Assembly (NCBI GenBank): GCA_017403985.1
Contig: JAFRDE010000001.1
Location: forward strand, 124,001 to 188,000
Origin: Ruminococcus sp.
GTDB taxonomy: Bacteria > Bacillota > Clostridia > Oscillospirales > Acutalibacteraceae
Length of the DNA: 64,000 bases
Direction of reading: 5' to 3'
In this document: positions 1-64,000 of the stretch, piece after piece
Layout of the letters: every line of letters starts with the position of its first letter
Numbering within the stretch: position 1 is the stretch's first letter
Translations under genes and position numbers: made by a program
Notes under the pieces: model-generated
The model's database searches: none
The model's input: the letters and a program-made list of their open reading frames with translations, nothing else
Told to the model about the DNA's origin: nothing

Positions 1-13
1 GATTACAAAAATG

Positions 14-50
14 TGATAAAAAAGAAACGTCTCATCAGCGTGAGACGTTT
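14..50 (-). terminator. Rho-independent terminator of the F420-ligase-like gene
   Basis: Ten-base stem AAACGTCTCA / TGAGACGTTT (25-34 and 41-50) with a six-base loop. Read on the minus strand it is followed by a run of seven T. It lies just past the stop of the gene at 93-1292. Confidence 0.85.
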
Positions 51-53
51 CTG

Positions 54-90
54 CCGGAGGGACGTCGCAAGCGTCGTCCCCTACCCTATT
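54..90. repeat. Dispersed palindromic repeat, GTAGGGGA family, copy 1
   Basis: On the minus strand it reads GTAGGGGACGACGCTTGCGA followed by CGTCCCTCCGG, an imperfect palindrome. Related sequences occur at 13154-13190 and 41303-41357. All three lie at the 3' ends of minus-strand genes. They look like non-coding dispersed elements of one family. Confidence 0.6.
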
Positions 91-92
91 TG

Positions 93-1292
93 TTAATCGT
101 TGGTATAGTTATCGAAATAGCCCTGTACCAGTACGACAGGCGTGCCCTTATCGCCCGAACCGGAGGTCAGATCACACAGGGAACCGATCAGGTCGGTGAG
201 CTGACGCGGTGTTGTGCCCTGTGAAGCCATGTTGCCGACTAAATCTGCATCCTTGGTTTTGATACTCTCGGAGATCGCCGCCTTTAGCTCCTCGCCGTGA
301 AGATGCTTGAAATCGTTATCGGCGAGATACTTGAGCTTGAGCTCGTTCGGCGTACCGATCAGGCCGGCGGTATGAGCGGGAGATACGACCGGATCGGCGA
401 GCTCCCAGATCTTGCCCTGAGGATCCTTGAAAGCGCCGTCGCCGTAAACCATGACTTCGACGTCCTTGCCGGTGATCGACTTGATCTTCGCCTGAATATC
501 CTCCACCAGCGGCTGTGCGTTCTGCGGGAACAGCTTAACGGTATCTTCGGTAGACTTGTTGGAACCTAAGAGACCGTAATTCTCGTTATAGCCGGAGCCG
601 TTGACGGGAGCGTTCATGATATCATCCAGTCCGAGCACGATCTTCGCGCCCGCGTCCTTCAGGATGCGCTTGGTGCGCTTGCGGGTATGGATATCACAGG
701 TCAGGACGGTATCGGTGTATTTGAGGATCGTCTTGGGACGGTTGGCAAAGACGATCTCTACCTCTGCCCCACTCTCTTCAATCAGGTTTTGATAATATTC
801 AACATAGTCGACACCGGTGAACTCGTGCTTATTCACGCCGAACAGCTCACGATAGCGCTCGAGCGTCAACACGTCGCTGTAAGGGTTCACGCCCGCCTCG
901 TCAATCTTATCGAGAGAAACCAGCTCGTTGCCGACCTCATCGGACGGATAAGACAGCATAAGGACGATCTTTTTGCAGCCCATCGCGATACCGCGCAGGC
1001 AGATAGCAAAGCGGTTGCGGGACAGGATCGGGAAGATCACGCCTACCGTTCCGCCGCCGAGCTTTGCCTTTACGTCGTCGGCGATATTCTGTACGGTCGC
1101 GTAGTTGCCCTGCGCGCGTGCGACGATCGACTCGGTCACAGCGATTACGTCGCGGTCACGGAGAGAAAATCCCTCGCTGTCAGCGGCAGCCAGAACGCTG
1201 TCGGTGACGATCGACGCAAGGTCGTCGCCGGTACGGATGATCGGGCAGCGAATACCGCGGGATACGGTACCGACTAATCTTTCATTACTCAT
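93..1292 (-). CDS. Coenzyme F420-0:L-glutamate ligase-like (CofE domain) protein
   Basis: The 399-residue product resembles the CofE/F420-0:gamma-glutamyl ligase family. The N-terminal half carries a glycine-rich family-type segment, including SRNRFAICLRGIAMG at about residues 91-105. CofE adds glutamate to coenzyme F420, but Firmicutes carry longer homologues of unknown substrate, and nothing else in the window points to F420 synthesis. The start is chosen as the ATG nine bases after AAAGGAG; an earlier ATG in another frame stops after three codons. The gene stands alone and ends at a strong terminator. The family call is fairly sure, the reaction is not. Confidence 0.7.
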   Translation of the reverse strand: MSNERLVGTVSRGIRCPIIRTGDDLASIVTDSVLAAADSEGFSLRDRDVIAVTESIVARAQGNYATVQNIADDVKAKLGGGTVGVIFPILSRNRFAICLRGIAMGCKKIVLMLSYPSDEVGNELVSLDKIDEAGVNPYSDVLTLERYRELFGVNKHEFTGVDYVEYYQNLIEESGAEVEIVFANRPKTILKYTDTVLTCDIHTRKRTKRILKDAGAKIVLGLDDIMNAPVNGSGYNENYGLLGSNKSTEDTVKLFPQNAQPLVEDIQAKIKSITGKDVEVMVYGDGAFKDPQGKIWELADPVVSPAHTAGLIGTPNELKLKYLADNDFKHLHGEELKAAISESIKTKDADLVGNMASQGTTPRQLTDLIGSLCDLTSGSGDKGTPVVLVQGYFDNYTND

Positions 1293-1407
1293 TCATGTAC
1301 ACTCCTTTAGCAGTTTAACTAATTAAAGCCATAGAGTATTATAATGGTATTGATGCTGTTTTTAATTCCTCATATGAATATAAAGCACAATTTTATCTGC
1401 CTACTGT

Positions 1408-1436
1408 TTGACAAAGCACAATCTTTGTGCTATACT
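1408..1436 (+). promoter_or_regulatory. Promoter of tRNA-Gly with a dyad in the spacer
   Basis: Consensus TTGACA (1408-1413), a 17-base spacer and TATACT (1431-1436) lie 18 bases before the tRNA. The spacer is filled by the perfect dyad AGCACAA-TCT-TTGTGCT (1415-1431). The half-site context AAAGCACAAT recurs at 1382-1391. The dyad looks like an operator, but no regulator is identified. Confidence 0.75.
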
Positions 1437-1454
1437 ACATTCAGAATTAGACAT

Positions 1455-1528
1455 GCAGATGTAGTTTAGTGGTAGAACTTCAGCCTTCCAAGCTGACCGT
1501 GTGGGTTCGATTCCCATCATCTGCTCCA
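1455..1528 (+). tRNA. tRNA-Gly (anticodon TCC)
   Basis: Cloverleaf with acceptor GCAGATG / CATCTGC, T-arm GGGTTCGATTCCC and anticodon loop CTTCCAA giving TCC at 1487-1489, which reads GGA. The CCA end is encoded (1526-1528). The tRNA has its own promoter and terminator, so it is a single-gene unit. Confidence 0.95.
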
Positions 1529-1529
1529 A

Positions 1530-1563
1530 AAACAAAAGCACCCATAAGGGTGCTTTTGTTTTT
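1530..1563 (+). terminator. Terminator of tRNA-Gly
   Basis: Stem AAACAAAAGCACCC / GGGTGCTTTTGTTT with loop ATAA, beginning two bases after the CCA and ending in a T-rich tract. It is near symmetrical and could also stop minus-strand transcription of the gene at 1585-1935. Confidence 0.85.
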
Positions 1564-1584
1564 GGAATAAAACCGATATAGTAT

Positions 1585-1935
1585 CTATTTTGAGAGCATC
1601 ACAATTATTGTTATTACGATGGATATAACCGTTAATGCTACAAAAAAGCAAGCACAATTCTTAATGGTATTTATCATACTTAACTTCTTAAACGTCAGAT
1701 ACTCATTAATCTCTTTTTCAGATAAATCAGGCTTATAAATTGTGTAAAAATCATTCATCTCATTTCCGCCGGCATCAGTATATCTATGTATTCCATCCGG
1801 AAGATTCTCACCATTTTTTATCATTTGCAGATACTTTTTATTTTCTTCTTTAGTACAAGATATTTTTTGAAGCAAACCAACATCATATCGATATGATTCT
1901 ATTTCTTTCTTTATATCCAGTCTTTCTTTCGCCAT
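1585..1935 (-). CDS. Small membrane-anchored protein of unknown function
   Basis: The product has 116 residues. A charged, lysine- and glutamate-rich soluble part (about 1-85) is followed by one C-terminal transmembrane segment (ACFFVALTVISIVITIIVML), so it is probably a tail-anchored protein facing the cytoplasm. ATG follows AAGGAAG with good spacing. The gene is more AT-rich than its neighbours, which may hint at foreign origin. I do not recognise the family. Confidence 0.6.
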   Translation of the reverse strand: MAKERLDIKKEIESYRYDVGLLQKISCTKEENKKYLQMIKNGENLPDGIHRYTDAGGNEMNDFYTIYKPDLSEKEINEYLTFKKLSMINTIKNCACFFVALTVISIVITIIVMLSK

Positions 1936-1996
1936 AACAGCACTTCCTTAAACAACAGTAAGAGTATACAAATCAAATGAAGATCATTACTTAGTA

Positions 1997-2395
1997 TTAT
2001 TGATTCTTCGGTCCGTCGATACGATAAATCTCCTGATTATCGATGTCGATATTCGGGATGATGACCGGCTGGATACCGCAGTTGGCGGTGACGGTAGTGA
2101 TCAGCGCCTTGGCGTACGGAAACAGCGCTTTGAAAGTTTCGGTATGGATGAGTTCTTTCTTTTCGTTGGGATTATAAGCAAAGATACCGACAACGATCAC
2201 GTGGATCTTGAAGCGATCCGGATTCTCCTTATCATGCACCTCGATATCGAAGGTGCCCTTTGCCACGCTTTTGTTCACCGCATACTGCACCTGATAAGAA
2301 TACTTGTTGCCGAGCGCGATCTTGGTGCCGTTTTCGGTCGTATTCACAAAATCGATCTTATCTACTTTATAACCCTGTAAATTTACAACTGCCAT
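1997..2395 (-). CDS. SecB-like chaperone family protein
   Basis: The 132-residue product has the layout of SecB: N-terminal beta strands, then a segment TFKALFPYAKALITTVTANC close to the SecB signature LFPYARexIsslvsr, followed by a proline- and isoleucine-rich tail (IQPVIIPNIDI), as in SecB. SecB holds preproteins unfolded for SecA in Proteobacteria. In Firmicutes, SecB-like proteins are scattered and some serve toxin-antitoxin-chaperone systems, but no toxin or antitoxin is next to this gene. The start follows AAAAGGAG. It sits downstream of tRNA-Gln. Confidence 0.65.
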   Translation of the reverse strand: MAVVNLQGYKVDKIDFVNTTENGTKIALGNKYSYQVQYAVNKSVAKGTFDIEVHDKENPDRFKIHVIVVGIFAYNPNEKKELIHTETFKALFPYAKALITTVTANCGIQPVIIPNIDIDNQEIYRIDGPKNQ

Positions 2396-2420
2396 AATAA
2401 TCTCCTTTTAGATGATATGC

Positions 2421-2446
2421 AGCCCTCTACAAAAATGTAGAGGGCT
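2421..2446. other. Hairpin between tRNA-Gln and the SecB-like gene
   Basis: Perfect ten-base stem AGCCCTCTAC / GTAGAGGGCT around AAAAAT. The T-run (TTTT) is on the plus-strand side, so for the leftward tRNA it is a hairpin without a classic U-tract. It may mark the 3' end of the tRNA transcript or an attenuator before the SecB-like gene. Confidence 0.5.
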
Positions 2447-2448
2447 TT

Positions 2449-2523
2449 TGGCTGGGAAGGCGGGGTTCGAACCCACGAATGACGGAGTCAAAGTCCGTTG
2501 CCTTACCGCTTGGCTACTTCCCA
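2449..2523 (-). tRNA. tRNA-Gln (anticodon TTG)
   Basis: On the minus strand the acceptor is TGGGAAG / CTTCCCA, the T-arm is GTGGGTTCGAACCCC and the anticodon loop is CTTTGAC with TTG (complement at 2489-2491), reading CAA. The encoded CCA lies at 2449-2451. Confidence 0.95.
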
Positions 2524-2534
2524 ACAACAGTAAC

Positions 2535-2562
2535 AGTATACCACAATTTCAGATTATGTCAA
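2535..2562 (-). promoter_or_regulatory. Promoter of tRNA-Gln
   Basis: On the minus strand TTGACA (2557-2562), a 16-base spacer and TATACT (2535-2540) lie 11 bases before the tRNA start. Confidence 0.8.
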
Positions 2563-2575
2563 CTATAACATAGTC

Positions 2576-2601
2576 ATGGGGCGACCGGAAAGCCGCCCCA
2601 T
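2576..2601 (-). terminator. Hairpin after clpE
   Basis: GC-rich stem ATGGGGCG / CGCCCCAT (2576-2583 and 2594-2601) ten bases past the clpE stop. No T-run follows on the minus strand, so termination is plausible rather than shown. Confidence 0.5.
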
Positions 2602-2610
2602 ACGATACAA

Positions 2611-4968
2611 TTATATTGCTTCTACTGTCAGATTTTCGGCGTCGGAAGAAATCGCGATAGCGGAGAGTCCTCCCTCGCCGTGGATGATCATCTGCTCGGT
2701 GATCTTATCCTCGACTTCCTTGCGGATCAGGTTGCGCAGATCGCGCGCACCGGACTGACCGTTACAGGATTTTTCGGCAAGATAACTGCACGCCTTATCG
2801 TCATAGCGGAACTCGATACCCTTTTCACGGAGCGTTTCAACATACTCGCTGAGCATCAGGTCGGCTATCTTGATGAAATCTTCCTTGTTCAGGCTCTTGA
2901 AGACGATGATCTCATCAACACGGGCGATGAATTCGGGGCGCAGGAATTCTCTGAGCCCTTTCATAACGCTGTCATAAGCGGCGCTCTCCTGCGTTTTGCC
3001 GAATCCGAGCGCATTTTCGCGGTTAGCCGAACCGGCGTTGGAGGTCATCACGATGACCGTATTAGAGAAATCGACCGTTCTGCCGTGAGCGTCGGTCAGC
3101 TTGCCCTCGTCAAGGATCTGAAGCAGGATGTTCATCACGTCGGGATGCGCCTTTTCGATCTCGTCGAACAGCAGCACCGAGTAGGGTCTGCGTCTGACCT
3201 TTTCGGTCACCTGTCCCGCCTCGTCATAGCCGACGTATCCGGGAGGAGAACCGATGATCTTGGAAACGGAATGTTTTTCCATGAACTCGGACATATCCAG
3301 ACGGATTAGCGTCTCAGGCGTATCGAACAGTTCGAGAGAAAGCACCTTAACCAGCTCGGTCTTGCCGACGCCGGTCGGACCGACAAAGATGAAGGAAGCC
3401 GGTCTGCGGCGCGGAGAAATCTGAACGCGGGAGCGCTTGATCGCTTTCGCGAGCGCTTCGACCGCTTCATCCTGACCGATGATCTTTTTCTTGAGCGCGT
3501 CCTCGATATCCATCAGCTTCAACAGCTCATTCTCACGCACTCTGGACTGCGGGATACCCGTCCAAAGCTCGATGACGTTCGCCAGATCTACTTCCGTGAC
3601 CTCGGCGGTCAGCGTCGCTTCATCAAAGCCTTTGAGCTGATCATCGACGCGCGCCAGCTCGGAAGTGACGGTTGCCAGCGCCTCATAGTCGATGGGATCC
3701 TCACCGGAGATCGTCTCTTTGGAAATCTGCAGCGCCTTTTTCTCATCGATCAGAGTCTCATAGGACTCGCGCTCCTTATTTCTGAGAGAAGCGCAGGCGC
3801 AGGCTTCATCCAGCAGGTCTATCGCTTTATCGGGCAGGAAACGATCGGTGATGTAACGCTCGGAGAAAACAGCCGCCTTGCGGACGATGTCCTCCCCCAC
3901 CCTGACGTTATGATGCGTTTCGTAGTATTCTTTGATACCCATCAGGATCTCAACCGTATCGCCGATGCTCGGCTCCGCTACCTTAACGGGCTGGAAACGG
4001 CGCTCCAGCGCGGAATCCTTTTCGATATACTTGCGGTATTCATTGAAGGTGGTCGCGCCGATGACCTGGATCTCACCGCGAGACAACGCGGGCTTCAGGA
4101 TATTAGCGGCGTTCATGGTGCCTTCGCTGTCGCCGCCGCCGACCAGATTATGGACTTCGTCGATAAACAGGATGATATTGCCGGCTTCCTTGACCTCTTT
4201 GGTCAAGCCCTTGATGCGGCTCTCATACTGACCGCGGAACTGTGTGCCGGCGATCAGCGCGGTCAGGTCGAGCAGCTGGATCTCTTTATCCTTCAGACGA
4301 TGCGGCACCTTTCCCTGAGCGATTCGCAGAGCGAGGCCTTCAGCGATCGCGGTTTTACCGACGCCGGGCTCGCCGATCAGACAAGGATTGTTTTTGGTTC
4401 TTCTCGAGAGGATCTGTATCACGCGTTCGATCTCTTTATCTCTGCCGATCACTCTGTCGATCATACCGCTGCGCGCTTTTTTCGTTAAGTCTTCACAGTA
4501 GAGACCGATATGCTTGCGGTTCTTTTGCTGACGCTTTTCCTTAGCTTTTTTATCGCCGGCAGGCTGATCCTTTTTCGCCGCGTTGGGAGCATTATTGTTT
4601 CCGAAGAAATTGAAGATATTCGGGAAAGAGGGCGCTCCGCCGGGAGTGAACCCATCTTCTTCATCTTCATTCTCATTATCGTTATGATCCACAGGTTCGA
4701 TCCCTGTATCGGAGGCTTCCATCTTCAAGTTTTCAGCCAATTCAGACAGGTCTCCCATATCGCCCATGTTTTCCATGATAGAATCCATCTGATCCTGAAC
4801 GGATTCAAGATCCTCGGGAGAAATACCCATCTTTTTGATGATATCCTCAACGGGCTTAATACCCAGTTCTTGCGCGCACAGCAGACAATAACCGCGCGGC
4901 TCTGCATCATTCTTGTTGCTCGAAATAAATACGACGGCAGGACGTTTCTTACATCTTGAACAAATCAT
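2611..4968 (-). CDS. clpE: ClpE-type Clp protease ATPase
   Basis: A 785-residue Hsp100 unfoldase that would feed substrates to ClpP. The N-terminus is a zinc finger (C3, C6, C28, C31) in place of the ClpC-type N domain, which is typical of ClpE; an acidic, asparagine-rich linker follows. The first AAA+ module has GEPGVGKT near residue 200 and LFIDEVHNL. The second has [11 protein letters not shown] near 530, [11 protein letters not shown] and the ClpP-docking tripeptide LGF. ClpE is a heat- and stress-induced member in Firmicutes. It is the last gene of the run with pgsA (12-base gap), cvpA and truA. No CtsR gene is seen nearby. Confidence 0.88.
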
Positions 4969-4980
4969 ATACCTTCTCCT

Positions 4981-5625
4981 TTACTTATCATCTGTTATGG
5001 AAGCCTGAACGGAAGGAAGGTCCTTCTCCTTCATTTTGTTCTGCTTCTGTATTCTGAAGAAAATAATCGCATAATTGACTAACGAAAAGATCATCATACC
5101 CGACGTAACGCCTAACACGGTAAGCGAAATGGTCTCGTTGTGGAAGTTAAAGACCTCCATCAACACCACCAAAGCGACGGAAATATAAAACATAAAAGTG
5201 CTCGCCTTACCGTACCAAGAAGATTTGGGAGGAATAACGCCTTGATTGATGACGATCGTACCGCCGATGATCATCAGTACATCTTTTAATACCATAATGA
5301 TCATCAAAGGGAGCACATACGGCTCAATAAATATCAGGCACACGCCCACGGCAATCAGCGTCAATTTATCAGCCAGCGGATCCAGCACCTTTCCGAGTTC
5401 GGATTCCTGATGGAACTTGCGGGCGATCATTCCGTCGAACAAATCAGACAATCCGGATATCGCAAGGATCACAACAGCCGGAATATAACTGTCGATAATA
5501 TGATATTTGGCGGCGATAAACAGGGTGACAAACGGAGTGATCAAAAGAATGCGGACAAACGATATCGCGTTCGGTATCGTCATTAAGTCTTTGCTGATCA
5601 CTTCATTTTTTGTTTCATTACTCAT
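4981..5625 (-). CDS. pgsA: CDP-diacylglycerol--glycerol-3-phosphate 3-phosphatidyltransferase
   Basis: An integral membrane enzyme that makes phosphatidylglycerol phosphate, the first committed step to phosphatidylglycerol and cardiolipin. The CDP-alcohol phosphatidyltransferase motif D-x2-DG-x2-AR-x8-G-x3-D-x3-D is intact (SDLFDGMIARKF, then LGKVLDPLADK). Several hydrophobic segments follow. I place the start at the ATG at 5625 (MSNETKNE), nine bases after GAGG; an ATG five codons upstream has no ribosome site. The product is 214 residues, somewhat longer than usual at both ends. Confidence 0.85.
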   Translation of the reverse strand: MSNETKNEVISKDLMTIPNAISFVRILLITPFVTLFIAAKYHIIDSYIPAVVILAISGLSDLFDGMIARKFHQESELGKVLDPLADKLTLIAVGVCLIFIEPYVLPLMIIMVLKDVLMIIGGTIVINQGVIPPKSSWYGKASTFMFYISVALVVLMEVFNFHNETISLTVLGVTSGMMIFSLVNYAIIFFRIQKQNKMKEKDLPSVQASITDDK

Positions 5626-5666
5626 GATGACATTCCTCATTTGATGAACAAATAGTATTCATTATA

Positions 5667-6365
5667 CTATCCCGCGATCAGCGAACCGATCCACGAGAAT
5701 ATATTACCACTGTAGAAATAATAAAATATGAAAGAATTGTAAATTGTTGATTCATTGAACCAACTTGACTGCGGGGCGATGTTGACAATGATCAGCTTCG
5801 TCAGATAAGCCAGCATGCTGACCAGTAAAAACGCATCGACAAATCCGATCACAGCCCCCAGAAAACGATTGAAAAAATTCAGAATCGGGAAATGGAAAAG
5901 AGCGACAAGCGGCTTGGTGATCAGTTTTCGCAGGATGATGATCAACAGCAAAAACAGAATCGCCGTCGCTATCGCGGTGATGATCGCCGTCACGATCGGA
6001 CGCAAAGCGGAATTGACCGCTTCGGTTATCGTTCCGGAAGCACCGGAGAGCGGCTGCTCAAGCAGCTTGGTAAGATCTTCCGAAGAAATACTCAGCAGTC
6101 CCGTCAGCCACGACGGAAGCGAAGATACGACGCCGTCGGCTGTCTGATTGCTCACGCTGACGATCGCTTCATTAACCGCTTTTGTCACCGCGGGCTGTAT
6201 CAGTGAATTATAGATAAAGTTGGCAAGAAGACTGCCCAGCGCCGCAGAGGCAAAATAGGACGCCACAGCGGCGATGATACTCGCCAGTGATTTAGCGAAG
6301 CCGCGCCAGATATTGATAACGATTAATATGAAAAAAATCGCTACCAGAATGATATCAAATATCAT
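5667..6365 (-). CDS. CvpA family membrane protein
   Basis: A 232-residue protein with four to five hydrophobic helices. An N-terminal segment containing NIWRGFAKSLASIIA is typical of CvpA/colicin V production proteins, and a C-terminal helix pair contains a glycine-rich segment (RFLGAVIGFVDAFLLV). CvpA proteins are conserved inner-membrane proteins of unclear role in envelope homeostasis. GAGG precedes the ATG by seven bases. It lies between the DUF5711 gene (9-base gap) and pgsA. Confidence 0.8.
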   Translation of the reverse strand: MIFDIILVAIFFILIVINIWRGFAKSLASIIAAVASYFASAALGSLLANFIYNSLIQPAVTKAVNEAIVSVSNQTADGVVSSLPSWLTGLLSISSEDLTKLLEQPLSGASGTITEAVNSALRPIVTAIITAIATAILFLLLIIILRKLITKPLVALFHFPILNFFNRFLGAVIGFVDAFLLVSMLAYLTKLIIVNIAPQSSWFNESTIYNSFIFYYFYSGNIFSWIGSLIAG

Positions 6366-6374
6366 ATGTTAACC

Positions 6375-7790
6375 TCACAGTGATATCGCGTCAATATAAC
6401 CGGTACAAAGGACGTAAGCGTCAGACTTTGTATACAATACGACTGCATGAGGATCGGAATTCAGGGATTTTTTTGAATAAGAGCGACCGTCCTTGGAATA
6501 AAGCATTACGGACTCGTCAGTCATCAAAGCGACCCTTCCTTTATAAGAGGAGACGTCGATGATTTTATCCTCTACCGTAAAACTCTTGTCCGGCGAACCG
6601 TTAGTGGAATAGGAAGCGATATCGCAGTTTCTTCCGTCGCCGGAGTTCGACAGCGAAAGCGTGAACGTGTTGGTTTCCGTATTGATATCGAACGCGGTCA
6701 ATTCGCGCCCCTCATAATCAGCCGTCGTATATTCGCCGTTATATGTGTTGACGGAATACGCGGCGGAACGTCCCACCGCACAGGCATACTTATCGCTGAG
6801 ATAAGCTACATCATAGATGATGTTATTCTCTAATTCAAGGAAATACAAAGGCGTATCCTTGGTAAAGTCCAAAACATAAAGCGAAGATATCTCAACGCCG
6901 TTGAGCGCAGAGATTCCCGCGACAACCGCTCTGCTTCCGTTGGAATTGAGGCAGACAGCGGTAACATAATAGTCCGCGAACGAGTAGGCGAAGATCTGCT
7001 GCTGCTCTTCATTGTAAACATAGAGCTTCGACAAATATCCGCTGCTTTCCGTCACCAGCGCATAAGTGCCGTTATCCGCGTAAGCGGCAGTCAGTATATC
7101 ATCGTTCGCTTCACCGGTAAACACAGCGCCTTCCTTGTTGATCAGCTGGTAACCGGCGCTTCCGAGATTATAGACCAGAGCGCCGTGCTTGCTGACGGTC
7201 AATACAGGCGTGATAAAAGCATGCTGTACGGAAAACTCAGACCTGCCGTAGTTATTCAGCAATTGAGTTTTCGTATCGGACGTATAACAGATATCCTGAC
7301 CGACCCGCATAAAATTGCCGGTAGCGACGCTCATGCCCTTGATATCCAAGGGGAATCGCTCTTCACTGTTGCTGTTAAACACACCGTAGCGGAAGAAGTT
7401 AGAGATATTATGAAAGGATAGCTTATCCGTGTTGAACGCGTAATATACGATACCGAACAGTAAAGCAACGATCACCAAAACGGCAACCAGTTTCTTTCCC
7501 TGCAGCTTGAATTTCTTACGCGGTTTCAAGGATAATTCTTCATCATCCTCACGCTCTTCCAGCGGCATATCCTCGTAGGTCAAAACTTCACGGTCGGAAT
7601 TCTTTTCTTTCCGCTTTTGCTTTTTCAGCAGTTTTTCGAGCTTTTTGGAATTCTTATCCTTTAACCTCTGATCTTTATCGGTTTTCTTGTCATGCTTCAA
7701 GGCCGCTTCTTCTTCGGGAAGCTCTTCATCAACCTCAGGCTCGTTTACGCTTTCATCTTCATCAGCAAAGCGTTTTCCTTTTTCATCCAT
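6375..7790 (-). CDS. DUF5711 family protein: membrane-anchored beta-propeller-like protein
   Basis: The product has about 471 residues. The first 90 are highly charged and lysine- and glutamate-rich. One transmembrane helix follows (LVAVLVIVALLFGIVYYAF), then a long external region of repeated beta-strand blades (for example YALVTESSGYLSKLYVYNE), as in seven-bladed propellers. I recognise the arrangement from Firmicutes DUF5711 proteins; the function is unknown. The start is the ATG at 7790 (MDEKGKRF), which follows GGGGTGA by four bases; the ATG at 7808 overlaps truA and lacks a site. Confidence 0.72.
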   Translation of the reverse strand: MDEKGKRFADEDESVNEPEVDEELPEEEAALKHDKKTDKDQRLKDKNSKKLEKLLKKQKRKEKNSDREVLTYEDMPLEEREDDEELSLKPRKKFKLQGKKLVAVLVIVALLFGIVYYAFNTDKLSFHNISNFFRYGVFNSNSEERFPLDIKGMSVATGNFMRVGQDICYTSDTKTQLLNNYGRSEFSVQHAFITPVLTVSKHGALVYNLGSAGYQLINKEGAVFTGEANDDILTAAYADNGTYALVTESSGYLSKLYVYNEEQQQIFAYSFADYYVTAVCLNSNGSRAVVAGISALNGVEISSLYVLDFTKDTPLYFLELENNIIYDVAYLSDKYACAVGRSAAYSVNTYNGEYTTADYEGRELTAFDINTETNTFTLSLSNSGDGRNCDIASYSTNGSPDKSFTVEDKIIDVSSYKGRVALMTDESVMLYSKDGRSYSKKSLNSDPHAVVLYTKSDAYVLCTGYIDAISL

Positions 7791-7804
7791 ATTCTCACCC
7801 CATT

Positions 7805-8554
7805 TCATTCATAATCGTGATAAAACACTTTATTTAAATACAGTCCGCATGCCGGAGCGGTCGGTCCGGCGCATTTGCGGTTTTCAGCTTCAATGATATC
7901 GGACAGCGTGCCGAACGGGATCCGTCCGTTATTCATCGCTAGCAGGGTACCGACCATGATGCGCACCATGTTATACAAAAAACCGTCGGCAGCAACCGTA
8001 AAGGTGACCAGATCGCCGCTGCGCTGGACGTTAAAATACTTTACCGTACGTGTGAAATCGCCTTTTTCACGCTTGTCCAATGTGCAAAAGGATGTGAAAT
8101 CATGCGTACCGATGAAGGCTTGCGCTTCACGATGCAGCTGATCGACATCCATATCATAACGGTAATGCAGCGCCAGCCCGTGCAAAAACGGATTGCGCAC
8201 GCGGCTGTTCCAAACTTTATAGACGTATTCTTTCCCCTTGCAGGAATAGCGGGCGTGGAAATCCTCCCCCACCTCACGCACACCGGTCACCGCTACGTCG
8301 TCCGGAAGATAACGGTTCATCGCCATCATCAGATGATCCTCGGTGATCGGATGCGCGATCATCATCGACACGCAGTACATATTGGCGTGAACGCCGCTGT
8401 CGGTACGCGAACAGCCCTTGATATCGGGGCGCTCCTGAATGATCTGATACAGCGCGTCCTGAAAGACCTCCTGTACCGTCAAGGCGTTATCCTGTATCTG
8501 CCAGCCGTGAAGATTCCTTCCGCAATAGGACAGTGTTAACAATAAATTTCTCAT
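7805..8554 (-). CDS. truA: tRNA pseudouridine synthase A
   Basis: Isomerises uridines 38-40 in the anticodon stem of tRNAs. The 249-residue product has the family N-terminus (LLLTLSYCGRNLHGWQIQ) and the catalytic aspartate in GCSRTDSGVHA, followed by the typical C-terminal segment FLYNMVRIMVGTLL. Its start overlaps the ecfT stop by four bases, so the two are translationally coupled. Confidence 0.93.
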   Translation of the reverse strand: MRNLLLTLSYCGRNLHGWQIQDNALTVQEVFQDALYQIIQERPDIKGCSRTDSGVHANMYCVSMMIAHPITEDHLMMAMNRYLPDDVAVTGVREVGEDFHARYSCKGKEYVYKVWNSRVRNPFLHGLALHYRYDMDVDQLHREAQAFIGTHDFTSFCTLDKREKGDFTRTVKYFNVQRSGDLVTFTVAADGFLYNMVRIMVGTLLAMNNGRIPFGTLSDIIEAENRKCAGPTAPACGLYLNKVFYHDYE

Positions 8555-9378
8555 TTAATCCTTATCAAACTGTAAATAACAAAACCGAAAATATTCAGCA
8601 ATACAACGCACGCGATAACCAAAAGCGTGATCACAATGCAGATATAATCGCGCTTGACCATATGCAGCTGTTTCATACGCGTACGTCCGTCTCCGCCGCG
8701 GTAGCAGCGGCATTCCATCGCGACCGCCAGCTCATATGCTCTGCGGAACGCGGACACGAACAGCGGAACCAGTACGGGCACCAGCGCTTTGACGCGCGTA
8801 AAGAGATTGCCGCTTTCCATGTCGGCGCCTCTCGCCTTCTGCGCCGCCATAATCTTGTCAGTCTCTTCCAGCAGCGTCGGAACAAAGCGCAGCGCGATCG
8901 TCATCATCATCGCGATCTCATGGACCTTGATGTGGAAAACCTTCAGCGGCTTCATCAGACGCTCCAAAGCGTCGGTCAGATCCGTCGGAGAAGTGGTGAA
9001 CGTCAGCACCGAGCTCAAAAGAATCAGGCATATAATGCGAACGCAGACAAAAACCGCGTTGCGGATGCCTTCCCAGGTGACCTTGATGATCCACCACTCG
9101 AAGATCGGGACGCCGGTTCCGTAAAACAGGTTCAGTATCGATGTGATGATCACGATTACGATAATGACCTTTAAGCTCTTCAAATACGACTTGATCGGAA
9201 CTTTGGTCATCAGTACGATCGCCATTACGGTTATCGCCGTAAACGCCAGCGAGAAAACGTTGAACGTACAGAAGATCAACACGATATAAACGATCAGACT
9301 GAGTATCTTTACGCGGGGATCCAGTCTATGGATCACGGAATCCGCAGGAAAGTACTGACCGAGAGTGATATCTCTCAT
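8551..9378 (-). CDS. ecfT: ECF transporter transmembrane component EcfT
   Basis: The membrane scaffold of an energy-coupling-factor vitamin transporter. The 275-residue product has five hydrophobic segments. The C-terminal coupling helices carry the two motifs that contact the ATPases, AQKARGAD and MECRCYRG. I choose the ATG at 9378 ([11 protein letters not shown]), because AGGAGGG lies just upstream and homology begins there; the longer open frame lies inside ecfA2. It works with the two ATPases encoded immediately upstream and would serve S components such as FolT at 27088. Confidence 0.9.
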   Translation of the reverse strand: MRDITLGQYFPADSVIHRLDPRVKILSLIVYIVLIFCTFNVFSLAFTAITVMAIVLMTKVPIKSYLKSLKVIIVIVIITSILNLFYGTGVPIFEWWIIKVTWEGIRNAVFVCVRIICLILLSSVLTFTTSPTDLTDALERLMKPLKVFHIKVHEIAMMMTIALRFVPTLLEETDKIMAAQKARGADMESGNLFTRVKALVPVLVPLFVSAFRRAYELAVAMECRCYRGGDGRTRMKQLHMVKRDYICIVITLLVIACVVLLNIFGFVIYSLIRIK

Positions 9379-10238
9379 AGCCGTCCCTCCTTTTTCAGAT
9401 ACTCCGTGATACTGTAGACGGCGCTTTCCACCGTCAAAGTACCTTTCGGCAGCGGGAATCCCGCATCGATCAGCGAATCGACGATCGAAGTGATCTGCGG
9501 CAGCCGCAAACCCATCGAAGCTAATTTCTCGCCCTGCGAGAATACTCTCTCGCATGTATCATACATTTCAAGATGCGAATGATTCATCACCAGCACCTTG
9601 TCGCATACCGACGCGACGTCCTCCATTGAATGGGAGACCAGCAGTACGGTGTTGCCGCGCTCTTTATGATAGTTGTAGATCTGCGTCAGCAGGATATCTC
9701 TGCCCAGCGGATCCAAACCCGCGCACGGCTCGTCTAAAATAAGGACATCAGGATCCATGGCGATCACGCCGGCGATCGCCGCCCTGCGCTTTTCGCCGCC
9801 GGAAAGGTCAAAGGGAGATTTTGAAAGTAGATCTTCCCGTAAATCGACGAATTTCGCCGATTTCATCACGCGCTCTTTGATCTCCGCTTCACTCAGCCCC
9901 ATGTTGCCGGGACCGAAAGCGATATCCTTTTCAACGGTTTCTTCAAAAAGCTGATACTCGGGATACTGGAAAACCAAACCGACCTTGAAGCGGATCCTGC
10001 GGATCTCCTTCGGCTTATCCCAGATATTGACGCCGTCGAGCGTGATCACGCCCTCTGAAGGCTTTAATAAACCGTTGAGCATCTGTACCAGCGTGGACTT
10101 ACCGGAACCGGTGTGACCGATGATACCGATAAAGTCGCCGCGGTTGACGTCAAAGCTGACCTTATCGACAGCCTTATGTTCAAAAGGAGTACCCTGAGAA
10201 TAAACATAGGATAAATCTTTGACACTGAGTATACTCAC
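9375..10238 (-). CDS. ecfA2: ECF transporter ATPase EcfA2
   Basis: The second ATPase of the ECF module. The 287-residue product has Walker [11 protein letters not shown]-loop [14 protein letters not shown], signature [13 protein letters not shown], Walker [14 protein letters not shown] and switch histidine VSHSMEDV. The start is a GTG at 10238 overlapping the ecfA1 stop (GTGA), five bases after AAGGAGGTG. This makes the protein begin [12 protein letters not shown], as in homologues. Confidence 0.92.
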
Positions 10239-11074
10239 TGAAGCACCTCCTTGAGCATCGAGGTGCATTCATCCGCTGTTAAGGGCAGATATTTAATTTC
10301 AACGCCGCAGGCTCTGAGCTTGTGGCAAAGCTCCGTTGCCTGAGGAACGTCAAGGCGATGCTTTTTCATCAGCTCGACCTGAGAGAAAACCTCCCCCGGT
10401 GTGCCGGAGATCAGCATCTTGCCGTTATCGACAACATAGACCTTATCCGCCAAGACAGCCTCTTCCATATAATGGGTGATCATCACGACGGTTATTCCGT
10501 GTTCACGGTTGAGCTTCAGAATCGTATCGAGGACCTCCTGCCTGCCCTTCGGGTCAAGCATCGCGGTAGGCTCATCCAAAACGATGCAGTCGGGTCTCAT
10601 CGCGATAATGCCCGCGATAGCGACGCGCTGCTTCTGACCGCCGCTGAGTTTATGCGGCGCTTTCTCACGATACTCGTACATATCGACCGCTTTCAGCGCC
10701 TCGTCGACTCGCTCGCGAATCTCTTCGGGAGGGATACCGAGGTTTTCGGGACCGAAAGCAACGTCCTCTTCCACGATGCTCGCGACAAGCTGATTGTCGG
10801 GATTCTGCAGAACCAGCCCGACCTTACGGCGGATATCGTAGGTGACGTTTTCGTCAGAGGTATCCATTCCGTCGATATACACCTTGCCGGAGATCGGCAC
10901 GACCATCGCGTTCAGGTGCTTCGCGATCGTACTTTTTCCGGAACCGTTGTGTCCGAGGAGCGCGACAAATTCGCCCTGCCTGACTTCAAAGGAAACATCG
11001 TCAAGCACGAGCCTGTCTTGCTCTCTCTGCTCGCTGTATTTAAATGTCACATTTTGAACCGAAATGAATTCCAT
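10235..11074 (-). CDS. ecfA1: ECF transporter ATPase EcfA1
   Basis: The first ATPase of the ECF module, 279 residues. It has Walker [25 protein letters not shown] at the Q-loop, signature [13 protein letters not shown], Walker [14 protein letters not shown] and switch ITHYMEEA. It begins the minus-strand run ecfA1-ecfA2-ecfT-truA-DUF5711-cvpA-pgsA-clpE, whose members overlap or are closely spaced. Confidence 0.93.
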
Positions 11075-11150
11075 ATACTCTCCAAATTATCAGCGCAATC
11101 TTCGATTGATTTCGCAGTCTCAATTATATCGGCTGCAAAGACAACAGAAA

Positions 11151-12014
11151 CTATCTGCGCCAGATCGCGGTTGAACCGCAGGGCAATGTCAAGCCCGATT
11201 CGGTAACGGTAAGACCGATCTCATCGGAAGAGACCGTGCCGCCGAAACGGCTCTGTATCACCGTACTCAGTAAATACTCCATCACCGAAGGCGAAAGCCC
11301 GGTGGTGTAGGAGTTCAATATCACAAATTCAGCGTTATCCGCTACGACGCCTGCGCACAGATCAACAAATTCATAGATGCGCTCTTCCAGCTTCCACACT
11401 TCGCCGTTCGGACCGCGTCCGTAGGAAGGCGGATCCATGATGACGCCGTCATATTTGTGTCCGCGCCGTATCTCGCGCGCAACGAACTTGGCGCAGTCGT
11501 CCACGATCCATCGAACGGGCTGATCGGCTACGCCGGAGGAAGCGGCGTTCTCTTTCGCCCAGCCGACCATACCCTTTGCCGCGTCGACATGACACACCTT
11601 TGCGCCCGCTTTCAGACAGGCGATCGTCGCGCAGCCGGTATAGCCGAACAGATTCAGAATGTTCAGCTGTCGGTCGGATTTTCGGATGATATCAGCCGCC
11701 AGATCCCAGTTGACCGCCTGTTCAGGGAAAACGCCGGTATGCTTGAAGCCCATCGGCTTGACGTTGAGCACAAGATCGCGGTATTTCACCTGCCATGAAG
11801 CAGGCACTTTTTTGAACATCTGCCACTTGCCGCCGCCGGTACTGGACCGGATGTAGCGGGCGTGCGCATTATGCCAGAGCGGATTTTTACGCTCGGTGTT
11901 CCAGATCACCTGCGGGTCGGGACGGATCAGGATGATATCGCCCCAGCGCTCCAAACGCTCGCCGCAAGAGGAATCGATAAGCTCATAATCGCTCCAAAAC
12001 TCTGTTTTTCGCAT
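11151..12014 (-). CDS. Class I SAM-dependent methyltransferase, RlmI/RlmK-like
   Basis: The 287-residue product has a SAM site (LNILNLFGYTGCATIACLKAG) at about residues 117-137, an acidic residue after it (CHVDAAKG) and the motif IMDPPSYGRG typical of rRNA cytosine-C5 or N-type methyltransferases of the RlmI/YccW group. The N-terminal PUA domain of RlmI is not evident, so the substrate is uncertain. It stands between ruvB and the ecf operon. Confidence 0.8.
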   Translation of the reverse strand: MRKTEFWSDYELIDSSCGERLERWGDIILIRPDPQVIWNTERKNPLWHNAHARYIRSSTGGGKWQMFKKVPASWQVKYRDLVLNVKPMGFKHTGVFPEQAVNWDLAADIIRKSDRQLNILNLFGYTGCATIACLKAGAKVCHVDAAKGMVGWAKENAASSGVADQPVRWIVDDCAKFVAREIRRGHKYDGVIMDPPSYGRGPNGEVWKLEERIYEFVDLCAGVVADNAEFVILNSYTTGLSPSVMEYLLSTVIQSRFGGTVSSDEIGLTVTESGLTLPCGSTAIWRR

Positions 12015-12060
12015 ATTTTATAACTCTCTTAAATGAATTGAGATTGTCTGCAATGACATT

Positions 12061-13125
12061 TTAATCGAATAAACTGCCCTGCGCGGCAGCGGTATTCGCG
12101 GGCACCTTATAGCCGAGGTGCTCATATGCCGAGGCTGTGACGCATCGACCGCGCGGCGTCCTGGACAAGAAGCCGATCTGCATCAGATACGGCTCATAGA
12201 CGTCCTCGATCGTGACCGCTTCCTCGCCGATCGCGGCTGCAAGCGTATCTAAACCCACGGGACCGCCGTTATAATATTTGATCATCGCTTCGAGCATGCG
12301 GCGGTCGTTCTGATCGAGACCGAGCTCGTCGATCTCCAATCTGTCGAGCGCCGTCTGAGCGACTTCAAGGGTGATCACGCCGTCGGAGATGACCTCGGAG
12401 AAATCGCGGACACGCTTCAAAAGACGGTTGGCGATACGAGGCGTACCGCGCGAACGGGACGCAAGCTCCAAAGCGCCTTCTTCATCGATTTTGATATTCA
12501 AGATCCCTGCGGAGCGGGTAATGATCTGTGCCAATTCCTCAGGAGAATACATCTCCAGTCGAAGCACAACGCCGAAACGATCGCGCAAGGGAGCCGTCAG
12601 CTGTCCTGCACGCGTCGTCGCGCCGACAAGCGTGAAGCGCGGGAGCGGCAGATGATAGGAAGCCGCCATCTGACCTTTGCCGGTGATGATATCGATCGCG
12701 AAGTCCTCCATCGACGGGTAGAGGATCTCCTCTACCGAACGGGACAGGCGATGGATCTCGTCGATAAATAATACGTCACCGGGGTTGAGGTTCGTCAACA
12801 GCGCAGCCAGATCGCCGGGCTTTTCGATCGCGGGACCGGAAGTGATGCGGATATTGACGCCCATTTCATTGGCGATGATCGCGGAAAGCGTCGTTTTGCC
12901 CAGTCCGGGAGGTCCGTACAGCAGCACATGATCGAGCGATTCACCGCGTTTTTTCGCCGCTTCTATAAAAACCTTCAGGTTTTCTTTTGCTTTATCCTGA
13001 CCGATATACTCATCGAGCGTTTTCGGTCTCAGCGGATTATCGGAATCGACCGCGTCGGAGGGAATCTCCGAGGTATCCATGATACGATCCTCAAAATCCA
13101 TTTCAAAATCAGTTTTATAATCCAT
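12061..13125 (-). CDS. ruvB: Holliday junction branch migration ATPase RuvB
   Basis: AAA+ motor that drives branch migration with RuvA. Walker [11 protein letters not shown], Walker [10 protein letters not shown], sensor GATTRAGQL and the C-terminal winged helix ([15 protein letters not shown]) are intact in 354 residues. The ATG at 13125 is preferred over a TTG one codon earlier; GGAA precedes it. It is the third gene of ruvC-ruvA-ruvB, with a repeat between ruvA and ruvB. Confidence 0.95.
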
Positions 13126-13153
13126 CAAACGATTCCTTTCGAAAAAGTGAAAT

Positions 13154-13190
13154 CTTTATCCGGGAGGAGCAAATCCCTCCACTACATTTA
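13154..13190. repeat. Dispersed palindromic repeat, GTAGGGGA family, copy 2
   Basis: On the minus strand it contains GTAGTGGAGGG-ATTTG-CTCCTCCCGG, a hairpin between ruvA and ruvB. It is related to the copies at 54-90 and 41303-41357. Insertion inside the ruv operon may form a stem-loop in the message. Confidence 0.6.
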
Positions 13191-13198
13191 AAATCTGA

Positions 13199-13789
13199 CT
13201 ATGCCATTTGTTTCAAGGTGGCGGCGATCATCGCCTCGACCGACATATTCGGATCGAGCTTTGACAATATCGGGGTAATGTCCGCAGCAGAATATCCGAG
13301 CACCGCTAAAGCGGCTACCGCCTTCGGCACGTTGCCGGTATCGACGATCACACTGCCTTTGCCGACGTCGAAGCCTTCGGTATCGGCAACGCCCTTGATC
13401 TTATCCTTTAACTCGAGCACAATACGCTGCGCGAGCTTCGGTCCGACGCCGGAGGCGCGTGTCAGCGTCTTGCTGTCGCCGGAGGATACGCACATCGCGA
13501 TCTGTTCGGATGAGAGCTCGGACAGGATCGCCAACGCGACCTTGGGACCCACACCTGTGATGCCAATCAGCATCTTGAAGGTGGAAAGCTCGTTCTTTGT
13601 CGCAAAGCCGAACAGCTCCATCGCGTCCTCACGGACGTTCATATAGGTGTAAAGCATGACCTCGGAATTGAGCTTGAGCTGTTTTTGCGTTGTGATCGAA
13701 GTCTGTACCCGATAGCCGACGCCGCCGCATTCAACAACCGCGTAGCCGGCGTCCATGAGTATCAGATTGCCTCGAACGGAATATATCAT
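13199..13789 (-). CDS. ruvA: Holliday junction DNA helicase subunit RuvA
   Basis: Tetrameric junction-binding protein, 196 residues. An N-terminal OB fold (MIYSVRGNLILMDAG) precedes two helix-hairpin-helix motifs (LIGITGVGPKVALAIL and ASGVGPKLAQRIVLEL). A C-terminal domain that contacts RuvB (AVAALAVLGYSAADI) closes the protein. The start overlaps the ruvC stop by one base. Confidence 0.95.
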   Translation of the reverse strand: MIYSVRGNLILMDAGYAVVECGGVGYRVQTSITTQKQLKLNSEVMLYTYMNVREDAMELFGFATKNELSTFKMLIGITGVGPKVALAILSELSSEQIAMCVSSGDSKTLTRASGVGPKLAQRIVLELKDKIKGVADTEGFDVGKGSVIVDTGNVPKAVAALAVLGYSAADITPILSKLDPNMSVEAMIAATLKQMA

Positions 13790-14298
13790 TATTTGATGCC
13801 TCTCTTCATCATATAATCGCGCAGGTTCGTACCCGCTGCCTGAGTATGCGTGATCGCCAGCGCCAGCGCGTCTGCGGTATCGTCGGGCTTAGGCACTTCC
13901 TTCAAATGAAGGAGTCGGCGCGTCATCTCCATCACCTGCGGCTTCAGCGCCTTGCCGTAGCCTGTAACGGCGGTCTTCACCTGCAAAGGTGTATATTCAT
14001 AAACAGGGATATGTGCCTGTTCAGCCGCGAGGAGGATGACGCCTCTCGCCTGAGCTACCTGTATCGCTGTGGTGGTATTCGTGTTGAAATAGAGCTTTTC
14101 GATCGACATGACGTCGGGCTTTGAGCGCTCGATCAGTTCTACCGTATCGTCATAGATCAGCTTGAGCCGGGCGTTGAAATCCGTATGCGCCTCAGTCGTG
14201 ATCGCGCCGAAAGCGACGGGACGATGCTTAGTACCCTGATATTCAATTACGCCCCATCCGACGATGGCATATCCGGGATCGATACCGAGAATAATCAA
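13789..14298 (-). CDS. ruvC: Holliday junction resolvase RuvC
   Basis: Mg-dependent endonuclease that cuts the junction held by RuvAB. The catalytic acids are visible in GIDPG, SIEKLYF and KPDDTADALALA. I choose the TTG at 14298 (ILGIDPG follows), because GAGGGAG lies eight bases upstream and the product is then 169 residues, the usual RuvC size. A start at 14328 would add ten residues without a ribosome site. Confidence 0.93.
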   Translation of the reverse strand: MIILGIDPGYAIVGWGVIEYQGTKHRPVAFGAITTEAHTDFNARLKLIYDDTVELIERSKPDVMSIEKLYFNTNTTTAIQVAQARGVILLAAEQAHIPVYEYTPLQVKTAVTGYGKALKPQVMEMTRRLLHLKEVPKPDDTADALALAITHTQAAGTNLRDYMMKRGIK

Positions 14299-14381
14299 AA
14301 GCTCAACTCCCTCAAGCTGATAATGCATAGAAATACAGTTTATTATATCATAATTGCGCCATTATATCAACATATAAATGA

Positions 14382-14409
14382 AAAAAGTCGCATGAAACTG
14401 CGACTTTTT
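14382..14409 (-). terminator. Terminator after the formate/nitrite channel gene
   Basis: Stem AAAAAGTCGCA / TGCGACTTTTT with loop TGAAAC, 20 bases past the stop of 14429-15067. It has T-runs on both strands and separates that gene from ruvC. Confidence 0.85.
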
Positions 14410-14428
14410 ACGGCAAAAATTTATGCAA

Positions 14429-15067
14429 TTATTTCTTTAAAACAGCCTTTCTCACCATATGGAAAACAACGGCTCCGACAAGGTTGCCTGCCGATACCAG
14501 CAGGATGTACACGATACCTTTCACGGAATAGAGTACATTCGACGCCGCGAAATAGAACATGTCCGCTACGCTGTGCTCGAAACCGCAGATGATAAACGCG
14601 GGTACACAGGTAAACACCAAAAGGTATTTCGGCAGTGATTTCTTATCGTCGTCGCTCCTGAAATAGTCCACGGCGATATAGACGAGGATACCGCACAACG
14701 CGCCTAAGATCAGCGTCTGCCACGGAGTTTGTCCGAGCTTTGCTTCACAAAGTTTAAGGGCTGTTTCAGCTAAATTCGGCTTTGCAAAGCCTACCATCAG
14801 CCCCATCAGCATACAGCCTAAGATATTGCCAAGCCAGATCGTCAGCAGATAAGGGATATATGAGGGCTTATTCTCGAGTAAATAAGCGGTTTTTCCGGTG
14901 AACAGCAGGAATCCCATGATCAGGATGACCGATAATCCGAGAGAGAATAATACCGCTCCCAGCTGCGCTTTATCGGCTGCCACGCAAGCCAGATAGACCG
15001 CGCCGCCGAAAGAGATCATTACGCCTGCCAGAACAGCGGAAAACAGATTTTTGATAAATTTCAACAC
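14429..15067 (-). CDS. Formate/nitrite transporter (FNT) family channel
   Basis: The 212-residue product has six hydrophobic segments and the family signatures GFEHSVADM in the fifth region and SAGNLVGA near the C-terminus. FNT pentamers pass formate, nitrite or hydrosulfide. In a fermenter with pyruvate-formate lyase, formate is the likely substrate, but no such enzyme is in the window. The protein is shorter than FocA (about 285). The start is GTG at 15067. Confidence 0.82.
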   Translation of the reverse strand: MLKFIKNLFSAVLAGVMISFGGAVYLACVAADKAQLGAVLFSLGLSVILIMGFLLFTGKTAYLLENKPSYIPYLLTIWLGNILGCMLMGLMVGFAKPNLAETALKLCEAKLGQTPWQTLILGALCGILVYIAVDYFRSDDDKKSLPKYLLVFTCVPAFIICGFEHSVADMFYFAASNVLYSVKGIVYILLVSAGNLVGAVVFHMVRKAVLKK

Positions 15068-15163
15068 ATCTCGCGCCTTTCATATGATTTACGAACGACA
15101 GTATTCTATCAAAAACAGGATTAATTTACAATAGCGTGAAAGAATTATAATCAACTAATTGCA

Positions 15164-15526
15164 TCATTCCGTCTTCTTCAGTTCTAAAACACCCGATCCG
15201 AAGCGCAGCTCTACCCTGTCTCCGTACAGTTGATATTTGAAATTATAATTTTTCCCGCTGCCGACGTCGCAGATCGTCAGCGAATCGTCATCCGCGATAC
15301 ATAAGCCGCAGATATCCAGCGAAAAAGCGTCATTCCCGATGTTCAGATCAGCATCCGTATCATCAAAAGAGAGCGAAACAATACAGCCGTTATCTTCCTC
15401 ACAGCGCCAGTCATACATCCTCAGCTCATCCGAGGCTCTGTTGATAACACGCGTACAGGACACAAGGCAGAGAGTGCAAATCCATACCGCGCCCAGCACC
15501 GAAAATCGCATAAAAAAGCCGCGCAT
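15164..15526 (-). CDS. Small lipoprotein of unknown function
   Basis: About 120 residues with a lipoprotein signal peptide ending in the lipobox LVSC. The mature part is acidic and beta-rich, with repeated D and S. I choose the ATG at 15526 (MRGFFMRF), which follows AGGTGA by five bases. I see no domain I can name. Confidence 0.6.
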   Translation of the reverse strand: MRGFFMRFSVLGAVWICTLCLVSCTRVINRASDELRMYDWRCEEDNGCIVSLSFDDTDADLNIGNDAFSLDICGLCIADDDSLTICDVGSGKNYNFKYQLYGDRVELRFGSGVLELKKTE

Positions 15527-15573
15527 AACCATCACCTAAGACAGTATATGCGCGGAGCGTCTCATTCAGAAGA

Positions 15574-16038
15574 TTATTGATTTGAAGTTCTTTCCCTGAT
15601 ACGGGTAGCCTGGAAGCCCAAAGACGTCATGAACAAGATCACGACCTCCAAAATCAGCGTAAACACGCCGCCGATCGCGATCGTATCACCCGTACCGAAG
15701 CAGATAATGAAAGCACAGAGAAAACAGGTGATAACGCTGACGATGTACTTTTTCTTTGATCTCTTATCCAGAATAAAGAAAAAGAAGCAGATGATCGGCA
15801 TGATGATCAGTATCGCGCCGTATACGGCAACGATCACCTCCGCTACGCTGTTGAAGCCGTTATACTGAAACACCAGATTCAGCGCCGTGCGGTGTCCTAT
15901 ACCGCCCTCAATATCGCCGTGCATCAGCGGCAGAGGGATCATCAGTACCTGTAAAAAGTACAGAACAGCGATAAAAATGCGAATTCTTTTTTCGGTCTTC
16001 GACTCGACGTTTTCTTCTACTACGACATATTTTGCCAT
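15574..16038 (-). CDS. Small integral membrane protein of unknown function
   Basis: The 154-residue product has an N-terminal charged stretch (MAKYVVVEENVESKTEKR) and four predicted transmembrane segments, one with the run ICFFFFIL. The ATG at 16038 follows GAGGTGC by three bases; the open frame extends 13 codons further without a site. No motif suggests a function. Confidence 0.6.
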   Translation of the reverse strand: MAKYVVVEENVESKTEKRIRIFIAVLYFLQVLMIPLPLMHGDIEGGIGHRTALNLVFQYNGFNSVAEVIVAVYGAILIIMPIICFFFFILDKRSKKKYIVSVITCFLCAFIICFGTGDTIAIGGVFTLILEVVILFMTSLGFQATRIRERTSNQ

Positions 16039-16116
16039 ATTGCACCTCAAATAATCAGAACTTCGATTCTGCAACATATATTAACACAATATTCACACAA
16101 ATTCAACATTAATTAT

Positions 16117-16144
16117 TTGACTTTATCTAAAATGATGCTATACT
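16117..16144 (+). promoter_or_regulatory. Promoter of the GH13-DUF1653 gene
   Basis: TTGACT (16117-16122), 16-base spacer, TATACT (16139-16144), 33 bases before the ATG. The ribosome site AAGGAGG is at 16164-16170. Confidence 0.65.
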
Positions 16145-16177
16145 CTTTAAAGATTCTTATATCAAGGAGGTATTTCC

Positions 16178-17845
16178 ATGCACTGGATCAACGATACCGT
16201 CATCTATAACACTTATCCGCTCGGCTTTTGCGGAGCGCCGAAGCAAAACGATTTTCAGCTGACTTACCGACTGGATAAGATATATGACTTTATCCCCCAC
16301 TTCAAAAAGATGGGCGTCAACTGTATCCTGTTCAATCCGGTTTTTGAAAGCACCAGACACGGCTACGATACCATCGATTACAAGAAGATCGACAGCCGTC
16401 TCGGCGACAATGAGAGCTTTAAGAGGATCTGCGATACCCTGCACAAAAACGGCATCCGCATCATGCTGGACGGCGTATTCAACCACGTCGGACGCGACTT
16501 CTTCGCGTTCAAGGACATTCAGGAGCGCGGCATGGGCTCTATCTATACTTCGTGGTTTTATAACGTACGCTTTGATCAGCAGAGCCCTTACGGCGATCAT
16601 TTCAGCTATGAAGGCTGGGCAGGTCATTACGACCTCGTCAAGCTCAACCTGCAGAACGAACACGTCGTGGAACACCTGCTCGACGCAGTCGGTTACTGGA
16701 TCGATGAATTCGGGATCGACGGTCTGCGTCTGGATGCGGCAAACGTCATGGACGTCGGCTTTTTCAGGAGGCTGAAAGATTTTTGCAAAGGAAAAAAGCC
16801 GGATTTCTGGATGTTCGGCGAGATCGTCGGCGGCGACTATAACCGCATCGCAAACCCCGACGCACTGGATTCCTGCACCAATTATGAGATCTACAAAGGT
16901 CTTTTCTCCAGCCACAACGACCGCAACTACTTTGAATTCGCCCATTCCGTCGACCGCCAGTGCGGCGACTGGGGCATGTACAAGAATATCTACATGTACA
17001 ACTTCGCGGACAATCACGACGTCACAAGGCTGGCGAGCATCATCCGCGACAAGGCGCTGCAAAAAAACGTGTACACCATGCTCTACTGTATGCCGGGCGT
17101 ACCGTCGGTCTATTACGGAAGCGAGTTCGGTATGGAAGGTAAAAAGCAGCGCGATTCCGACGACGATCTCAGACGCGAGCTGAACCTGAACGCGCTCGAT
17201 AATCCCGATCACGAGCTGTTTGAACACATCTGCAGGCTGGGATATCTCAGACATCATCTGGAAGCGCTGCAATACGGCAAATACAAGAACGAACAGATCC
17301 AGCTCGAGCATATGTGCTTCTCGATGAAAACCGATCATCAGAAAGTATATATCCTGCTCAACCAGAGCAACGAACACCGCAATATCGGCTTTAACACCGA
17401 TTTCAGCGGCGTGCTGACCGACGTACTCAACGATAACCGCCAGTACGGCTGCAACGGCTGGATAGAGATCGGCGTACCGCCGATGAGTTCTATGATCCTT
17501 GTCGAAAACGACGGTTCGTTCAGAATCGACTTTCCCGCAGAGCAGGAAGAGGTTATCATTGATCGCGCCGAAGAAGATGAAATAACCAATGATGTTGAGC
17601 TCGAAGCATCCGATCCCGAACCTGAGCTGACGCCCGAGGAGATTGTCAAAGGCAAATACAGACATTTCAAAGGAAATGAATATGAAGTGATCGACTTCGC
17701 CAAGGACAGCGAAACGACCGAGATAATGGTCATTTACCGCGCGTTGTACGGCGAAAAAGAGCTTTGGGTACGTCCGTATGAAATGTTCCGCGAGATCATC
17801 GAGCGAGACGGTAAAAAGATAAGAAGATTTGAAAAGATTGATTAA
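16178..17845 (+). CDS. Cytoplasmic GH13 alpha-amylase-family enzyme fused to a DUF1653 domain
   Basis: The product has 555 residues and no signal peptide. The GH13 barrel carries the nucleophile D186 (GLRLDAAN), acid/base E215 (FGEIVGG) and D281 (FADNHD), plus GVFNHVGRDF for conserved region I. It resembles intracellular maltodextrin-acting GH13 enzymes. After a beta C-domain and an acidic linker (about 455-490), residues 491-553 form a second domain, KYRHFKGNEYEV...YRALYGEKELWVRP, matching stand-alone DUF1653 proteins. It would degrade maltodextrins imported after extracellular starch cleavage. The exact activity is not determinable by eye. Confidence 0.85.
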   Translation: MHWINDTVIYNTYPLGFCGAPKQNDFQLTYRLDKIYDFIPHFKKMGVNCILFNPVFESTRHGYDTIDYKKIDSRLGDNESFKRICDTLHKNGIRIMLDGVFNHVGRDFFAFKDIQERGMGSIYTSWFYNVRFDQQSPYGDHFSYEGWAGHYDLVKLNLQNEHVVEHLLDAVGYWIDEFGIDGLRLDAANVMDVGFFRRLKDFCKGKKPDFWMFGEIVGGDYNRIANPDALDSCTNYEIYKGLFSSHNDRNYFEFAHSVDRQCGDWGMYKNIYMYNFADNHDVTRLASIIRDKALQKNVYTMLYCMPGVPSVYYGSEFGMEGKKQRDSDDDLRRELNLNALDNPDHELFEHICRLGYLRHHLEALQYGKYKNEQIQLEHMCFSMKTDHQKVYILLNQSNEHRNIGFNTDFSGVLTDVLNDNRQYGCNGWIEIGVPPMSSMILVENDGSFRIDFPAEQEEVIIDRAEEDEITNDVELEASDPEPELTPEEIVKGKYRHFKGNEYEVIDFAKDSETTEIMVIYRALYGEKELWVRPYEMFREIIERDGKKIRRFEKID

Positions 17846-17860
17846 TACTTTCATCAGAAA

Positions 17861-17893
17861 AAGGAACCTGTCACATGGCAGGTTCCTTCTTCT
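17861..17893. terminator. Bidirectional terminator between the GH13 gene and the LCP gene
   Basis: Stem AAGGAACCTG / CAGGTTCCTT, followed by CTTCTT on the plus strand and TTTTT on the minus strand. It can serve the converging genes at 16178-17845 and 17970-19178. Confidence 0.85.
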
Positions 17894-17969
17894 TGTACAT
17901 TTTTAAATGATACATTAACAAAAAACAGAAGCCCGATGATTCGAGCTTCTGATAATCGTTGTATTTAGT

Positions 17970-19178
17970 TTACTGAACCGCTGCGGTAGTGGGAGCGGTC
18001 GTAGAGGACGATGAAGATGTTGAACCGCCGGAGACGGAATCCTCATAGATGAACTTCGCCACATCGGAACGAACGCCGTCCCAGTCGGTGATCGCGATAA
18101 CGCTCTGTCCGTCCGAGGTGGTGCCGTACTGCCATCTATCCTGCGTCGGGAGAGACATCTCTTCCATATCATAGTTGATATAGGTCAGCATATTGGAGAC
18201 AAGGAAGGTGATATCGCCCTTTTTCAGGTTGGTAGTAACCAGAGGACCGATCCTGTTCGCGATGGCGACCAGTTCGGTGAGCGAGGCGTTTTCGCGAAGA
18301 TTCTTGATGATCGTTTCGATCAGGTTACGCTGGCGGGAGGTACGATCCCAGTCGTCGCCGGAGAAGCTGTACTCGGGATTGCCGCCGAGGCTCTCTTCAC
18401 CGCGGTCTCTCGCGTACCAAAGCGCCTGATAACCGTCGAGATGCACCATCTGCTTCTCTTTGGTCTCGTCATAGGTCAGGAAATTCGTAACGTCCAGCTG
18501 ATCGTTAACGTCGATCTGTGCGTTGATATACTTGATCTCTTCCAGAGTCAGCTCGATATCAACGCCGCCGAGCGCCTCGATAATATCGCGGAAGGACGAA
18601 AAATCGACCGTCGCATACTTATCGACCTTGATACCGAAGTTAGTCTCGATCGTATCGATGGAAAGACGTTCTCCGCCGAACGTGAACGCGGAGTTGATCT
18701 TATTGTCGCCGTGACCGGGGATGCTGACATAGGTGTCGCGCTGGAAGGAAGTCAGCTTGAGTTTCTTGTTCACATTATCGATGGATAAAAGGATCGTGGT
18801 ATCGGAACGACCGTGATCCTCTTCCGTCGCGGGTGAATCCTGTCCGAAGAGAAGGATATTCAGAACGTTATCGCTCGAAAGCAGGGTCGAGCCGCCGCTG
18901 GCGATAGAATATGTCGTGGTCTCGGAGGTGGTCGTGGTAGCCGCAACAGGTTCGGGTTCCAACTCCTTAAAGGTCATGCTGTCCAGTACCTTATAGTAAT
19001 AAACCAGACCGGAACCGACCAGAAGCATAATCAGGGAAAGCACAAGGACAAATATCCTGCGTCCCAGACCTTTGTTTTTCTTTTTCTTAGGCTGCTCTCT
19101 TCTTTTGTCTGTTTCATAAACCTTGTTGACATCGTCGTTTGAAGAAATATCAACAAAGTCGTCGTTATAATTTGCCAT
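17970..19178 (-). CDS. LytR-CpsA-Psr (LCP) family cell-wall polymer ligase
   Basis: The 402-residue product has a cytoplasmic N-terminus with a lysine-rich stretch, one transmembrane helix (RIFVLVLSLIMLLVGSGLVY) and an extracellular LCP domain with NILLFGQDSP, HGRSDTTILLS, KLTSFQRDTYVSIPGHG and KINSAFTFGG. The C-terminal tail is rich in Ser and Thr. LCP enzymes attach teichoic acids or capsule to peptidoglycan. The ATG at 19178 (MANYNDDF) follows AAAGGCGG. Confidence 0.9.
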   Translation of the reverse strand: MANYNDDFVDISSNDDVNKVYETDKRREQPKKKKNKGLGRRIFVLVLSLIMLLVGSGLVYYYKVLDSMTFKELEPEPVAATTTTSETTTYSIASGGSTLLSSDNVLNILLFGQDSPATEEDHGRSDTTILLSIDNVNKKLKLTSFQRDTYVSIPGHGDNKINSAFTFGGERLSIDTIETNFGIKVDKYATVDFSSFRDIIEALGGVDIELTLEEIKYINAQIDVNDQLDVTNFLTYDETKEKQMVHLDGYQALWYARDRGEESLGGNPEYSFSGDDWDRTSRQRNLIETIIKNLRENASLTELVAIANRIGPLVTTNLKKGDITFLVSNMLTYINYDMEEMSLPTQDRWQYGTTSDGQSVIAITDWDGVRSDVAKFIYEDSVSGGSTSSSSSTTAPTTAAVQ

Positions 19179-19393
19179 AAAAGCTGCCGCCTTTCGTAGT
19201 ATCAAATCGAAGGATGATGGGCAGACATATGCTCACATCATAATAATCCATAATAAAATATATTATACTCAAATCAAGCGATTTAATTTTCTATAATAGA
19301 ATATTAATCGAAATTCATATTTTTTTTACAAGTTATGACACTTTGCGGCACCTTTCACACAACATATTGTATAAGGATTCGATCAGATACAGA

Positions 19394-19966
19394 TCATCCC
19401 AGCTCATCCAAGGTGAGATAATAGGCGGGCATGCACTCTTCCATAAAGATATCCAGCGCGGGAAGATGCATTTCCCGAATCATTTTTTCCGTCGATTCCT
19501 TCGCTTTCAGGAACTCATTATTCCCCATCCGCACCTCATCGATGCATTTGATCAGGGCTGATATCTTATCCGCTGCCTTGACATAGCGCTCTAATACCTC
19601 GTCGTCATTGGAGATCACCGGACGGTAGATATCCTGCAGATCCTCCGGCAGCATCGAAACAAGTCTGTCCTCGGCGACCTTTTCCACCGCCTTGTACGCG
19701 TCCTTGATCGAAGGATTATAGTACTTGATCGGCGTCGGCATATCGCCGGTGATGATCTCACCCGCATCGTGGAACATCCCGATCACGGCGGCTCTGTCGG
19801 CGTCGAGCTCTTCACCCAGTCTGACATTGGCGATACTGACGAGTGCGTGAGCGAGAATAGCGGTCTCAAGGCTGTGCTCGGAAATATTCTCGGTTCTGGT
19901 GTTGTTCATCAGTCCCCATCTGTCGATATATTTCATCCTCGAAATCATAGCGTAGAAGCGGTTCAT
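19394..19966 (-). CDS. yfbR: HD-domain 5'-deoxynucleotidase, YfbR-like
   Basis: The 190-residue product has the metal-binding HD-domain residues in SEHSLETAILAHAL and GMFHDAGEIITGDMPTPIKY, the latter typical of YfbR. YfbR hydrolyses deoxynucleoside 5'-monophosphates. The ATG at 19966 (MNRFYAMISRMK) is used because AAAGGAG lies just before it; the longer frame reads through the promoter region. Confidence 0.85.
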   Translation of the reverse strand: MNRFYAMISRMKYIDRWGLMNNTRTENISEHSLETAILAHALVSIANVRLGEELDADRAAVIGMFHDAGEIITGDMPTPIKYYNPSIKDAYKAVEKVAEDRLVSMLPEDLQDIYRPVISNDDEVLERYVKAADKISALIKCIDEVRMGNNEFLKAKESTEKMIREMHLPALDIFMEECMPAYYLTLDELG

Positions 19967-20027
19967 ATACAAATCTCCTTTAATTTGATAATTTCTGAAA
20001 ATAATTCGTGCATTTTCCGACATTATG

Positions 20028-20036
20028 TGTTATAAT
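20028..20036 (+). promoter_or_regulatory. Extended -10 promoter for the envelope operon
   Basis: TGT-TATAAT at 20028-20036 forms an extended -10 element. I see no good -35 box. It lies 86 bases before the TTG start of the YfhO-like gene. Confidence 0.5.
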
Positions 20037-20122
20037 ACATAAGTTAAAGTATGCAACAAGGTTTTTTCTATCATAACATACTTTTTACGTCAGGTAAAGG
20101 CTTTTTGACAGGAGGGCTGAAA

Positions 20123-22621
20123 TTGGTTCTAAATAAGCTTGAACGAAACAAGCGGCCATATGCCCTGTACGCCTTTTTATGGGCTTTTCTCCTGTCAGCT
20201 TTCATCGTAGTTCCCGTGATGATCTACGATCACGGATACTTTTTATACTACGGCGATTTCAACGTTCAGGAAATACCTTTCTATCAGCTGGCGCACGATT
20301 CCATCCGAAGCGGTGATATCGGCTGGAGCCACCTGACGGATTTAGGCGCGAACTTTATCGGCAGCTACAGCTTCTATCTGTTAGGCTCGCCGTTCTTCTG
20401 GCTGACGATATGGATGCCGTCCTCATGGGTCGCTTATTCGATCGGACCGCTGCTGATGCTTAAGCTGGGCTTTGCTTCCCTGACCTCCTACATCTACATA
20501 CGAAGATATGTACGCGACAAAAAATACGCCGTGATCGGCGGCGTGCTTTATGCCTTTTCCGGATTTTCCGTTTTCAATATCTTTTTCTTTCACTTTCATG
20601 AAGCGATGATCTTCTTTCCGCTGCTGCTAGCGGCGATGGATGAGTTTCACGCAACGAAGAGAAAAGGCGTCGTCGCGCTGGCGGTTTTCTCCTGCGCTGT
20701 CGTCAATTATTATTTCTTTGTCGGACAAGTCGTATTTGTCGTCATCTACTATGTCGTCAAGCTGATCTCGAAGTCCTACCGCTTTAAGCCGTGGGAATTC
20801 GTCACGCTGGCGCTCGAATGCATTATCGGTTTCGGGATGTCGATGTTCCTGCTGCTGCCGTCTGTTGCTGCGATCACCGGCAACTCGCGTCTCGGCGACT
20901 GGATCAACGGGTGGGGCGCACTGATTTATTCCAACACACAGCGCTATATCCAGATCTTAGTCAGCATGTTCTTCCCCGGAGACGTACCGGCTAAGAATAA
21001 CTTCACACCGTCGGCAGGAGGCAAATGGTCGTCGGTCGCGCTGTACATACCGATGTTCTCCATGACGTTCGCGATCCTGTGTTTACGCGATAAAAAACGC
21101 AGCTTTTTCCGCAGGATGCTGATCATACTGTTGATCGTCGCGTTCATACCGGTGCTCAACAGTGTCTTCCAGCTGTTTAACGCTACGTACTACGCCAGAT
21201 GGTTCTACATGCTGACGCTCATGTTCATCGTGGTCACGGTACAGTCGCTGGATCGGATGAAAGAGCTCCGATTCATGAGGGGATTCATTCCGACGGCTGC
21301 CATTACGCTTGCAGCCGCGCTTCTTATCGGTTTGACGCCCCAAAAGACAGAGACCGACGCGCATGTTCCTTATGTCAGGGTCGGTTTAGCGAATTCAAGA
21401 ATCATCTTTGCGTTATTCGTACTGGTCGCTTTCGGCGGTCTGGCGCTGACATTTGGATTATATCTCATTAATCGGAAGAAACCGAAATACTTCTTTTCCG
21501 CTGCGGCTTTATTCCTCAGCATATTCGTTGCGCTGTATACGCCGCTGTATATCTGGTCGGCTCGATCCTACGCCGACCGGGATGATGAATTCATGATCAA
21601 TTATGCGCTCAACGGCGGTAAGGACGTCACACTGAGCGATATCGATGAGGTTCGGTCCGATTTCTACGAAACATCCGATAATCTCGGTATGTTCTGGCAG
21701 GTGCCCAATATCCAGGCATTCCACAGCATCGTACCGGGTTCGATCATGGAGTTCTATAACACCTGCGGCGTCAAGCGGGACGTCGGTTCACGACCTTCAA
21801 CAGAATTCTACGGACTGAGAGGACTCTTGTCTGTCAAATATCTGTTCACGGAAGCGAACGAGGAGAAACCACCCGCTGAAGCCACCGATCTGATGCCCGG
21901 ATACAGCTACATCGCCACCGAGAATGGATTTGATATATATGAGAATCAGTACTATATTCCGATGGGCTTTACCTATGATCAATACATAACGACGGAAGAA
22001 TTCTCGGATCTGAGCGAAAGAGTCAAGCATCTGGCGCTGCTCAAGGCGATGGTTCTGACGCAGGATCAGATGAAAAAATATGCCGATATCACAGGATATG
22101 AAGACGGCATGTATCTCAATCTGAATTTCACGCATAACGAATATGATCTACAGGATTCATACCGCCCGGAATATGAAGGCTTTGACAGCATCACTGCTGA
22201 TTTCAGATATCAGAAGGAAGATTATTTTGCCGACGCCGAGAAGCTGAAAAATAACAGCTGTTCGTCATTCGAGTATACGAAAGACGGTTTTACGGCTGAA
22301 TTCGATAACAAAGGCGACGATAACCTGCTGTTTTTCAGCGTCCCGTTCGACGACGGCTGGTCAGCGACCGTCAACGGCGAGCCGGTCGATATCGAAAAAG
22401 TCAACATCGGCTTTATGGCAGTCCGCGTACCGGGCGATACCGTCAGCACCGTCGAATTCCGCTACCAAACACCGCTTTTGAAAATCGGCTGTATCATAGC
22501 GGCAGGATCATGCGTGATACTGGTATTTTATTTAATCATCAACCGCGGTTTCAAAGCAAAGCGCGATAACCGCAGAACATACAGAATCAAAAAGAATCAT
22601 AATCAAGGGGGCACATTATGA
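20123..22621 (+). CDS. YfhO family membrane protein
   Basis: About 832 residues, with a dozen or so hydrophobic segments over the first 480 and a C-terminal soluble beta domain ending in a last helix. Motifs of YfhO/GT-C-like enzymes are present (DFNVQEIPFYQ near the first external loop, LGSPFFWLTIWMP, FSVPFDDGWSATVNGEPV). In Bacillus and Listeria, YfhO-type proteins glycosylate lipoteichoic or wall teichoic acid. The start is the TTG at 20123, six bases after GGAGGG. The stop overlaps the next gene (ATGA). The operon with GT2 and licD supports an envelope glycopolymer role. Confidence 0.82.
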   Translation: MVLNKLERNKRPYALYAFLWAFLLSAFIVVPVMIYDHGYFLYYGDFNVQEIPFYQLAHDSIRSGDIGWSHLTDLGANFIGSYSFYLLGSPFFWLTIWMPSSWVAYSIGPLLMLKLGFASLTSYIYIRRYVRDKKYAVIGGVLYAFSGFSVFNIFFFHFHEAMIFFPLLLAAMDEFHATKRKGVVALAVFSCAVVNYYFFVGQVVFVVIYYVVKLISKSYRFKPWEFVTLALECIIGFGMSMFLLLPSVAAITGNSRLGDWINGWGALIYSNTQRYIQILVSMFFPGDVPAKNNFTPSAGGKWSSVALYIPMFSMTFAILCLRDKKRSFFRRMLIILLIVAFIPVLNSVFQLFNATYYARWFYMLTLMFIVVTVQSLDRMKELRFMRGFIPTAAITLAAALLIGLTPQKTETDAHVPYVRVGLANSRIIFALFVLVAFGGLALTFGLYLINRKKPKYFFSAAALFLSIFVALYTPLYIWSARSYADRDDEFMINYALNGGKDVTLSDIDEVRSDFYETSDNLGMFWQVPNIQAFHSIVPGSIMEFYNTCGVKRDVGSRPSTEFYGLRGLLSVKYLFTEANEEKPPAEATDLMPGYSYIATENGFDIYENQYYIPMGFTYDQYITTEEFSDLSERVKHLALLKAMVLTQDQMKKYADITGYEDGMYLNLNFTHNEYDLQDSYRPEYEGFDSITADFRYQKEDYFADAEKLKNNSCSSFEYTKDGFTAEFDNKGDDNLLFFSVPFDDGWSATVNGEPVDIEKVNIGFMAVRVPGDTVSTVEFRYQTPLLKIGCIIAAGSCVILVFYLIINRGFKAKRDNRRTYRIKKNHNQGGTL

Positions 22622-23979
22622 GCTTCGGCGAAAAAATAATGGATTATAAGGAAGATATCATTACCGATCTGGCTGAATTGATCGCGATCCAGTCCGTCAC
22701 CGGCATACAGGAAGACTGCAAAGCCGCTTTGGACTGGATGATGAAAAAGGCAATTGACTTCGGCTTGAAAGCCGGGAGCATCAATAACGTAGCGGGTCAT
22801 GCCGAATTAGGCGAAGGCGGTAAGCTCTGCGGCGTGCTGACGCATCTGGACGTTGTTCCGGAAGGCAACAACTGGGATTCGCTTCCGTACGAGCTTTCGA
22901 TCGGCGACAACGGATATATGTACGGACGAGGCGTCGTCGACGATAAAGGCGCGGCGCTGATCACCCTGTACTGTCTTAAAGCGCTGAAGGATAACGGCGT
23001 GATCGGAAAGAATACCCTGCGCGCGATCTTCGGCACATGCGAAGAACGCGGGATGAACGACATGGATGAATATTTCAAGTATGAGCCTGTCCCCGAGCTG
23101 TCCTTTACGCCTGATTCCGATTACGGTATCTGTAAAGGCGAGAAAGGTATCTTACAGTTAGAGCTGTATGCCGATACCCACGACGGCACGACGCTGACAC
23201 AGATGCACTCCGGCAAAACGATCAACGCGGTACCGGACACCGCTTATGCCCTGCTCGACTGTTCCGAAAACGAGGATCATCAGCTTGCGCGTCTTGCGGA
23301 CGCGAAAAACGGCTCCTTTGAGTTCTATTACACCATCGACGGAATGATGGTGCTTTCCCGCGGTAAAGCCGCACACGCGGCAGATCCCGACGAGGGCTTG
23401 AACGCCGCTACGGCGCTGATCGACCTGCTGACCTCGAACTTCTCTCTCCCCTCTTTGGGCTCCATGCCGTCCTTCATCAGCCACTACATCGGCACGGATA
23501 CCGACGGCGTGATGCTCGGCATCAAGATGAGAGATAAAGAATCCGGTCCCTTGACCGTCAATGTCGGCACCGTACATATTGACGAGGGTTACGCGACCTG
23601 CACGATGGACGTTCGCTATCCCGTAACGGCTGACGGAGACGAAATCCTCGAAAAGATCACCCGTCAGGCAAATAAGGAAGGCATCCACGTCAAGGTGCTG
23701 GCGCATATCAAGCCGCTGTATCTCGACGAAGATTCCGATATCATCAAGATCCTGTCCGAATCCTATGAGAATATCATGGGCGAAAAGCCCTCGATGTATA
23801 CCACCGGCGGCGGTACCTACGCCCGCAAGCTCGGCGGCAAGGGCGTCGCTTTCGGTCCCGTATTCGAAGGCGAAGTAAGCAACATCCACAACGCCAACGA
23901 ATGTATCAATGTCGATAAATTCTTCAAGCATGCACAGATCTGTCTGGAAGCCATGTATAATCTTTACACCAAGGGATGA
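22618..23979 (+). CDS. Sapep/PepV-type M20 metallodipeptidase
   Basis: The 453-residue M20 peptidase has metal-site motifs THLDVVPEG and GRGVVDDKGAA, the catalytic glutamate in CEERGMND, and a C-terminal histidine region (NIHNANECINVD). The length and TPDSDYGICKGEKG match the Sapep/PepV dipeptidase subgroup rather than DapE. It would act on cytosolic dipeptides. Its place in an envelope operon may reflect peptide turnover or be accidental. Confidence 0.85.
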   Translation: MSFGEKIMDYKEDIITDLAELIAIQSVTGIQEDCKAALDWMMKKAIDFGLKAGSINNVAGHAELGEGGKLCGVLTHLDVVPEGNNWDSLPYELSIGDNGYMYGRGVVDDKGAALITLYCLKALKDNGVIGKNTLRAIFGTCEERGMNDMDEYFKYEPVPELSFTPDSDYGICKGEKGILQLELYADTHDGTTLTQMHSGKTINAVPDTAYALLDCSENEDHQLARLADAKNGSFEFYYTIDGMMVLSRGKAAHAADPDEGLNAATALIDLLTSNFSLPSLGSMPSFISHYIGTDTDGVMLGIKMRDKESGPLTVNVGTVHIDEGYATCTMDVRYPVTADGDEILEKITRQANKEGIHVKVLAHIKPLYLDEDSDIIKILSESYENIMGEKPSMYTTGGGTYARKLGGKGVAFGPVFEGEVSNIHNANECINVDKFFKHAQICLEAMYNLYTKG

Positions 23980-23983
23980 TATT

Positions 23984-24757
23984 TTGTCTGCAGAAGCTAT
24001 TATCAAACAACAGGCGCGCAGTATCCTGAAAAGCAATTTTCCCAAAGCGCTCATCGCTTTGGCGATCGTTCTGCTGCCCTATGCTGTTATCGACGGCACT
24101 ACTACCGCCATATCTTTCACCGTAATGGAGCTTGTATCCGATGATTCTCTCGCTGAGATACTGGTATATTCGATCGGATATCCTGTCGAGATTGTTATGG
24201 CTTTCCTTTACTCGCCCGTCATCAACGGCTATATCCGCGCCTACTACAGAGCGGCTTACAACAACACCATCGAACTGAAAGATGTGTTCTTCTGTTTCAG
24301 CCGCGGTCAATACGGCAAAACACTGCGCTTAAATCTTAATCTCGTTTTGCGCATGCTGCTTCCGGGCATTCTCTTTTACGCACCGCTGATCATTTACGAG
24401 ATCGTAGCGGTCAATATTCCCGACAACGGTTTTTACGACTCGGTATTATATCACGATTTCTACTTTATTCTGTCTGTATTGTCAACGGTCGGGATCGTGC
24501 TCTATTCGCTGCGCTACTTCACCGTTTTTACCGTCAGCGCCGATAACCCGCAGTTTACGCCCAAACAGATTTTTGCCTATAACAAATACATCATGCAGGA
24601 TAAAACAACAAACGCCGCCAAGCTCATTTTCAGCTTTACGCCGTGGCTGCTGTTGTGCCTGCTGGTTTTACCGATGCTGTATGTCATCCCGTATATGACC
24701 CAGTCGCTGTGCGTCAGCAGGAAATGGATGACTAAGGCGTCTTTAGAGGTGAATTAA
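23984..24757 (+). CDS. Polytopic membrane protein, DUF975-like
   Basis: The 257-residue product has about six transmembrane segments. The N-terminus AEAIIKQQARSILKSNFPKA resembles the start of DUF975 proteins, which I call with modest confidence. The start is a TTG at 23984, seven bases after AAGGGA and four bases after the upstream stop. A longer frame would lie inside the dipeptidase gene. The function is unknown. Confidence 0.6.
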   Translation: MSAEAIIKQQARSILKSNFPKALIALAIVLLPYAVIDGTTTAISFTVMELVSDDSLAEILVYSIGYPVEIVMAFLYSPVINGYIRAYYRAAYNNTIELKDVFFCFSRGQYGKTLRLNLNLVLRMLLPGILFYAPLIIYEIVAVNIPDNGFYDSVLYHDFYFILSVLSTVGIVLYSLRYFTVFTVSADNPQFTPKQIFAYNKYIMQDKTTNAAKLIFSFTPWLLLCLLVLPMLYVIPYMTQSLCVSRKWMTKASLEVN

Positions 24758-24758
24758 C

Positions 24759-25853
24759 ATGAGAGTATCACTGTGTACGATCGCGAGAAACGAAGAGAGC
24801 GCTCTCAAAGGACTTCTCAGAGATTTCAGAGATCAGAACTACCCTCACAAAAAGATCGAAGTCATCATGATCGACTCCAATTCCACCGACCATACCCGAG
24901 AGGTCATGGAAGAGTTCCAGCAGGATGATAACGGTTTTTACGACGTGAAAATCTATACGTCCAACGGCAAGAATCAGGCTTCGGCGTGGAATGTCGCCAT
25001 CGAGCATGCGACCGGCGACATCATCATCCGCGTAGACGCTCATTCCAAGATTCCGCGTCAGTTTGTATCGAGAAACGTTTTTAATATTCAGGAGGGCGAG
25101 AACATCGTCGGCGGCGGCCGTCCCAATATCTGCGCCAATCCCAATCCGTGGACAAAGACCCTGCTCGCCGCGGAGGAAAGCCTCTTCGGTTCCTCTGTAG
25201 CGGACTACCGCAGACCCGCTGCTCAGAAGGAATATCACGACAGCCTGTTCCACGCGGCATATAAACGCGAGGTATTCGCCGAGGTCGGCGGCTTCAACGA
25301 GGACCTCGGGCGTACCGAGGATAACGAGCTGCATTACCGCATCCGACAGGCGGGATATAAGATGTGCTGCTGTCCGGAGATCATCTCCTTCCAGCACACA
25401 AGAAGCACCTTTACCCGCATGATTAAGCAAAAGTACGGCAACGGCTACTGGATCGGTCTGACGCTTGGCGTATGTCCGGGGTGCCTGAGCTACTTCCACT
25501 TTATCCCCTTCGTATTTCTGCTGGCAGTAGCGGGCAGCTCGCTGATCTGGGGGCTGACCGGTCAGCCGGTTTATTTCGCGATTATCATGGCGATGTACAC
25601 CATGTTTAACTTCGTCAACACCGTCGGCGCGTTCGTGCTGAAAAAGTCCATCAACCCGCTGTTTCTGCTTTTGCCGCTTCTCTTCCCCGTCCTGCACATC
25701 AGCTACGGTATCGGCACGCTGGTCGGGCTGATCAAGCTGCCTTTCTGGAAGCACAGTCTTGACGGCAGCGCGCAGCGGCGAATTGAAGAGATCAAGCAGG
25801 CGGTCAAGGACAACACCGTCGTATACGACGACGAGCAGGAAGAAGTATTATGA
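24759..25853 (+). CDS. Membrane-associated family 2 glycosyltransferase
   Basis: The 364-residue product has a GT-A fold N-terminus (VSLCTIARNEESALKGLL, then VIMIDSNSTDHT), a nucleotide-sugar site RVDAH and the acceptor-side motif GRTEDNELHYRIRQAGY. Three to four C-terminal hydrophobic helices resemble ExoA-like polysaccharide synthases. It begins one base after the previous stop and overlaps licD by four bases, so it belongs to this glycopolymer operon. The sugar is unknown. Confidence 0.85.
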   Translation: MRVSLCTIARNEESALKGLLRDFRDQNYPHKKIEVIMIDSNSTDHTREVMEEFQQDDNGFYDVKIYTSNGKNQASAWNVAIEHATGDIIIRVDAHSKIPRQFVSRNVFNIQEGENIVGGGRPNICANPNPWTKTLLAAEESLFGSSVADYRRPAAQKEYHDSLFHAAYKREVFAEVGGFNEDLGRTEDNELHYRIRQAGYKMCCCPEIISFQHTRSTFTRMIKQKYGNGYWIGLTLGVCPGCLSYFHFIPFVFLLAVAGSSLIWGLTGQPVYFAIIMAMYTMFNFVNTVGAFVLKKSINPLFLLLPLLFPVLHISYGIGTLVGLIKLPFWKHSLDGSAQRRIEEIKQAVKDNTVVYDDEQEEVL

Positions 25854-26704
25854 GTGAAGTCATCAACATCGACAGAGAAACGCTGAGAAAACTGCAGCTC
25901 AAGGAGCTGGAGTCGCTGGTCTACTTTGACAATTTCTGCAAAGAACACGACCTGACCTACTTTCTCTTGGGCGGCTGCGTCATCGGCGCTGTGCGCCATA
26001 ACGGTTTCATACCGTGGGACGACGATATCGACGTCATGATGCCCCGCAGAGACTATGAGCGGATGCTGAAGCTGTGGAAGCAGGAGGAGAGCAACGAACG
26101 GTTCCTGATGCTGAAAACCGACGGCGAGGTATTCACCGGCAATTGCTTTGCGACGCTGATCGACACCTCCGCTACCATGGTGAAAGAGAATCAGAAGAAC
26201 ATCGATGTTCCGCACGGCATCGTTACCGACGTCTTTCCTCTCGACGGCTGTCCCGACGGCAGATTACAGCGGTATATGCAGTACTATCACGCCATGATGT
26301 ACAGTCTGTATATCAGCGAGGTGGTGCCGAGCAAGCACGGCGGGCTGATCAAGATCGTCAGCTCGATTCTCTTGAAGCTGGTTCCGTCCCGTGAGCGCCG
26401 CACCAAGATATGGAAAAAGCACGAGAAAAAGATGACCCGCTACGCTTTCAACACGCACAAAAAGTGTACGGAGCTGTGCGCGGGTCCCGGCTATATGCGG
26501 AACGAATATCCGCAGATCGCTTTCAAAGAGATCGTCTATCACGAGTTCGAAGGCTTACAGATGCCGATACCCAAAGGTTACGACGCGTATCTTAAGATGG
26601 CGTTCGGCGACTATATGCAGCTGCCGCCCGAGGATCAGCGGGTACCGCACCACGATCTGGTGGCGCTGGATCTGGAAAAGCCGTGCAATCAGCCTTCGCC
26701 TTGA
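25850..26704 (+). CDS. LicD family phosphotransferase
   Basis: The 284-residue product has the LicD/nucleotidyltransferase-like core: FLLGGCVIGAVRHNGFIPWDDDIDVMMPRRDYE, with the GG and DDDID acidic triad. LicD proteins transfer phosphocholine or other phospho-groups to teichoic acids and capsules. The last gene of the plus-strand operon, it is translationally coupled to the GT2. No choline uptake genes are seen, so the group transferred is open. Confidence 0.85.
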   Translation: MSEVINIDRETLRKLQLKELESLVYFDNFCKEHDLTYFLLGGCVIGAVRHNGFIPWDDDIDVMMPRRDYERMLKLWKQEESNERFLMLKTDGEVFTGNCFATLIDTSATMVKENQKNIDVPHGIVTDVFPLDGCPDGRLQRYMQYYHAMMYSLYISEVVPSKHGGLIKIVSSILLKLVPSRERRTKIWKKHEKKMTRYAFNTHKKCTELCAGPGYMRNEYPQIAFKEIVYHEFEGLQMPIPKGYDAYLKMAFGDYMQLPPEDQRVPHHDLVALDLEKPCNQPSP

Positions 26705-26779
26705 CGTGGAGGATGTCACCCAAAGAGTGACGGATAAGGTGAACACCTATCCGATCCACCAATATACGGCATGAGGAGG

Positions 26780-26853
26780 AAACGTTTTCACCTCATCCGA
26801 CCAATTTGCCTTTAGAGGCAAATTGCCCACCTTCCCCATCAAGGGGAAGGCTA
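26780..26853. repeat. Cluster of palindromic repeat units between licD and the riboswitch
   Basis: The stretch holds back-to-back hairpins: CAATTTGCCT-TTAG-AGGCAAATTG (26803-26826) and CCTTCCCC-ATCAA-GGGGAAGG. The arrangement CACCTCATCCGACC...CACCTTCCCC...GGGGAAGG is of the dispersed-repeat type common in Clostridia. It may also serve as the 3' end of the licD transcript. Confidence 0.55.
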
Positions 26854-26860
26854 ATAAACA

Positions 26861-27034
26861 GAGTAAAAGAATACGCGTAAAGTGTCTGCCGAACGGGGAG
26901 TTGACGGCAGGACGAAGGGCGACAGTGTACAAAGTCTGTCATCTATCATTCTGATTATTATCAAACCGGATGTTGTTTACAGTATGACAGAAAAAGAGCA
27001 CACGTGCTCGCGGTGTATTCTTTGCATCCCGCTG
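26861..27034 (+). promoter_or_regulatory. Tetrahydrofolate (THF) riboswitch aptamer upstream of folT
   Basis: The 5' core GAGTAAAAGAATACGCGTAA and the 3' core CGCGGTGTATTCTTTGCATCC match the two conserved strands of the THF-I riboswitch. P2 pairs AGAATAC (26868-26874) with GTATTCT (27015-27021). P3 is CTGCCG / CGGCAG, followed by GACGAAGG as in known members. About 90 extra bases are inserted in the P4 arm, making it much longer than usual. Its position before a folate transporter agrees with the identification. Confidence 0.82.
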
Positions 27035-27047
27035 TTGCATACGGATA

Positions 27048-27081
27048 ACCTCCTTGTGCAATCAGGAATGCAGAAGGAGGT
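27048..27081 (+). promoter_or_regulatory. Ribosome-site sequestering hairpin of folT
   Basis: ACCTCCTT (27048-27055) is exactly complementary to the folT ribosome site AAGGAGGT (27074-27081), with an inner TGCA / TGCA pair. This expression platform suggests translational control by the aptamer. Confidence 0.75.
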
Positions 27082-27087
27082 ATTTTT

Positions 27088-27645
27088 ATGACTTATCTAA
27101 AGAAATTCCCGAGTTCTTCCAAAGAGCTCGGACATGTGCAGACGCTCGCCGTGTGCGCGATGATGCTGGCGCTGAGAGTGATCCTCGGTATCTTTACCAA
27201 CTTCACGCTGGCGATCATGCCGTTCGTGAAGATCGGTTTTTCATTCATCCCGATCGTGATCGTCGCCTATCTGTATGGTCCGGTATGCGCCGCGATCGTC
27301 TCCGGCGCGGGCGATATCCTTTCCATCATCCTTGCGAATCCCACCGCCTTTTCCATGAATCCCGCGCTGACTGCGTGTTATATCTGGGAAGGAATCATCT
27401 ACGGCGTAATCCTGTATCAGAGCGCGTTCAACCTCAAAGAGATCATCATCGCGAAAGTCGCGGTACTCGTACTGTGCGCCCTGCCGCTGAACACGCTGAT
27501 CCTCAGCGGGATGATGAATATCCCCTACTTCACCTTATTACTTTATCGCGCGGCTGTACTGGTACCGTTCGGCGTGATCGAAGTGCTGATCACACGTTTC
27601 ATCATCAAGCCGGTTTTATCAAGGATCAAGATCATCAAGACATAA
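27088..27645 (+). CDS. folT: Folate ECF transporter S component FolT
   Basis: The substrate-binding membrane subunit of a folate ECF transporter, 185 residues with about six helices. LAVCAMMLALRVILGIFTNF and FVKIGFSFIPIVIVAYLYGP are typical of FolT-type S components. It would dock on the shared EcfA1-EcfA2-EcfT module encoded at 8.5-11 kb. The THF riboswitch upstream fixes the substrate with good confidence. Confidence 0.9.
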   Translation: MTYLKKFPSSSKELGHVQTLAVCAMMLALRVILGIFTNFTLAIMPFVKIGFSFIPIVIVAYLYGPVCAAIVSGAGDILSIILANPTAFSMNPALTACYIWEGIIYGVILYQSAFNLKEIIIAKVAVLVLCALPLNTLILSGMMNIPYFTLLLYRAAVLVPFGVIEVLITRFIIKPVLSRIKIIKT

Positions 27646-27671
27646 AAAAGCGCCTCAAACGAGGCGCTTTT
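27646..27671 (+). terminator. Terminator of folT
   Basis: AAAAGCGCCTC-AAAC-GAGGCGCTTTT immediately after the stop codon, ending in TTTTC. Confidence 0.9.
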
Positions 27672-27693
27672 CTTATATACATTTAAATTCACA

Positions 27694-27739
27694 GTCATTG
27701 CGAGGGAGTTTACGACCGTGGCAATCCCACAAAGAGGAG
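27694..27739. repeat. Dispersed repeat, GTCATTGCGAGG family, copy A
   Basis: Starts GTCATTGCGAGGGAG and ends TGGCAATCCCACAAAGAGGAG. It is an imperfect palindrome (ATTGC...GCAAT pairing). The same unit occurs at 31850, 35822, 45464 and 45547. It lies between folT and thrH. Confidence 0.85.
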
Positions 27740-27752
27740 CAGACGTTCTCTC

Positions 27753-28352
27753 CTACAGAGCCGCTTTGATCAGTGTCAGCAGCTCGTCATAGCTGTCGCA
27801 TGCGGGGATGTCGGGGTAATCCGCCTTGATGCTGTCGGGAGCGCGGAACAGGAATCCCGCCTTGCTCGCCTGTATCATCGCGAGATCGTTGAAGCTGTCG
27901 CCGGAGGCGATGGTCTCAAAACCGCATGACTGGAGCGCGCGCACGGTAGTGAGCTTCGTCTTTTCACAGCGGAGTTGATAATCTGTGATCTTGCCGTTTT
28001 CGTCGACGATCAGCTCGTTGCAGAAGATAGCGGGCCAGCCGAGTTTCTCCATCAGCGGCTTCGCGAACTGAGAGAAGGTATCGCTGAGGATGATCGCCTG
28101 CGTTTCGGCTCTGAGCGCATCTAAAAACTCCTTTGCGCCGGGCATCGGGTCGATGGTGGCGATGGTTTCCTGTATCTCTTTGAGACCGAGACCGTGCTGA
28201 TCGAGGATGTCAAGTCGATACTTCATGAGCTTATCATAATCCGGCTCGTCGCGGGTAGTACGCTTGAGCTCCGGGATACCGGAAGCCTCGGCGAACGCGA
28301 TCCAAATCTCGGGTACCAATACGCCCTCTAAATCCAAGCAAACAATATTCAT
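27753..28352 (-). CDS. thrH: ThrH: phosphoserine phosphatase / homoserine phosphotransferase
   Basis: A HAD-superfamily enzyme of 199 residues with nucleophile motif CLDLEGVLVPE, motif II ILSDTF, and motif III/IV lysine and acids in CEKTKLTTVRAL and ASGDSFNDLAM. The variant DLEGVLVPEIW and the length match ThrH, which dephosphorylates phosphoserine and can pass the phosphate to homoserine. GGAAGG precedes the ATG. Confidence 0.87.
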   Translation of the reverse strand: MNIVCLDLEGVLVPEIWIAFAEASGIPELKRTTRDEPDYDKLMKYRLDILDQHGLGLKEIQETIATIDPMPGAKEFLDALRAETQAIILSDTFSQFAKPLMEKLGWPAIFCNELIVDENGKITDYQLRCEKTKLTTVRALQSCGFETIASGDSFNDLAMIQASKAGFLFRAPDSIKADYPDIPACDSYDELLTLIKAAL

Positions 28353-28388
28353 AGCTTTACCTTCCTTTTCTGTTATATTACATTATTT

Positions 28389-28417
28389 ATTAAACTACAG
28401 CGCACGATAATTGTCAA
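28389..28417 (-). promoter_or_regulatory. Promoter of thrH
   Basis: On the minus strand TTGACA (28412-28417), a 17-base spacer and TTTAAT (28389-28394) lie 36 bases before the thrH start. Confidence 0.75.
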
Positions 28418-28475
28418 GTTGTTTATCGTTGTCACAACAAATAAAGGTTTCTCGCTTTGCTCGATCGATTTAAAC

Positions 28476-28531
28476 AATTCCTCAGTCAGCTTACGCTGAC
28501 AGCTCCTTTTCCCAAAAGGAGCCTTGGAAAG
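28476..28531. repeat. Dispersed double-hairpin repeat
   Basis: Two adjacent hairpins, GTCAGC-TTAC-GCTGAC and GCTCCTTTT-CCC-AAAAGGAGC. This is a dispersed-element type known from Clostridia. Only one copy is in the window. Confidence 0.55.
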
Positions 28532-28544
28532 CGTCGGCAAGAAA

Positions 28545-28568
28545 GAGCCCATCCGTTTGGATGGGCTC
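28545..28568 (-). terminator. Terminator of the dockerin pullulanase gene
   Basis: GAGCCCATCC-GTTT-GGATGGGCTC. On the minus strand it is followed by TTTCTT. It begins 20 bases past the stop codon. Confidence 0.85.
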
Positions 28569-28588
28569 AACATCTTTGTTAAGGGATA

Positions 28589-31500
28589 TCAGTTTTCAAG
28601 ATCGGGATTGTAGTTGTAGTACTTGCACCAATCGCCGTTGTTCTTGCCGACAAGGTCATCCTGAATGACGACCCAGATCTCGGGATAATCGTCGTAAGAG
28701 ATACCGACGTTCTCGCCGTTGACTACGCCGTAGTCCTTGGTCTGCGGATTGCCGTTCTTGCTGATGATAAAGTAGTAGTTCAAACCGCCGGGAATCGGGA
28801 AGGTCACATCATACCAGCCGTCGCCGTCGGAATCGGTCAGCTGCTTGCCGGGCCACTCCTCATAGCAGTTGATCGCGGTTCCCTTATCATCATATGCCCA
28901 CGCCCAGAGGTTAGGATCCCATGTCAGGTCGCCGCTGTGCTTGACGTGCATCTTCGGGCTGGCTATGCTGTAGGAATACCAGTAGGTAACGACGATCTTC
29001 TTGTTCACGGTGCCGGAGGCGTTAGTGGGCATTTCATCTAACTTATAGTAAGCGATCGCCTTCGCAGAAGTCTCATAAAACTCGCCGTAGCGATACTTAT
29101 CGGTTGTATTCGCGACGAGCGCTTTGACGGAACCGTCCTCGTTTCTGCCCAGATGACGGGTGGTAACGGTGTAGACGGGTTCGATCATGCCCGCGAGCCA
29201 TCTCTGCAGGATGGTCACGTCGACGGTATCGGTCACGCCGTTCTGATCATAATCGCCGCGTAAGACATGCTCTTCATCCAGATCGGAGATATATGCCAGA
29301 TAACGCTGCAGATAGGTTACGTCGAGGATATCGACAACGCCGTCATCGTTGATATCGCCGTCGGGAGCGGTGAATCTTTCGGGAACATACAGCTTATAAT
29401 TGAAGGTGACAGTCTTGTCTTCTTCGCTGAAGGTGCCGACGGGATCGCCGTCGATATAATCCAGATCGTATTCGATCGGGATAGAGGTATCGGGAGCTAA
29501 CTCGTAGCCTTCGCCGGGTTTGCCGGTCAGCTTCGTGGATGCGAGCACCTCGCCGGTATCCTCCGCAACACTGTTAACGGTCAGTGTAGAGAAGTCGGAG
29601 CTGAGCGCGGCTTCTTCGAATGTGCTCTTTTCGACAGCGATCACCGCGGAATACGCGGGCACGCTGAAGGTCAGACCCTTGACCTCGCCAAGGCTCTGTA
29701 CGCCTGCCTGCTGGTCGTTTACGACGATGACCCACTCGGTATCGGCGTTGATGGACTTATCCTGCCTCGCCTTGAACGTGTAGTTGACGGTCTTGTCAGT
29801 ACCGTTAAAGATCAATGCGATCTTGTTCCACTCGCCCTCGGTGTGGTTATGAATTGTGAGAGCGATCGGATTCACGGTACCGGTCTTGGTGGTATCGAAG
29901 TAGTATTCATAGTTGCCGCCCTGCGCCTGTGTCACGTTAGCGGTGAACGGAGAGAAGTTCTTTCTCAGCTCGAACATACCTCTGTAGTAGGATACGATAT
30001 CGGCATTGGTCTTCAGGAGCGACCAGTCGATCATATTCAGCGTCGCCGGGCTCTTGTAGGAGTTCTCATCGCCGTCCTTGGAGCGTCCCATCTCCTCACC
30101 GGCAAGGATGAAGTCCATGCCCTGGCAGGAGCTGATGATCGCGCCGGTCAGCTTATTCTGCTTGACGACGTTGGAATAACGCTGGCGGTAGTTGGATACA
30201 GCCATCGCCTGATCCACGAAAGTGAGCTTATCCCAGAGGGTGTAGTTATCGTGGCAGGAGGCATAGGTCAGGCACTGTTCGGGAGTAATCGCGTGCCATC
30301 TGGACTGCTTGTTCTCGGTGTTGGCAGTAAGACCTGCGCTGATAGCGGGAGACTCGGTCTTGTTGTTCTGTACAAAGCCGCCTTCTTCCGCGTGGAAGAC
30401 GTTGCCCTTGACGCCGTCGCGGATCTGGTCGTTAAAGAAACCGAGGCGGGTCGTAAGCTTCGAGGAGTTACTCTGCGTCGCCATGTAGGTCGGGGTACCT
30501 TCACAGGTCACGGGATCGTAAACGGTGTCGCCTCCCCAGCCTTCGCCGTACATAATGATGCGCGAGTCGATCTCGTCCATATCATCACGGATGTGGTTCA
30601 TCGCTTCGCCGTCATGAACGCCCATCAGGTCGAAACGATAGCCGTCGATGTGATACTCTTCTGTCCAGTATTTGAGCATTTCACGCATATACTTACGATA
30701 CATCGCGCGCTCGGAGGCGGTGTCGTTGCCGCAGCCGGACTGCTGGCTGTAGCCGCCGGTGGCGGTCATACGATAGTAATACTCGGGAACGCAGGCGGTA
30801 AAGCAGGAATCCACAGAGTAGGTATGGTTGTATACGACGTCCATGATAACGCCGATACCGGCTTCATGCAGCGCCTGGATCATTGCTTTACATTCATTGA
30901 TACGAACGTTACCGTCGTAGGGATTGGTAGAATAGGAACCCTCGGGAACGCCGTAGTTCTTGGGATCATAGCCCCAGTTGAACTCGTTGCCGTCGTCAGA
31001 AGCCTCGTTAACGGTCGCGAAATCATAGAAGGGGTTGATCTGAACATGGGTGATACCCAGCTTCTTCAGATAATCGATACAGGTGGAGATATTGCCGTCG
31101 CCGTTGAGCGTGGTGCCTTCCTGCGTGAAAGCCATGAACTTACCGCGGTAATCATCGATAACACCGGAATTCTCGGCATAGGAGAAGTCTTTGACGTGGA
31201 CTTCCCAGATGATCGCGTCAGTCTGTTCGTCGGTGAAGACATGGCGATCGTTGTCCCAGCCGTCGGGATCGGTGGCGCTGAGATCGACAACCATGGAACG
31301 GTCGCCGTTCACGCCTACCGCGTAGGAGTACGGGTCCTGAGTCTCAACGGTCTTTTCAGTGGTAGCGTTGTAGATATGGTTGGGGTTGGTGACAGTGTAG
31401 GTGTAGTAGGTGTTGACGATGTCGCCGCTGACGGTAGTCGTCCAAACGCCCGTCCAGTGGTCGTCGTCCATCAGCTTTTCCATCTCGACAGTGCCGAGAT

Positions 31501-31768
31501 CCTCAGCGCCCTCTTCCTCATTGGAGCCGGTCGCGTAGCGGTTGAGTTTAACCTCAGTCGCCAGCGGCGCCCAGACCTTGAAGGTAGTGGCTTCAGGAGA
31601 ATAGATCGCGCCTAATTCTCCGTCATAGGCATATTCCGCATCCAGCGCCATTGCAGCCTGGCTGTAGGGATTATCAGCCGCGGAAGTCGATACGACCGCA
31701 ACGGACATCACGGATACAACAAGCGCAAGGCACAGAAGCAGAGATATGAGCTTTCTTGTTTTTTTCAT
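28589..31768 (-). CDS. Secreted type I pullulanase with internal dockerin and C-terminal starch-binding module
   Basis: The 1,059-residue product has a signal peptide (residues 1-31, cleavage near STSA-AD), a CBM48-type N-terminal domain (YSPEATTFKVWAP) and a GH13 type I pullulanase core with the hallmark NWGYDPKNYGVPEGSY. Catalytic residues are D380 (RFDLMG), E409 (MYGEGWGG) and D507 (CHDN). Residues 803-861 are a type I dockerin with two calcium loops (DINDDGVVDILD and DYDQNGVTDTVD). A CBM26-like module follows (about 920-1025). It would cut alpha-1,6 bonds of starch or pullulan outside the cell, held on a cohesin scaffold. Dockerin amylases of this type form the amylosome of Ruminococcus bromii; no cohesin gene is seen here. 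Confidence 0.92.
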   Translation of the reverse strand: MKKTRKLISLLLCLALVVSVMSVAVVSTSAADNPYSQAAMALDAEYAYDGELGAIYSPEATTFKVWAPLATEVKLNRYATGSNEEEGAEDLGTVEMEKLMDDDHWTGVWTTTVSGDIVNTYYTYTVTNPNHIYNATTEKTVETQDPYSYAVGVNGDRSMVVDLSATDPDGWDNDRHVFTDEQTDAIIWEVHVKDFSYAENSGVIDDYRGKFMAFTQEGTTLNGDGNISTCIDYLKKLGITHVQINPFYDFATVNEASDDGNEFNWGYDPKNYGVPEGSYSTNPYDGNVRINECKAMIQALHEAGIGVIMDVVYNHTYSVDSCFTACVPEYYYRMTATGGYSQQSGCGNDTASERAMYRKYMREMLKYWTEEYHIDGYRFDLMGVHDGEAMNHIRDDMDEIDSRIIMYGEGWGGDTVYDPVTCEGTPTYMATQSNSSKLTTRLGFFNDQIRDGVKGNVFHAEEGGFVQNNKTESPAISAGLTANTENKQSRWHAITPEQCLTYASCHDNYTLWDKLTFVDQAMAVSNYRQRYSNVVKQNKLTGAIISSCQGMDFILAGEEMGRSKDGDENSYKSPATLNMIDWSLLKTNADIVSYYRGMFELRKNFSPFTANVTQAQGGNYEYYFDTTKTGTVNPIALTIHNHTEGEWNKIALIFNGTDKTVNYTFKARQDKSINADTEWVIVVNDQQAGVQSLGEVKGLTFSVPAYSAVIAVEKSTFEEAALSSDFSTLTVNSVAEDTGEVLASTKLTGKPGEGYELAPDTSIPIEYDLDYIDGDPVGTFSEEDKTVTFNYKLYVPERFTAPDGDINDDGVVDILDVTYLQRYLAYISDLDEEHVLRGDYDQNGVTDTVDVTILQRWLAGMIEPVYTVTTRHLGRNEDGSVKALVANTTDKYRYGEFYETSAKAIAYYKLDEMPTNASGTVNKKIVVTYWYSYSIASPKMHVKHSGDLTWDPNLWAWAYDDKGTAINCYEEWPGKQLTDSDGDGWYDVTFPIPGGLNYYFIISKNGNPQTKDYGVVNGENVGISYDDYPEIWVVIQDDLVGKNNGDWCKYYNYNPDLEN

Positions 31769-31849
31769 GCATTTTCCTCCTTAAAAAATATTTAAATTTA
31801 TGATGAACTATGATCATAAACAAGGATTGACTAACAGATATGTGTATTT

Positions 31850-31893
31850 CCTCTTTGTGGGATTGCCACGGTCGCAGGCTCCCTCGCAATGAC
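31850..31893. repeat. Dispersed repeat, GTCATTGCGAGG family, copy B
   Basis: Inverted relative to copy A: CCTCTTTGTGGGATTGCCAC at the left and CCCTCGCAATGAC at the right. It lies between the two pullulanase genes. No other feature is seen in 31769-31969. Confidence 0.85.
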
Positions 31894-31969
31894 AGCAAGT
31901 CATTATGAGTTATACTCATCAGTACTTTATCTCTCATCGGAATGAAAGAATACCGAAACAAAAGCTAAC

Positions 31970-34900
31970 CTACTCCTCGATATCGATCGCGTTCATTTTG
32001 CGCTTTTTTGAGGCGCCCGCTGCGAACGCGATACCTCCCAAAACGAGGATCACCGCGCCGGCTATGATCAGATAAATGAGATAATTCACCTTCGGATGAC
32101 GGTAATAGACCAGCACGTTCAGCTCATTTTTATCGAAAAGCGCGTTATCATTCGAGATATCAAAATATTCATAACCGTCGAATTCCATATCCTCGACCTC
32201 GAGTTTATCTCCCTCGACGCCCTTATAGGACTTGATCTGCAGTATCGTACCGTCGTCAGCCATATAGATCACGTTGGCGGAACAGGTAAACTCGCTGTCC
32301 TCTTCCCCGCTCTCTTCGGCTTTATGATAACGGTAGACGACCTCGATCGGATCCTCGGAATATTTGCCGGCGCCGTTATCGGGCAGATTATCCAGATCGA
32401 GCGCAGAGCCCTGCACGCCGGGGATAGACGGAGTATAGTACTGCTGACCGACGCGATTGGACATTACGACGGTGTTGGAAACAGGCTTATCCTCCTCGTC
32501 AAGATACTTGATCGTGACGGTTGAATAATCGCCCTCATACGCCTCACAGCTGACATCAACGATCTCGAATTCCTTTGTAAAGGTGCCGGACAAGCCGCTT
32601 TGTGAGAGAATATTGTAATTGAACAGGATATCGGACGGCGTATTCGCGACATAGCTGTCCTTCAGGTTGCCGGTCAGACGCTCTTCACAGACGACAGCGT
32701 CGCTGTTCTTCTTATCCTTGTAGCGGATATACAGGAGACACTCATCCGCTTTTTGCTCGATCTCCGGATAGCTGTCCGCATCCACCAGAATCATCGCGGA
32801 AGAATGACCGACGCTGACGGTACCGCTCGCCGAACCTAACGAGGATAAACCAGCGCGGTTTTCATCGGCGAGGATCACCCATTCGCCCTCAGGCAATGTG
32901 ACCTTAGCGGTTTTATCGGGATCGCCGTTCAAAGCAACGACTAATGTCGGAGAACCTTCGCCGCCGACAGTATAAGCGATCGTATTCTTTTCAGATACTT
33001 CCAGATATTCGATCGACGAATTCTCCCCTGTCGCGTCGTTCAGGGAGGGAACTGCCTTACGGATCTTGATCAAGCCCTGATAATAATCGGTCAGGGAGGT
33101 GAAGCGATAGCGGGACTTCCAGTCGATCTGATTGATCTCTACGGACGATTCATAGGAATTTTCGTCGCCCTGCTTCGTTCTGCCGAGCTCCTCGCCCGCC
33201 AGCATGAACGGCATGCCGTGAGACATCAGCACCGTCGCGGCGGATAAGCGGTTCATCGCGACCAGATCCTCGCGCCGCAGCGTATATTTTTCATCGTTAT
33301 ATACGGACGCCGTCAGCTTGTCGTACAGCGTCAGGTTATCGTGACAGGAAGCGTAGTTGACACACTGTGCGGGGATCTGAGCCCATCCGGAGCCGCTGCC
33401 CTCGATCGCGTCGCGAACGCCGCCCTTGGAGGAACCCTCCTGAACAAAGCCTTTTTCAACGGCGTTGAAGTTGGAGCCCTTGATCGCGTCGCGTCCGGAA
33501 TCATTGAATGCGCCGATACGCTTGCTGAGCTTGTACAGGTTGTCCTGTGTCGCCAGATCCGTACCCGAGGGAACGTGGGTAGCCATATTCCACGCTTCGC
33601 CGTACATGATGATCTTATCGCCGCCGTCCAGTTTATCCAAATCGGTGCGGATGCCGTTCATCGTATCCACGTCGATCAGACCCATCAGGTCGAAACGGAA
33701 GCCGTCGATATGATATTCCTTCGCCCAGTAGGCGACGGATTCGCGGATGAATTTGCTGACCATCTTGCGCTCGGACGCGATGTCGTTGCCGCAGCCGGAG
33801 CCGTTTGACCAGGAGCCGTCCTCTTTGATGCGGTAATAGTAGTTCGGGACCAGATGATTGAAGAACGAATCCTCAGAAAAGTAAGTATGATTATAGACGA
33901 CGTCCATAATGACGCCGATACCGGCGCTGTGGAGCGCCTGGATCATCTTTTTACATTCCTCGATGCGGACTCTGCCGTCGTAAGGATTCGACGAATAGGA
34001 GCCCTCGGGAACGTTATAATTCTTGGGATCATAGCCCCAGTTGTATTGATCGTCGAGCGGCTGAGACTCGTCGATGGAGGCGAAATCGTAAAACGGATTG
34101 ATCTGGACATAGTTCACGCCCAGCTCCTTAAGATACGCGACGCAGGTCGATACGCCGTCCTCCGCGCCGTCGAGCTTGGTCTCGCCCTCGGTAAAGGCGA
34201 GGAACTTTCCACGATTCTCTTCGCTGACGCCGGAAGACGCGGCAGCAGAGAAATCGCGCACGCTGACCTCCCACACGATCGCGTCGGAAGCGAAATCCAC
34301 GCGCGCAAAGCTGTCGTCGGACCAGCCCTCGGGATCGGTATCGCGCAGATCGACGATCATGCCGCGGTTGCCGTTCACGCCGACGGCCTTCGCGTAGGGG
34401 TCGACCACCTCGTAGGTGTCATCCCCTACCGTCACCTTATAGGTGTAATACATATTCTTATAATCGCCCTCGAGCGACACGTACCATGTGCCGACGCTCT
34501 TGGAATACTTCATCGGCTTGACGGCGATGGTATTGAAGCCCTCTTCCTCATCGGAGCCGGTCTTGTAGATACAGACCTTGATATCGTCGGCAGCGGGAGA
34601 CCAGACCTTAAAGGTGGTGTAATCCTCGGTATAGGTAGCGCCGAGATCGGTATCGGTATAGACAGTCTCGTCGAGCTTCTTCGCGTAGGCGGCATAGCCC
34701 ATTTTCTTCGCGTTGGGCTTAGGCGGCTCGGTCGGAGGCTGAGTGGGAGCGGCGGTAGGAGCTTCGGTCTCCTCTTCTTCGGTTTCTTCTTCCATGACGA
34801 CCTCCCCGTCGGTATCTTCATCCGCGTAAAAATTCATCACCGCGAATGATGAAATCAAAACGAACACAAAAAATAGTGAAATTATACGTTTTAAAACCAA
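31970..34900 (-). CDS. Membrane-anchored extracellular type I pullulanase
   Basis: The 976-residue product has a signal sequence, then an acidic and Thr/Pro-rich linker (TEAPTAAPTQPPTEPP). A CBM48-like domain and a type I pullulanase core follow (NWGYDPKNYNVPEGSY; D404 in RFDLMG, E435 in MYGEAWN, D521 in CHDN). After the catalytic part come MucBP-like beta modules, and the protein ends with one transmembrane helix (LIYLIIAGAVILVLGGIAFA) and a basic tail KKRK. It has no dockerin, so it is fixed in the membrane, unlike its paralogue next door. The two probably arose by duplication. Confidence 0.9.
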   Translation of the reverse strand: MVLKRIISLFFVFVLISSFAVMNFYADEDTDGEVVMEEETEEEETEAPTAAPTQPPTEPPKPNAKKMGYAAYAKKLDETVYTDTDLGATYTEDYTTFKVWSPAADDIKVCIYKTGSDEEEGFNTIAVKPMKYSKSVGTWYVSLEGDYKNMYYTYKVTVGDDTYEVVDPYAKAVGVNGNRGMIVDLRDTDPEGWSDDSFARVDFASDAIVWEVSVRDFSAAASSGVSEENRGKFLAFTEGETKLDGAEDGVSTCVAYLKELGVNYVQINPFYDFASIDESQPLDDQYNWGYDPKNYNVPEGSYSSNPYDGRVRIEECKKMIQALHSAGIGVIMDVVYNHTYFSEDSFFNHLVPNYYYRIKEDGSWSNGSGCGNDIASERKMVSKFIRESVAYWAKEYHIDGFRFDLMGLIDVDTMNGIRTDLDKLDGGDKIIMYGEAWNMATHVPSGTDLATQDNLYKLSKRIGAFNDSGRDAIKGSNFNAVEKGFVQEGSSKGGVRDAIEGSGSGWAQIPAQCVNYASCHDNLTLYDKLTASVYNDEKYTLRREDLVAMNRLSAATVLMSHGMPFMLAGEELGRTKQGDENSYESSVEINQIDWKSRYRFTSLTDYYQGLIKIRKAVPSLNDATGENSSIEYLEVSEKNTIAYTVGGEGSPTLVVALNGDPDKTAKVTLPEGEWVILADENRAGLSSLGSASGTVSVGHSSAMILVDADSYPEIEQKADECLLYIRYKDKKNSDAVVCEERLTGNLKDSYVANTPSDILFNYNILSQSGLSGTFTKEFEIVDVSCEAYEGDYSTVTIKYLDEEDKPVSNTVVMSNRVGQQYYTPSIPGVQGSALDLDNLPDNGAGKYSEDPIEVVYRYHKAEESGEEDSEFTCSANVIYMADDGTILQIKSYKGVEGDKLEVEDMEFDGYEYFDISNDNALFDKNELNVLVYYRHPKVNYLIYLIIAGAVILVLGGIAFAAGASKKRKMNAIDIEE

Positions 34901-35079
34901 ATTAACAACCCCATTTTGGCGGTTTTATACATCGTTATCATATCAAAAAAGTATACAAATTTAATTCGTTATCAGAATTATAAATAATAATATTCCAAAA
35001 TATTTCTCTTTATCCGCCGTGCACCATCATCGGTCCGCCGCATAGAATATAGTACCGAATGTATGAAAGGAGCTCTGTT

Positions 35080-35385
35080 GTGATAACATATACGGTACGG
35101 CCGGGAAATACACTGTACGCGATCGCGCAATTCTTCGGCACGACGGTGAAGGAGATCGCAGAAGCAAACGGTCTGAGGTGTCCCTACACCATCTATCCGG
35201 GTCAGGAGCTGGTGCTGCCGATCGAAGAGATCAAATCGCCGCGATACTATGTGGTACGACCCGGCGACAGCCTGTCAAGTATCGCCGACCGCTACGGGCT
35301 GGAGATCAACGAACTGCTGACGCTGAATAATTTTGACGATCCCAACGTCATCTATCCGGGGCAGATCATCCGGCTGACAAGATGA
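35080..35385 (+). CDS. Small double-LysM protein
   Basis: The 101-residue product is made of two LysM repeats (ITYTVRPGNTLYAIAQFFGT... and YYVVRPGDSLSSIADRYGL...), each ending in YPGQ. LysM binds N-acetylglucosamine polymers. There is no signal peptide, so it may act inside, for example as a spore-coat type protein such as SafA-like factors. The start is the GTG at 35080, seven bases after GAAAGGAG. Confidence 0.82.
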   Translation: MITYTVRPGNTLYAIAQFFGTTVKEIAEANGLRCPYTIYPGQELVLPIEEIKSPRYYVVRPGDSLSSIADRYGLEINELLTLNNFDDPNVIYPGQIIRLTR

Positions 35386-35423
35386 AAAAAGCCGCTGTCT
35401 ATGAAAGTAGGCGGCGGTTTTTA
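35385..35423 (+). terminator. Terminator of the LysM gene
   Basis: Imperfect stem AAAAAAGCCGC / GCGGC followed by GGTTTTTATT directly after the stop codon. Confidence 0.6.
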
Positions 35424-35472
35424 TTATACCGAATGATAAAGACGGCAGTCACCTGCCGCCTTATGTACATCC

Positions 35473-35565
35473 TTATTCCCGCACATCCTTCACCTTTTTG
35501 ATACCGTAGATCCTTCTCAACAAGAAGCCCAGTACCTTCGGTCGGTCAAGCACAATTACTTTCAT
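35473..35565 (-). CDS. spoVM: SpoVM-like sporulation microprotein
   Basis: A 30-residue product, below usual gene-calling limits. Aligned without gaps to Bacillus subtilis SpoVM (26 residues), it shares M1, K2, P9, K10, L12, G13, R17 and G21, including the functionally important proline 9, and keeps the amphipathic pattern (RPKVLGFLLRRIYGIKK). SpoVM inserts on the convex forespore membrane and recruits SpoIVA to start coat assembly. AGGGAGG lies a few bases before the ATG. It follows a tiny membrane-protein gene at 35592-35729. Confidence 0.82.
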   Translation of the reverse strand: MKVIVLDRPKVLGFLLRRIYGIKKVKDVRE

Positions 35566-35591
35566 TACTGCCTCCCTTATGAGCACGGGGA

Positions 35592-35729
35592 TCAACGCCG
35601 CCGCGCGATACAGGTGAAGATCAGGACAATCGCCGCGATCACGCAAACCGCCTTGGTCGGCAGGATCGACGCGACCAGAAGTCCCGCCGAGAACGCGATC
35701 GGTACCGAACAGCTCACACATCGTCTCAT
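35592..35729 (-). CDS. Tiny hydrophobic protein upstream of spoVM
   Basis: A 45-residue product with a basic start (MRRC), a hydrophobic centre forming one or two membrane segments and a basic end (CIARRR). GAGGTG lies six bases before the ATG. The stop is 26 bases before the spoVM start, so the two are probably co-transcribed and this one may also be made during sporulation. I do not recognise it. Confidence 0.55.
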   Translation of the reverse strand: MRRCVSCSVPIAFSAGLLVASILPTKAVCVIAAIVLIFTCIARRR

Positions 35730-35821
35730 GATCATCACCTCACTCTATCTTACGCAGAGATAAGAGAAATGTTACAGTTGAAATATCGATAAGGATTTGA
35801 TATACTTACAGATAAGTAAAA

Positions 35822-35867
35822 CTCCTCTTTGTGGGATTGCCACGGTCGTAAACTCCCTCGCAATGAC
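35822..35867. repeat. Dispersed repeat, GTCATTGCGAGG family, copy C
   Basis: CTCCTCTTTGTGGGATTGCC through CTCGCAATGAC, same orientation as copy B. It lies directly upstream of the RluA-family gene. Confidence 0.85.
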
Positions 35868-35890
35868 AGCGACCATATTCAGGTGATAAT

Positions 35891-36835
35891 ATGCGACAGA
35901 TCACGATCAACAAAAACGACGCGGGTCAGCGCTTGGACAAATTTCTTTCCAAGCGTTTTAAAACCATGCCCAAATCGCTGATGTACAAGTATCTGCGCAC
36001 CAAATATATCAAGCTCAACGGCAAAAAGGTACAGCCAGACGTATTTCTCAGCGAAGGCGACGTGCTGACCTTTTATATCCGGGACGAGTTCTTTGAAGAG
36101 CCAAAAAGCTACGATTTTCTCAAAGCCGGCAAGGAGCTTGATATCGTCTATGAGGACGAGAACATCCTGCTGATCGATAAAAAGATCGGCGTGATCTGTC
36201 ATCAGGACAGCCGTTACGACGCCGACGCGCTGAATCTAAGGGTACTGCGCTATCTGTATGAAAAGGGCGAATATGATCCCGAAGCCGACAAGAGCTTTAC
36301 CCCCGCGCTGTGCAACCGCATCGACCGCAACACCGGCGGTATCGTGATCGCTGCCAAGAACGCCGAGGCGCTGCGCGTGATGAATCAGATAATCCGCGAC
36401 AACGAACTGCAGAAGTACTATCTGTGCATCGTCAAAGGCTGTCCGAAGCCGAAGCACGCGGTACTGACGGCGTATCATTTCAAGGATGAAAACACCAATA
36501 CGGTGCGGATATCCGATCAACCGCGCGAGGGATATAAAAAGATCGTCACGGAATATACGGTGATCAAGCCGTCCTCCGACCTCTCGGTATGCGAGGTACT
36601 GCTGCACACAGGTCGGACGCACCAGATCCGCGCGCATATGGCGCATATCGGTCATCCGCTCTTAGGCGATGAAAAGTACGGCGATCGAAAGCTCAACGCG
36701 CGTCACCGCATGAAGCGTCAGGCGCTGTATTCCTACAAGCTGAAATTCTGCTTTACAACCGCTGCCGGCTGTTTAGATAATCTCAATAATAAGACCTTTG
36801 AAGTGAAACAGGTTCCGTTTCTCGATAAAGTATAA
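35891..36835 (+). CDS. RluA-family pseudouridine synthase
   Basis: The 314-residue product has an N-terminal S4 RNA-binding domain (DAGQRLDKFLSKRF...YIKLNGKKV) and a catalytic domain with the aspartate in NRIDRNTGGIV and HTGRTHQIRAHMAHIGHPLLGD. It modifies rRNA or tRNA uridines; the target (RluC, RluD or other) cannot be told by eye. AGGTGA precedes the ATG. Confidence 0.9.
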   Translation: MRQITINKNDAGQRLDKFLSKRFKTMPKSLMYKYLRTKYIKLNGKKVQPDVFLSEGDVLTFYIRDEFFEEPKSYDFLKAGKELDIVYEDENILLIDKKIGVICHQDSRYDADALNLRVLRYLYEKGEYDPEADKSFTPALCNRIDRNTGGIVIAAKNAEALRVMNQIIRDNELQKYYLCIVKGCPKPKHAVLTAYHFKDENTNTVRISDQPREGYKKIVTEYTVIKPSSDLSVCEVLLHTGRTHQIRAHMAHIGHPLLGDEKYGDRKLNARHRMKRQALYSYKLKFCFTTAAGCLDNLNNKTFEVKQVPFLDKV

Positions 36836-36872
36836 AAGTCATTCCATGCTGAAACGCCTGGAATGACTTTTT
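36835..36872. terminator. Bidirectional terminator between the RluA-family gene and pgeF
   Basis: Twelve-base stem AAAGTCATTCCA / TGGAATGACTTT with T-runs on both strands, placed between converging genes. Confidence 0.9.
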
Positions 36873-36876
36873 CGTC

Positions 36877-37704
36877 TTAATCCTTATTGATTCTGAGCAT
36901 CGCGCACATCGTGCCGCGATCGCCGTTGGTCGCGCGGTGGCTCCAGAGCAGGTCGCTGTGATGGCGGGTACAGATGTCGCTGACGGTGATATTCTCGGGC
37001 TTTACACCGCAGGAAACGAGGATCTGACGGTTGCACTCGAGCATATCCACCATATATTTGCCGCCCTCCTTCGGAAAGACGAATTTATCGCTGTCGAGAC
37101 CGAGCGCGTAAAACTGATCGGCGCACGGCTGATCAACCTCATAACAGCAGACGGAGATATTCGGACCGATCGCGCATACCAGATCGGCAGGATCGGTTCC
37201 GTAGCTTTTCTCCATCGTATGGACTACCTTTTCCGCAATTCTGCCAACCGTGCCGCGCCAGCCGCCGTGAGCGAGACCGATCGCGTGCGTCACGGTATCC
37301 ACAAAGAACAGCGGCGTACAGTCGGCGTAATAGGTGCATAAGGTCACGCCCGGCTCGATGGTCACCAGTCCGTCAACGCTTTCGATATCCTTCGCGCGGT
37401 AGATACCGATACCCTTTTCCGCCGAGGTGCATACCCTGACAAAGGTATGATGATCCTGTGACGACGCGACCAGCGAGCTGTAATCGAAACCCGCCGCGCG
37501 GCAGAATATCTTATAATTCTCTGTGACCGCTTCATGATCGTCATGGTCAAAGCTCATGTCCATCGGATGAACGGTACGGGTACCCTCGCCGATCTTTGTC
37601 GAAAACGCGTGACGGATAAAGGGGATCTCCGACAAACGGTCATAGGTCAGAAACTTTACTCCGTCGACGGTATTGAGCGTAAATATATTTGATTGAAATT
37701 CCAT
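36877..37704 (-). CDS. pgeF: PgeF/YlmD family (DUF152) multicopper-type protein
   Basis: The 275-residue product has family motifs SSQDHHTFV, CTYYADCTPLFF, GLAHGGWRGTVGRIAEK and AIGPNISVCCYEV, with His and Cys metal ligands. The family includes peptidoglycan editing factor PgeF (YfiH) and the LACC1 purine nucleoside enzymes. I choose the ATG at 37704 (MEFQSNIF), after GGTGAT, over upstream in-frame starts. Confidence 0.85.
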   Translation of the reverse strand: MEFQSNIFTLNTVDGVKFLTYDRLSEIPFIRHAFSTKIGEGTRTVHPMDMSFDHDDHEAVTENYKIFCRAAGFDYSSLVASSQDHHTFVRVCTSAEKGIGIYRAKDIESVDGLVTIEPGVTLCTYYADCTPLFFVDTVTHAIGLAHGGWRGTVGRIAEKVVHTMEKSYGTDPADLVCAIGPNISVCCYEVDQPCADQFYALGLDSDKFVFPKEGGKYMVDMLECNRQILVSCGVKPENITVSDICTRHHSDLLWSHRATNGDRGTMCAMLRINKD

Positions 37705-37761
37705 TCTTATCACCATATCCAAAAAATTAACGGATTTTATTATACTACGCATCGCTTTGAC

Positions 37762-37790
37762 TTGCAATAGTGAAAATATAATGATATACT
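37762..37790 (+). promoter_or_regulatory. Promoter for the 37.8-39.6 kb unit
   Basis: TTGCAA (37762-37767), 17-base spacer, TATACT (37785-37790), 33 bases before the ATG at 37824. Confidence 0.6.
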
Positions 37791-37823
37791 AAGTTGAAAA
37801 TATATGAGAATCCGGTGAAAGTT

Positions 37824-38030
37824 ATGAAAAAACAGATATTCGGAAACAGCATCGTCCCGTCCTGCGTCTACTGTGAACATTCCAAAACAGAAGGCTCTTC
37901 CCAGTTCTGCACCGTTCACAAGACGCTGAAAAACGGAAAATGCAAAAAATTCAAATACAATCCGATCATGCGCGAGCCGAAAGGCATGGCGCCGCTGAAA
38001 AGCTACAGCAAAGAAGACTTTTCACTTTGA
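37824..38030 (+). CDS. Small Cys-rich (probable zinc-binding) protein
   Basis: The 68-residue product has the pattern CVYCEHSK...FCTVH...KCKKF, a likely zinc site with four Cys and one or two His, and a basic tail. GGTGAAAG lies before the ATG at 37824. It is 14 bases upstream of the membrane glycosyltransferase-like gene. I have no function for it. Confidence 0.7.
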   Translation: MKKQIFGNSIVPSCVYCEHSKTEGSSQFCTVHKTLKNGKCKKFKYNPIMREPKGMAPLKSYSKEDFSL

Positions 38031-38044
38031 TAAAGGAGAAAAAA

Positions 38045-39628
38045 GTGGATAAAACATTAAAAGGAAGAAATAAATTCGTATGGCTCTGCTCCTGTATCGC
38101 TGTCGTTCTGGTGGCAGTGCTGTTCTGTATCCTGTCGTTCGCGGCGATCTTTCAGACCTGCCGCATCGATCAGGCGAACCCCTATTCGGAGATCGTCAAC
38201 TTCGACAACGATCTGGTGCTGACCAATCTGGCGCTCATCGGACTGACCGTCTTAGGCGCGCTGTTCCTGCTGAGAAAGAATATTTCGATCAGCAAGGTCA
38301 ACACCAATTTCATCGTCGGCATCATGCTGCTGGTCACGACCATCCTGTCGCTCGCGTGGGTCAATCTGGTACAGTCCATCTCCAGCGGCGACGCGATGAT
38401 CCTGCTGAACACCGCGCGCGACGCGGCACAGAACAAATACAACAGCTTTTTCACCTCTTGGGATTATTACGGCAACTTCAGCTATTATCTGTACTATCCG
38501 TTCCAGCTCGGGTATGTGTTCTTTGCGGAGATCCTCTTCCGTATTTTCGGCACAGGCTGTTCCGATATCCTGTTCCAGATCCCGAACGTCATCGCGCTGG
38601 ATTTCATCTATGTCGGTATGGTGATGATCACCAAGCGTCTGTTCGACCGTAAGTCGGTCACCAATATGACCGCGATCATCCTGACGGTCTGCTTCCAGCC
38701 GATGTTCATGACCACCTTTACCTACGGTATCCTGCTCGGACTCGCGTTCTCCGTATGGAGCGTATACCACACGATCCGCTTCATGCAGGAAAGCAAGATC
38801 AAAAACGCAGTTTTCGCCGTGATCCTGATCGCCGTATCGGTCCTGCTCAAGTACAACAATATGATCGTACTGGCGGCGATATGCATCGCGCTCGTACTGC
38901 ACGTGATCGACAAAAAGAAGTTCATCGCGCTGGCGGTCGCCGCCGCGATGGTCCTGTGCTCCGTCGGTCTGCAAAAAGGTATCATCGCAAGCTATGCCGC
39001 CAGAAGCGGCGCGACGCTGGACACACAGGTCTCACAGACCTTATATGCGTATCTCGGCATCAGCGACTCGGGCATGGCGCCCGGCTGGTATAACGGCAAG
39101 GCGATGGAGACCTTACGCGACGCTCAGATGGACGTCGACAAAGCCAACGAGATCGCCAAGCAGGGTATCAGCGACCGACTGAAATACCTGAGCACGAATC
39201 ATCAGCTCGGAGAGTTTTATTGGAAAAAGTTCCTCAGTCAGCTCAACGAACCAAGCTTCGAATCCATCTGGCTGAGTCAGGTCAGAAAGCATTATTATCC
39301 CGAAGGAGAGCCGCTGCCGAAGATCGTCGATTCCGTCTATACCGGCGGACTGCAGAAGGTTCTCGACAACTGGTTCAACTACTATGTGATGATGATATAC
39401 ATCTTCTTCACAGCGGGCATGATCTGGCTGATCTATCGCAGAAAGCTCAACACGGGCAGTCTGATACTGCCGGTCGCGATCCTGGGCGGCGTGATATATC
39501 ACTTGATCTTTGAGGGAAAAAGCCAGTATCTCCTCCCCTACTTTGTGATGATGCTTCCGTTCGCGGCATACGGCTTTATCGAAAGCATGAGAGCAATCCA
39601 CAAAAAGAGCGATTCATTATTCAAATAA
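38045..39628 (+). CDS. Polytopic GT-C-like (ArnT/PMT type) membrane protein
   Basis: The 527-residue product has about eleven transmembrane segments and a C-terminal cluster of helices. The periplasmic loop after the first helix is followed by LAWVNLVQSISSGDAMILL, consistent with lipid-linked-sugar glycosyltransferases, though no catalytic motif is decisive. The start is GTG at 38045 after AAAGGAG. It probably acts on envelope glycans. Confidence 0.65.
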   Translation: MDKTLKGRNKFVWLCSCIAVVLVAVLFCILSFAAIFQTCRIDQANPYSEIVNFDNDLVLTNLALIGLTVLGALFLLRKNISISKVNTNFIVGIMLLVTTILSLAWVNLVQSISSGDAMILLNTARDAAQNKYNSFFTSWDYYGNFSYYLYYPFQLGYVFFAEILFRIFGTGCSDILFQIPNVIALDFIYVGMVMITKRLFDRKSVTNMTAIILTVCFQPMFMTTFTYGILLGLAFSVWSVYHTIRFMQESKIKNAVFAVILIAVSVLLKYNNMIVLAAICIALVLHVIDKKKFIALAVAAAMVLCSVGLQKGIIASYAARSGATLDTQVSQTLYAYLGISDSGMAPGWYNGKAMETLRDAQMDVDKANEIAKQGISDRLKYLSTNHQLGEFYWKKFLSQLNEPSFESIWLSQVRKHYYPEGEPLPKIVDSVYTGGLQKVLDNWFNYYVMMIYIFFTAGMIWLIYRRKLNTGSLILPVAILGGVIYHLIFEGKSQYLLPYFVMMLPFAAYGFIESMRAIHKKSDSLFK

Positions 39629-39634
39629 CAGAGA

Positions 39635-39662
39635 AAAAGCGTCGCATCGCAGCGGCGCTTTT
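39635..39662. terminator. Bidirectional terminator
   Basis: AAAAGCGTCGC / GCGGCGCTTTT (one wobble), between the converging genes ending at 39628 and 39673. Confidence 0.8.
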
Positions 39663-39672
39663 CTATTGTTAT

Positions 39673-39969
39673 TTACTTTTGATAATACGAGGCGACCTTT
39701 CTCAGCTTGCGCATTGCCGACTGGATGTGCCGGCTGACAGTGGACTTAGAAAGACAGAGCGCGTCGGCGATATCTTTCATCTTCATACCTTCCAAATAGT
39801 ACAACGTTACGCATTCGCGCTGGCGGTCGGTCAGCTCATGGCGGATGGCGCGCATCATGATACGCTTCATCCGTGCGCGCTCGGGGCGGTTGTCCGCACC
39901 GTGCAGACTGAGCGAATAAGCGATGAGGTCAGCGTTTTCCTCATCCAAAAACATCCGCTCACGTCTCAC
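39673..39969 (-). CDS. Sigma-70 region 4-like transcription factor
   Basis: About 98 residues. The C-terminal half is a sigma-70 region 4 helix-turn-helix: LTDRQRECVTLYYLEGMKMKDIADALCLSKSTVSRHIQSA. Region 2 is missing, so it is a short sigma-like regulator of the kind seen in phage and mobile-element modules. The GTG start at 39969 follows GGGGAG by six to seven bases and overlaps the stop of the 72-residue gene upstream. An ATG at 39954 is an alternative. Confidence 0.7.
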   Translation of the reverse strand: MRRERMFLDEENADLIAYSLSLHGADNRPERARMKRIMMRAIRHELTDRQRECVTLYYLEGMKMKDIADALCLSKSTVSRHIQSAMRKLRKVASYYQK

Positions 39970-40177
39970 GGTTACGCTCCCCGCGACGGCGCAGATGTTC
40001 GGCTGTCCTGAGCAATTCACGATAAATAGCCCGATAAGCATTGATCGTATCGTTCAGGCTTTTCCGTTCATCAGACTTCAGTTTTTTGCCATTCAAAAGA
40101 GCCTTTTTCTTCTCAATAACATTCAGCACGCGGCGGGCATCGCACAGATACTCGTCCGCCCATTCACAGTAGTTCAT
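39959..40177 (-). CDS. Small helical protein paired with the sigma-like gene
   Basis: The 72-residue, highly charged, probably all-helical product (for example LNVIEKKKALLNGKKLKSDE) ends with RRRGERNRET. It is translated just before, and overlaps, the sigma-like gene. It might act as a partner of that factor. No family recognised. Confidence 0.55.
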   Translation of the reverse strand: MNYCEWADEYLCDARRVLNVIEKKKALLNGKKLKSDERKSLNDTINAYRAIYRELLRTAEHLRRRGERNRET

Positions 40178-40286
40178 TCACTTTTCCTTTCGATTTACTG
40201 CTTCTTGTTTAAAACTGACTAAGCGTATTCATTTGAGTATGGGGCTACTCATACAAAAGCGTAGCATCACCGCCTTTGTTACTTTA

Positions 40287-40315
40287 ATTATAACAGATTT
40301 TCAGTAATAAATCAA
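40287..40315 (-). promoter_or_regulatory. Promoter of the 72-aa and sigma-like gene pair
   Basis: On the minus strand TTGATT (40310-40315), 17-base spacer, TATAAT (40287-40292). The leader of about 100 bases contains an inverted repeat GAGTA...TACTC (40234-40251). Confidence 0.7.
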
Positions 40316-40355
40316 TAGATTTTAGAATATTTGTTCTAATTTTAACATAAAAGAT

Positions 40356-40380
40356 AAACGGCAGATTTTTCTGCCGTTTT
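40356..40380 (-). terminator. Terminator of the exonuclease gene
   Basis: AAACGGCAGA / TCTGCCGTTT with a T-rich tract on the minus strand, four bases past the stop. Confidence 0.85.
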
Positions 40381-40383
40381 GCT

Positions 40384-41280
40384 TTATGTATCACTTTGCT
40401 TGCTGTCCTGATGGGGTTTTGCGTTTTTAGACTTTTCCTTAGGAGGGATTTCAGCTATTTTTTTCGTGATATTCACATGATCATAACACTGCTTGAAGCT
40501 GATGCGTCCCTCAAAATCCTTATGGCAGCGGATGCAGCGGAAGTAAGCGCGGAACGAACGGTTCTTTAACCGCCATTTGGAACGGCGAATGGCGCGCCTG
40601 CCGCAGGTCTCGCAGTTAAAATACATTTCCTTTTTGTTGATATTGGGATTCTTCAGATCGCAGATGTTGTAATTCTTGAAGGTGACGCGGCTGTAAAAAT
40701 CGTCGTCGCAGGTATACATGAAATGCTCCAGCAATTCGGGATCATACAGCGCCTTGAAGCACAGAGCGGTGAGCTTCGCGTCGTTGTAAGCGCGGTGCAG
40801 ATGATCGTCCTCAAAGGAAATGCCGAGCATCTCGGCGCAGGTCGACAGTCCGAGCTGGCGGGATTTATCGCTGTAGCCGATCGCTCTCTCGCAGTACTTC
40901 TGGAGGTTGACATAGTATTTCAGAAAGGACAGCTTATCGTTGCCGAAGAAATACTTATAATTCTCCATAAGAACTAAGATATCGCTGTTGCTCCATGTCA
41001 TCAGCACGCCGTCGCCCAAAAACTTGCGGAACTTTGACATAACGCGGGAGAAGGAATTGTTGCTCTCCTTAAGCTCGTCAATCGTGATATGGGTCAGAGC
41101 GCTGACATGAGAGTTGAGCTTTTTGGAGATCTGCGGCGTGACCAACTCCGAAAAGGTATCGATAATATTCAGTTGTTCGTCGCATTTAACGGCGCCGAAT
41201 TCGATGATCTCGTTCACAAATTTGTGACGGTGCTTCGAATAGGTTCCGTTAAATTCCAGATCCAAAATGATATATTCCAT
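40384..41280 (-). CDS. DnaQ/DEDD-type 3'-5' exonuclease with C-terminal zinc ribbon
   Basis: The 298-residue product begins with the Exo I motif IILDLEFNGTY and has Exo III HRAYNDAKLTA, giving the four acidic residues and histidine of the DEDDh exonucleases. The C-terminal part has two CxxC pairs (NCETCGRR and RCIRCHKD), a zinc ribbon that may contact nucleic acid. The start is taken at 41280 (MEYIILD) by homology; no clear ribosome site is visible there. It may be an RNA- or DNA-trimming nuclease of the KapD/Snipper type. Confidence 0.78.
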   Translation of the reverse strand: MEYIILDLEFNGTYSKHRHKFVNEIIEFGAVKCDEQLNIIDTFSELVTPQISKKLNSHVSALTHITIDELKESNNSFSRVMSKFRKFLGDGVLMTWSNSDILVLMENYKYFFGNDKLSFLKYYVNLQKYCERAIGYSDKSRQLGLSTCAEMLGISFEDDHLHRAYNDAKLTALCFKALYDPELLEHFMYTCDDDFYSRVTFKNYNICDLKNPNINKKEMYFNCETCGRRAIRRSKWRLKNRSFRAYFRCIRCHKDFEGRISFKQCYDHVNITKKIAEIPPKEKSKNAKPHQDSKQSDT

Positions 41281-41302
41281 TAGAAAAGTATTATCGGGTG
41301 CG

Positions 41303-41357
41303 GGTGTCCCGCCCACAACTGTTCATACCGGGAGGATCAAGACCCTCCCCTACATTT
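41303..41357. repeat. Dispersed palindromic repeat, GTAGGGGA family, copy 3
   Basis: On the minus strand GTAGGGGAGGGTCTTGATCC, then TCCCGG, and further on GGCGGGACACCCGC. Two hairpins lie directly after the bipA stop and may act as its 3' end. Confidence 0.65.
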
Positions 41358-43181
41358 TTACTGCTTGTTCCTGAATTGGTGCTTCATGCGCTGTTCCTTG
41401 CTGAGGATCTCTTTACGCATACGGATGCTGTCGGGGGTAACTTCTACGAGCTCGTCGTCTGCGATAAACTCGAGGCACTGTTCCAGCGAAAGGATCGTGG
41501 GCGGCGTCAGCTTTAAGGCGTCGTCCGAGCCGGAAGCGCGGGTATTGGTGATATGCTTTTTCTTACAGACGTTGACGGTGATGTCTTCGTTCTTGGGACA
41601 CGCGCCGACGATCATGCCTTCGTATACCTCCACGCCGGGACCGACAAACAGCCTGCCGCGTTCCTGAGCGGCGAACAGACCGTAGGTAACGGTTTCGCCG
41701 GTCTCGAAAGCGATCAGAGAACCCTGATGACGGGTAACGATATCGCCCTTATACGGCTCATAGGAGTCGAATACATGGTTCATGATGCCGTTGCCGTTGG
41801 TATCGGTCAGGAACTCGGGTCGATAGCCCATCAGACCGCGGGACGGGATGCGGAATTCGATATGCGTCGCGCCGCCCTCGCGGGCGCCCATATTGATCAG
41901 TTCCGCCTTGCGGGAACCGAGTTTTTCCATAACCGCGCCGACATAGTTCTCGGGAACCTCGATCATCAGATATTCGATTGGCTCGTGCAGCACGCCGTCG
42001 ATCATCTTGGTGATGACCTGCGGACGGCTGACCTGGAATTCATAACCCTCGCGGCGCATGGTCTCGATCAGAATAGACAAATGCAGCTCGCCTCTGCCGC
42101 TGACCTTGAAGGTATCGGCGGAATCGGTCTCTTCCACGCGGAGCGCCACATTCGTTTCGACCTCCTTGAACAGTCTGTCGCGGATGTTGCGGGAGGTAAC
42201 ATACTTGCCTTCTCTGCCGGCAAAGGGAGAGTTGTTGACGATGAAGTTCATCGCAACGGTAGGCTCGTCGATCTTGACAAAAGGCAGCGGGTCGATGTTA
42301 TCGGGCACGCAGATGGTCTCTCCGATGTTGATATCCGCGATACCGGATACGCAGACGATATCGCCCATCTCCGCTTCCTCGCACTCGACGCGCTTCAAAC
42401 CGTCAAATTCATAGAGCTTGCTGACCTTGACGTTGGTCGTAGTGCCGTCCTGATGGCACAGCACCGCCTGCTGACCGGATTTGACGCGTCCGCGCTCGAC
42501 TCTGCCGATGCCGATGCGTCCGACATACTCGTCCGCTTCGATGTTGGAAACCAGCAGCTGCAGCGGCGCGTCGACCTCGCCCTCGGGAGCGGGGATCTCG
42601 CGGATGATCGCCTCAAAGAGCGGCTTCATATCAGGAGTCATTTCATAGGGATCGAGAGAGGAGACGCCCTCTCGAGCGGAAGCGTAAACCACAGGAAACT
42701 CGAGCTGATCGTCGTCGGCGCCGAGCTCGATGAACAGATCGAGCACCTCGTCGATGACCTCTTCGGGACGAGCACCGTCGCGGTCGATCTTATTGACAAC
42801 CACCAGCGGCTTTTTGCCGAGTCCCAGCGCCTTTTTCAGGACGAAGCGCGTCTGCGGCATACAGCCCTCAAACGCGTCGACCAGCAGCAGTACGCCGTCG
42901 ACCATCATCAGGATGCGCTCGACCTCACCGCCGAAATCGGCGTGTCCGGGGGTATCGACGATATTGATCTTGGTATCTCCGTACATGACGGAGGTATTCT
43001 TGGAAAGGATGGTAATGCCGCGCTCGCGCTCGAGGTCGTTGGAATCCATGACGCGCTCGTTAACAACTTCGTTGGAGCGGAAGATACCCGACTGACGAAG
43101 CAGCTGATCGACCAGCGTCGTCTTGCCGTGGTCAACGTGCGCGATGATCGCGATATTACGAAGATTTTCTCTTTTAGCCAT
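41358..43181 (-). CDS. typA: Ribosome-associated GTPase TypA/BipA
   Basis: A 607-residue translational GTPase of the EF-G family that binds the 70S ribosome, helps 50S assembly and supports stress and cold growth. G1 [12 protein letters not shown]2 ERERGITI, G3 [15 protein letters not shown]4 [12 protein letters not shown] and the BipA C-terminal domain ([13 protein letters not shown]) are intact. AAGGTGA precedes the ATG. Confidence 0.95.
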
Positions 43182-43387
43182 ATTATCACCTTAGTTTTTT
43201 CATAATCGCTTATTCATTATCATATAAGCGCATACTTCCTTATTTTACATTTATATTATACCATTTCATTCTGTCAATTGCTATGTTAAAAATCACCGAA
43301 AAAGGAATAACATCTCATCATAATATGTGATTTACTATGCTTATTCGTCGATTTCGTCGATAATCTGAAAAAATGGCAGGCGCGTTC
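43182..43387. promoter_or_regulatory. Intergenic region between typA and acn: possible typA promoter
   Basis: On the minus strand TTGACA at 43272-43277 is a clear -35 box. At 17 bases a weak ATAAAT follows, while a perfect TATAAT (43255-43260) is only 11 bases away, so the pairing is unresolved. Nothing else is seen in this AT-rich stretch. Confidence 0.4.
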
Positions 43388-43416
43388 TTTACAATGTAAG
43401 TAAAAAGTTGTATAAT
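43388..43416 (+). promoter_or_regulatory. Promoter of the acn-icd-rex operon
   Basis: TTTACA (43388-43393), 17-base spacer, TATAAT (43411-43416), about 107 bases before the acn ATG. The leader also contains a hairpin GGCAGACGG / CCGTTTGCC. Confidence 0.78.
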
Positions 43417-43423
43417 GACTACA

Positions 43424-43443
43424 TGTGTGAAATTATTATCAAT
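43424..43443 (+). promoter_or_regulatory. Possible Rex operator
   Basis: TGTGTGAAATTATTATCAAT starts eight bases after the -10 box. Its left half matches the Rex half-site TTGTGAA; the right half is degenerate. The operon encodes Rex itself, so autoregulation by NADH/NAD+ ratio is plausible but not shown. Confidence 0.35.
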
Positions 43444-43523
43444 AAAAGAATCGGCAGACGGTCGGTCGCTACCTTCCGTTTGCCTTACATCATACATAAA
43501 CTCAACTCTACAGGAGGTATATT

Positions 43524-45452
43524 ATGGGATTAACACTTGCAGAAAAAATCATCAAGGCTCACCTTGTCACCGGTGAGATGGTAAAGGGTACCGATATCGG
43601 CATCCGCATCGACCAGACGTTAACGCAGGACGCCACCGGTACGATGGCGTATCTGGAATTTGAGGCGATGGGTATCGACCGCGTCCGCACGGAGCGCTCA
43701 GTCGCCTACATCGATCACAACACCTTACAGACCGGCTTTGAGAACGCCGACGATCACCGCTTTATCCAGACCGTCTGCAAAAAGCACGGCATTTATTTCT
43801 CCCGTCCCGGCAACGGCATTTGCCATCAGGTGCATCTCGAGCGCTTCGGCATTCCGGGCAAGACGCTGATCGGCTCCGACTCCCACACCCCCACCGGCGG
43901 AGGTATCGGTATGCTCGCGATCGGCGCGGGCGGCTTGGACGTAGCGGTCGCAATGGGCGGCGGCGAATACTATATCACCATGCCGAAGATCGTCAACGTC
44001 GAATTAAAGGGTGAATTACAGGAGAACGTCTCCGCGAAGGATATTATCCTCGAAGTACTGCGCATCATGTCCGTCAAGGGCGGCGTCGGCAAAATCATCG
44101 AGTATACAGGCGAAGGCATCAAAACCCTCAGCGTCCCGCAGAGAGCGACTATCACCAACATGGGCGCGGAGCTCGGCGCTACCACCTCTATCTTCCCGTC
44201 CGACGAAAACACGCTCGCTTTCCTGAAAGCGCAGGATCGCGCCGACGCATACACCGAACTGAAAGCGGACGACGACGCTGTCTATGACGAGCATATCGTG
44301 ATCAACCTCTCCGAACTGGCGCCTCTGGCGGCTTGCCCCCACTCCCCCGACGCGGTCAAATCCGTCACGGAGCTGGAAGGTATGGTCGTCAATCAGGTAT
44401 GTATCGGCTCCTGCACCAACTCGAGCTACGCAGACCTGATGAAGGTCGCGCACATCTTAAAGGGCAAGACCGTCGCCGACGGCGTATCGCTGGCGATCGC
44501 TCCCGGCTCCAAGCAGGTACTGAATATGCTCGCGCAGAACGGCGCGCTGTCCGACCTGATCGACGCGGGCGCGAGGATCCTTGAAAGCGCATGCGGTCCC
44601 TGCATCGGCATGGGTCAGTCCCCGAACAGCAAGGGCGTATCCCTGCGTACCTTTAACCGCAACTTCCTCGGCAGAAGCGGAACCAAGGACGCTGAGATCT
44701 ATCTGGTATCTCCCGAGGTTGCAGCGGTATCCGCGCTGACCGGCGTGATGACCGATCCGAGAAAGTACGCGGACGGCTACAAGGTCGATATGCCGGAGCA
44801 TTTCCTGATCAACGACAACATGGTCATCGAACCCGCTTCCGTCGACGAGATGGACAAGGTCGAAGTCCTGCGCGGTCCGAACATCAAGGAATTCCCCAAA
44901 ACCACCGCACTGGCTGAAAATATCAGCGCATCCTGCTCCTTAAAGGTCGAGGACAATATCACCACCGACCATATCATGCCCGCAGGCGCGAAGATCCTGC
45001 CCCTGCGCTCCAATATCCCGGCTATTTCCGAATACTGCTTCACCGTATGCGATACCGAGTTCCCGTCACGAGCCAAGGCGCTGGGCTCCTCGATCATCGT
45101 CGGCGGCTCCAACTACGGACAGGGCTCCTCGCGCGAGCACGCCGCTCTTGCTCCCCTGTACCTCGGCGTAAAGGCAGTATTGGTCAAGAGCTTCGCGCGC
45201 ATCCACAGAGCGAACCTCATCAACGCCGGCATCATCCCGCTTGAATTCGCAGATGAGAACGATTACAACAATATCGACCTCGGCGACAATCTCTTTATCG
45301 AGGATATCCGCGGTCAGATCGAAGCGGGTAACGGTATCACCATCATCAACAAGAGCAAGAATGTCGAGATCAAGACCAACTGCGCGCTGACGGAGCGTCA
45401 GAAGGATATCATCCTCGCCGGCGGTCTGCTGAATTATACGATGTTAAAGTAA
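43524..45452 (+). CDS. Aconitate hydratase
   Basis: A 642-residue [4Fe-4S] enzyme that converts citrate to isocitrate. It is the short, single-chain type related to LeuC plus LeuD fused. Cluster cysteines lie in CIGSCTNSS and CGPCIGMGQ. The swivel domain has GGSNYGQGSSREHAAL, with the Arg needed for substrate binding. Followed by icd and rex, it forms the oxidative branch from citrate to 2-oxoglutarate for glutamate synthesis. AGGAGGT precedes the ATG. Confidence 0.92.
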   Translation: MGLTLAEKIIKAHLVTGEMVKGTDIGIRIDQTLTQDATGTMAYLEFEAMGIDRVRTERSVAYIDHNTLQTGFENADDHRFIQTVCKKHGIYFSRPGNGICHQVHLERFGIPGKTLIGSDSHTPTGGGIGMLAIGAGGLDVAVAMGGGEYYITMPKIVNVELKGELQENVSAKDIILEVLRIMSVKGGVGKIIEYTGEGIKTLSVPQRATITNMGAELGATTSIFPSDENTLAFLKAQDRADAYTELKADDDAVYDEHIVINLSELAPLAACPHSPDAVKSVTELEGMVVNQVCIGSCTNSSYADLMKVAHILKGKTVADGVSLAIAPGSKQVLNMLAQNGALSDLIDAGARILESACGPCIGMGQSPNSKGVSLRTFNRNFLGRSGTKDAEIYLVSPEVAAVSALTGVMTDPRKYADGYKVDMPEHFLINDNMVIEPASVDEMDKVEVLRGPNIKEFPKTTALAENISASCSLKVEDNITTDHIMPAGAKILPLRSNIPAISEYCFTVCDTEFPSRAKALGSSIIVGGSNYGQGSSREHAALAPLYLGVKAVLVKSFARIHRANLINAGIIPLEFADENDYNNIDLGDNLFIEDIRGQIEAGNGITIINKSKNVEIKTNCALTERQKDIILAGGLLNYTMLK

Positions 45453-45463
45453 AAATTACCACA

Positions 45464-45508
45464 GTCATTGCGAAGCCCTTTAGGGCTGTGGCAATCCCGC
45501 AAAAAGGG
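45464..45508. repeat. Dispersed repeat, GTCATTGCGAGG family, copy D
   Basis: Starts GTCATTGCGAAGCCC, continues to TGGCAATCCCGC. It has its own short internal hairpin (AGCCCTTTAGGGCT). It faces copy E in opposite orientation. Confidence 0.8.
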
Positions 45509-45546
45509 AATAAACACTTCCGTAATACATAACGGTATTTATGACA

Positions 45547-45584
45547 GGGGGATTGCCACGGTCGCTCTGCTCCCTCGCAATGAC
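45547..45584. repeat. Dispersed repeat, GTCATTGCGAGG family, copy E
   Basis: GGGGATTGCCACGGTCGC...CCCTCGCAATGAC, inverted relative to copy D. The two can pair over most of their length, giving a long hairpin in the acn-icd intergenic message. Confidence 0.82.
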
Positions 45585-45610
45585 ATTTATTTTATAGTGA
45601 GGTACATATT

Positions 45611-46825
45611 ATGGCTAAAATACAGATGAAGACCCCGCTCGTCGAGATGGACGGCGACGAAATGACCAGAGTGATCTGGCAAATGCTCAAGGATAAGCTC
45701 ATTCTTCCCTTTGTCGATCTCAAGAGCGAGTACTATGATCTCGGTCTTGAGAAACGCAACGCAACCGACGATCAGATCACGATCGATTCCGCCGAAGCGA
45801 CCAAGAAGTACGGCGTAGCGGTCAAGTGCGCGACCATCACCCCCAACGCGGCGCGTATGGACGAATACAACCTCAAGGAGATGTGGAAAAGTCCCAACGG
45901 CACCATCCGCGCCATCCTCGACGGCACCGTATTCCGTCAGCCGATCCTTGTCAAAGGCATCACTCCCTACATCCCCACGTGGACAAAGCCGATCTGCATC
46001 GCGCGTCACGCTTACGGCGACGTATACAAGAACAGCGAAATGATCGTGAATAAAGGCTCCAAGGCTGAGCTGTGCGTCACCGACGCAAACGGCGAAGAAA
46101 GCCGTCAGCTGATCTTCGATTTTGAAAAGAGCGACGGTATCATCCAGGGCATGCACAACCTCGACAGCTCCATCAGCTCCTTTGCGAGAGCCTGCTTCAA
46201 CTACGCGCTCGATCAGAAGCTCGATCTGTGGTTCGCCACCAAGGACACCATCAGCAAAAAGTACGACCACACCTTCAAGGATATTTTCGCGGAAATATTC
46301 GAGAACGAATATAAAGCGAAATTTGAGGCTGCCGGCATCACTTACTTCTACACCCTGATCGACGACGCTGTCGCGCGCGTGATCCGCTCTAACGGCGGCT
46401 ATATCTGGGCTTGCAAGAACTACGACGGCGACGTAATGAGCGATATGATCGCCACCGCCTTCGGTTCCTTAGCGATGATGACATCGGTACTCGTTTCGCC
46501 CACCGGCGTTTACGAGTATGAGGCGGCGCACGGCACCGTACAGCGCCATTACTACAAGCACCTCAAGGGTGAAGAGACCTCTACAAACTCTGTCGCCACC
46601 ATCTTTGCATGGTCGGGCGCATTGAGAAAGCGCGGCGAGCTCGACGACATTCCCGAGCTGGTCGACTTTGCCGACAAGCTCGAAAAAGCCACCATTGACG
46701 TCATCGAGAGCGGTATTATGACCGGCGACCTTTACCTGCTGAGCACCCTCGAGAACAAGCAAAAGGTCAGCACCGAAGCGTTCCTTGACGCTGTCCACGA
46801 TAAACTTGCAGAAATTGTTGCGTAA
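45611..46825 (+). CDS. icd: NADP-dependent isocitrate dehydrogenase
   Basis: The 404-residue product is of the eukaryote-like dimeric IDH type: [11 protein letters not shown] at the start, the substrate site [19 protein letters not shown], and catalytic Tyr/Lys regions ([21 protein letters not shown]). The nucleotide site is [17 protein letters not shown]. It oxidises isocitrate to 2-oxoglutarate, giving NADPH and a glutamate precursor. It lies between aconitase and rex. Confidence 0.93.
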
Positions 46826-46838
46826 GGAGTCATCCAAC

Positions 46839-47471
46839 ATGCCAAAAGAAGGCGTTTCTATACAGGTCATCCGACGTCTGCCGCGATACTATCGCTATCT
46901 CACCGAGCTGGAGTCACAGGGTATCAAGAAGATCTCATCCACCAAGCTGGCGGATGTCATGAGTTCTACCGCGTCACAGATCCGACAGGATCTCAACTGC
47001 TTCGGCGGCTTCGGTCAGCAGGGCTACGGCTATTCTGTCGCGAGCCTGCGCGAAGAGATCGGAAAAATCCTCGGTCTCAACGAGATCCACAACATGATCC
47101 TGATCGGCGCGGGCAACCTCGGCAGAGCGATCGCGACGCATCTGAACTTCGAGCAGCTCGGCTTTAAGCTGACTGCGATCTTTGAAAAGGATGAAAAGCT
47201 GATCGGCACCATGCTGCGCGGGATCAAGGTCGAACCGGATGAGGCGATCGAGGAATATGTCAAAAAGAACAACGTATCTACCGCAATACTGGCGATGCCG
47301 AAGGATGCTGTTGAAAAGATGATCGACAAGCTCTACGACTGCGGCATCCGCAGTTACTGGAACTTCAGCCACTATGATATCGGCAAGAAATATAACGATG
47401 TCATCGTAGAGAACGTTCACCTCAGCGACAGCCTAATGACGCTGTGCTACAGGATCACAGAAAAAAGTTAA
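46839..47471 (+). CDS. rex: Redox-sensing transcriptional repressor Rex
   Basis: About 210 residues. An N-terminal winged helix (RRLPRYYRYLTELESQGIKKIS...SSTASQIRQDLNCFGGFG) precedes a Rossmann NAD(H) domain with IGAGNLGRAIATH. Rex leaves DNA when the NADH/NAD+ ratio rises and so controls fermentative genes. The ATG at 46839 follows TAAGGAGT, 13 bases after the icd stop. Confidence 0.94.
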   Translation: MPKEGVSIQVIRRLPRYYRYLTELESQGIKKISSTKLADVMSSTASQIRQDLNCFGGFGQQGYGYSVASLREEIGKILGLNEIHNMILIGAGNLGRAIATHLNFEQLGFKLTAIFEKDEKLIGTMLRGIKVEPDEAIEEYVKKNNVSTAILAMPKDAVEKMIDKLYDCGIRSYWNFSHYDIGKKYNDVIVENVHLSDSLMTLCYRITEKS

Positions 47472-47489
47472 AAAACTGTCATTACAAAA

Positions 47490-47523
47490 GGCGGCGCAAA
47501 ACTTGATCGAGCTTTGCGCCGCC
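47490..47523 (+). terminator. Terminator of acn-icd-rex
   Basis: GGCGGCGCAAA / TTTGCGCCGCC, an 11-base perfect stem followed by TGAACTTTTATA. Confidence 0.85.
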
Positions 47524-47556
47524 TGAACTTTTATATAGATAAGAGATGATGCGTTA

Positions 47557-48162
47557 TCACGCTTTTCTGACCGTATGCGCCCAATTAAGGAAGCTGTCTT
47601 CATAGAGAGAATAAAGATAATCCATCGTATAGAACTGTACGAAATAATACTCGTCATCACTTTCAAACGCGGTCGAAAAATAAGTAAATGTCGAGCCTTC
47701 GTTGCTGGCGGTATAATCAAAATATCGCAGTCCGTTGTCCTCTTTTATCTCGCTCGCTTCACCCTTGGCATTATCATGCTGGACATTCAGATAATCATTA
47801 AGAGAGGAAACATAAGTTCCTTCAAATAAACTCTTTTCTTCACCGAATGCGCCAAAGACAAGATTATCGTCGCTGTTAACATACAAACATTGAATAGTAG
47901 AACCTTCGGGGATCAAATTATTGCTCTCCGCAAAACCGACCGGCAATGTGATGACCATATCGCCGAACGTGATATCCTGATTCGCCGGAGCTTCTGTCTG
48001 GATGGGCGTATCCACGACCGATGACGAATGATCGGTATTAGGGATACTGCTGTTATTATTGTTTTTGTTGTTATTGTTCGGATTCCTGTTGAAAAACATT
48101 CCGCAGGACGCAAGTGAAAAAGCCAAAATACAAACCAACAGTATTGCTAAAACTCTCTTCAT
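47557..48162 (-). CDS. Lipoprotein of unknown function
   Basis: The 201-residue product has a lipoprotein signal peptide with lipobox LASC, an Asn-rich spacer (NPNNNNKNNNNSS) and a soluble domain of about 140 residues (DITFGDMVITLPVGFAE...), probably mixed alpha/beta. It has its own promoter. No family named. Confidence 0.7.
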   Translation of the reverse strand: MKRVLAILLVCILAFSLASCGMFFNRNPNNNNKNNNNSSIPNTDHSSSVVDTPIQTEAPANQDITFGDMVITLPVGFAESNNLIPEGSTIQCLYVNSDDNLVFGAFGEEKSLFEGTYVSSLNDYLNVQHDNAKGEASEIKEDNGLRYFDYTASNEGSTFTYFSTAFESDDEYYFVQFYTMDYLYSLYEDSFLNWAHTVRKA

Positions 48163-48236
48163 GATACTACACTCCTTGATGATTGATAGATTTGATCGAC
48201 TGTTGTCAAGTTAGGGTGACAGTGATCTTGTTAATC

Positions 48237-48265
48237 ATTCTACCATAAAGAACTTATTTTAGCAA
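48237..48265 (-). promoter_or_regulatory. Promoter of the lipoprotein gene
   Basis: On the minus strand TTGCTA (48260-48265), 17-base spacer, TAGAAT (48237-48242), 75 bases before the start. Confidence 0.6.
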
Positions 48266-48301
48266 TCCAAATATCGAACGGTATATTTATGTAATTTGTA
48301 T

Positions 48302-48338
48302 AGATAAAGCGCTTGCCGCCACGACAAACGCTTTTATC
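48302..48338 (-). terminator. Hairpin at the end of the ABC exporter gene
   Basis: GATAAAGCG...CGCTTTTATC with an inner TTG/CAA pair. It overlaps the stop codon of the exporter gene and ends the pqqD-like operon. Confidence 0.6.
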
Positions 48339-50010
48339 TGCATATGATTTTTTTGTTTTCTATCGTCACCGTCTTATCACAAAACCGCTCGGCGGCTTTT
48401 TTATGCGAGATAAGAATACATGTTTTATTCTTAAGCTCCCGTAAGTTTTCTAACAACGAGAGCTCGGTCGCCTCATCCAGCGCCGAAGTCGCCTCGTCCA
48501 GCAGGATGACAGGCGCTCCGGAAAGGATCGCACGGGCGATCGCGACGCGTTGTACCTGACCCTCGCTCAGTCCTCCCCCATGCTCCGCGATGACGGTATT
48601 CAGCCCCTCGGGAAGCTCTTTGATAAATTCCTCAGCGCAGGCGATATGCGCCGCGTGCATAATGTCTTCATCCGTCGCGTCGGGCGCGACAAATGCAATA
48701 TTCTCACGCAGGGTACCGGACAGCAGGAAATTACCCTGCGGCACATAGGAAAAGAGCTTTCTGATACTCTTATCAACAATATATTTATGCTCATGAGTAC
48801 GGATATAGATCTCGCCCGACTTCGGCTGATAGACGCTCAACAGCAGCTTCATCAGCGTGCTTTTGCCGATACCGGAGATACCCTCGATAGCGACGAACTC
48901 GCCCTTTTTGATCATCAGAGATGTGGAATCAAGGACGATATCGCGGTCGAAAGCAAAGCTGATATCGTCAAAGCAGATCGCTTCCATGTCTTCATACAGC
49001 TTTTGCGGATCGATATCGCTGTTAAGCTCCGGTTCATCGGGAAGATTCTCGATCTCCATCAGCCTTTCGGCAGATGCAAGCGCGGTAAAATAGGTCGGAA
49101 AGATATTCGTCATGCCCTGTATCGGCGTACGGATCTGCCCTACCAGCGAGGTGATCTGCATCAACACGCCGTAAGAGATCGCGCCGTAATACAGCATATA
49201 GGCGCCCCAGCAGAGTCCCCATACAAAGGCAAAGGCAAAGACCGCTGACATTCCCGTGCCGGTGATGATGGAAAAGATATTTCTCTTTCGCTGGGAACGG
49301 TAGCTTTCCTCCTGCAGAGAATACGCGGATTTCTGCATCTTTTCCTGCGCGTCAAAGGTCTTGATCATCAAGAGGGAGCCTAAACCCTCCTGCATAAAGG
49401 AACGAACCTTTCCTTCCTTTTCCTGTACATCCTTATGCAGACGCTTGGTGACAGGCTTGAACAGGGACGCTATGACGAAGATCAGCGCCCCGCCCACGAC
49501 GAACACCAGCGCGAACAACACGTTGATCCGCACAAGGATATAGAAGATACCGACGATCTTTACGATAAAGAATACCAGATTCGGTACGATGGAGACGATC
49601 GCCGAGGTCACGACGTTGACGTCGTTGGTCAGACGGTTCATCAGTTCACCGGAATGATAGGCGGAGATATCGGCGTATTCCTTCATCATCATCGAGCGGA
49701 ACAGCGAAGACTTCATGCTCATATCGAGCTTTGCGCCGACCTTGAAGCAAAGATCGCGCGCCAAAATAAGGGTGACGATCTGTATCACGGTAACGCCCAG
49801 ATACAGCAGACCGTAGCGGATGACGTCATCCAGCGGACCGCCCTGCACACCCTTGACGGCGGCGTCTACCAGATCGCGCGCGAATACCGTGTTATATACG
49901 CCGATAAACGCGTTCAGTCCGTAGATGACCGCCAAAAATATAATATTGATAAACTGAGGCCTTGAGCTGCGTACGATCCAGCTCAAGGCGCTTTTTTGTT
50001 TTGCGGACAC
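48334..50010 (-). CDS. ABC exporter (fused permease and ATPase)
   Basis: The 558-residue half-transporter has an N-terminal six-helix exporter domain (about 15-310) and an ATPase with Walker A EGISGIGKSTL, signature LSEGQVQRVAIARA, Walker B VILLDEATSALDE and ISHKKAAE. There is no N-terminal C39 peptidase. The start is GTG at 50010, five bases after GGAGG; a TTG four codons earlier would place the ribosome site inside the gene. Third gene of the PqqD-like operon, it is the likely exporter for a peptide or modified product of the locus. Confidence 0.88.
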   Translation of the reverse strand: MSAKQKSALSWIVRSSRPQFINIIFLAVIYGLNAFIGVYNTVFARDLVDAAVKGVQGGPLDDVIRYGLLYLGVTVIQIVTLILARDLCFKVGAKLDMSMKSSLFRSMMMKEYADISAYHSGELMNRLTNDVNVVTSAIVSIVPNLVFFIVKIVGIFYILVRINVLFALVFVVGGALIFVIASLFKPVTKRLHKDVQEKEGKVRSFMQEGLGSLLMIKTFDAQEKMQKSAYSLQEESYRSQRKRNIFSIITGTGMSAVFAFAFVWGLCWGAYMLYYGAISYGVLMQITSLVGQIRTPIQGMTNIFPTYFTALASAERLMEIENLPDEPELNSDIDPQKLYEDMEAICFDDISFAFDRDIVLDSTSLMIKKGEFVAIEGISGIGKSTLMKLLLSVYQPKSGEIYIRTHEHKYIVDKSIRKLFSYVPQGNFLLSGTLRENIAFVAPDATDEDIMHAAHIACAEEFIKELPEGLNTVIAEHGGGLSEGQVQRVAIARAILSGAPVILLDEATSALDEATELSLLENLRELKNKTCILISHKKAAERFCDKTVTIENKKIICR

Positions 50011-50032
50011 ATTATCCTCCAACCGAAGTTAA

Positions 50033-50704
50033 TCAAACTCTCTCCAAAATGAAACGAAAATCATCAACGCTGCCCACACCGAAGAACTTCACGCGATGCA
50101 TAACGCGCTCTAAGATAAACAGCGTATGTTTGGTTCTCTCCTGACGGACGTTCTGCGACACCGCACGCATGAACAGCGGTACGAAATCCTTCGCTTCGAT
50201 CGCCCTGAGCGAATCAAAGCGCTGTCTGTCGACAAAGACGATCGACTTCAGCCTGAGCTTCTTCCCGGTAACAGACATATTGCCGTAGTCGCCGAAGGGC
50301 GTATCAAAAACATAGTAGTCGTCGTCCTGCATGCGGATGCCGGGATAATTGTACTCAAACGCGTACTTGCGCGGTATACGCTGCACCAGATCGACCGTCA
50401 TATCGTTCGGCGCGGCGAACAGCGTGCATTCGCCGTCGTTTTCAACGCCGACCGCACGGATCGGGAAGCCGTTGAAATCAAAAATCGCCCACGAATACAG
50501 CGTCGCCATATAAAGGGCTTCCACCGCGTCGGCGGTCATCCCCTCATATTCCTCCATCATTTCAAGCAGGCGGTCGTCGCTCATTTCGAGCGTGATATTC
50601 GGATCCGCCTTGTAGGTCACCTCATAGCGCTTGATACTCTCGGCGAGCGTCGGTGATTTTGTTTTAATGTCGACATTCAGGTCGGAAATTCGATATAAAG
50701 CCAT
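50033..50704 (-). CDS. HPr-kinase-like protein with degenerate P-loop
   Basis: The 223-residue product follows the pattern of HprK-like kinases found beside PqqD in RiPP loci: a strand-loop where GPSGSGKST is expected (here FAAPNDMTVDL, residues 96-106), a DDD box (127-129), a DTPFGD segment (134-139) and a hydrophobic strand LKSIVFVD, then a helical tail. The P-loop lysine is gone, so it is probably not an active ATP-dependent kinase. It lies 38 bases after pqqD and 22 bases before the exporter start. The fold call rests on pattern and context. Confidence 0.5.
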   Translation of the reverse strand: MALYRISDLNVDIKTKSPTLAESIKRYEVTYKADPNITLEMSDDRLLEMMEEYEGMTADAVEALYMATLYSWAIFDFNGFPIRAVGVENDGECTLFAAPNDMTVDLVQRIPRKYAFEYNYPGIRMQDDDYYVFDTPFGDYGNMSVTGKKLRLKSIVFVDRQRFDSLRAIEAKDFVPLFMRAVSQNVRQERTKHTLFILERVMHRVKFFGVGSVDDFRFILERV

Positions 50705-50742
50705 GATGTTACTCCGTAAAATGGTTAAGATTATTGATCAAC

Positions 50743-51006
50743 TTATTCGAGTAAATCAGCCTCTCTGAGCTTAGCGATGAATCGATCGATATCGGCGGCT
50801 GCCGTCGCTTCATCGACGTCATATTCCTCGAGCATTTTCGCGATAAGCTCTTCCCTGTCGGCGCCCTTTTCCAGCAGCTTCCACAGGAAGGCGCCGCTCT
50901 CGGATAATTTGATGATACCGGAAAAATCTGCCGCGCGCGTACGCACGGGAACGACCATGTAGGAACCGGCGATTTTCTTCAATATAAAGTTATCTTTCAC
51001 TTTCAT
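50743..51006 (-). CDS. PqqD-family peptide-recognition protein
   Basis: The 87-residue product has the PqqD fold pattern: MKVKDNFILKKIAGSYMVVP (strands), LSESGAFLWKLLEKGADREE, then a helical half ending DIDRFIAKLREADLL. PqqD-like domains (RRE) bind leader peptides for RiPP enzymes. No radical SAM or other maturase is in the operon, which continues with an HprK-like protein and an ABC exporter. GGTGAT lies before the ATG at 51006. The peptide gene at 51172-51324, immediately upstream, is the obvious candidate ligand. Confidence 0.85.
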   Translation of the reverse strand: MKVKDNFILKKIAGSYMVVPVRTRAADFSGIIKLSESGAFLWKLLEKGADREELIAKMLEEYDVDEATAAADIDRFIAKLREADLLE

Positions 51007-51085
51007 ATAATCACCATAAAAATTATAGCTTATCATGGCGATTTTTGCAAGTGGGAAATCATGATTTCAAAAGAGATTCAACAGA

Positions 51086-51114
51086 AAACGGCAGTCTGTG
51101 CATGGCTGCCGTTT
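51086..51114 (-). terminator. Terminator after the first 50-aa peptide gene
   Basis: AAACGGCAG / CTGCCGTTT, followed on the minus strand by TTCTG, between the peptide gene and the PqqD-family gene. Confidence 0.75.
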
Positions 51115-51171
51115 CCTATCCGTAAAACTCAATCACGGATGATGTGTATTCACTTATCTGTGTAACAGACT

Positions 51172-51324
51172 TTAGAGTTCCTCCATCGAATCGGGATTAT
51201 TAGGATCAAATTCTCCGCCGCTGACAGGGATATCGCTTTCGATCGGACTGGTCAGGATCACGTCCCTGAAGGTATATTCCACGATCTCTATCTCAGGGGA
51301 TACATATAAATTTTTCATTTTCAT
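51172..51324 (-). CDS. Small DVIxTS-motif peptide, copy 1 (50 aa)
   Basis: Begins MKMKNLYVSPEIEIVEYTF, has the core RDVILTSPIESD (20-31), a Gly-Gly (36-37) and an acidic Asn/Pro-rich end FDPNNPDSMEEL. It has no signal peptide and no cysteine. AAGGAGG is four bases before the first ATG; a second ATG is two codons later. It begins 18 bases after the stop of the giant secreted protein gene and is followed by a hairpin. It is 47/50 identical to the peptide at 61439-61591. It may be a precursor peptide or a small adaptor; function unknown. Confidence 0.75.
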   Translation of the reverse strand: MKMKNLYVSPEIEIVEYTFRDVILTSPIESDIPVSGGEFDPNNPDSMEEL

Positions 51325-51342
51325 CAATCCTCCTTCGTTAGA

Positions 51343-54300
51343 TTAAACCGGGAAATATTGACCCGGGGTGAATGTGCCGGTCTTGATCTCGCTGTAGGTG
51401 AATTCTCCGCTGACCTTAGTATAGGCGATAACCTTGTAGCTGCAGCCTGAGAACTGAGCGTAATCGCAGCTCATCCAAAGATCGGTACGGTTCAGTTTTG
51501 ACAGCGACGCCGCCCTGACACGGTAAGCATAGGTCGTATTCGTACCGCAGCCGTAGTTGGTATTGCCCAGCTTAGCTGAAGTCAAATCACGCGTTGACAT
51601 CGTATCGACCAGACTCTGAACTTTACTGTTAGCCAACGAGGAAAAAGCAGACTGATTGGCGCTTGTGGCAGATTTGTTCTGGAACAGGATCACCACGCCG
51701 CATTCGTTTGTCTTGGGATCGAACTCACTGCCGGTATCCGCCTTATTGCGGAAGTTGACCAGCGTATCGTTATAGATCTTACCGTTGGAGGCATCCGTCA
51801 GCTCCTGCGTGACGACGTTCTTGTCGATACCCGCCTGCCAGCCGGTACCGCGAAGGGTCGCGACCTGATCGGCAGGAGCAAAGAACGGCTTGATGGACAT
51901 ATTCTGCGTGATGCTGTAGCCGAAGTTCGCCTGTGTAGACAGGATCGTCGGTGTAGCGGAATTATCATTGTAAGCGATCCATCCGACGAATACGTCGCTG
52001 CTTTGACCGGAAGGCTTGTTGGCGACATAGCCGACGCCGAGATCGATCTTGGAGCTCCAGATCTTGTTGCTGATCGTTTGTGTATTCTCAAGAACGCCGC
52101 TGTCGCTATAGCTGTAAACCGTCAGCGTATACTTCGCGTCTGTGGACGAGCCTTCGATCGTGATCTCATACGGATTGGAATTATCCATATGATCAGTGTC
52201 GATTGTAAAGCTGACATTATGATTGAACACATGGATCTTGTTCAGATTCGACAGTTCACCCTCGATTTCCGTAAGACGCGTGGTCCTATCCAGAATACCG
52301 CCTGCAGACATTTCCGCAGCCGTCGCACCGGTAGCTGCCTTGACGGAATAGGTCACGATACCGTTTCTGCCGGGATAGGTAAAGTAATAGGTCGCCTGCG
52401 CGGAGAACATCGCGAAGTAACGGCTGTCGGTAGCGAAGCTCGGATTATAAATCAGACTGTCGCTGACCTTGGTGTACTCATCCTTGGTTTCATCATAGCT
52501 GTACCAGCCCTTGAATTCGCTGCTGTTCGCGGTCGCCGCGGTCAGAGTAACCTTTCCCTTGGTCGCGTCGGAAAGCTTCAGACTCGCCCAGTCAAGACCG
52601 TTGATCGTGCTCTTGGTCGCACTGGTAAGATCATTGGGATAGCTGATCGCGGAGGTACCGTAGCTCGCGCGGCTCTGCGGGTTCTCGGGAACGATCGCGT
52701 TGCCGTTTTCATCCATCATGCCGACGCCGGCGTATACGGTGACCTTCTCGTTGGTGGAGTTCGCATACCACTGACCGGAGAAGCGCGTCGCCGAGCCGCG
52801 GGTATTCGGCGCTTCGTAAGAGATCTTGATGGATTTCTCGCTCAGGGTACTGACGTCGCTGACAAGACCGCTGTTCATCAGCAGATCGGCGACATAAGGC
52901 TTGTCGCTGCCGGCGGCTTTCGCATAGAGCGCGTCGGACAGGGTGTGCAGCAGGAAGACGCCGTTCGCGTCATAGATGTACCACTCGACCGAATACTGAC
53001 CGTTGTAGGAGGAGTTCGGCGCGTAGGGTTTACCGTTGGGCGTGGTATCGGACTTATAGTCGACGTCGCCGACGCAGATGACATAGTAGCCTGCCGGAGC
53101 GGAGCCGACGGATTCGCCGAACATATTCAGACGGTTCTTGCCGTCCTTATCGGTCAGGTACTCAAAGGTGTAGGTGTCAAAAAGGGTCTGGTGCTCATCG
53201 AGTCCCTCGTCATAGTAATCGTATGCCTTACCGGGTACGCACTCGGTGTTATTGGTATTATGGACGTCGAGCTGCCACACACTCTTGTTCTTTGCGGAGT
53301 CGGAGTTATAATATTCGCCGCGGTAGCCGTCGTTGTTCTGTTTCAGTGAGAAGGAGAGCAGATTCTCGGAACCGCGTTCCATCAGGGTGATCGGCTCGGC
53401 ATAGTCGTAGGTCTGCGCCCAGTCGGGATAATTGAAGCGCTTACCGAACTTACCGAGGAAAGAATGCTCTACGTTATAGTTATTGAACAGAACGCCGCTA
53501 AGCTCCGCGCCTTCTTTCTGGTAGATAACGCCGGAGAAGGACTTACCGCTCGGGAGCATCAGCTGACCGGGCCATCCGCCGTTATTGTCGCGCGCTGTGC
53601 CGGTACCGCCGAAGACATACATGGCGACGAGGTCGCCCCATACGTTGCTGTCGACGTCCGCTGCATTGACGAACACCTCATACTTGCTGTAGCCGGCAGA
53701 AGAAGCGGCGCTTTCTGTCATCTCGTAGACAGGACAGATGAAGGTTTTGCTGCTGACGTTGGAGATCGAGCCGGAATAAACATTGCCCGCCTTTGTCGCC
53801 TTTGCGGTAGTCGCTTCGCCGGTATCCATGTTGTAGACGACGAAGCCGGATACCAGCGCTTTGGCTGCGTCCGTACCGTTGATGGTGACCTGGAAGTCGA
53901 CCGTTTCTAAGGTGCCGGTAAACTTCTTATAGCTGTATCTGTCCTCCCATTTTGTTCCGTCGGTCAGATGACTGTTACCGGTGCCGTCCTGACCGGGGGT
54001 GGTGATGCTCTGGGTCGGCTCGCTGAGAGTAAGACCCAACTTCGACGCTAAACCGTCGATACGACCGTTGGAGAGGTAGATCTCGTGATAGCTACTGTTA
54101 TAGACCGGAATGATGTAGACCTCGTTGGTAGAGGGCTTGTAGTAGATACGCACCTTGTTGGAGTCGGTATTCGACCCGTCGGTCAGGTGGAATTCACACT
54201 GACCGTTGCTGTTCAGCGTATGAGCAGTATCGATTGTGATATTGCCGTAATCGCCGTTATAGCTGATCGTCTTCGCGGCGTTGTACCATACCGCCTGATT

Positions 54301-57300
54301 CGTGGTGCCGGAGCTGTTGTTGTTGCCGGTGGCGGCAAGGTCAAAGATCTTGAAGTAATAGTGAGTGTTAACGGTCAAACCGTCCGTTTCGTGGTAGTAG
54401 ACCTGATTTGCTTCATCATAGGTCATGCTCACCGCGTTGCTCCAGGAAACGCTGCTGCCCAGCCCCTTGTTGCTGCCTGCGCCGTCGCCGCCGAGGAAGA
54501 TGTCACGGGTAGCGACGCCGTAAAGGAATGCCGACTTGGTCAGCGTGTAACGATAGACCGTGCTGTTCACAGCAGCAGGATCGATATCGCCCGCGCCGAG
54601 GTTGGGACCGGACGAGGAACCGTCAAACCATCCGATGAACTGGTACTTATTGTTCAGGTCGTCGGTAACGAGCAGGAGCTCGCTGTTTTCGGGGAATTTG
54701 CCGATGAGGTCGCCGTCCTCATCCGCCTCGATCAGATAGAAGGTATCGCCGCCGTCGGTTCTGGTCTCGAGAGGCCAAACAACGCCCGCAGCTTCCGCCG
54801 CAGCTTCATCCACGGGAGCGGAATCAAGCTTGAGGTACGCCTTGAGCTCTGCGATAGTTACCGACTCTACCTCGCCGAGGGAGGTTGTGCTCTTCTTATT
54901 ATAGGTGATGTACTTTGAGCTGACGTCGGACATGACCTTGGAGGTGATGTTGACGTTATAGCTCGTCGTACAGGTAGGCGTGATGATGACGTTGCCGCCG
55001 ATCTTACCGGTGATGGTGACGGTGTTATCGTCAAATACGATATGCATCGTATGACCGTCAAAGGTCAGGTCTGCGCTGGTATTCGAGCTGTTCACGGTCA
55101 CGTTGCTGCCGCCGACATACTTGACGTTCAGATCAGTCAGGATGCTGGTACCGTAATAATCGTCGGAGCCTTTGACAGTAATAGAATGGACGTCTGCTCC
55201 GGTACTGTAGTAGCCGGAAGCGGAGATTCCATCGATATCGACCTTATCGGCGTTCTTGACCGTGATACGGCAGGTATAGGGCTTTAAGGTGATCTCGGTG
55301 ATATGTACGTCGTGGTCGGGCATATTGAAGGAAATATAATGACCGTGGTTGACATACTCGACGCTCTCGCCCGTATCAAAGGTAACGGTATCGATACCGA
55401 AGCCGGCGGAGAGATTGTTGAAGGTCACGTTGACGTTGGCGCCATAGTAGATATTCTGCGGATTCGTCGTACTGCCGTTGATACCGGTGAAATACTCACC
55501 CGCCGTTGTATCTGTTGTATTGACCTCAACGGAATTCTGTGTAACGTATTTTGCGGTCAGGGTGACGTTGTCTTCGGTGATCCCCGCTTCGCCGTCGGTC
55601 TTAACATAGATCGTCGCGGCGTCAGAACCGGCAGCATAAGCTGCGGTACAGGCCGCATCCGTATACAGGCGGACATGGGATGATTTATCGCCGGAGAGGA
55701 CCCAGCCGCGGAAGACATAGGTTTTATCTGTATTAGCGGCAGGCTTGCTGACAGTCAGGGCAGATACGCCGCTGAAGTCGTCGGATTTCGAAGCGATAAC
55801 GGTCGAAACGCCGTTCTCGGTCTTTTCGATCTTGATGTTGGCTGTATTGACGTTCCACTTGGCATAGTAAGTCTGCGCACCGGTGATCGCTGTAGTGAAA
55901 TCGACCTTGGTAGAATCATTTTGCGTTGTCGCGCTGGTATACCAGCCGCCGAAGCTGTAGCCCGCGCGGGTCGGGGTAATGTTCTTCGCCTTGGCGCCGT
56001 AGGTGACGGCGAGCTGAGAAGTCGTATCCGAACTGCCACCATAATTTGATTCATTGTTATTGTAGGTGATGACCTGCGGGAAGTAGACGCTGACATTATG
56101 GGTCGTCGCATCATAAACGAACTTGTAAGTATGCGAATCGGTGCTTCCCGTAATGCGGATCGCTTCCAGTTCACAGTTGTTGCCATCCGAAGAATAGAAA
56201 GTATAATTCTCTGCGGTATTGGTCATTTTATTATTCAGACCGTACCAAGTTCTGTGATCAACGTCATAAACCTTAAAGCCGTTGCCGCCGGTCTCGTTGC
56301 GATAGAAATTACGGTTATCCGGCAGAGAAAGCTCGATATAATACTTGCCGGCATACGGGCCGGAGGGCATATAGGTCATGACGCGGTCGGGATTCAGCGT
56401 CGTGTTGTAGTTCCACGCATCACCCACGGAACCCGTCCACAGACCGAGCAGCATCATCGCCGGAGGCTCGTTGACTACGATAGTCGCGGACTTGGAGGAG
56501 CCGCCCATCGTCGCGGTGACGACATAGGTGCCGGGCATTTCTGTGCGGAATGTTGCGGTATTCGTCGCCGCGGCGGTCTCGCGATCACCCGCAGAGCCGC
56601 CGATCGTCAGGTAATCGGACGCGGTGACGGCGGTACCGTTCTTTGTGATCGTATAGACGATATTGCCGGTCTGGTTGGTGTTCGTCGCGGTCAGGGTGAC
56701 CGAGTCGCCGATACTCACGCCGGTCGTACCTGCCGTAGCGGGAGAAGTCGTCAACGAATTCAGCACAGGATTGCTGTTCTGCGCAAAGGTGACGTTGATG
56801 TTTTGGATCGCATAGGCTGTATCCGTGCCGCCGACTACCGTAAAGGTATAGTCGCCGTTAGCATCGGGGCCGGAGAGCCCGACGCCGTCATAGGTCACGG
56901 TGCTGACGTCATAGCCCTCGTTCGGGGTAGGATGGAATTTGAAGGTCGTGGAACGCGACGCGTAGAAGGTGGTGTTGGAGCTTGCGCTGACCGTACCGGT
57001 CTGCGAAACCACGCCGGAGGTACCGGCAGAGGTCGCCTTGTAGTATTCAACAGAAACCGAACCGTTCGCGCCGACGGTCACCTTCTGACCGCGGTTGAGG
57101 TAGTTACCCTCGTTGGTGCTTCTGTCGGCTACATATACACCTGAGCCGTCGATCGCGGTATCCTTGATCCACAGAAAATCAAGCGCGGATACGTTATCGC
57201 TGTTCTCGCCTAAGCCGAAGCCGATAAAGGATTTATCCTGATTATTGCCGTTGGCAAGATTATAGTAGCTGATATAGGTCGTCTTTTCGACGATGTTTGC

Positions 57301-59172
57301 CGTACCGGCAGAGGTAGCAAGAGCAAAACCGAAATAGGTATAGTTGTTCCAGCTGCCGCCGTTCAGGTAATACAGCTGATCGGTATTGGTCACCTTTGAC
57401 ATCTGGAGCATCGAGTAATTGTTGTTATTATCGCCGATGACGAAATACAGCTTATTGCTGCCGGAGATATTCCAGTTCGTGGAAGTATTATCGAAATAAA
57501 TCTTTCCGTAGCCGGAATACGTTGCGGTCGAATGTCCGGGCGCGCTGAAGTTTCCGCTGCTGTAGGTGATCGAGTTATTCAACACGTCAGTGATCGGGAT
57601 ATAGCCGGAATCGTTGCCGCCGATGACAAACCTGACGCAGTTATAATTGTAAGAAGCGTTCTCCGGTACGGCGGGAATCTCAGTATGATACACACCCGAT
57701 GTACCGTACTGCTGCGCGTGAGTACCTTCGACAGAGTTCGCGCCTGTCACGTCGGTCGCAAAATAGACCGCAGGATCAAGACCGTTGCTCGCGTTGAGAT
57801 ATACGGTCATACCCTCCATCGCGACTTCCTTTGCGAAGTTCGCGGTGACGGACTGACCGCTTGACGAAGCGTTGAACTGCGTATGATATTGATTCGCGTT
57901 ATTGGTTGTATCGAACGTGATACCGGACGTACCTGTCCAGCCGGTAAAGAAGTAGCCGGAATCCGCCTGTGCGTACGCGTTACCCTTGGTGGCTACGCCG
58001 ACGCCGGTAACGGTCTTTGCCGCGGCGGTATAGGTACTGCCGTCGATCGAAGTCTTACCGTGTCCGGCTGTGACAGCGGTAACGCTGACATTCTGAGCTG
58101 TTTCAGTCCAATGAGCGACCAGAGTGATATTGGAGTTGACAGCAGTAGAGAAATTGTACTCACTGCCGTTCAGCGTCCAGTAATCGAAAGTGTAGCCGGA
58201 TTTTGTAGGATTGCCGGGCGCAGTTGCAGTACCGCCTGCAGCAATCGTCTGTGACGCGACCGCAGAACCGCCGTCGGAATCAAAAGTGACGGTATAAGAG
58301 GTCGGATAGGTGACGGAAACAGTCGCTGTTTTATTCTTCCAATCCGACGCGGTAATAGAAACGGTATACGGAGCTGAAGCAGTCGTAGTAAACGCAGCTA
58401 CATTATTCGTGGAATTGGAAAAAGCCAAATTCGCAGTCGTACCGGAAATATCAGAATTACAACCCAGATACATCGTATCGGTCGTAGTATCATAGTTGCT
58501 GTTGGTTGAGAAATTCGGAAAACTGCTGTAATCCTTGACTACTTTATAATAATACTTCGTAGCGGCGTCAAGCGTACCTGTAGTTGCGGTAAAAGTGCTT
58601 GCTTCACTTGCGGGATTATCAGAAGTAGTAAAGTCAGCCAGCTTTGTCCAGTCTGAACCGGTGGTCTTTCCGCCGTACAGCTTGTAAGACGGCGGAGTAG
58701 GCAAGCTGGAAAATTTAGTAATACAAGGAGTACTATCTGTACGAAGCTCGGAGTTCGGATACCAAACTACGATATAGCCGGCGCTATTAGCTTTCAAATC
58801 GCTTCCATCCCAATCAAAATCAGAGGAAGAAGAAATGCCAGAAGCACCCCAAAAATCATTTACTTTTTGATCGTATTTAGTCCAAGAACCGTTTCCGTCA
58901 GTAATTTGAAACTTAGCAGATCCGGTCAACTGATAATAAGAATAGTATCCGCTCGGATGTTTTGTGAGTTCTGTCCAAGTACCCCAATTGCCGGGGATAC
59001 CGCCGCCATTACCTACTATGTAATACGACTTGCTGGTATCAACAGAGCCGACTTCAGCCAGATCCTCCAAAACAGCCGCGAAGCCGGTGGTGACGGTGCC
59101 GAGCATGAGTAAAAGCGCTAACACCAGAGCGGTAGAAGCGCGAAGAATATGCGTGAGTTTCTTTGATTTCAT
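51343..59172 (-). CDS. Giant secreted multi-module surface protein (2,609 aa)
   Basis: A signal peptide (MKSKKLTHILRASTALVLAL to about 33) precedes a chain of beta modules rich in Thr, Ser, Asn, Gly and Tyr. Among them are InlB-B type repeats (YTVTFDSDGGSAVASQTI near 300; again near 1,100), an Ig-like stretch (LNSLTTSPATAGTTGVSIGD) and a CBM26-like module near 1,850 (LVAMYVFGG...NGGWPGQLM...GVLFNNY). The last 790 residues are paralogous to the protein at 61610-64000 and end TGTFTPGQYFPV. No LPxTG, transmembrane tail or dockerin is visible, so anchoring is unexplained. The ATG at 59172 follows GGAGG. Probable role: binding starch or another glycan at the cell surface. Confidence 0.85.
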   Translation of the reverse strand: MKSKKLTHILRASTALVLALLLMLGTVTTGFAAVLEDLAEVGSVDTSKSYYIVGNGGGIPGNWGTWTELTKHPSGYYSYYQLTGSAKFQITDGNGSWTKYDQKVNDFWGASGISSSSDFDWDGSDLKANSAGYIVVWYPNSELRTDSTPCITKFSSLPTPPSYKLYGGKTTGSDWTKLADFTTSDNPASEASTFTATTGTLDAATKYYYKVVKDYSSFPNFSTNSNYDTTTDTMYLGCNSDISGTTANLAFSNSTNNVAAFTTTASAPYTVSITASDWKNKTATVSVTYPTSYTVTFDSDGGSAVASQTIAAGGTATAPGNPTKSGYTFDYWTLNGSEYNFSTAVNSNITLVAHWTETAQNVSVTAVTAGHGKTSIDGSTYTAAAKTVTGVGVATKGNAYAQADSGYFFTGWTGTSGITFDTTNNANQYHTQFNASSSGQSVTANFAKEVAMEGMTVYLNASNGLDPAVYFATDVTGANSVEGTHAQQYGTSGVYHTEIPAVPENASYNYNCVRFVIGGNDSGYIPITDVLNNSITYSSGNFSAPGHSTATYSGYGKIYFDNTSTNWNISGSNKLYFVIGDNNNNYSMLQMSKVTNTDQLYYLNGGSWNNYTYFGFALATSAGTANIVEKTTYISYYNLANGNNQDKSFIGFGLGENSDNVSALDFLWIKDTAIDGSGVYVADRSTNEGNYLNRGQKVTVGANGSVSVEYYKATSAGTSGVVSQTGTVSASSNTTFYASRSTTFKFHPTPNEGYDVSTVTYDGVGLSGPDANGDYTFTVVGGTDTAYAIQNINVTFAQNSNPVLNSLTTSPATAGTTGVSIGDSVTLTATNTNQTGNIVYTITKNGTAVTASDYLTIGGSAGDRETAAATNTATFRTEMPGTYVVTATMGGSSKSATIVVNEPPAMMLLGLWTGSVGDAWNYNTTLNPDRVMTYMPSGPYAGKYYIELSLPDNRNFYRNETGGNGFKVYDVDHRTWYGLNNKMTNTAENYTFYSSDGNNCELEAIRITGSTDSHTYKFVYDATTHNVSVYFPQVITYNNNESNYGGSSDTTSQLAVTYGAKAKNITPTRAGYSFGGWYTSATTQNDSTKVDFTTAITGAQTYYAKWNVNTANIKIEKTENGVSTVIASKSDDFSGVSALTVSKPAANTDKTYVFRGWVLSGDKSSHVRLYTDAACTAAYAAGSDAATIYVKTDGEAGITEDNVTLTAKYVTQNSVEVNTTDTTAGEYFTGINGSTTNPQNIYYGANVNVTFNNLSAGFGIDTVTFDTGESVEYVNHGHYISFNMPDHDVHITEITLKPYTCRITVKNADKVDIDGISASGYYSTGADVHSITVKGSDDYYGTSILTDLNVKYVGGSNVTVNSSNTSADLTFDGHTMHIVFDDNTVTITGKIGGNVIITPTCTTSYNVNITSKVMSDVSSKYITYNKKSTTSLGEVESVTIAELKAYLKLDSAPVDEAAAEAAGVVWPLETRTDGGDTFYLIEADEDGDLIGKFPENSELLLVTDDLNNKYQFIGWFDGSSSGPNLGAGDIDPAAVNSTVYRYTLTKSAFLYGVATRDIFLGGDGAGSNKGLGSSVSWSNAVSMTYDEANQVYYHETDGLTVNTHYYFKIFDLAATGNNNSSGTTNQAVWYNAAKTISYNGDYGNITIDTAHTLNSNGQCEFHLTDGSNTDSNKVRIYYKPSTNEVYIIPVYNSSYHEIYLSNGRIDGLASKLGLTLSEPTQSITTPGQDGTGNSHLTDGTKWEDRYSYKKFTGTLETVDFQVTINGTDAAKALVSGFVVYNMDTGEATTAKATKAGNVYSGSISNVSSKTFICPVYEMTESAASSAGYSKYEVFVNAADVDSNVWGDLVAMYVFGGTGTARDNNGGWPGQLMLPSGKSFSGVIYQKEGAELSGVLFNNYNVEHSFLGKFGKRFNYPDWAQTYDYAEPITLMERGSENLLSFSLKQNNDGYRGEYYNSDSAKNKSVWQLDVHNTNNTECVPGKAYDYYDEGLDEHQTLFDTYTFEYLTDKDGKNRLNMFGESVGSAPAGYYVICVGDVDYKSDTTPNGKPYAPNSSYNGQYSVEWYIYDANGVFLLHTLSDALYAKAAGSDKPYVADLLMNSGLVSDVSTLSEKSIKISYEAPNTRGSATRFSGQWYANSTNEKVTVYAGVGMMDENGNAIVPENPQSRASYGTSAISYPNDLTSATKSTINGLDWASLKLSDATKGKVTLTAATANSSEFKGWYSYDETKDEYTKVSDSLIYNPSFATDSRYFAMFSAQATYYFTYPGRNGIVTYSVKAATGATAAEMSAGGILDRTTRLTEIEGELSNLNKIHVFNHNVSFTIDTDHMDNSNPYEITIEGSSTDAKYTLTVYSYSDSGVLENTQTISNKIWSSKIDLGVGYVANKPSGQSSDVFVGWIAYNDNSATPTILSTQANFGYSITQNMSIKPFFAPADQVATLRGTGWQAGIDKNVVTQELTDASNGKIYNDTLVNFRNKADTGSEFDPKTNECGVVILFQNKSATSANQSAFSSLANSKVQSLVDTMSTRDLTSAKLGNTNYGCGTNTTYAYRVRAASLSKLNRTDLWMSCDYAQFSGCSYKVIAYTKVSGEFTYSEIKTGTFTPGQYFPV

Positions 59173-59412
59173 TCTATCATTCCTCCAAATCTTATTCACT
59201 TAGATATGACGCGGGCTTTTCACGCGCCGAAAATTATTCGGAAAAGAAGAGTTACCCGGATCAAACGCGCCCTGACCATGCGCGCCTCCTGTAGCTGTAT
59301 CCGAATGATCGGGATGATTCGGAAAAAAGGGTATGCAGGATAGCTCATCATATGCAGTTCCTTCATATTTTAACAGTGCAACAAAAACAAGGAATCTACA
59401 CCAATTTAGTTT
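59173..59412 (-). other. Long leader of the giant protein gene, with a possible vestigial peptide ORF
   Basis: About 230 bases separate the promoter from the ATG. One frame (59200-59380) reads ...TGGAHGQGAFDPGNSSFPNN, faintly like the GG..FDPNNPD end of the 50-aa peptides, but it has no start codon. A different frame (59220-59366) could encode 48 basic residues without a convincing ribosome site. I do not call either as a gene. Confidence 0.3.
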
Positions 59413-59441
59413 ATTATATAAAACATTTGAACAAAAATCAA
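59413..59441 (-). promoter_or_regulatory. Promoter of the giant protein gene
   Basis: On the minus strand TTGATT (59436-59441), 17-base spacer, TATAAT (59413-59418). The expected leader is over 230 bases. Confidence 0.75.
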
Positions 59442-59542
59442 TAAGATTTTTAGAACTTTTGATAATAATTTTTACTGCATCTATCCTATCCCGCAAAAAA
59501 GCTCGCTAATCTATGCGGTATCAACATATTTTCTGCATGCAA

Positions 59543-59584
59543 AACAGCCGACAGGCTCTCACATTGAAAGCGCCGTCGGCTGTT
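59543..59584 (-). terminator. Terminator after the 41-aa peptide gene
   Basis: AACAGCCGAC / GTCGGCTGTT with TTTT on the minus strand, 14 bases past the peptide stop. Confidence 0.8.
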
Positions 59585-59597
59585 GTCGTTCAATTGT

Positions 59598-59723
59598 TTA
59601 TCTGTTCGGCTTGAGGATTTCATCCTCAAACCGATCGCCTTCCGGAGTTGAGGTGACGATCACATCTTCAGCATCAAAGACAGTGAGGGTCAGTGCGGTA
59701 CGTTCATAATTCTCTTTCATCAT
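59598..59723 (-). CDS. Small DVIxTS-motif peptide, divergent member (41 aa)
   Basis: Begins MMKENYERTALTLTVFDAE, core EDVIVTSTPEGD, end RFEDEILKPNR. It shares DVI(L/V)TSxxExD with the two 50-aa peptides but little else. GGAGG lies five bases before the first ATG. It starts 11 bases after the stop of the leucine-rich-repeat protein gene and is followed by a terminator, the same arrangement as the other two. No signal peptide. Confidence 0.7.
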   Translation of the reverse strand: MMKENYERTALTLTVFDAEDVIVTSTPEGDRFEDEILKPNR

Positions 59724-59734
59724 CACGACCTCCC

Positions 59735-61348
59735 TCATTCGTTGAAAAAGACGTTTGCGGCTTGGTTATAGCGATAGACCGCCGCCGCGAGCTGCTTTGT
59801 GATACTCGAGCTGTACGGCGCATCGTCCAAACTATACGCAAGCGCGGAATAATCGAGTGCGGAATACTGATATTCATGACCGTTGAGCACAAACACATAC
59901 TCTGTGTCGAGCTGTGAAGCAGCGATATTCGGCTTGTCGAAGTAGATCAAGCCGTTTTTGGTACCGTAGGTCACGTGTTCGCCGTTAAAGGTGACGCCGT
60001 TCTTGATCTCAGCGGTGAACTTTGAGGAATCCTTGATCTTATAATAATGACGGAGCGTTGTCTTGGAGAGATAGATGACCGAAGTGCCGTAATATTCCAG
60101 ACCGCAGTCCTCGAGATACTCTTCCATATCGCTTGCACCGCTCGATATCGTTACTTCACCGGTATAGAAATCGGTGGTTCCGCCGTTGGCGAGATTATCG
60201 GTGTTGCAGTTAAAGCGGATCTGCGCCTTGGAGCCGTAGTCGAGCATTTTTTTCACAAGATCCTGAAGCTGTGTTAATCTCTGATCGCCGTTTCTGCCCT
60301 TGTTATTCTCGGATTCGACATAGGAGATCGCGAAATCGGTATCTGTCAGGATCTTATTCGCGTAGGTCACGGCGGAATAGGTATCGGGGAAGCTGCATAC
60401 CGCATTGTCGACCAACACCTTCGCGGTCACGCCGCAGGTCATTTCCGCGATGGCAACGGGACACGCCGCCTTGTAGCCGATCGAAGTTTTATCATCGGGA
60501 GCCAGCGTATCGGAATGAGTATACTCAACACCGTCGACCGTCCAGGAGAAATCAACCTTTGCCCTGCCGCTGTTCACATATGCATCCGGAACATTGACAT
60601 AGAAATTGATCACGATATCGCCGTTCAGGGAGATGGAATGTTTGGTGAAATAGACGTCCGCATCCAACAGAACAAAAGGAATATCCTTTTCGACAGCGTA
60701 GGTATGAGCTGCGGAACCGCTGTAACAGTAGATCGTCAGTGCGTCACAGCCGTAAAAGGCGTTGTCGGAGATATTCGTCACGGACGCGGGGATCAGCAGG
60801 CTTTGAAGCGACGAGCACTGATAGAACGCGTAGTTGCCGATCGAGGTACAGGTATCGGGCAGCTGCAGATCACTGAGCCCGGAATTCGCAAAGCAGTAAT
60901 CGGGGATCACTGTCACGGAGGAATCCTGCAGGTTGACGTCCGATAATGAGGAGCAGTTATAGAAGCAGCCCATCCCGACAGAGGTGATCGAGGGATAGAA
61001 GACGACCTTCTGTAAGCCGGAGCAGCAGTGGAAGGCGTATTCATCGACGGTCTCCAATACGGAAGAGAGCGTCACGGCGGTGACGGAGGTCTTCTGGTAG
61101 AAGGCGTAGTCGGCGATCTCGGTGACATACTGCTTCGCAAAGGCATAAGGCAGTTCGACCGCGGGACCCTCACCGAGATATTTAACGATCTTATAGCCGT
61201 AATTCGTGAGAGGCTGATAAGACCAGTCGCCGGAGGTGATCACAACGCCGTCGCCTGTTTCTTCCAGATCAACCGGAGCAGCAGCTACGGAAACAGAGAC
61301 AGCACAAATCAACAGGATTGAAAGCAAAATCGATAATAGACGTTTCAT
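59735..61348 (-). CDS. Secreted BspA-type leucine-rich-repeat surface protein
   Basis: The 537-residue product has a signal peptide (MKRLLSILLSILLICAVSVSVAAA). At least five BspA/LRR_5 repeats follow at about 50-230, of the form SIGNYAFYQCSSLQSLLIP and VTNISDNAFYGCDALTIY. The C-terminal half of about 300 residues is beta-rich and ends in a helix, LAAAVYRYNQAANVFFNE. BspA repeats mediate adhesion in gut and oral bacteria. The ATG at 61348 follows AAAGGATA. There is no visible wall anchor. Confidence 0.85.
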   Translation of the reverse strand: MKRLLSILLSILLICAVSVSVAAAPVDLEETGDGVVITSGDWSYQPLTNYGYKIVKYLGEGPAVELPYAFAKQYVTEIADYAFYQKTSVTAVTLSSVLETVDEYAFHCCSGLQKVVFYPSITSVGMGCFYNCSSLSDVNLQDSSVTVIPDYCFANSGLSDLQLPDTCTSIGNYAFYQCSSLQSLLIPASVTNISDNAFYGCDALTIYCYSGSAAHTYAVEKDIPFVLLDADVYFTKHSISLNGDIVINFYVNVPDAYVNSGRAKVDFSWTVDGVEYTHSDTLAPDDKTSIGYKAACPVAIAEMTCGVTAKVLVDNAVCSFPDTYSAVTYANKILTDTDFAISYVESENNKGRNGDQRLTQLQDLVKKMLDYGSKAQIRFNCNTDNLANGGTTDFYTGEVTISSGASDMEEYLEDCGLEYYGTSVIYLSKTTLRHYYKIKDSSKFTAEIKNGVTFNGEHVTYGTKNGLIYFDKPNIAASQLDTEYVFVLNGHEYQYSALDYSALAYSLDDAPYSSSITKQLAAAVYRYNQAANVFFNE

Positions 61349-61380
61349 AAGCGTTATCCTTTCACATTCAATAAAACACA

Positions 61381-61410
61381 ATATGCCGCAGCTGTTACAC
61401 TGCGGCATAT
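61381..61410 (-). terminator. Terminator after the second 50-aa peptide gene
   Basis: ATATGCCGCAG / CTGCGGCATAT, a perfect 11-base stem; on the minus strand TTGTGTTTTATTG follows. Confidence 0.8.
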
Positions 61411-61438
61411 TTGCAATCACTTATCTGTGTAACAGACT

Positions 61439-61591
61439 TTAGAGTTCTTCCATCGGGTCAGGGTTATTAGGATCAAATTCTCCGCCGCTGACCGGGATAT
61501 CGCTTTCGACAGGACTTGTCAAAATCACATCCCTGAAGGTGTATTTAACAATCTCGATCTCAGGGGATACATATAAATTTTTCATTTTCAT
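61439..61591 (-). CDS. Small DVIxTS-motif peptide, copy 2 (50 aa)
   Basis: Differs from the copy at 51172-51324 only at residues 16 (K for E), 28 (V for I) and 46 (P for S). Core RDVILTSPVESD. The ribosome site AAGGAGG is the same, and about 25 bases beyond the stop are identical in both copies. It begins 18 bases after the stop of the giant protein gene at 61610-64000. Several silent differences at codon third positions suggest selection on the peptide. Confidence 0.75.
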   Translation of the reverse strand: MKMKNLYVSPEIEIVKYTFRDVILTSPVESDIPVSGGEFDPNNPDPMEEL

Positions 61592-61609
61592 CAATCCTCC
61601 TTCAACAGA

Positions 61610-64000
61610 TTAAACTGCAGGGAATTTTTGACCAGGAGTGAATGTGCCGGTCTTGATCGGGCTGTAGGTGTAGGAGCCGCCGTCCTTGGTGTAGGAAACC
61701 ACTAAGAACTTTCCTCCGGTGAACTGGGAGTAATCGCAGCCCATGTAGAGGTCTGCACGGTTCAGATCGGAGAGCGACGTCGTCTTGATGCGGTAAGCAT
61801 ACGCGTCACCTACGCCGCGGCTCGCGCCGAGCTTCGCCGATCTAAAGTTATCGCCGGCATTGTCTGCACCGGAAGCCATAGACTGTACAAAGCTTTGGAT
61901 TGTAGAGGTATTCGCCGCCAAGGAATCGAATGCAGTGCTGTAAGTCGCATCCTTTGTCGACTCGCCGGTCTGGAAGATGACCAGTAATCCGCTGTCGCCG
62001 GTATACTTCTCGCCGGTAGCTTCATTGTTGCGGATGTTGATCAGCGTATCGGTATAGATCCTACCGGTAGAGGAGCTCGTCAGTTCCTGTGTGACGCCGA
62101 CCTTGTCGATGCCTGCCTGCCAGCCGGTACCGCGCAGTGCGGTGACCTCTGCGTCAGTCGCAACGAAGAACGGCTCGATGGAAATATTATCCGAAACGCT
62201 GTAGCCGAAGTTCGCCTGCGTGGACAGGATGGTCGGATAAGTGGAAGAGTTTCCTGCGCTATAGCTGCTGCCGGTACCGTACTTGATCCAGCCGGCAAAC
62301 TTATAGTCAGAATGACCGGAAGGCTTATTCGCGATGTACGATACGCCGAGGTCGACCTTTCTCGCCCATGTACCGGTAACGGTTTCCACCGGTGATCCGA
62401 GCACACCGCTTTCATTATAAGCATAGACCGTTGTCGTATACGTTGTATCGGTGGTAGTGCCGGTGAACTTCAGTTCATAAGGCGAGGAGTTATCAGCAGT
62501 GCCGATCGTGAAGTCGGTATTCTTGTTGAATACGGTGATATCGCTGATCTTCGCGAGCTTCTCAGCTACGTCGGAAGATCTCTTGGAGATATTGAGGGTA
62601 CCGCCTTCTGCCATCTCATCCTGATCAAGGTCGTAACCGGGCATCGAGTAAACTCTGGTGCTGTTACGTCCGGGATAAGTAAAGGTGTAGGTGGCAGCCG
62701 CGCTGTAGAACGCGTAGTAGGTGATATCGGAGTTGAAGGACGGGGTGATCGTCAGGTTCTTATAGTTGGAGTTGACTGGCACAAACTCGCCGTCTTCATT
62801 CTGCATATACCAACCGATGAACTTGTCGCTCGAGTTGGTAGCGGTAAAGGCGACTTTACCCTTTGTCGCGCTGGACTTCTTAACAGACGCCATACTGTAA
62901 TGGGTGTTGCTGAATTCGTCCACAAGATTCTCGCCCTTACCGGAATCCAGATCGCTATCGGAGACCGCTGCATAGTTTTCGCCGATCATGTTGTTGTCCA
63001 TCGGCGTATAAACGCCGTCGGAGAGGATACCTACGCGAACTTTACCTTCGATCAGGGTGTTGACGCCGTCGGCGTACCACTGACCGGAGTAACGGATCGC
63101 CTCAGACCATGTGCCGGGGTTCTCGTACGCGATCTTGACCGCCTTGCCCGTGACAGGATAGTCGGCAGCGAGCAGCTTGGACGCGATGTAGGAAGTGACG
63201 TCTTCATCGTTCACGACAGCGTCGGTGTAGGAAGCGGAGAGGTAGGAACCGCTGAGAACTTCCGTATTGTTAACGCTGTATACCTTCCAGTTGATCGAAT
63301 ATGCACCGGTATAATCTTCGCCGCTGCGGGTGCCGTTCTCAAAATCATACGCACCGCTCGAAGAATAAAGGTTGGTGTAGTAAGCGACGATACGATAAGT
63401 CTCGGTCGCGTTGTTGACCTTGTTGCCGTTGAGGTCGACACGGTTCTTACCGGAACGGTCGGTCAGGTAGCCGACGTCAGCCCAGTTGTCTACGCGATCC
63501 AAAGAGCCGGAACCGGCGGAATTGATCGTCGGGGCGGTCTTCATATCGCCGGACTTGAGCGCGAAGGTCAGGTCCATATCATCGGTATCGTAAATAATGC
63601 TGGTGCCGGTACCGTCTTTTTCATTGATATTATCAATGATAGAGATCGGCTCACGGTAGTCGTAGGTCTGGTAGATATGAGTGTTGTTAGCGGAATAATC
63701 AACATCGCTGACAGACTTGCTCTTATAGGTTGCGAGGAAGTTCGCGCCTGCACCGCTGCCGCCCCATCTTCTCGCATAGTTGTTGAAGGTGATGCCGGCG
63801 AGACCGTTATGGGTAAAGGTCAGAGGAGCGTAGAAGGAAGAGCCGTCATCAGAGGGGATCATCAGCTGACCGGGCCAGAAGCCGCTGTCGTAGCGGGTAT
63901 CGGTACCCCATGAGTACATCGCGACCAAACCGCCCCAGTCGTCCTTATCGATCTCATCGGTACGGACGTAAACCATGTGGGTCTCTAAGCTTTGTGAGCT
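61610..64000 (-). CDS. Giant secreted surface protein, C-terminal part (runs off the window)
   Basis: 797 codons are visible and the frame is open to the window edge, so the N-terminus is missing. The visible part aligns over its whole length with the C-terminal third of the protein at 51343-59172: a CBM26-like module (GGLVAMYSWG...GFWPGQLMIP...GITFNNY), then TILSTQANFGYSVSDNISIEPFF, LRGTGWQAGIDK and the end KTGTFTPGQKFPAV. It carries no LPxTG or transmembrane tail. It is followed 18 bases later by a 50-aa peptide gene, like its paralogue. Confidence 0.85.
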   Translation of the reverse strand, partial: SSQSLETHMVYVRTDEIDKDDWGGLVAMYSWGTDTRYDSGFWPGQLMIPSDDGSSFYAPLTFTHNGLAGITFNNYARRWGGSGAGANFLATYKSKSVSDVDYSANNTHIYQTYDYREPISIIDNINEKDGTGTSIIYDTDDMDLTFALKSGDMKTAPTINSAGSGSLDRVDNWADVGYLTDRSGKNRVDLNGNKVNNATETYRIVAYYTNLYSSSGAYDFENGTRSGEDYTGAYSINWKVYSVNNTEVLSGSYLSASYTDAVVNDEDVTSYIASKLLAADYPVTGKAVKIAYENPGTWSEAIRYSGQWYADGVNTLIEGKVRVGILSDGVYTPMDNNMIGENYAAVSDSDLDSGKGENLVDEFSNTHYSMASVKKSSATKGKVAFTATNSSDKFIGWYMQNEDGEFVPVNSNYKNLTITPSFNSDITYYAFYSAAATYTFTYPGRNSTRVYSMPGYDLDQDEMAEGGTLNISKRSSDVAEKLAKISDITVFNKNTDFTIGTADNSSPYELKFTGTTTDTTYTTTVYAYNESGVLGSPVETVTGTWARKVDLGVSYIANKPSGHSDYKFAGWIKYGTGSSYSAGNSSTYPTILSTQANFGYSVSDNISIEPFFVATDAEVTALRGTGWQAGIDKVGVTQELTSSSTGRIYTDTLINIRNNEATGEKYTGDSGLLVIFQTGESTKDATYSTAFDSLAANTSTIQSFVQSMASGADNAGDNFRSAKLGASRGVGDAYAYRIKTTSLSDLNRADLYMGCDYSQFTGGKFLVVSYTKDGGSYTYSPIKTGTFTPGQKFPAV

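Follow-up and report, generated by a model that had tools for sequence, protein, structure and literature searches.

What are the tiny genes that follow large secreted-protein genes in this locus, and what connects them with the adjacent genes for a PqqD-family protein, an HprK-like protein, and an ABC exporter? We analyzed the locus within a 64,000-nt stretch of DNA (the window), where every listed part of it lies on the minus strand (Table 1). The observation made in the window was confirmed and extends far beyond it. The first-pass annotation placed three tiny genes 11–18 nt behind the stops of large-protein genes, in agreement with the gaps measured, and the motif DVI(L/V)TS is indeed common to all three peptides. 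The annotated terminator at the end of each unit corresponds to a hairpin followed by a T-rich tail, strong by RNA folding (z = -4.7, -5.5, and -4.8 for peptides 1, 2, and 3, respectively); a simple terminator scan listed only one of these three hairpins (61411-61380) and gave 19 terminator-like sites for the region against 13.4 ± 4.2 expected, which is little excess. Signal peptides had been assigned to all three large proteins and were recognized by eye in two; the upstream giant runs past the window and the contig, so that its start and signal peptide are not visible. The neighboring same-strand genes are those originally named, with matches to PF05402, an HprK-like profile, and PF00664/PF00005. 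Pfam searches detected no cell-wall anchor family in the window giants and no peptidase domain in the ABC exporter.

Table 1. Features of the peptide/PqqD/HprK-like/ABC locus (window coordinates)
Feature	Coordinates	Strand	Details and evidence
Giant protein, C-terminal part	61610..64000	-	2954+ aa in contig, start beyond contig end; ORF list
C-terminal family c2 of the upstream giant	61613-62182	-	Clustering
Companion peptide 1	61439..61591	-	50 aa, MKMKNLYVSPEIEIVKYTFRDVILTS + tail; 18 nt after the giant's stop (giant ends 61610)
Terminator-like hairpin after peptide 1	61380..61411	-	Simple terminator scan and RNA fold
BspA-type LRR protein	59735..61348	-	537 aa from ATG at 61348; PF13306, E 2e-35; signal-peptide-like start
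Domain B, C-terminal in the LRR protein	about 59738-60650	-	Predicted model, pLDDT 92
Companion peptide 2	59598..59723	-	41 aa, MMKENYERTALTLTVFDAEDVIVTS + tail; 11 nt after the LRR protein (ends 59735)
Terminator-like hairpin after peptide 2	59533..59597 (stretch folded)	-	RNA fold
Giant protein	51343..59199	-	2618 aa, likely ATG start 59172; Listeria-Bacteroides repeats (Pfam)
C-terminal family c2 of the 2618-aa giant	51346-51915	-	Clustering
Companion peptide 3	51172..51324	-	50 aa, MKMKNLYVSPEIEIVEYTFRDVILTS + tail; 18 nt after the giant's stop (giant ends 51343)
Terminator-like hairpin after peptide 3	51076..51171 (stretch folded)	-	RNA fold
PqqD-family protein	50743..51036	-	97 aa (or 87 aa from ATG 51006); PF05402, E 2e-19
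Degenerate HprK-like protein, P-loop lost	50033..50704	-	Profile match and motif reading
ABC exporter, membrane and ATPase parts in one chain	48334..50022	-	PF00664, PF00005

The peptides form a family with the consensus K-E-x-Y-E-R-(T/P)-E-L-E-I-x-x-F-x-T-E-D-V-I-x-T-S-G followed by a variable tail, the core pattern of the conserved front being Y-x-x-P/T-x-L ... F-x-x-E-D-V-I-x-T-S; Pfam and NCBIfam searches returned nothing for them. The pN/pS ratio was 0.19 for the front part and 0.50 for the tail (11 pairs), and this strong conservation of the front, with far less in the tail, makes the peptide precursor-like; a short precursor with a conserved leader and a variable core is characteristic of RRE-dependent RiPPs. 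No invariant residue marking a site was found in the tail, and no secretion signal was seen on the peptide. Because a scan of this type turns up many short ORFs, the frames could have been fortuitous or non-coding. This reading, to which we assign a negligible probability, is refuted by the profile match (E 4e-21) of a copy from another species (G035) that was outside the training set of the profile, by the pN/pS of the front, and by Shine-Dalgarno-like 5-mers ahead of 64 of 80 peptide starts (a broad pattern, with no control). No credible fusion of a peptide with a large protein was found in the loci examined; a match within a 467-aa frame in G301, the only such case among the matches listed across the class, was judged to be false.

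In relatives of the rumen Ruminococcus, the tiny peptide gene often lies directly behind a large secreted-protein gene. In the fetched loci, 72 of the 89 testable peptides follow, on the same strand and within 100 nt, a gene encoding 300 aa or more (median gap, 14 nt), compared with 187 of 926 other genes in the control (94 of 926 with a signal peptide). A crude signal-peptide call was obtained for 56 of these 72 upstream genes, 13 are cut by the contig end, and 3 are without a call. The remaining 17 peptides have no large neighbor. Together with one genome (G278) that encodes real peptides behind large genes and has no PqqD or HprK-like match, they were the exceptions encountered when we looked for homologs occurring widely without PqqD or a large neighbor. 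The position of a small gene immediately after that of a large secreted protein would also fit toxin/immunity pairs, with the large protein as the toxin and the peptide as its immunity protein; considering that peptides behind unrelated large proteins resemble one another in their front half and that no Pfam toxin family was found in P0001-P0003, we regard this interpretation as very improbable.

The pairing is linked to the type of C-terminal domain in the partner. In 80 loci selected by the C-terminal domain B of the window's LRR protein, a peptide lies directly behind 66 of the 76 testable domain-B genes (65 by script and L172 by eye; 63 of 73 when three repeats are left out) versus 6 of the 185 other genes of at least 300 aa. 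The other 10 domain-B genes are without a peptide, though their genomes hold peptides and PqqD elsewhere. All 21 domain-B genomes checked have both PqqD and peptide matches, and the natural loss of PqqD that we sought among them was accordingly not found. These results bear on a rival reading in which the peptides, as ordinary RiPP-type signals or bacteriocins destined for export, share only transcription with the surface proteins and do not act on them. Such a role agrees with the variable tails, with the peptides lacking a large neighbor, and with the resemblance of the RRE, kinase-like, peptidase-like, and exporter set to lasso tailoring pathways. However, it hardly explains the tie to certain C-terminal domains or the occurrence of up to 23 matches per genome, most of which, in the loci read, follow secreted-protein genes, and we consider it unlikely.

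We interpreted the model of domain B as a pair of Ig-like beta domains accompanied by helices. A Foldseek search of this model against the PDB found nothing at E <= 1e-3, the matches returned being only partial and Ig/FnIII-like, so that the predicted structure says little on function; the model of family c2 of the giants reached a pLDDT of 59 (three rows). In profile comparison, families c1 and c2 are related (E 8e-7), and domain B and c3 are not related to c1/c2; no above-cut-off match to the C-terminal domains was found in Pfam or NCBIfam. The peptide subtype with Pro at +3 after the Tyr tracks these families, being represented by 1 of 26 peptides in the domain-B cluster and by 19 of 22 with c1/c2 according to a script, or 21 of 22 by eye, because the script misplaced two. 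It also tracks the PqqD type (12 of 13 versus 4 of 13, p 0.004). Common descent of whole pairs could yield such matching, which is therefore no proof of contact.

Across the class Clostridia, the peptide family was detected in 41 of 293 genomes; the carriers include a named isolate, Lachnoclostridium sp. MSJ-17, with 4 peptide and 2 PqqD matches and the domain-B genes L199, L204, and L228, of which L199 is paired with a degenerate-looking peptide. The proposed link with PqqD is borne out by its presence in 39 of these 41 genomes, compared with 94 of the 252 genomes that lack the peptide (p 4e-13, in a Fisher test that, like the others for co-occurrence, ignores the relatedness of genomes). In at least 14 of the 41 genomes, a peptide gene lies no more than 6 kb from PqqD. 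An RRE (PqqD-like) protein is encoded with the precursor, as in RRE-dependent RiPP pathways. A genome can hold several peptides and few PqqD proteins, with 10 versus 3 matches in the window's genome and 23 versus 2 in G241. The nearest solved relative of the window PqqD protein is TbiB1 (5v1u, E 3e-5), and according to passages of PMC12710340 and PMC10368454, YxxP leaders in lasso and related pathways are bound by PqqD-type RREs. The HprK-like family is present in 39 of the 41 peptide genomes versus 40 of the 252 others, and its full-length type, under a cut of our own set after seeing the table, in 38 versus 12 (p 1e-33). In loci from 10 of these 12 genomes, we saw HprK-like genes, in some cases accompanied by PqqD and S24, but no peptide.

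The HprK-like protein of the window matches a profile built on HprK-like proteins that carry the P-loop (E 2e-24) and was correctly described as dead, with the P-loop and nearby catalytic motifs gone, including the His/Lys/Asp/Asp set (the catalytic tetrad of HprK-like kinases in a passage of PMC9266682); Pfam and NCBIfam searches returned nothing for it. The cassette content given in the annotation is accurate for the window genes but incomplete. A second HprK-like copy elsewhere in the genome (G000:C42:30109-30819) has the PSGTGKST P-loop and the NDDKP motif, and relatives add an S24-type peptidase and a PF14907 nucleotidyltransferase in a recurring peptide-HprK-PqqD-S24-(ABC)-NTase cassette (for example, L278, L262, and L078). 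Neither of the latter two genes adjoins the window cassette, and the two PF14907 genes of this genome are located elsewhere. Compared with PF00717, the S24-type proteins score above the cut-off (L054), just under it (L278), under it (L042), or not at all (L046); Ser32, His72, and Asp88 are invariant in 9 of 9, and we take these residues to be the ER/SipW-type set. Alternatively, the peptide could stay in the cytosol and help or regulate its partner, as an export chaperone or a feedback peptide that is never processed and is sensed by the PqqD and HprK-like proteins. This role would account for the close coupling with the gene upstream and its C-terminal domain type, for the lack of a visible secretion signal, and for the degeneration of the HprK-like protein in one clade. 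The fast-evolving tail behind a nearly frozen front and the presence in the cassettes of an exporter and a peptidase-like protein with invariant Ser/His/Asp argue against such a helper, and we find it quite unlikely.

The reading we prefer, which we judge to be evenly balanced between right and wrong, is a companion-peptide system, widespread in Clostridia, in which RRE-bound, modified, and exported peptides act with a secreted partner. The tiny gene, typically 10–20 nt behind the stop of certain large secreted proteins, would encode a precursor whose front part is a leader bound by the PqqD-type RRE protein. An HprK-like kinase, an S24-type peptidase, and, in many relatives, the PF14907 nucleotidyltransferase, shared across the genome, would modify the tail and cut off the leader, probably near T-S, and the ABC exporter would secrete the processed product. 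Once outside, the peptide may act with the partner encoded upstream, most likely via its C-terminal domain. Tentatively, and with considerable doubt, the system could be a general post-translational one: within certain families of secreted or surface proteins, every member would be supplied with a peptide of its own, encoded by a separate gene, guided by the RRE, and processed by enzymes. Outside the cell, this peptide would dock on the partner's C-terminal domain or be joined to it and serve as an anchor, cross-link, cap, or ligand, in a manner different from sortase, SLH, or dockerin display.

Several known systems share parts of this arrangement. In passages of PMC10368454 and PMC9266682, lasso pathways with a kinase and a nucleotidyltransferase (paeninodin, pseudomycoidin, and Bsf) have a discrete PqqD-type RRE, a YxxPxL leader motif, a Thr near the leader end, an HprK-like kinase, a nucleotidyltransferase, and an ABC exporter. 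Both Y-x-x-P/T-x-L and T-S are present here, with 18 positions from Tyr to Thr versus 15 in the numbering given in a passage of PMC10368454. Unlike these pathways, an S24-type protein stands in place of the B2 protease, and many dispersed precursors each lie behind a secreted-protein gene. The B2 leader protease (PF13471) has 0 matches in the window's genome, no lasso cyclase (asparagine-synthetase-like, PF00733) was noticed by eye in the cassettes, and we do not claim membership in a lasso peptide pathway. An asparagine-synthetase-like gene (616 aa, starting with MCGISGF) lies beside a peptide in L259, on the other strand. RRE-dependent RiPPs (PqqD, TbiB1, and FusE) likewise combine an RRE with an exporter and a small precursor with a conserved leader and a variable tail, whereas here no rSAM, YcaO, or ATP-grasp gene was noticed in the cassettes read and the precursors are scattered over the genome; an rSAM-like gene was seen by eye in L123, a locus of another family. 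The SynChlorMet cassette and HPr-rel-A/B (TIGR04249, TIGR04352, TIGR04353, and TIGR04355) also include HprK-like and PqqD-like proteins, but the NCBIfam profile matches here are weak and far below the curated cut-offs. Sortase/dockerin display concerns large secreted proteins too, and the window's genome has 9 sortase-family matches as well as dockerin-type proteins; the giants here, in contrast, lack an anchor family (Pfam), and the peptide is a separate gene.

An open-access literature search by titles, abstracts, and passages yielded no description of the peptide/large-protein pairing or the motif, and the findings suggest that secreted proteins are matched with a processed peptide by a route not described so far. 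They name probable substrates for part of the PqqD and HprK-like gene sets (present in 133 and 79 of the 293 genomes, respectively), the product of which, in our judgement, is often not known, and they do so through a peptide family of the kind that gene callers may miss. An orphan gene set thus becomes a directly testable system, and the peptides are tied to large secreted proteins that may mediate the contact of these bacteria with food and host.

On the minus strand, the window carries three units in which a tiny gene lies at the 3' side of a gene for a large protein (see the table). A strong hairpin closes all three units (z -4.7 to -5.5), and they are followed, in the same orientation, by genes encoding PqqD (an RRE-type peptide-binding family), an HprK-like protein, and an ABC exporter. 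The neighbors of this stretch we take, by eye, to be icd and Rex; in several relatives, too, the cassette adjoins these putative genes.

Peptide units of the window and cassette genes at fetched loci (L, locus; G, genome; C, contig; G000, the window's own genome)
Feature	Location	Strand	Gap (nt)
Unit 1: giant (runs off contig) + 50-aa peptide	window	-	18
Unit 2: BspA-type LRR protein + 41-aa peptide	window	-	11
Unit 3: 2618-aa giant + 50-aa peptide	window	-	18
S24-type peptidase/PF14907 nucleotidyltransferase fusion	L054 2448-3902		
HprK-like protein with intact P-loop	L277 10110-10823 (G000:C42:30109-30819)		
Third PqqD, then S24-type protein, then CotH-family protein (PF08757)	L042 5804-8160 (G000:C33)		

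A profile built from four peptides detected 9 sites in the window's own genome and matches in 36 of 59 genomes, this one included; a profile of 46 short stretches detected 10 sites at home and matches in 41 of the 293 genomes surveyed from the class Clostridia (31 of 181 genera), with a maximum of 23 in a single genome (G241). Stretches that match a fixed-length pattern and share <80% of residues (n = 68) give the consensus K-E-x-Y-E-R-(T/P)-E-L-E-I-x-x-F-x-T-E-D-V-I-x-T-S-G. For 11 related pairs, some with a common member, pN/pS was 0.19 in the front part vs 0.50 in the tail, with similar synonymous change, and a Shine-Dalgarno-like 5-mer (a broad pattern, counted without a control) is present at 64 of 80 peptide starts. 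By their sequences, the peptides resemble the products of translated genes under selection, the front being leader-like and the tail freer to vary. The tenth home site (C51), behind a 120-aa dockerin-type protein, lacks a usual start codon and may be a decayed copy. In G241, an asparagine-synthetase-like gene lies directly behind a peptide, on the other strand (L259 7630-9706).

The first-pass annotation proposed asking whether peptide homologs in related genomes follow large secreted genes, and most of them do in loci fetched by place (the window, L006, L041-L082, L112-L131, L135-L154, and L254-L273), which were hand-picked, mostly as the best, from peptide, PqqD, or nucleotidyltransferase matches. 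These loci hold 90 peptides, of which one at an edge was dropped, leaving 89 (87 distinct). In this non-random set, a gene of 300 aa or more on the same strand ends no more than 100 nt before 72 of the 89 peptides (median gap, 14 nt); a signal peptide was called, crudely, for 56 of these large genes and not for 3, and the contig end truncates the other 13. Of the remaining 17 peptides, four lie behind a smaller protein for which a signal peptide was likewise called. Among the other genes of the same loci, 187 of 926 are located behind such a large gene (94 with a signal peptide). Pairing was also found in 16 of the 19 loci taken from other parts of the class (L254-L272), in 14 with a signal peptide. 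Three identical 48-aa peptides follow three large proteins with a common C-terminal end in L069 6284-12505 (G012:C20), and neither of two peptides in L073 7121-11739 (G003), a locus with HprK-like and nucleotidyltransferase genes, is behind a large gene; one of the two, on the other strand, contains Cys.

Pairing was tested a second time in loci selected by domain B, the C-terminal domain of the window's LRR protein, using a query alignment built from genes known to carry peptides; the matches were not so chosen. The best 80 of 187 loci, in named records, yielded 76 testable genes (one ORF was cut and three had no room), and a peptide is directly behind 66 of these 76 and absent behind 10. Of the 66, 65 were identified by script and one (L172) by eye owing to a frameshift; the peptide of L199, counted among them, is degenerate. 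In contrast, a peptide follows 6 of 185 further genes with a length of 300 aa or more in these loci (4 of 86 with a signal peptide). Thus, the peptide tracks particular C-terminal domains rather than secretion as such. Pro at +3 is found in most peptides of two other C-terminal families, c1 and c2 (the latter that of the window's giants), and in few of domain B. The own genome encodes nine sortase-family matches in nine places, and its giants have no anchor family in Pfam.

Co-occurrence of the peptides with PqqD was likewise observed. With the 293 genomes treated as independent, although they are related to one another, PqqD is present in 39 of 41 peptide-bearing vs 94 of 252 peptide-free genomes, the HprK-like family in 39 of 41 vs 40 of 252, and the full-length HprK-like type, by a cut-off chosen after the table had been seen, in 38 of 41 vs 12 of 252. 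PqqD and peptide matches were both present in every one of the 21 domain-B genomes examined, of which ten had been picked for a missing peptide. Judged from part of the matches listed, at least 14 of the 41 genomes have a peptide no more than 6 kb away from PqqD. Exceptions are G278, in which genuine peptides follow large genes (L264 and L290) and neither PqqD nor HprK-like matches occur; G225, where the HprK-like match is split in two pieces; and G301, whose peptide match, inside a 467-aa frame, was judged false. Conversely, no peptide was found in the loci of 10 of the 12 genomes with full-length HprK-like and no peptide match, some of which hold PqqD and S24-type genes; hence, the gene set also exists without a recognizable peptide.

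A recurrent cassette of relatives comprises secreted gene, peptide, HprK-like, PqqD, S24-type (putative peptidase), ABC, and PF14907 nucleotidyltransferase genes; it is complete in L278, and membership and order vary elsewhere. PF14907 was verified in all seven loci scanned, plus L054 and L073, and the remaining labels were assigned by eye or with our own profiles. In a second cassette type (L054; L128 resembles it by eye), a peptide and PqqD go together with the S24-nucleotidyltransferase fusion, a small dockerin protein, and a membrane protein. Among solved structures, the lasso RRE TbiB1 is the closest relative of the window PqqD (E 3e-5). The S24-type proteins have a weak family score, with Ser, His, and Asp invariant in 9 of 9. 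The window HprK-like protein is a true homolog (E 2e-24) without a P-loop, a loss common to those of L046, L116, and L118. The intact copy on C42 is away from the own genome's three PqqD genes; no peptide was found beside the third PqqD on C33, where the CotH-family protein has a dockerin-like end (by eye). This intact HprK-like protein, the S24-type protein on C33, and the products of two PF14907 genes on C15 may together form a working set in trans. The PqqD locus L123 8902-14523 (G048) encodes a small Cys-containing protein of another type and, by eye, has radical-SAM-, HprK-, ABC-, and S24-like genes adjoining a giant protein.

The single parts are of known kinds; the arrangement was not found in the open-access literature, where coverage of subscription papers and preprints is thin. 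Because the lasso leader protease B2 was not found in the window's genome, we do not class the system as a lasso pathway and place it among RRE-guided peptide systems; it may prove categorically new. For phosphorylated lasso peptides, a PqqD-type B1 protein assists kinase and protease, which act on a precursor whose leader carries the YxxPxL motif (PMC10368454). By analogy, the peptide front would be the leader to which PqqD binds, and the tail would be the part modified, cut free, and exported. The link between the peptide and the C-terminal domain of its partner suggests that the peptide acts jointly with the upstream secreted protein. We give even chances to the reading as a whole, in which the peptide would be a precursor acting with a secreted partner, and rate the precursor part above the partner part.

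Follow-up and report, generated by a model that had tools for sequence, protein, structure and literature searches.

Tiny genes behind large secreted protein genes in Ruminococcus and other Clostridia as candidate precursors of an LPP-type RiPP pathway

Introduction

Linear polyphosphorylated peptides (LPP) are the products of a RiPP machinery (Popov et al. 2026, PMC13381572), and the cited part of the paper that defines them gives their function as unknown. In the Bacilli, as described there, LPP clusters hold one to three precursors, which were searched for at up to 5 kb, and they often lie in capsule loci; the precursor motif is YxxPxVLxHQxIxFETxxS, LppS depends on LppB, and S3 is phosphorylated by LppK (PMC13381572). 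An RRE (PqqD), an HprK-like kinase, a SipW-like signal peptidase, an MsbA-like exporter, and an NTP transferase are common to LPP and to the clostridial clusters considered below; peptides of both kinds have a YxxP leader, a variable tail, and a Ser conserved after the leader, and no cyclase appears in the set as given there (PMC13381572). Paeninodin-type lasso peptides are also similar in their PqqD-type B1 protein, HprK-like kinase, nucleotidyltransferase, ABC exporter, and [Y/W]xxP-type leader (PMC13381572, PMC7533575).

Here we analyze a 64-kb window, by which we mean the whole stretch of Ruminococcus sp. DNA under study, in which tiny genes follow large secreted protein genes next to a cluster of this kind. 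All the features for which we give window coordinates lie on the minus strand.

Results

Three units of a large gene and a tiny gene

The original prediction described three units in which a large gene is followed, after 11 to 18 nt, by a tiny gene for a peptide with the common sequence DVI(L/V)TSxxExD, each unit ending in a terminator, and we located all of these elements as described. The first unit comprises giant 1 (51343..59172), a protein of 2609 aa with a signal-like N-terminus, Listeria-Bacteroides repeats, and a C-terminal beta-sandwich domain, and peptide A (50 aa, 51172..51324), a candidate LPP-type precursor with a YVSPEIE core, RDVILTS, and an acidic tail, which starts 18 nt after the stop of the giant. 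The model of the C-terminal domain (pLDDT 88.9) has weak matches in the PDB to Ig-like sandwiches (TM about 0.3-0.4), and this comparison gave no hint of function. In the second unit, peptide B (41 aa, 59598..59723), with a YERTALT core that lacks Pro at Tyr+3 and with EDVIVTS, starts 11 nt after a secreted BspA-type LRR protein (59735..61348; 537 aa from an inner Met; LRR_5 E 2e-35) that ends in a C-terminal YRYNQAA-type region. Peptide C (50 aa, 61439..61591), which is 94% identical to peptide A, starts 18 nt after giant 2, whose C-terminal 796 aa lie within the window (61610..64000) and whose ORF of 2954 aa is open to the contig end. The motif is present in all three peptides (3/3), and none of them matches a Pfam or NCBIfam model, even at E 1.

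A strong terminator-like hairpin lies 3' of each peptide gene, at 51084..51117 for peptide A (z -3.45), 59540..59588 for peptide B (z -5.55), and 61380..61411 for peptide C (z -5.17); the terminator pattern scan reports only the last of these. We rejected the idea that the peptides are read-through extensions of the giants, because gaps of 18 and 11 nt correspond to different frames and gap values vary widely among the loci of other genomes, so that a fused product is no general rule. The tight two-gene spacing could also suggest toxin/immunity pairs, with the giants as toxins and the peptides as protection. We rejected this extremely improbable reading because a Pfam scan of the window proteins and 10 additional partners found no toxin domain; furthermore, a single core across unrelated partners is not expected of immunity peptides.

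The downstream operon and its relation to LPP and lasso clusters

PqqD, HprK-like, and ABC exporter genes lie downstream of the three units, as had been predicted. The PqqD-family RRE, which is LppB-like (50743..51006; PF05402 E 2e-19), belongs to an ORF open to 51036, and its inner Met is the start in most homologues. Searched as a profile, it hits RREs of solved structure that recognise leaders of the YxxP type, including LppB (9x8z, E 7e-4), and it scores higher on lasso B1 structures than on LppB. The MsbA-like, LppD-like exporter (48334..50022) carries ABC_membrane and ABC_tran, with no C39 peptidase domain among its Pfam and NCBIfam matches. A hairpin and a promoter-like site at 51050-51022 separate peptide A from the PqqD gene, and hence the two may not share a transcript.

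Compared with the LPP set, the window cluster thus has an LppB-related RRE and an MsbA-like exporter, but the protease, the NTP transferase, and the P-loop of the kinase are absent locally. In the close relatives L239-L257, a SipW/SEC11-like protease gene lies between PqqD and HprK in 19/19 loci, whereas in the window this position is a gap of 38 nt (50705..50742). Neither a SipW-like protease nor an NTP transferase (PF14907) had a match anywhere in the 64-kb window; a copy of the protease gene is found on another contig of the source genome (C33), adjoining a divergent PqqD.

A degraded or atypical lasso-peptide cluster would agree with the top NCBIfam matches of the window PqqD, which are lasso B1 models below the cut-off, and with the HprK-like and nucleotidyltransferase genes of lasso clusters in ruminal bacteria (PMC7533575, in the part cited). 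Unlike paeninodin-type lasso peptides, however, the source genome shows no match to the B2 protease (PF13471), and the same model was over the cut-off in none of 38 genomes that carry the peptide (a match in G168, E 9.5e-4, falls below it). In addition, no cyclase gene appears in the gene list of the operon neighbourhood, such lists omitting some PqqD and protease genes overlapped by antisense ORFs. Given the absence of B2, we rejected this reading and consider it very improbable. Weak matches to the HPr-rel-A (TIGR04352/04353) and SynChlorMet (TIGR04248/04249) NCBIfam models were also seen for PqqD and HprK-like proteins encoded in the window or in related clusters; none of them was over the cut-off, and we regard them as a lead only.

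A conserved branch of HprK-like pseudokinases

The HprK-like protein of the window (50033..50704) is LppK-like and has no match to any Pfam or NCBIfam model at E 1, and its assignment comes from a structure model (pLDDT 91) that resembles PEP carboxykinase and HPr kinase structures, with a best E of 2e-3 and none at 1e-3. It lacks the P-loop, in agreement with the prediction that it is dead, and the same genome encodes a paralogue with a P-loop on contig C42. The P-loop is absent from 33 of 64 HprK-like sequences. In a tree of 63 sequences, which includes some loci fetched twice and 29 distinct sequences among those without the P-loop, one long branch (support 1.0) parts all 33 P-loop-less sequences from the 30 with a P-loop. 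Comparison with near relatives (dS < 1.4) gave dN/dS values of about 0.06-0.14, which indicate purifying selection; on these values and the separate supported branch, we rejected a decaying pseudogene. This pseudokinase branch is, judging by these sequences, conserved and, as far as we found, apparently new, and it raises the question of what role a P-loop-less HprK-like fold has in RiPP maturation.

Distribution and sequence of the peptide family

A profile of the N-terminal core identifies 10 peptides in the source genome and has matches in 38 of the 243 genomes of its class; the arrangement of LPP-like precursors behind anchorless secreted proteins also occurs in the cultured Ruminococcus bromii. 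At E <= 0.001, a scan of the phylum found it in 5/398 genomes, two of the five from the source order; by its sequence matches, the family looks mainly confined to the Clostridia.

The clostridial precursor motif is YxxPE(L/I)E(I/V)xxFxxED(V/I)(I/L)TTS. Relative to the motif of the Bacilli, the clostridial cores retain the Tyr (98% of 121 peptides), the Pro three residues later (64% of 122, the remaining 36% of cores being without it), the hydrophobic residue at Tyr+5, and the Ser, which lies one residue further from the Tyr, while HQ and FET are absent. Of 123 distinct cores, 99 show the Ser at its conserved position, and the remaining 24 do not align at this position. Tails vary between peptides and are acidic in 103/126. 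Six leaders without the Pro all adjoin one divergent RRE clade, which suggests some association between leader type and RRE clade. A Shine-Dalgarno-like sequence precedes 101 of 127 peptide starts, where 26.4 would be expected, and the pN/pS of the small genes is 0.28 (16 pairs, non-independent).

Placement behind secreted proteins

In the fetched loci, which are a non-random sample chosen by best score or by PqqD cluster, an ORF of at least 400 aa precedes 97 of the 127 peptides at -40 to +75 nt. Under the same placement in the same loci, the controls gave 50/764 for called genes and 11/336 for small intergenic ATG ORFs, and a further control with the cluster loci and the window gave 19/240 genes; peptide partners were counted on raw ORFs and control genes on called genes. 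These far lower rates indicate a placement that exceeds chance. For 18/127 peptides there is no ORF of at least 180 aa within range, and two peptides sit 241-272 nt behind rubrerythrin-like genes. Unlike LPP precursors, the clostridial ones reach up to 27 per genome (the profile matches of G241), lie mostly away from the cluster, and most stand behind a secreted protein; for 106 of the 127, the fetched sequence up to 4 kb away contains neither a PqqD nor a protease nor an HprK-like gene.

The partner proteins begin with a signal-like start in 89 of 95 cases. The predicted lack of a visible anchor in the large proteins holds for partners generally, with LPXTG-like motifs in 0/109 and a C-terminal TM in 1/109. 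Partner types are highly diverse and include small dockerin proteins. Their 109 C-termini fall into 27 groups (phmmer E 1e-3), the largest with 28 members, and tail similarity correlates weakly with partner similarity (rho 0.10; best of 300 permutations 0.06). Both results are evidence against a single docking mode, and a single C-terminal docking domain common to all partners was rejected on account of the 27 groups.

The same diversity and weak correlation would also suit LPP-type precursors whose exported product is autonomous, a signal or an antimicrobial, with the upstream secreted gene providing only a promoter and matched expression; the LPP clusters of Bacilli in capsule loci, for which the cited part of PMC13381572 does not describe a secreted partner, point in the same direction. 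However, peptides stand behind secreted proteins repeatedly across many genera, and the need for a promoter alone would not select signal-like starts so often. We consider an autonomous product possible but not probable.

Co-occurrence with the LPP gene set

Among the 243 genomes of the class, PqqD was found in 34 of the 38 peptide genomes compared to 39 of the other 205 (Fisher 6e-17), the same profile test leaving four peptide genomes without it; an HprK-like protein was found in 35/38 and a SipW/SEC11-like protease in 33/38. We did not find peptide homologues to be widespread where both PqqD and a large secreted neighbour are lacking. In four loci, L218 (G246), L219 (G293), L232 (G132), and L146 (G043), the genes follow the order peptide, HprK-like, PqqD, SipW-like protease, ABC, and NTP transferase, which corresponds to the full K-B-S-D-N set of LPP with a precursor at its head. 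The NTP transferase was assigned in L218 by Pfam (E 6e-50), in L219 by similarity to that of L218 (E 3e-44), and in L232 and L146 by a phmmer query set. A secreted gene lies 133 nt from the peptide in G246, and in G293 the 390-aa ORF upstream of the peptide shows no signal-like start.

Since PqqD, HprK-like, SipW-like, ABC exporter, and NTP transferase genes make up the LPP set, the machinery is of a known kind. The wide link between the peptides and the PqqD and HprK-like genes, foreseen in the original prediction, is thus borne out, whereas its proposal of a wholly new system does not hold, because the enzymes correspond to those of the published LPP family.

These gene runs headed by a peptide also bear on whether the small proteins are RiPPs at all. 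They could instead be accessory proteins, chaperones or regulators of the synthesis or export of the giants, kept under control through binding or degradation by PqqD, HprK-like, and SipW-like proteins, and this would fit the closeness of the peptide gene to its upstream gene and a window operon without NTP transferase, protease, or P-loop. The gene runs, the YxxP core with its RRE relatives, and the variable tails, which are unlike a chaperone, make this reading unlikely.

Discussion

We propose, with a probability of about one half, that the products of the small genes are LPP-type RiPP precursors, that in Clostridia this pathway is spread genome-wide with a separate precursor following each of numerous secreted proteins, and that the tail acts together with the neighbour. 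The precursor reading is suggested by the conserved core, the tight placement, the genome-wide co-occurrence, and the gene linkage in several genomes. If the published findings on LPP carry over, the YxxP core would be bound by PqqD and the conserved Ser in DVIxTS phosphorylated by the HprK-like kinase; cleavage near DVI would fall to the SipW-like protease and export of the acidic tail to the ABC protein. A cut after the Ile would make this Ser the third residue of the core, its place in LppA. Because the window kinase is a pseudokinase and no protease gene accompanies it, the P-loop HprK-like protein of C42 and the protease of C33 would act in trans.

The weakest step is a joint extracellular action of the exported tail and the product of the upstream gene; most simply, the tail would hold or assemble anchorless proteins at the surface. 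The most likely extracellular role would be that of an exported acidic phosphopeptide serving its secreted neighbour. The scattering of precursors across the genome behind secreted proteins appears, from the genomes compared and as far as we found, to be new.

More tentatively, the RRE-guided machinery may be a general peptide-tagging system for the surface proteins of gut and rumen Clostridia, such as adhesin-like and small dockerin proteins, in which a private phosphorylated and exported peptide holds, assembles, or marks each of them and the pseudokinase branch is specialised for the giants. That LPP-like precursors in many genera come after secreted proteins with no anchor gives a concrete hint at the role of LPP, namely to seek each peptide on the cell surface together with the adjacent protein. 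If true, the proposal would add RiPPs that serve surface proteins instead of being free metabolites, and it predicts numerous small genes in abundant gut bacteria.

Arrangement and frequency of the peptide genes

The minus strand of the window, which is part of contig C41 of a 2.68 Mb genome, carries three gene pairs, in each of which the gene of a large secreted protein is followed by a tiny gene, at gaps of 18, 11, and 18 nt, and the pair closes with a strong hairpin, as originally predicted. The pairs are followed, on the same strand, by a PqqD-family gene with a promoter-like site directly ahead of it, an HprK-like gene, an ABC exporter, and a gene (47557-48162) whose product we take to be lipoprotein-like from its signal and Cys motif.

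Using a profile of the N-terminal core of the peptides, we found 10 copies in the window's genome. At a loose threshold (E <= 1), 31 of the 36 genomes in the genus sample, including this one, have at least one match, with a maximum of 14; in the class sample, at E <= 0.05, 38 of 243 genomes are positive, with a maximum of 27. Nine of the 10 peptides are located at -8 to +38 nt from the end of a large protein (561 to 2954 aa as raw ORFs); seven of these proteins have a signal-like start, and the start of the other two falls outside the available sequence. Upstream of the tenth peptide is a secreted dockerin protein of 120 aa. A peptide is also carried by each of the genus-mates G032 and G002, at 65 and 17 nt, respectively, from upstream secreted-type proteins of ~1820 and 1365 aa.

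The pairing was quantified for 127 peptides from the fetched loci of the best-scoring matches and of the PqqD clusters, the partner being a same-strand ORF ending -40 to +75 nt upstream of the peptide. An ORF of at least 180 aa is in this range for 109 of the 127 peptides and one of at least 400 aa for 97. With the 400-aa limit, the same pairing rule captures 50 of 764 called genes and 11 of 336 small ATG ORFs from intergenic regions in these loci, with a signal-like start in 15 and 7 of these cases, respectively; in the cluster loci and the window, it captures 19 of 240 genes. In the first set, composed of genus-and-order loci, 62 of 78 peptides are paired, usually with a gap of 9-26 nt. A Shine-Dalgarno-like sequence lies ahead of 101 of the 127 peptide starts, compared to 26.4 expected.

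Most peptides (106 of 127) are dispersed: within 4 kb of them there is neither a PqqD gene nor a protease or HprK-like gene, a count that may miss some genes because the available sequence breaks off at contig ends. Loci L095 (G012:C20, three modules), L118 (G015), and L116 (G007) carry tandem, nearly identical modules composed of a secreted protein and its peptide, which suggests that the pair was duplicated as a single unit.

Partner proteins

In the first genus-and-order set, 43 of the 49 partners whose start is complete have a signal-like one. In the combined set, the figure is 89 of 95, assigned by a simple hydrophobicity rule and not by a trained predictor. The predicted lack of a visible anchor holds across the partners: an LPXTG-like site was found in 0 of 109 and a C-terminal TM segment in 1 of 109.

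In five loci (L113, L083, L075, L125, and L221), a long-tailed peptide subclass lies 30-47 nt after tiny secreted proteins of dockerin type (about 120-146 aa as ORFs), and the tails end in PG(S/T/G)WF in four of the five. Similar long-tailed peptides in L093 and L087 lack the tiny dockerin-type gene and have a rubrerythrin-like gene upstream; in all seven loci, these names are our presumption from motifs.

Comparison with linear polyphosphorylated peptides

The original prediction was of a new system. Its arrangement is sound and wider than first seen, but the machinery is of a known kind, described in 2026 by Popov et al. for the linear polyphosphorylated peptides (LPP; available text of PMC13381572), whose gene set (LppA, K, B, S, D, N) is that of the clusters in loci L218, L219, L232, and L146. 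According to that text, the LPP leader carries YxxP, LppS cleaves after T-1 with LppB assisting, and LppK phosphorylates S3; its authors looked for precursors up to 5 kb from the cluster and describe the role of LPP as unknown (PMC13381572).

In our set, the core reads K-x-x-Y(98%)-x-x-P(64%)-E-(L/I)-E-(I/V)-x-x-F(77%)-x-x-E-D(93%)-(V/I)-(I/L)-T-(T/A)-S. Of 123 distinct cores, 99 align at the last column, and each of these has Ser there. This Ser lies one residue further from the Tyr than in the Bacilli consensus of LPP, and is predicted to be core residue 3, as in LppA, if cleavage follows DVI. The tail has a median length of 26 aa and a mean net charge of -3, and is acidic in 103 of 126 peptides. 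The PqqD profile matches LppB (9x8z) with an E value of 7e-4, and matches TbiB1, TfuB1, and the lasso chaperone 9x90 better than LppB.

Loci L218, L219, L232, and L146 share the gene order peptide, HprK-like, PqqD, protease, ABC, and NTP transferase; ahead of the peptide are a secreted-type protein at 133 nt (L218), an ORF without a signal-like start at 46 nt (L219), a 738-aa ORF at 15 nt (L232), and a giant ORF at 13 nt (L146). Of the 243 genomes in the class sample, 73 carry PqqD (E <= 0.001), 68 carry the HprK-like protein, and 76 carry a SipW/SEC11-like serine protease, which matches below E 1e-15 in 61. The predicted co-occurrence with PqqD is seen in 34 of the 38 peptide genomes (Fisher 6e-17), with the HprK-like protein in 35 (6e-20), and with the protease, counting those 61, in 33 (8e-19), P values that overstate independence because the genomes are related. 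Against this link, peptide matches without PqqD occur in G059, G154, G274, and G278, and 39 PqqD genomes of the class sample have no peptide at E <= 0.05. In the other families of the order (n = 23), PqqD is present in 7 of 7 genomes with a peptide at E <= 0.05 versus 1 of the 16 others; at E <= 1, peptide matches extend to twelve genomes, seven of them with PqqD.

The protease motifs GxSMxPML, VLHRV, and GDN, all found by pattern check in 64 of 92 sequences, correspond to the Ser-His-Asp layout of SipW, in which variants at S29, H68, and D93 are inactive (available text of PMC13381572). Three class genomes (G096, G201, and G247) combine lasso B2 (PF13471 over cut-off) with PqqD and show no SipW-like protease match; lasso and LPP-like gene sets split cleanly in them. 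We consider it probable, at roughly 80%, that the peptides are LPP-type precursors.

Variation in the kinase, the protease, and the leader

The P-loop is missing in 33 of the 64 HprK-like sequences of the analysed loci (29 distinct), including that of the window. These sequences are set apart from the 30 P-loop sequences in the tree by one long branch, and are under purifying selection. The pseudokinase is found in nine genus genomes, eight of which encode another HprK-like protein whose P-loop is intact; in the ninth, G023, the second gene is seen as a contig-edge fragment only. The window has no protease gene between PqqD and HprK, whereas it is present there in 19 of 19 near relatives (L239-L257), in frame in L246; a few more distant pseudokinase loci (L141, L264, and L292) also lack it. 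The window's genome has a protease adjoining a divergent PqqD on contig C33. At this locus (G000:C33:23800-24469, L130), the second PqqD and the SipW-like protease are followed by a 552-aa secreted-type protein, with no kinase or exporter gene among the listed neighbours.

By a simple pattern, the leaders are divided into Pro (74 of 127) and non-Pro (53 of 127) types, according to the Pro three residues after the core Tyr. Of 21 PqqD genes that have a peptide gene no more than 3.5 kb away, six, all accompanied by peptides of the non-Pro type, group in one divergent clade; L030 combines a non-Pro peptide with a PqqD outside this clade, and L238 was scored as non-Pro solely since its Tyr is replaced by Phe. 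The helical class of partner C-termini accompanies 0 of 25 Pro leaders versus 19 of 39 non-Pro leaders in the genus-and-order loci, a pattern picked after the C-terminal groups had been viewed. Leader and partner similarity correlate with a rho of 0.19, compared to 0.07 for the best permutation.

Discussion

The literature searched, which left most subscription papers outside its reach, yielded no report of the secreted-protein pairing; a term search gave no mention in the available text of PMC12710340, PMC7470986, and PMC13289728, and the main text of PMC13381572 has no occurrence of "secreted", "clostridi", or "orphan". To this extent, the genome-wide pairing of precursor and secreted protein and the pseudokinase branch are new.

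Based on the published LPP pathway and gene linkage, the precursor would be produced directly after its secreted protein, bound by PqqD via the YxxP strand, phosphorylated, and cut, and the ABC protein would export the product. The correlation between tail and partner similarity is weak (rho 0.10, best permuted 0.06) and equally consistent with joint duplication and with function. Since the pairing with anchorless secreted proteins recurs, a partner role is the most economical reading, and we tentatively propose that the tail might act with its partner outside the cell.
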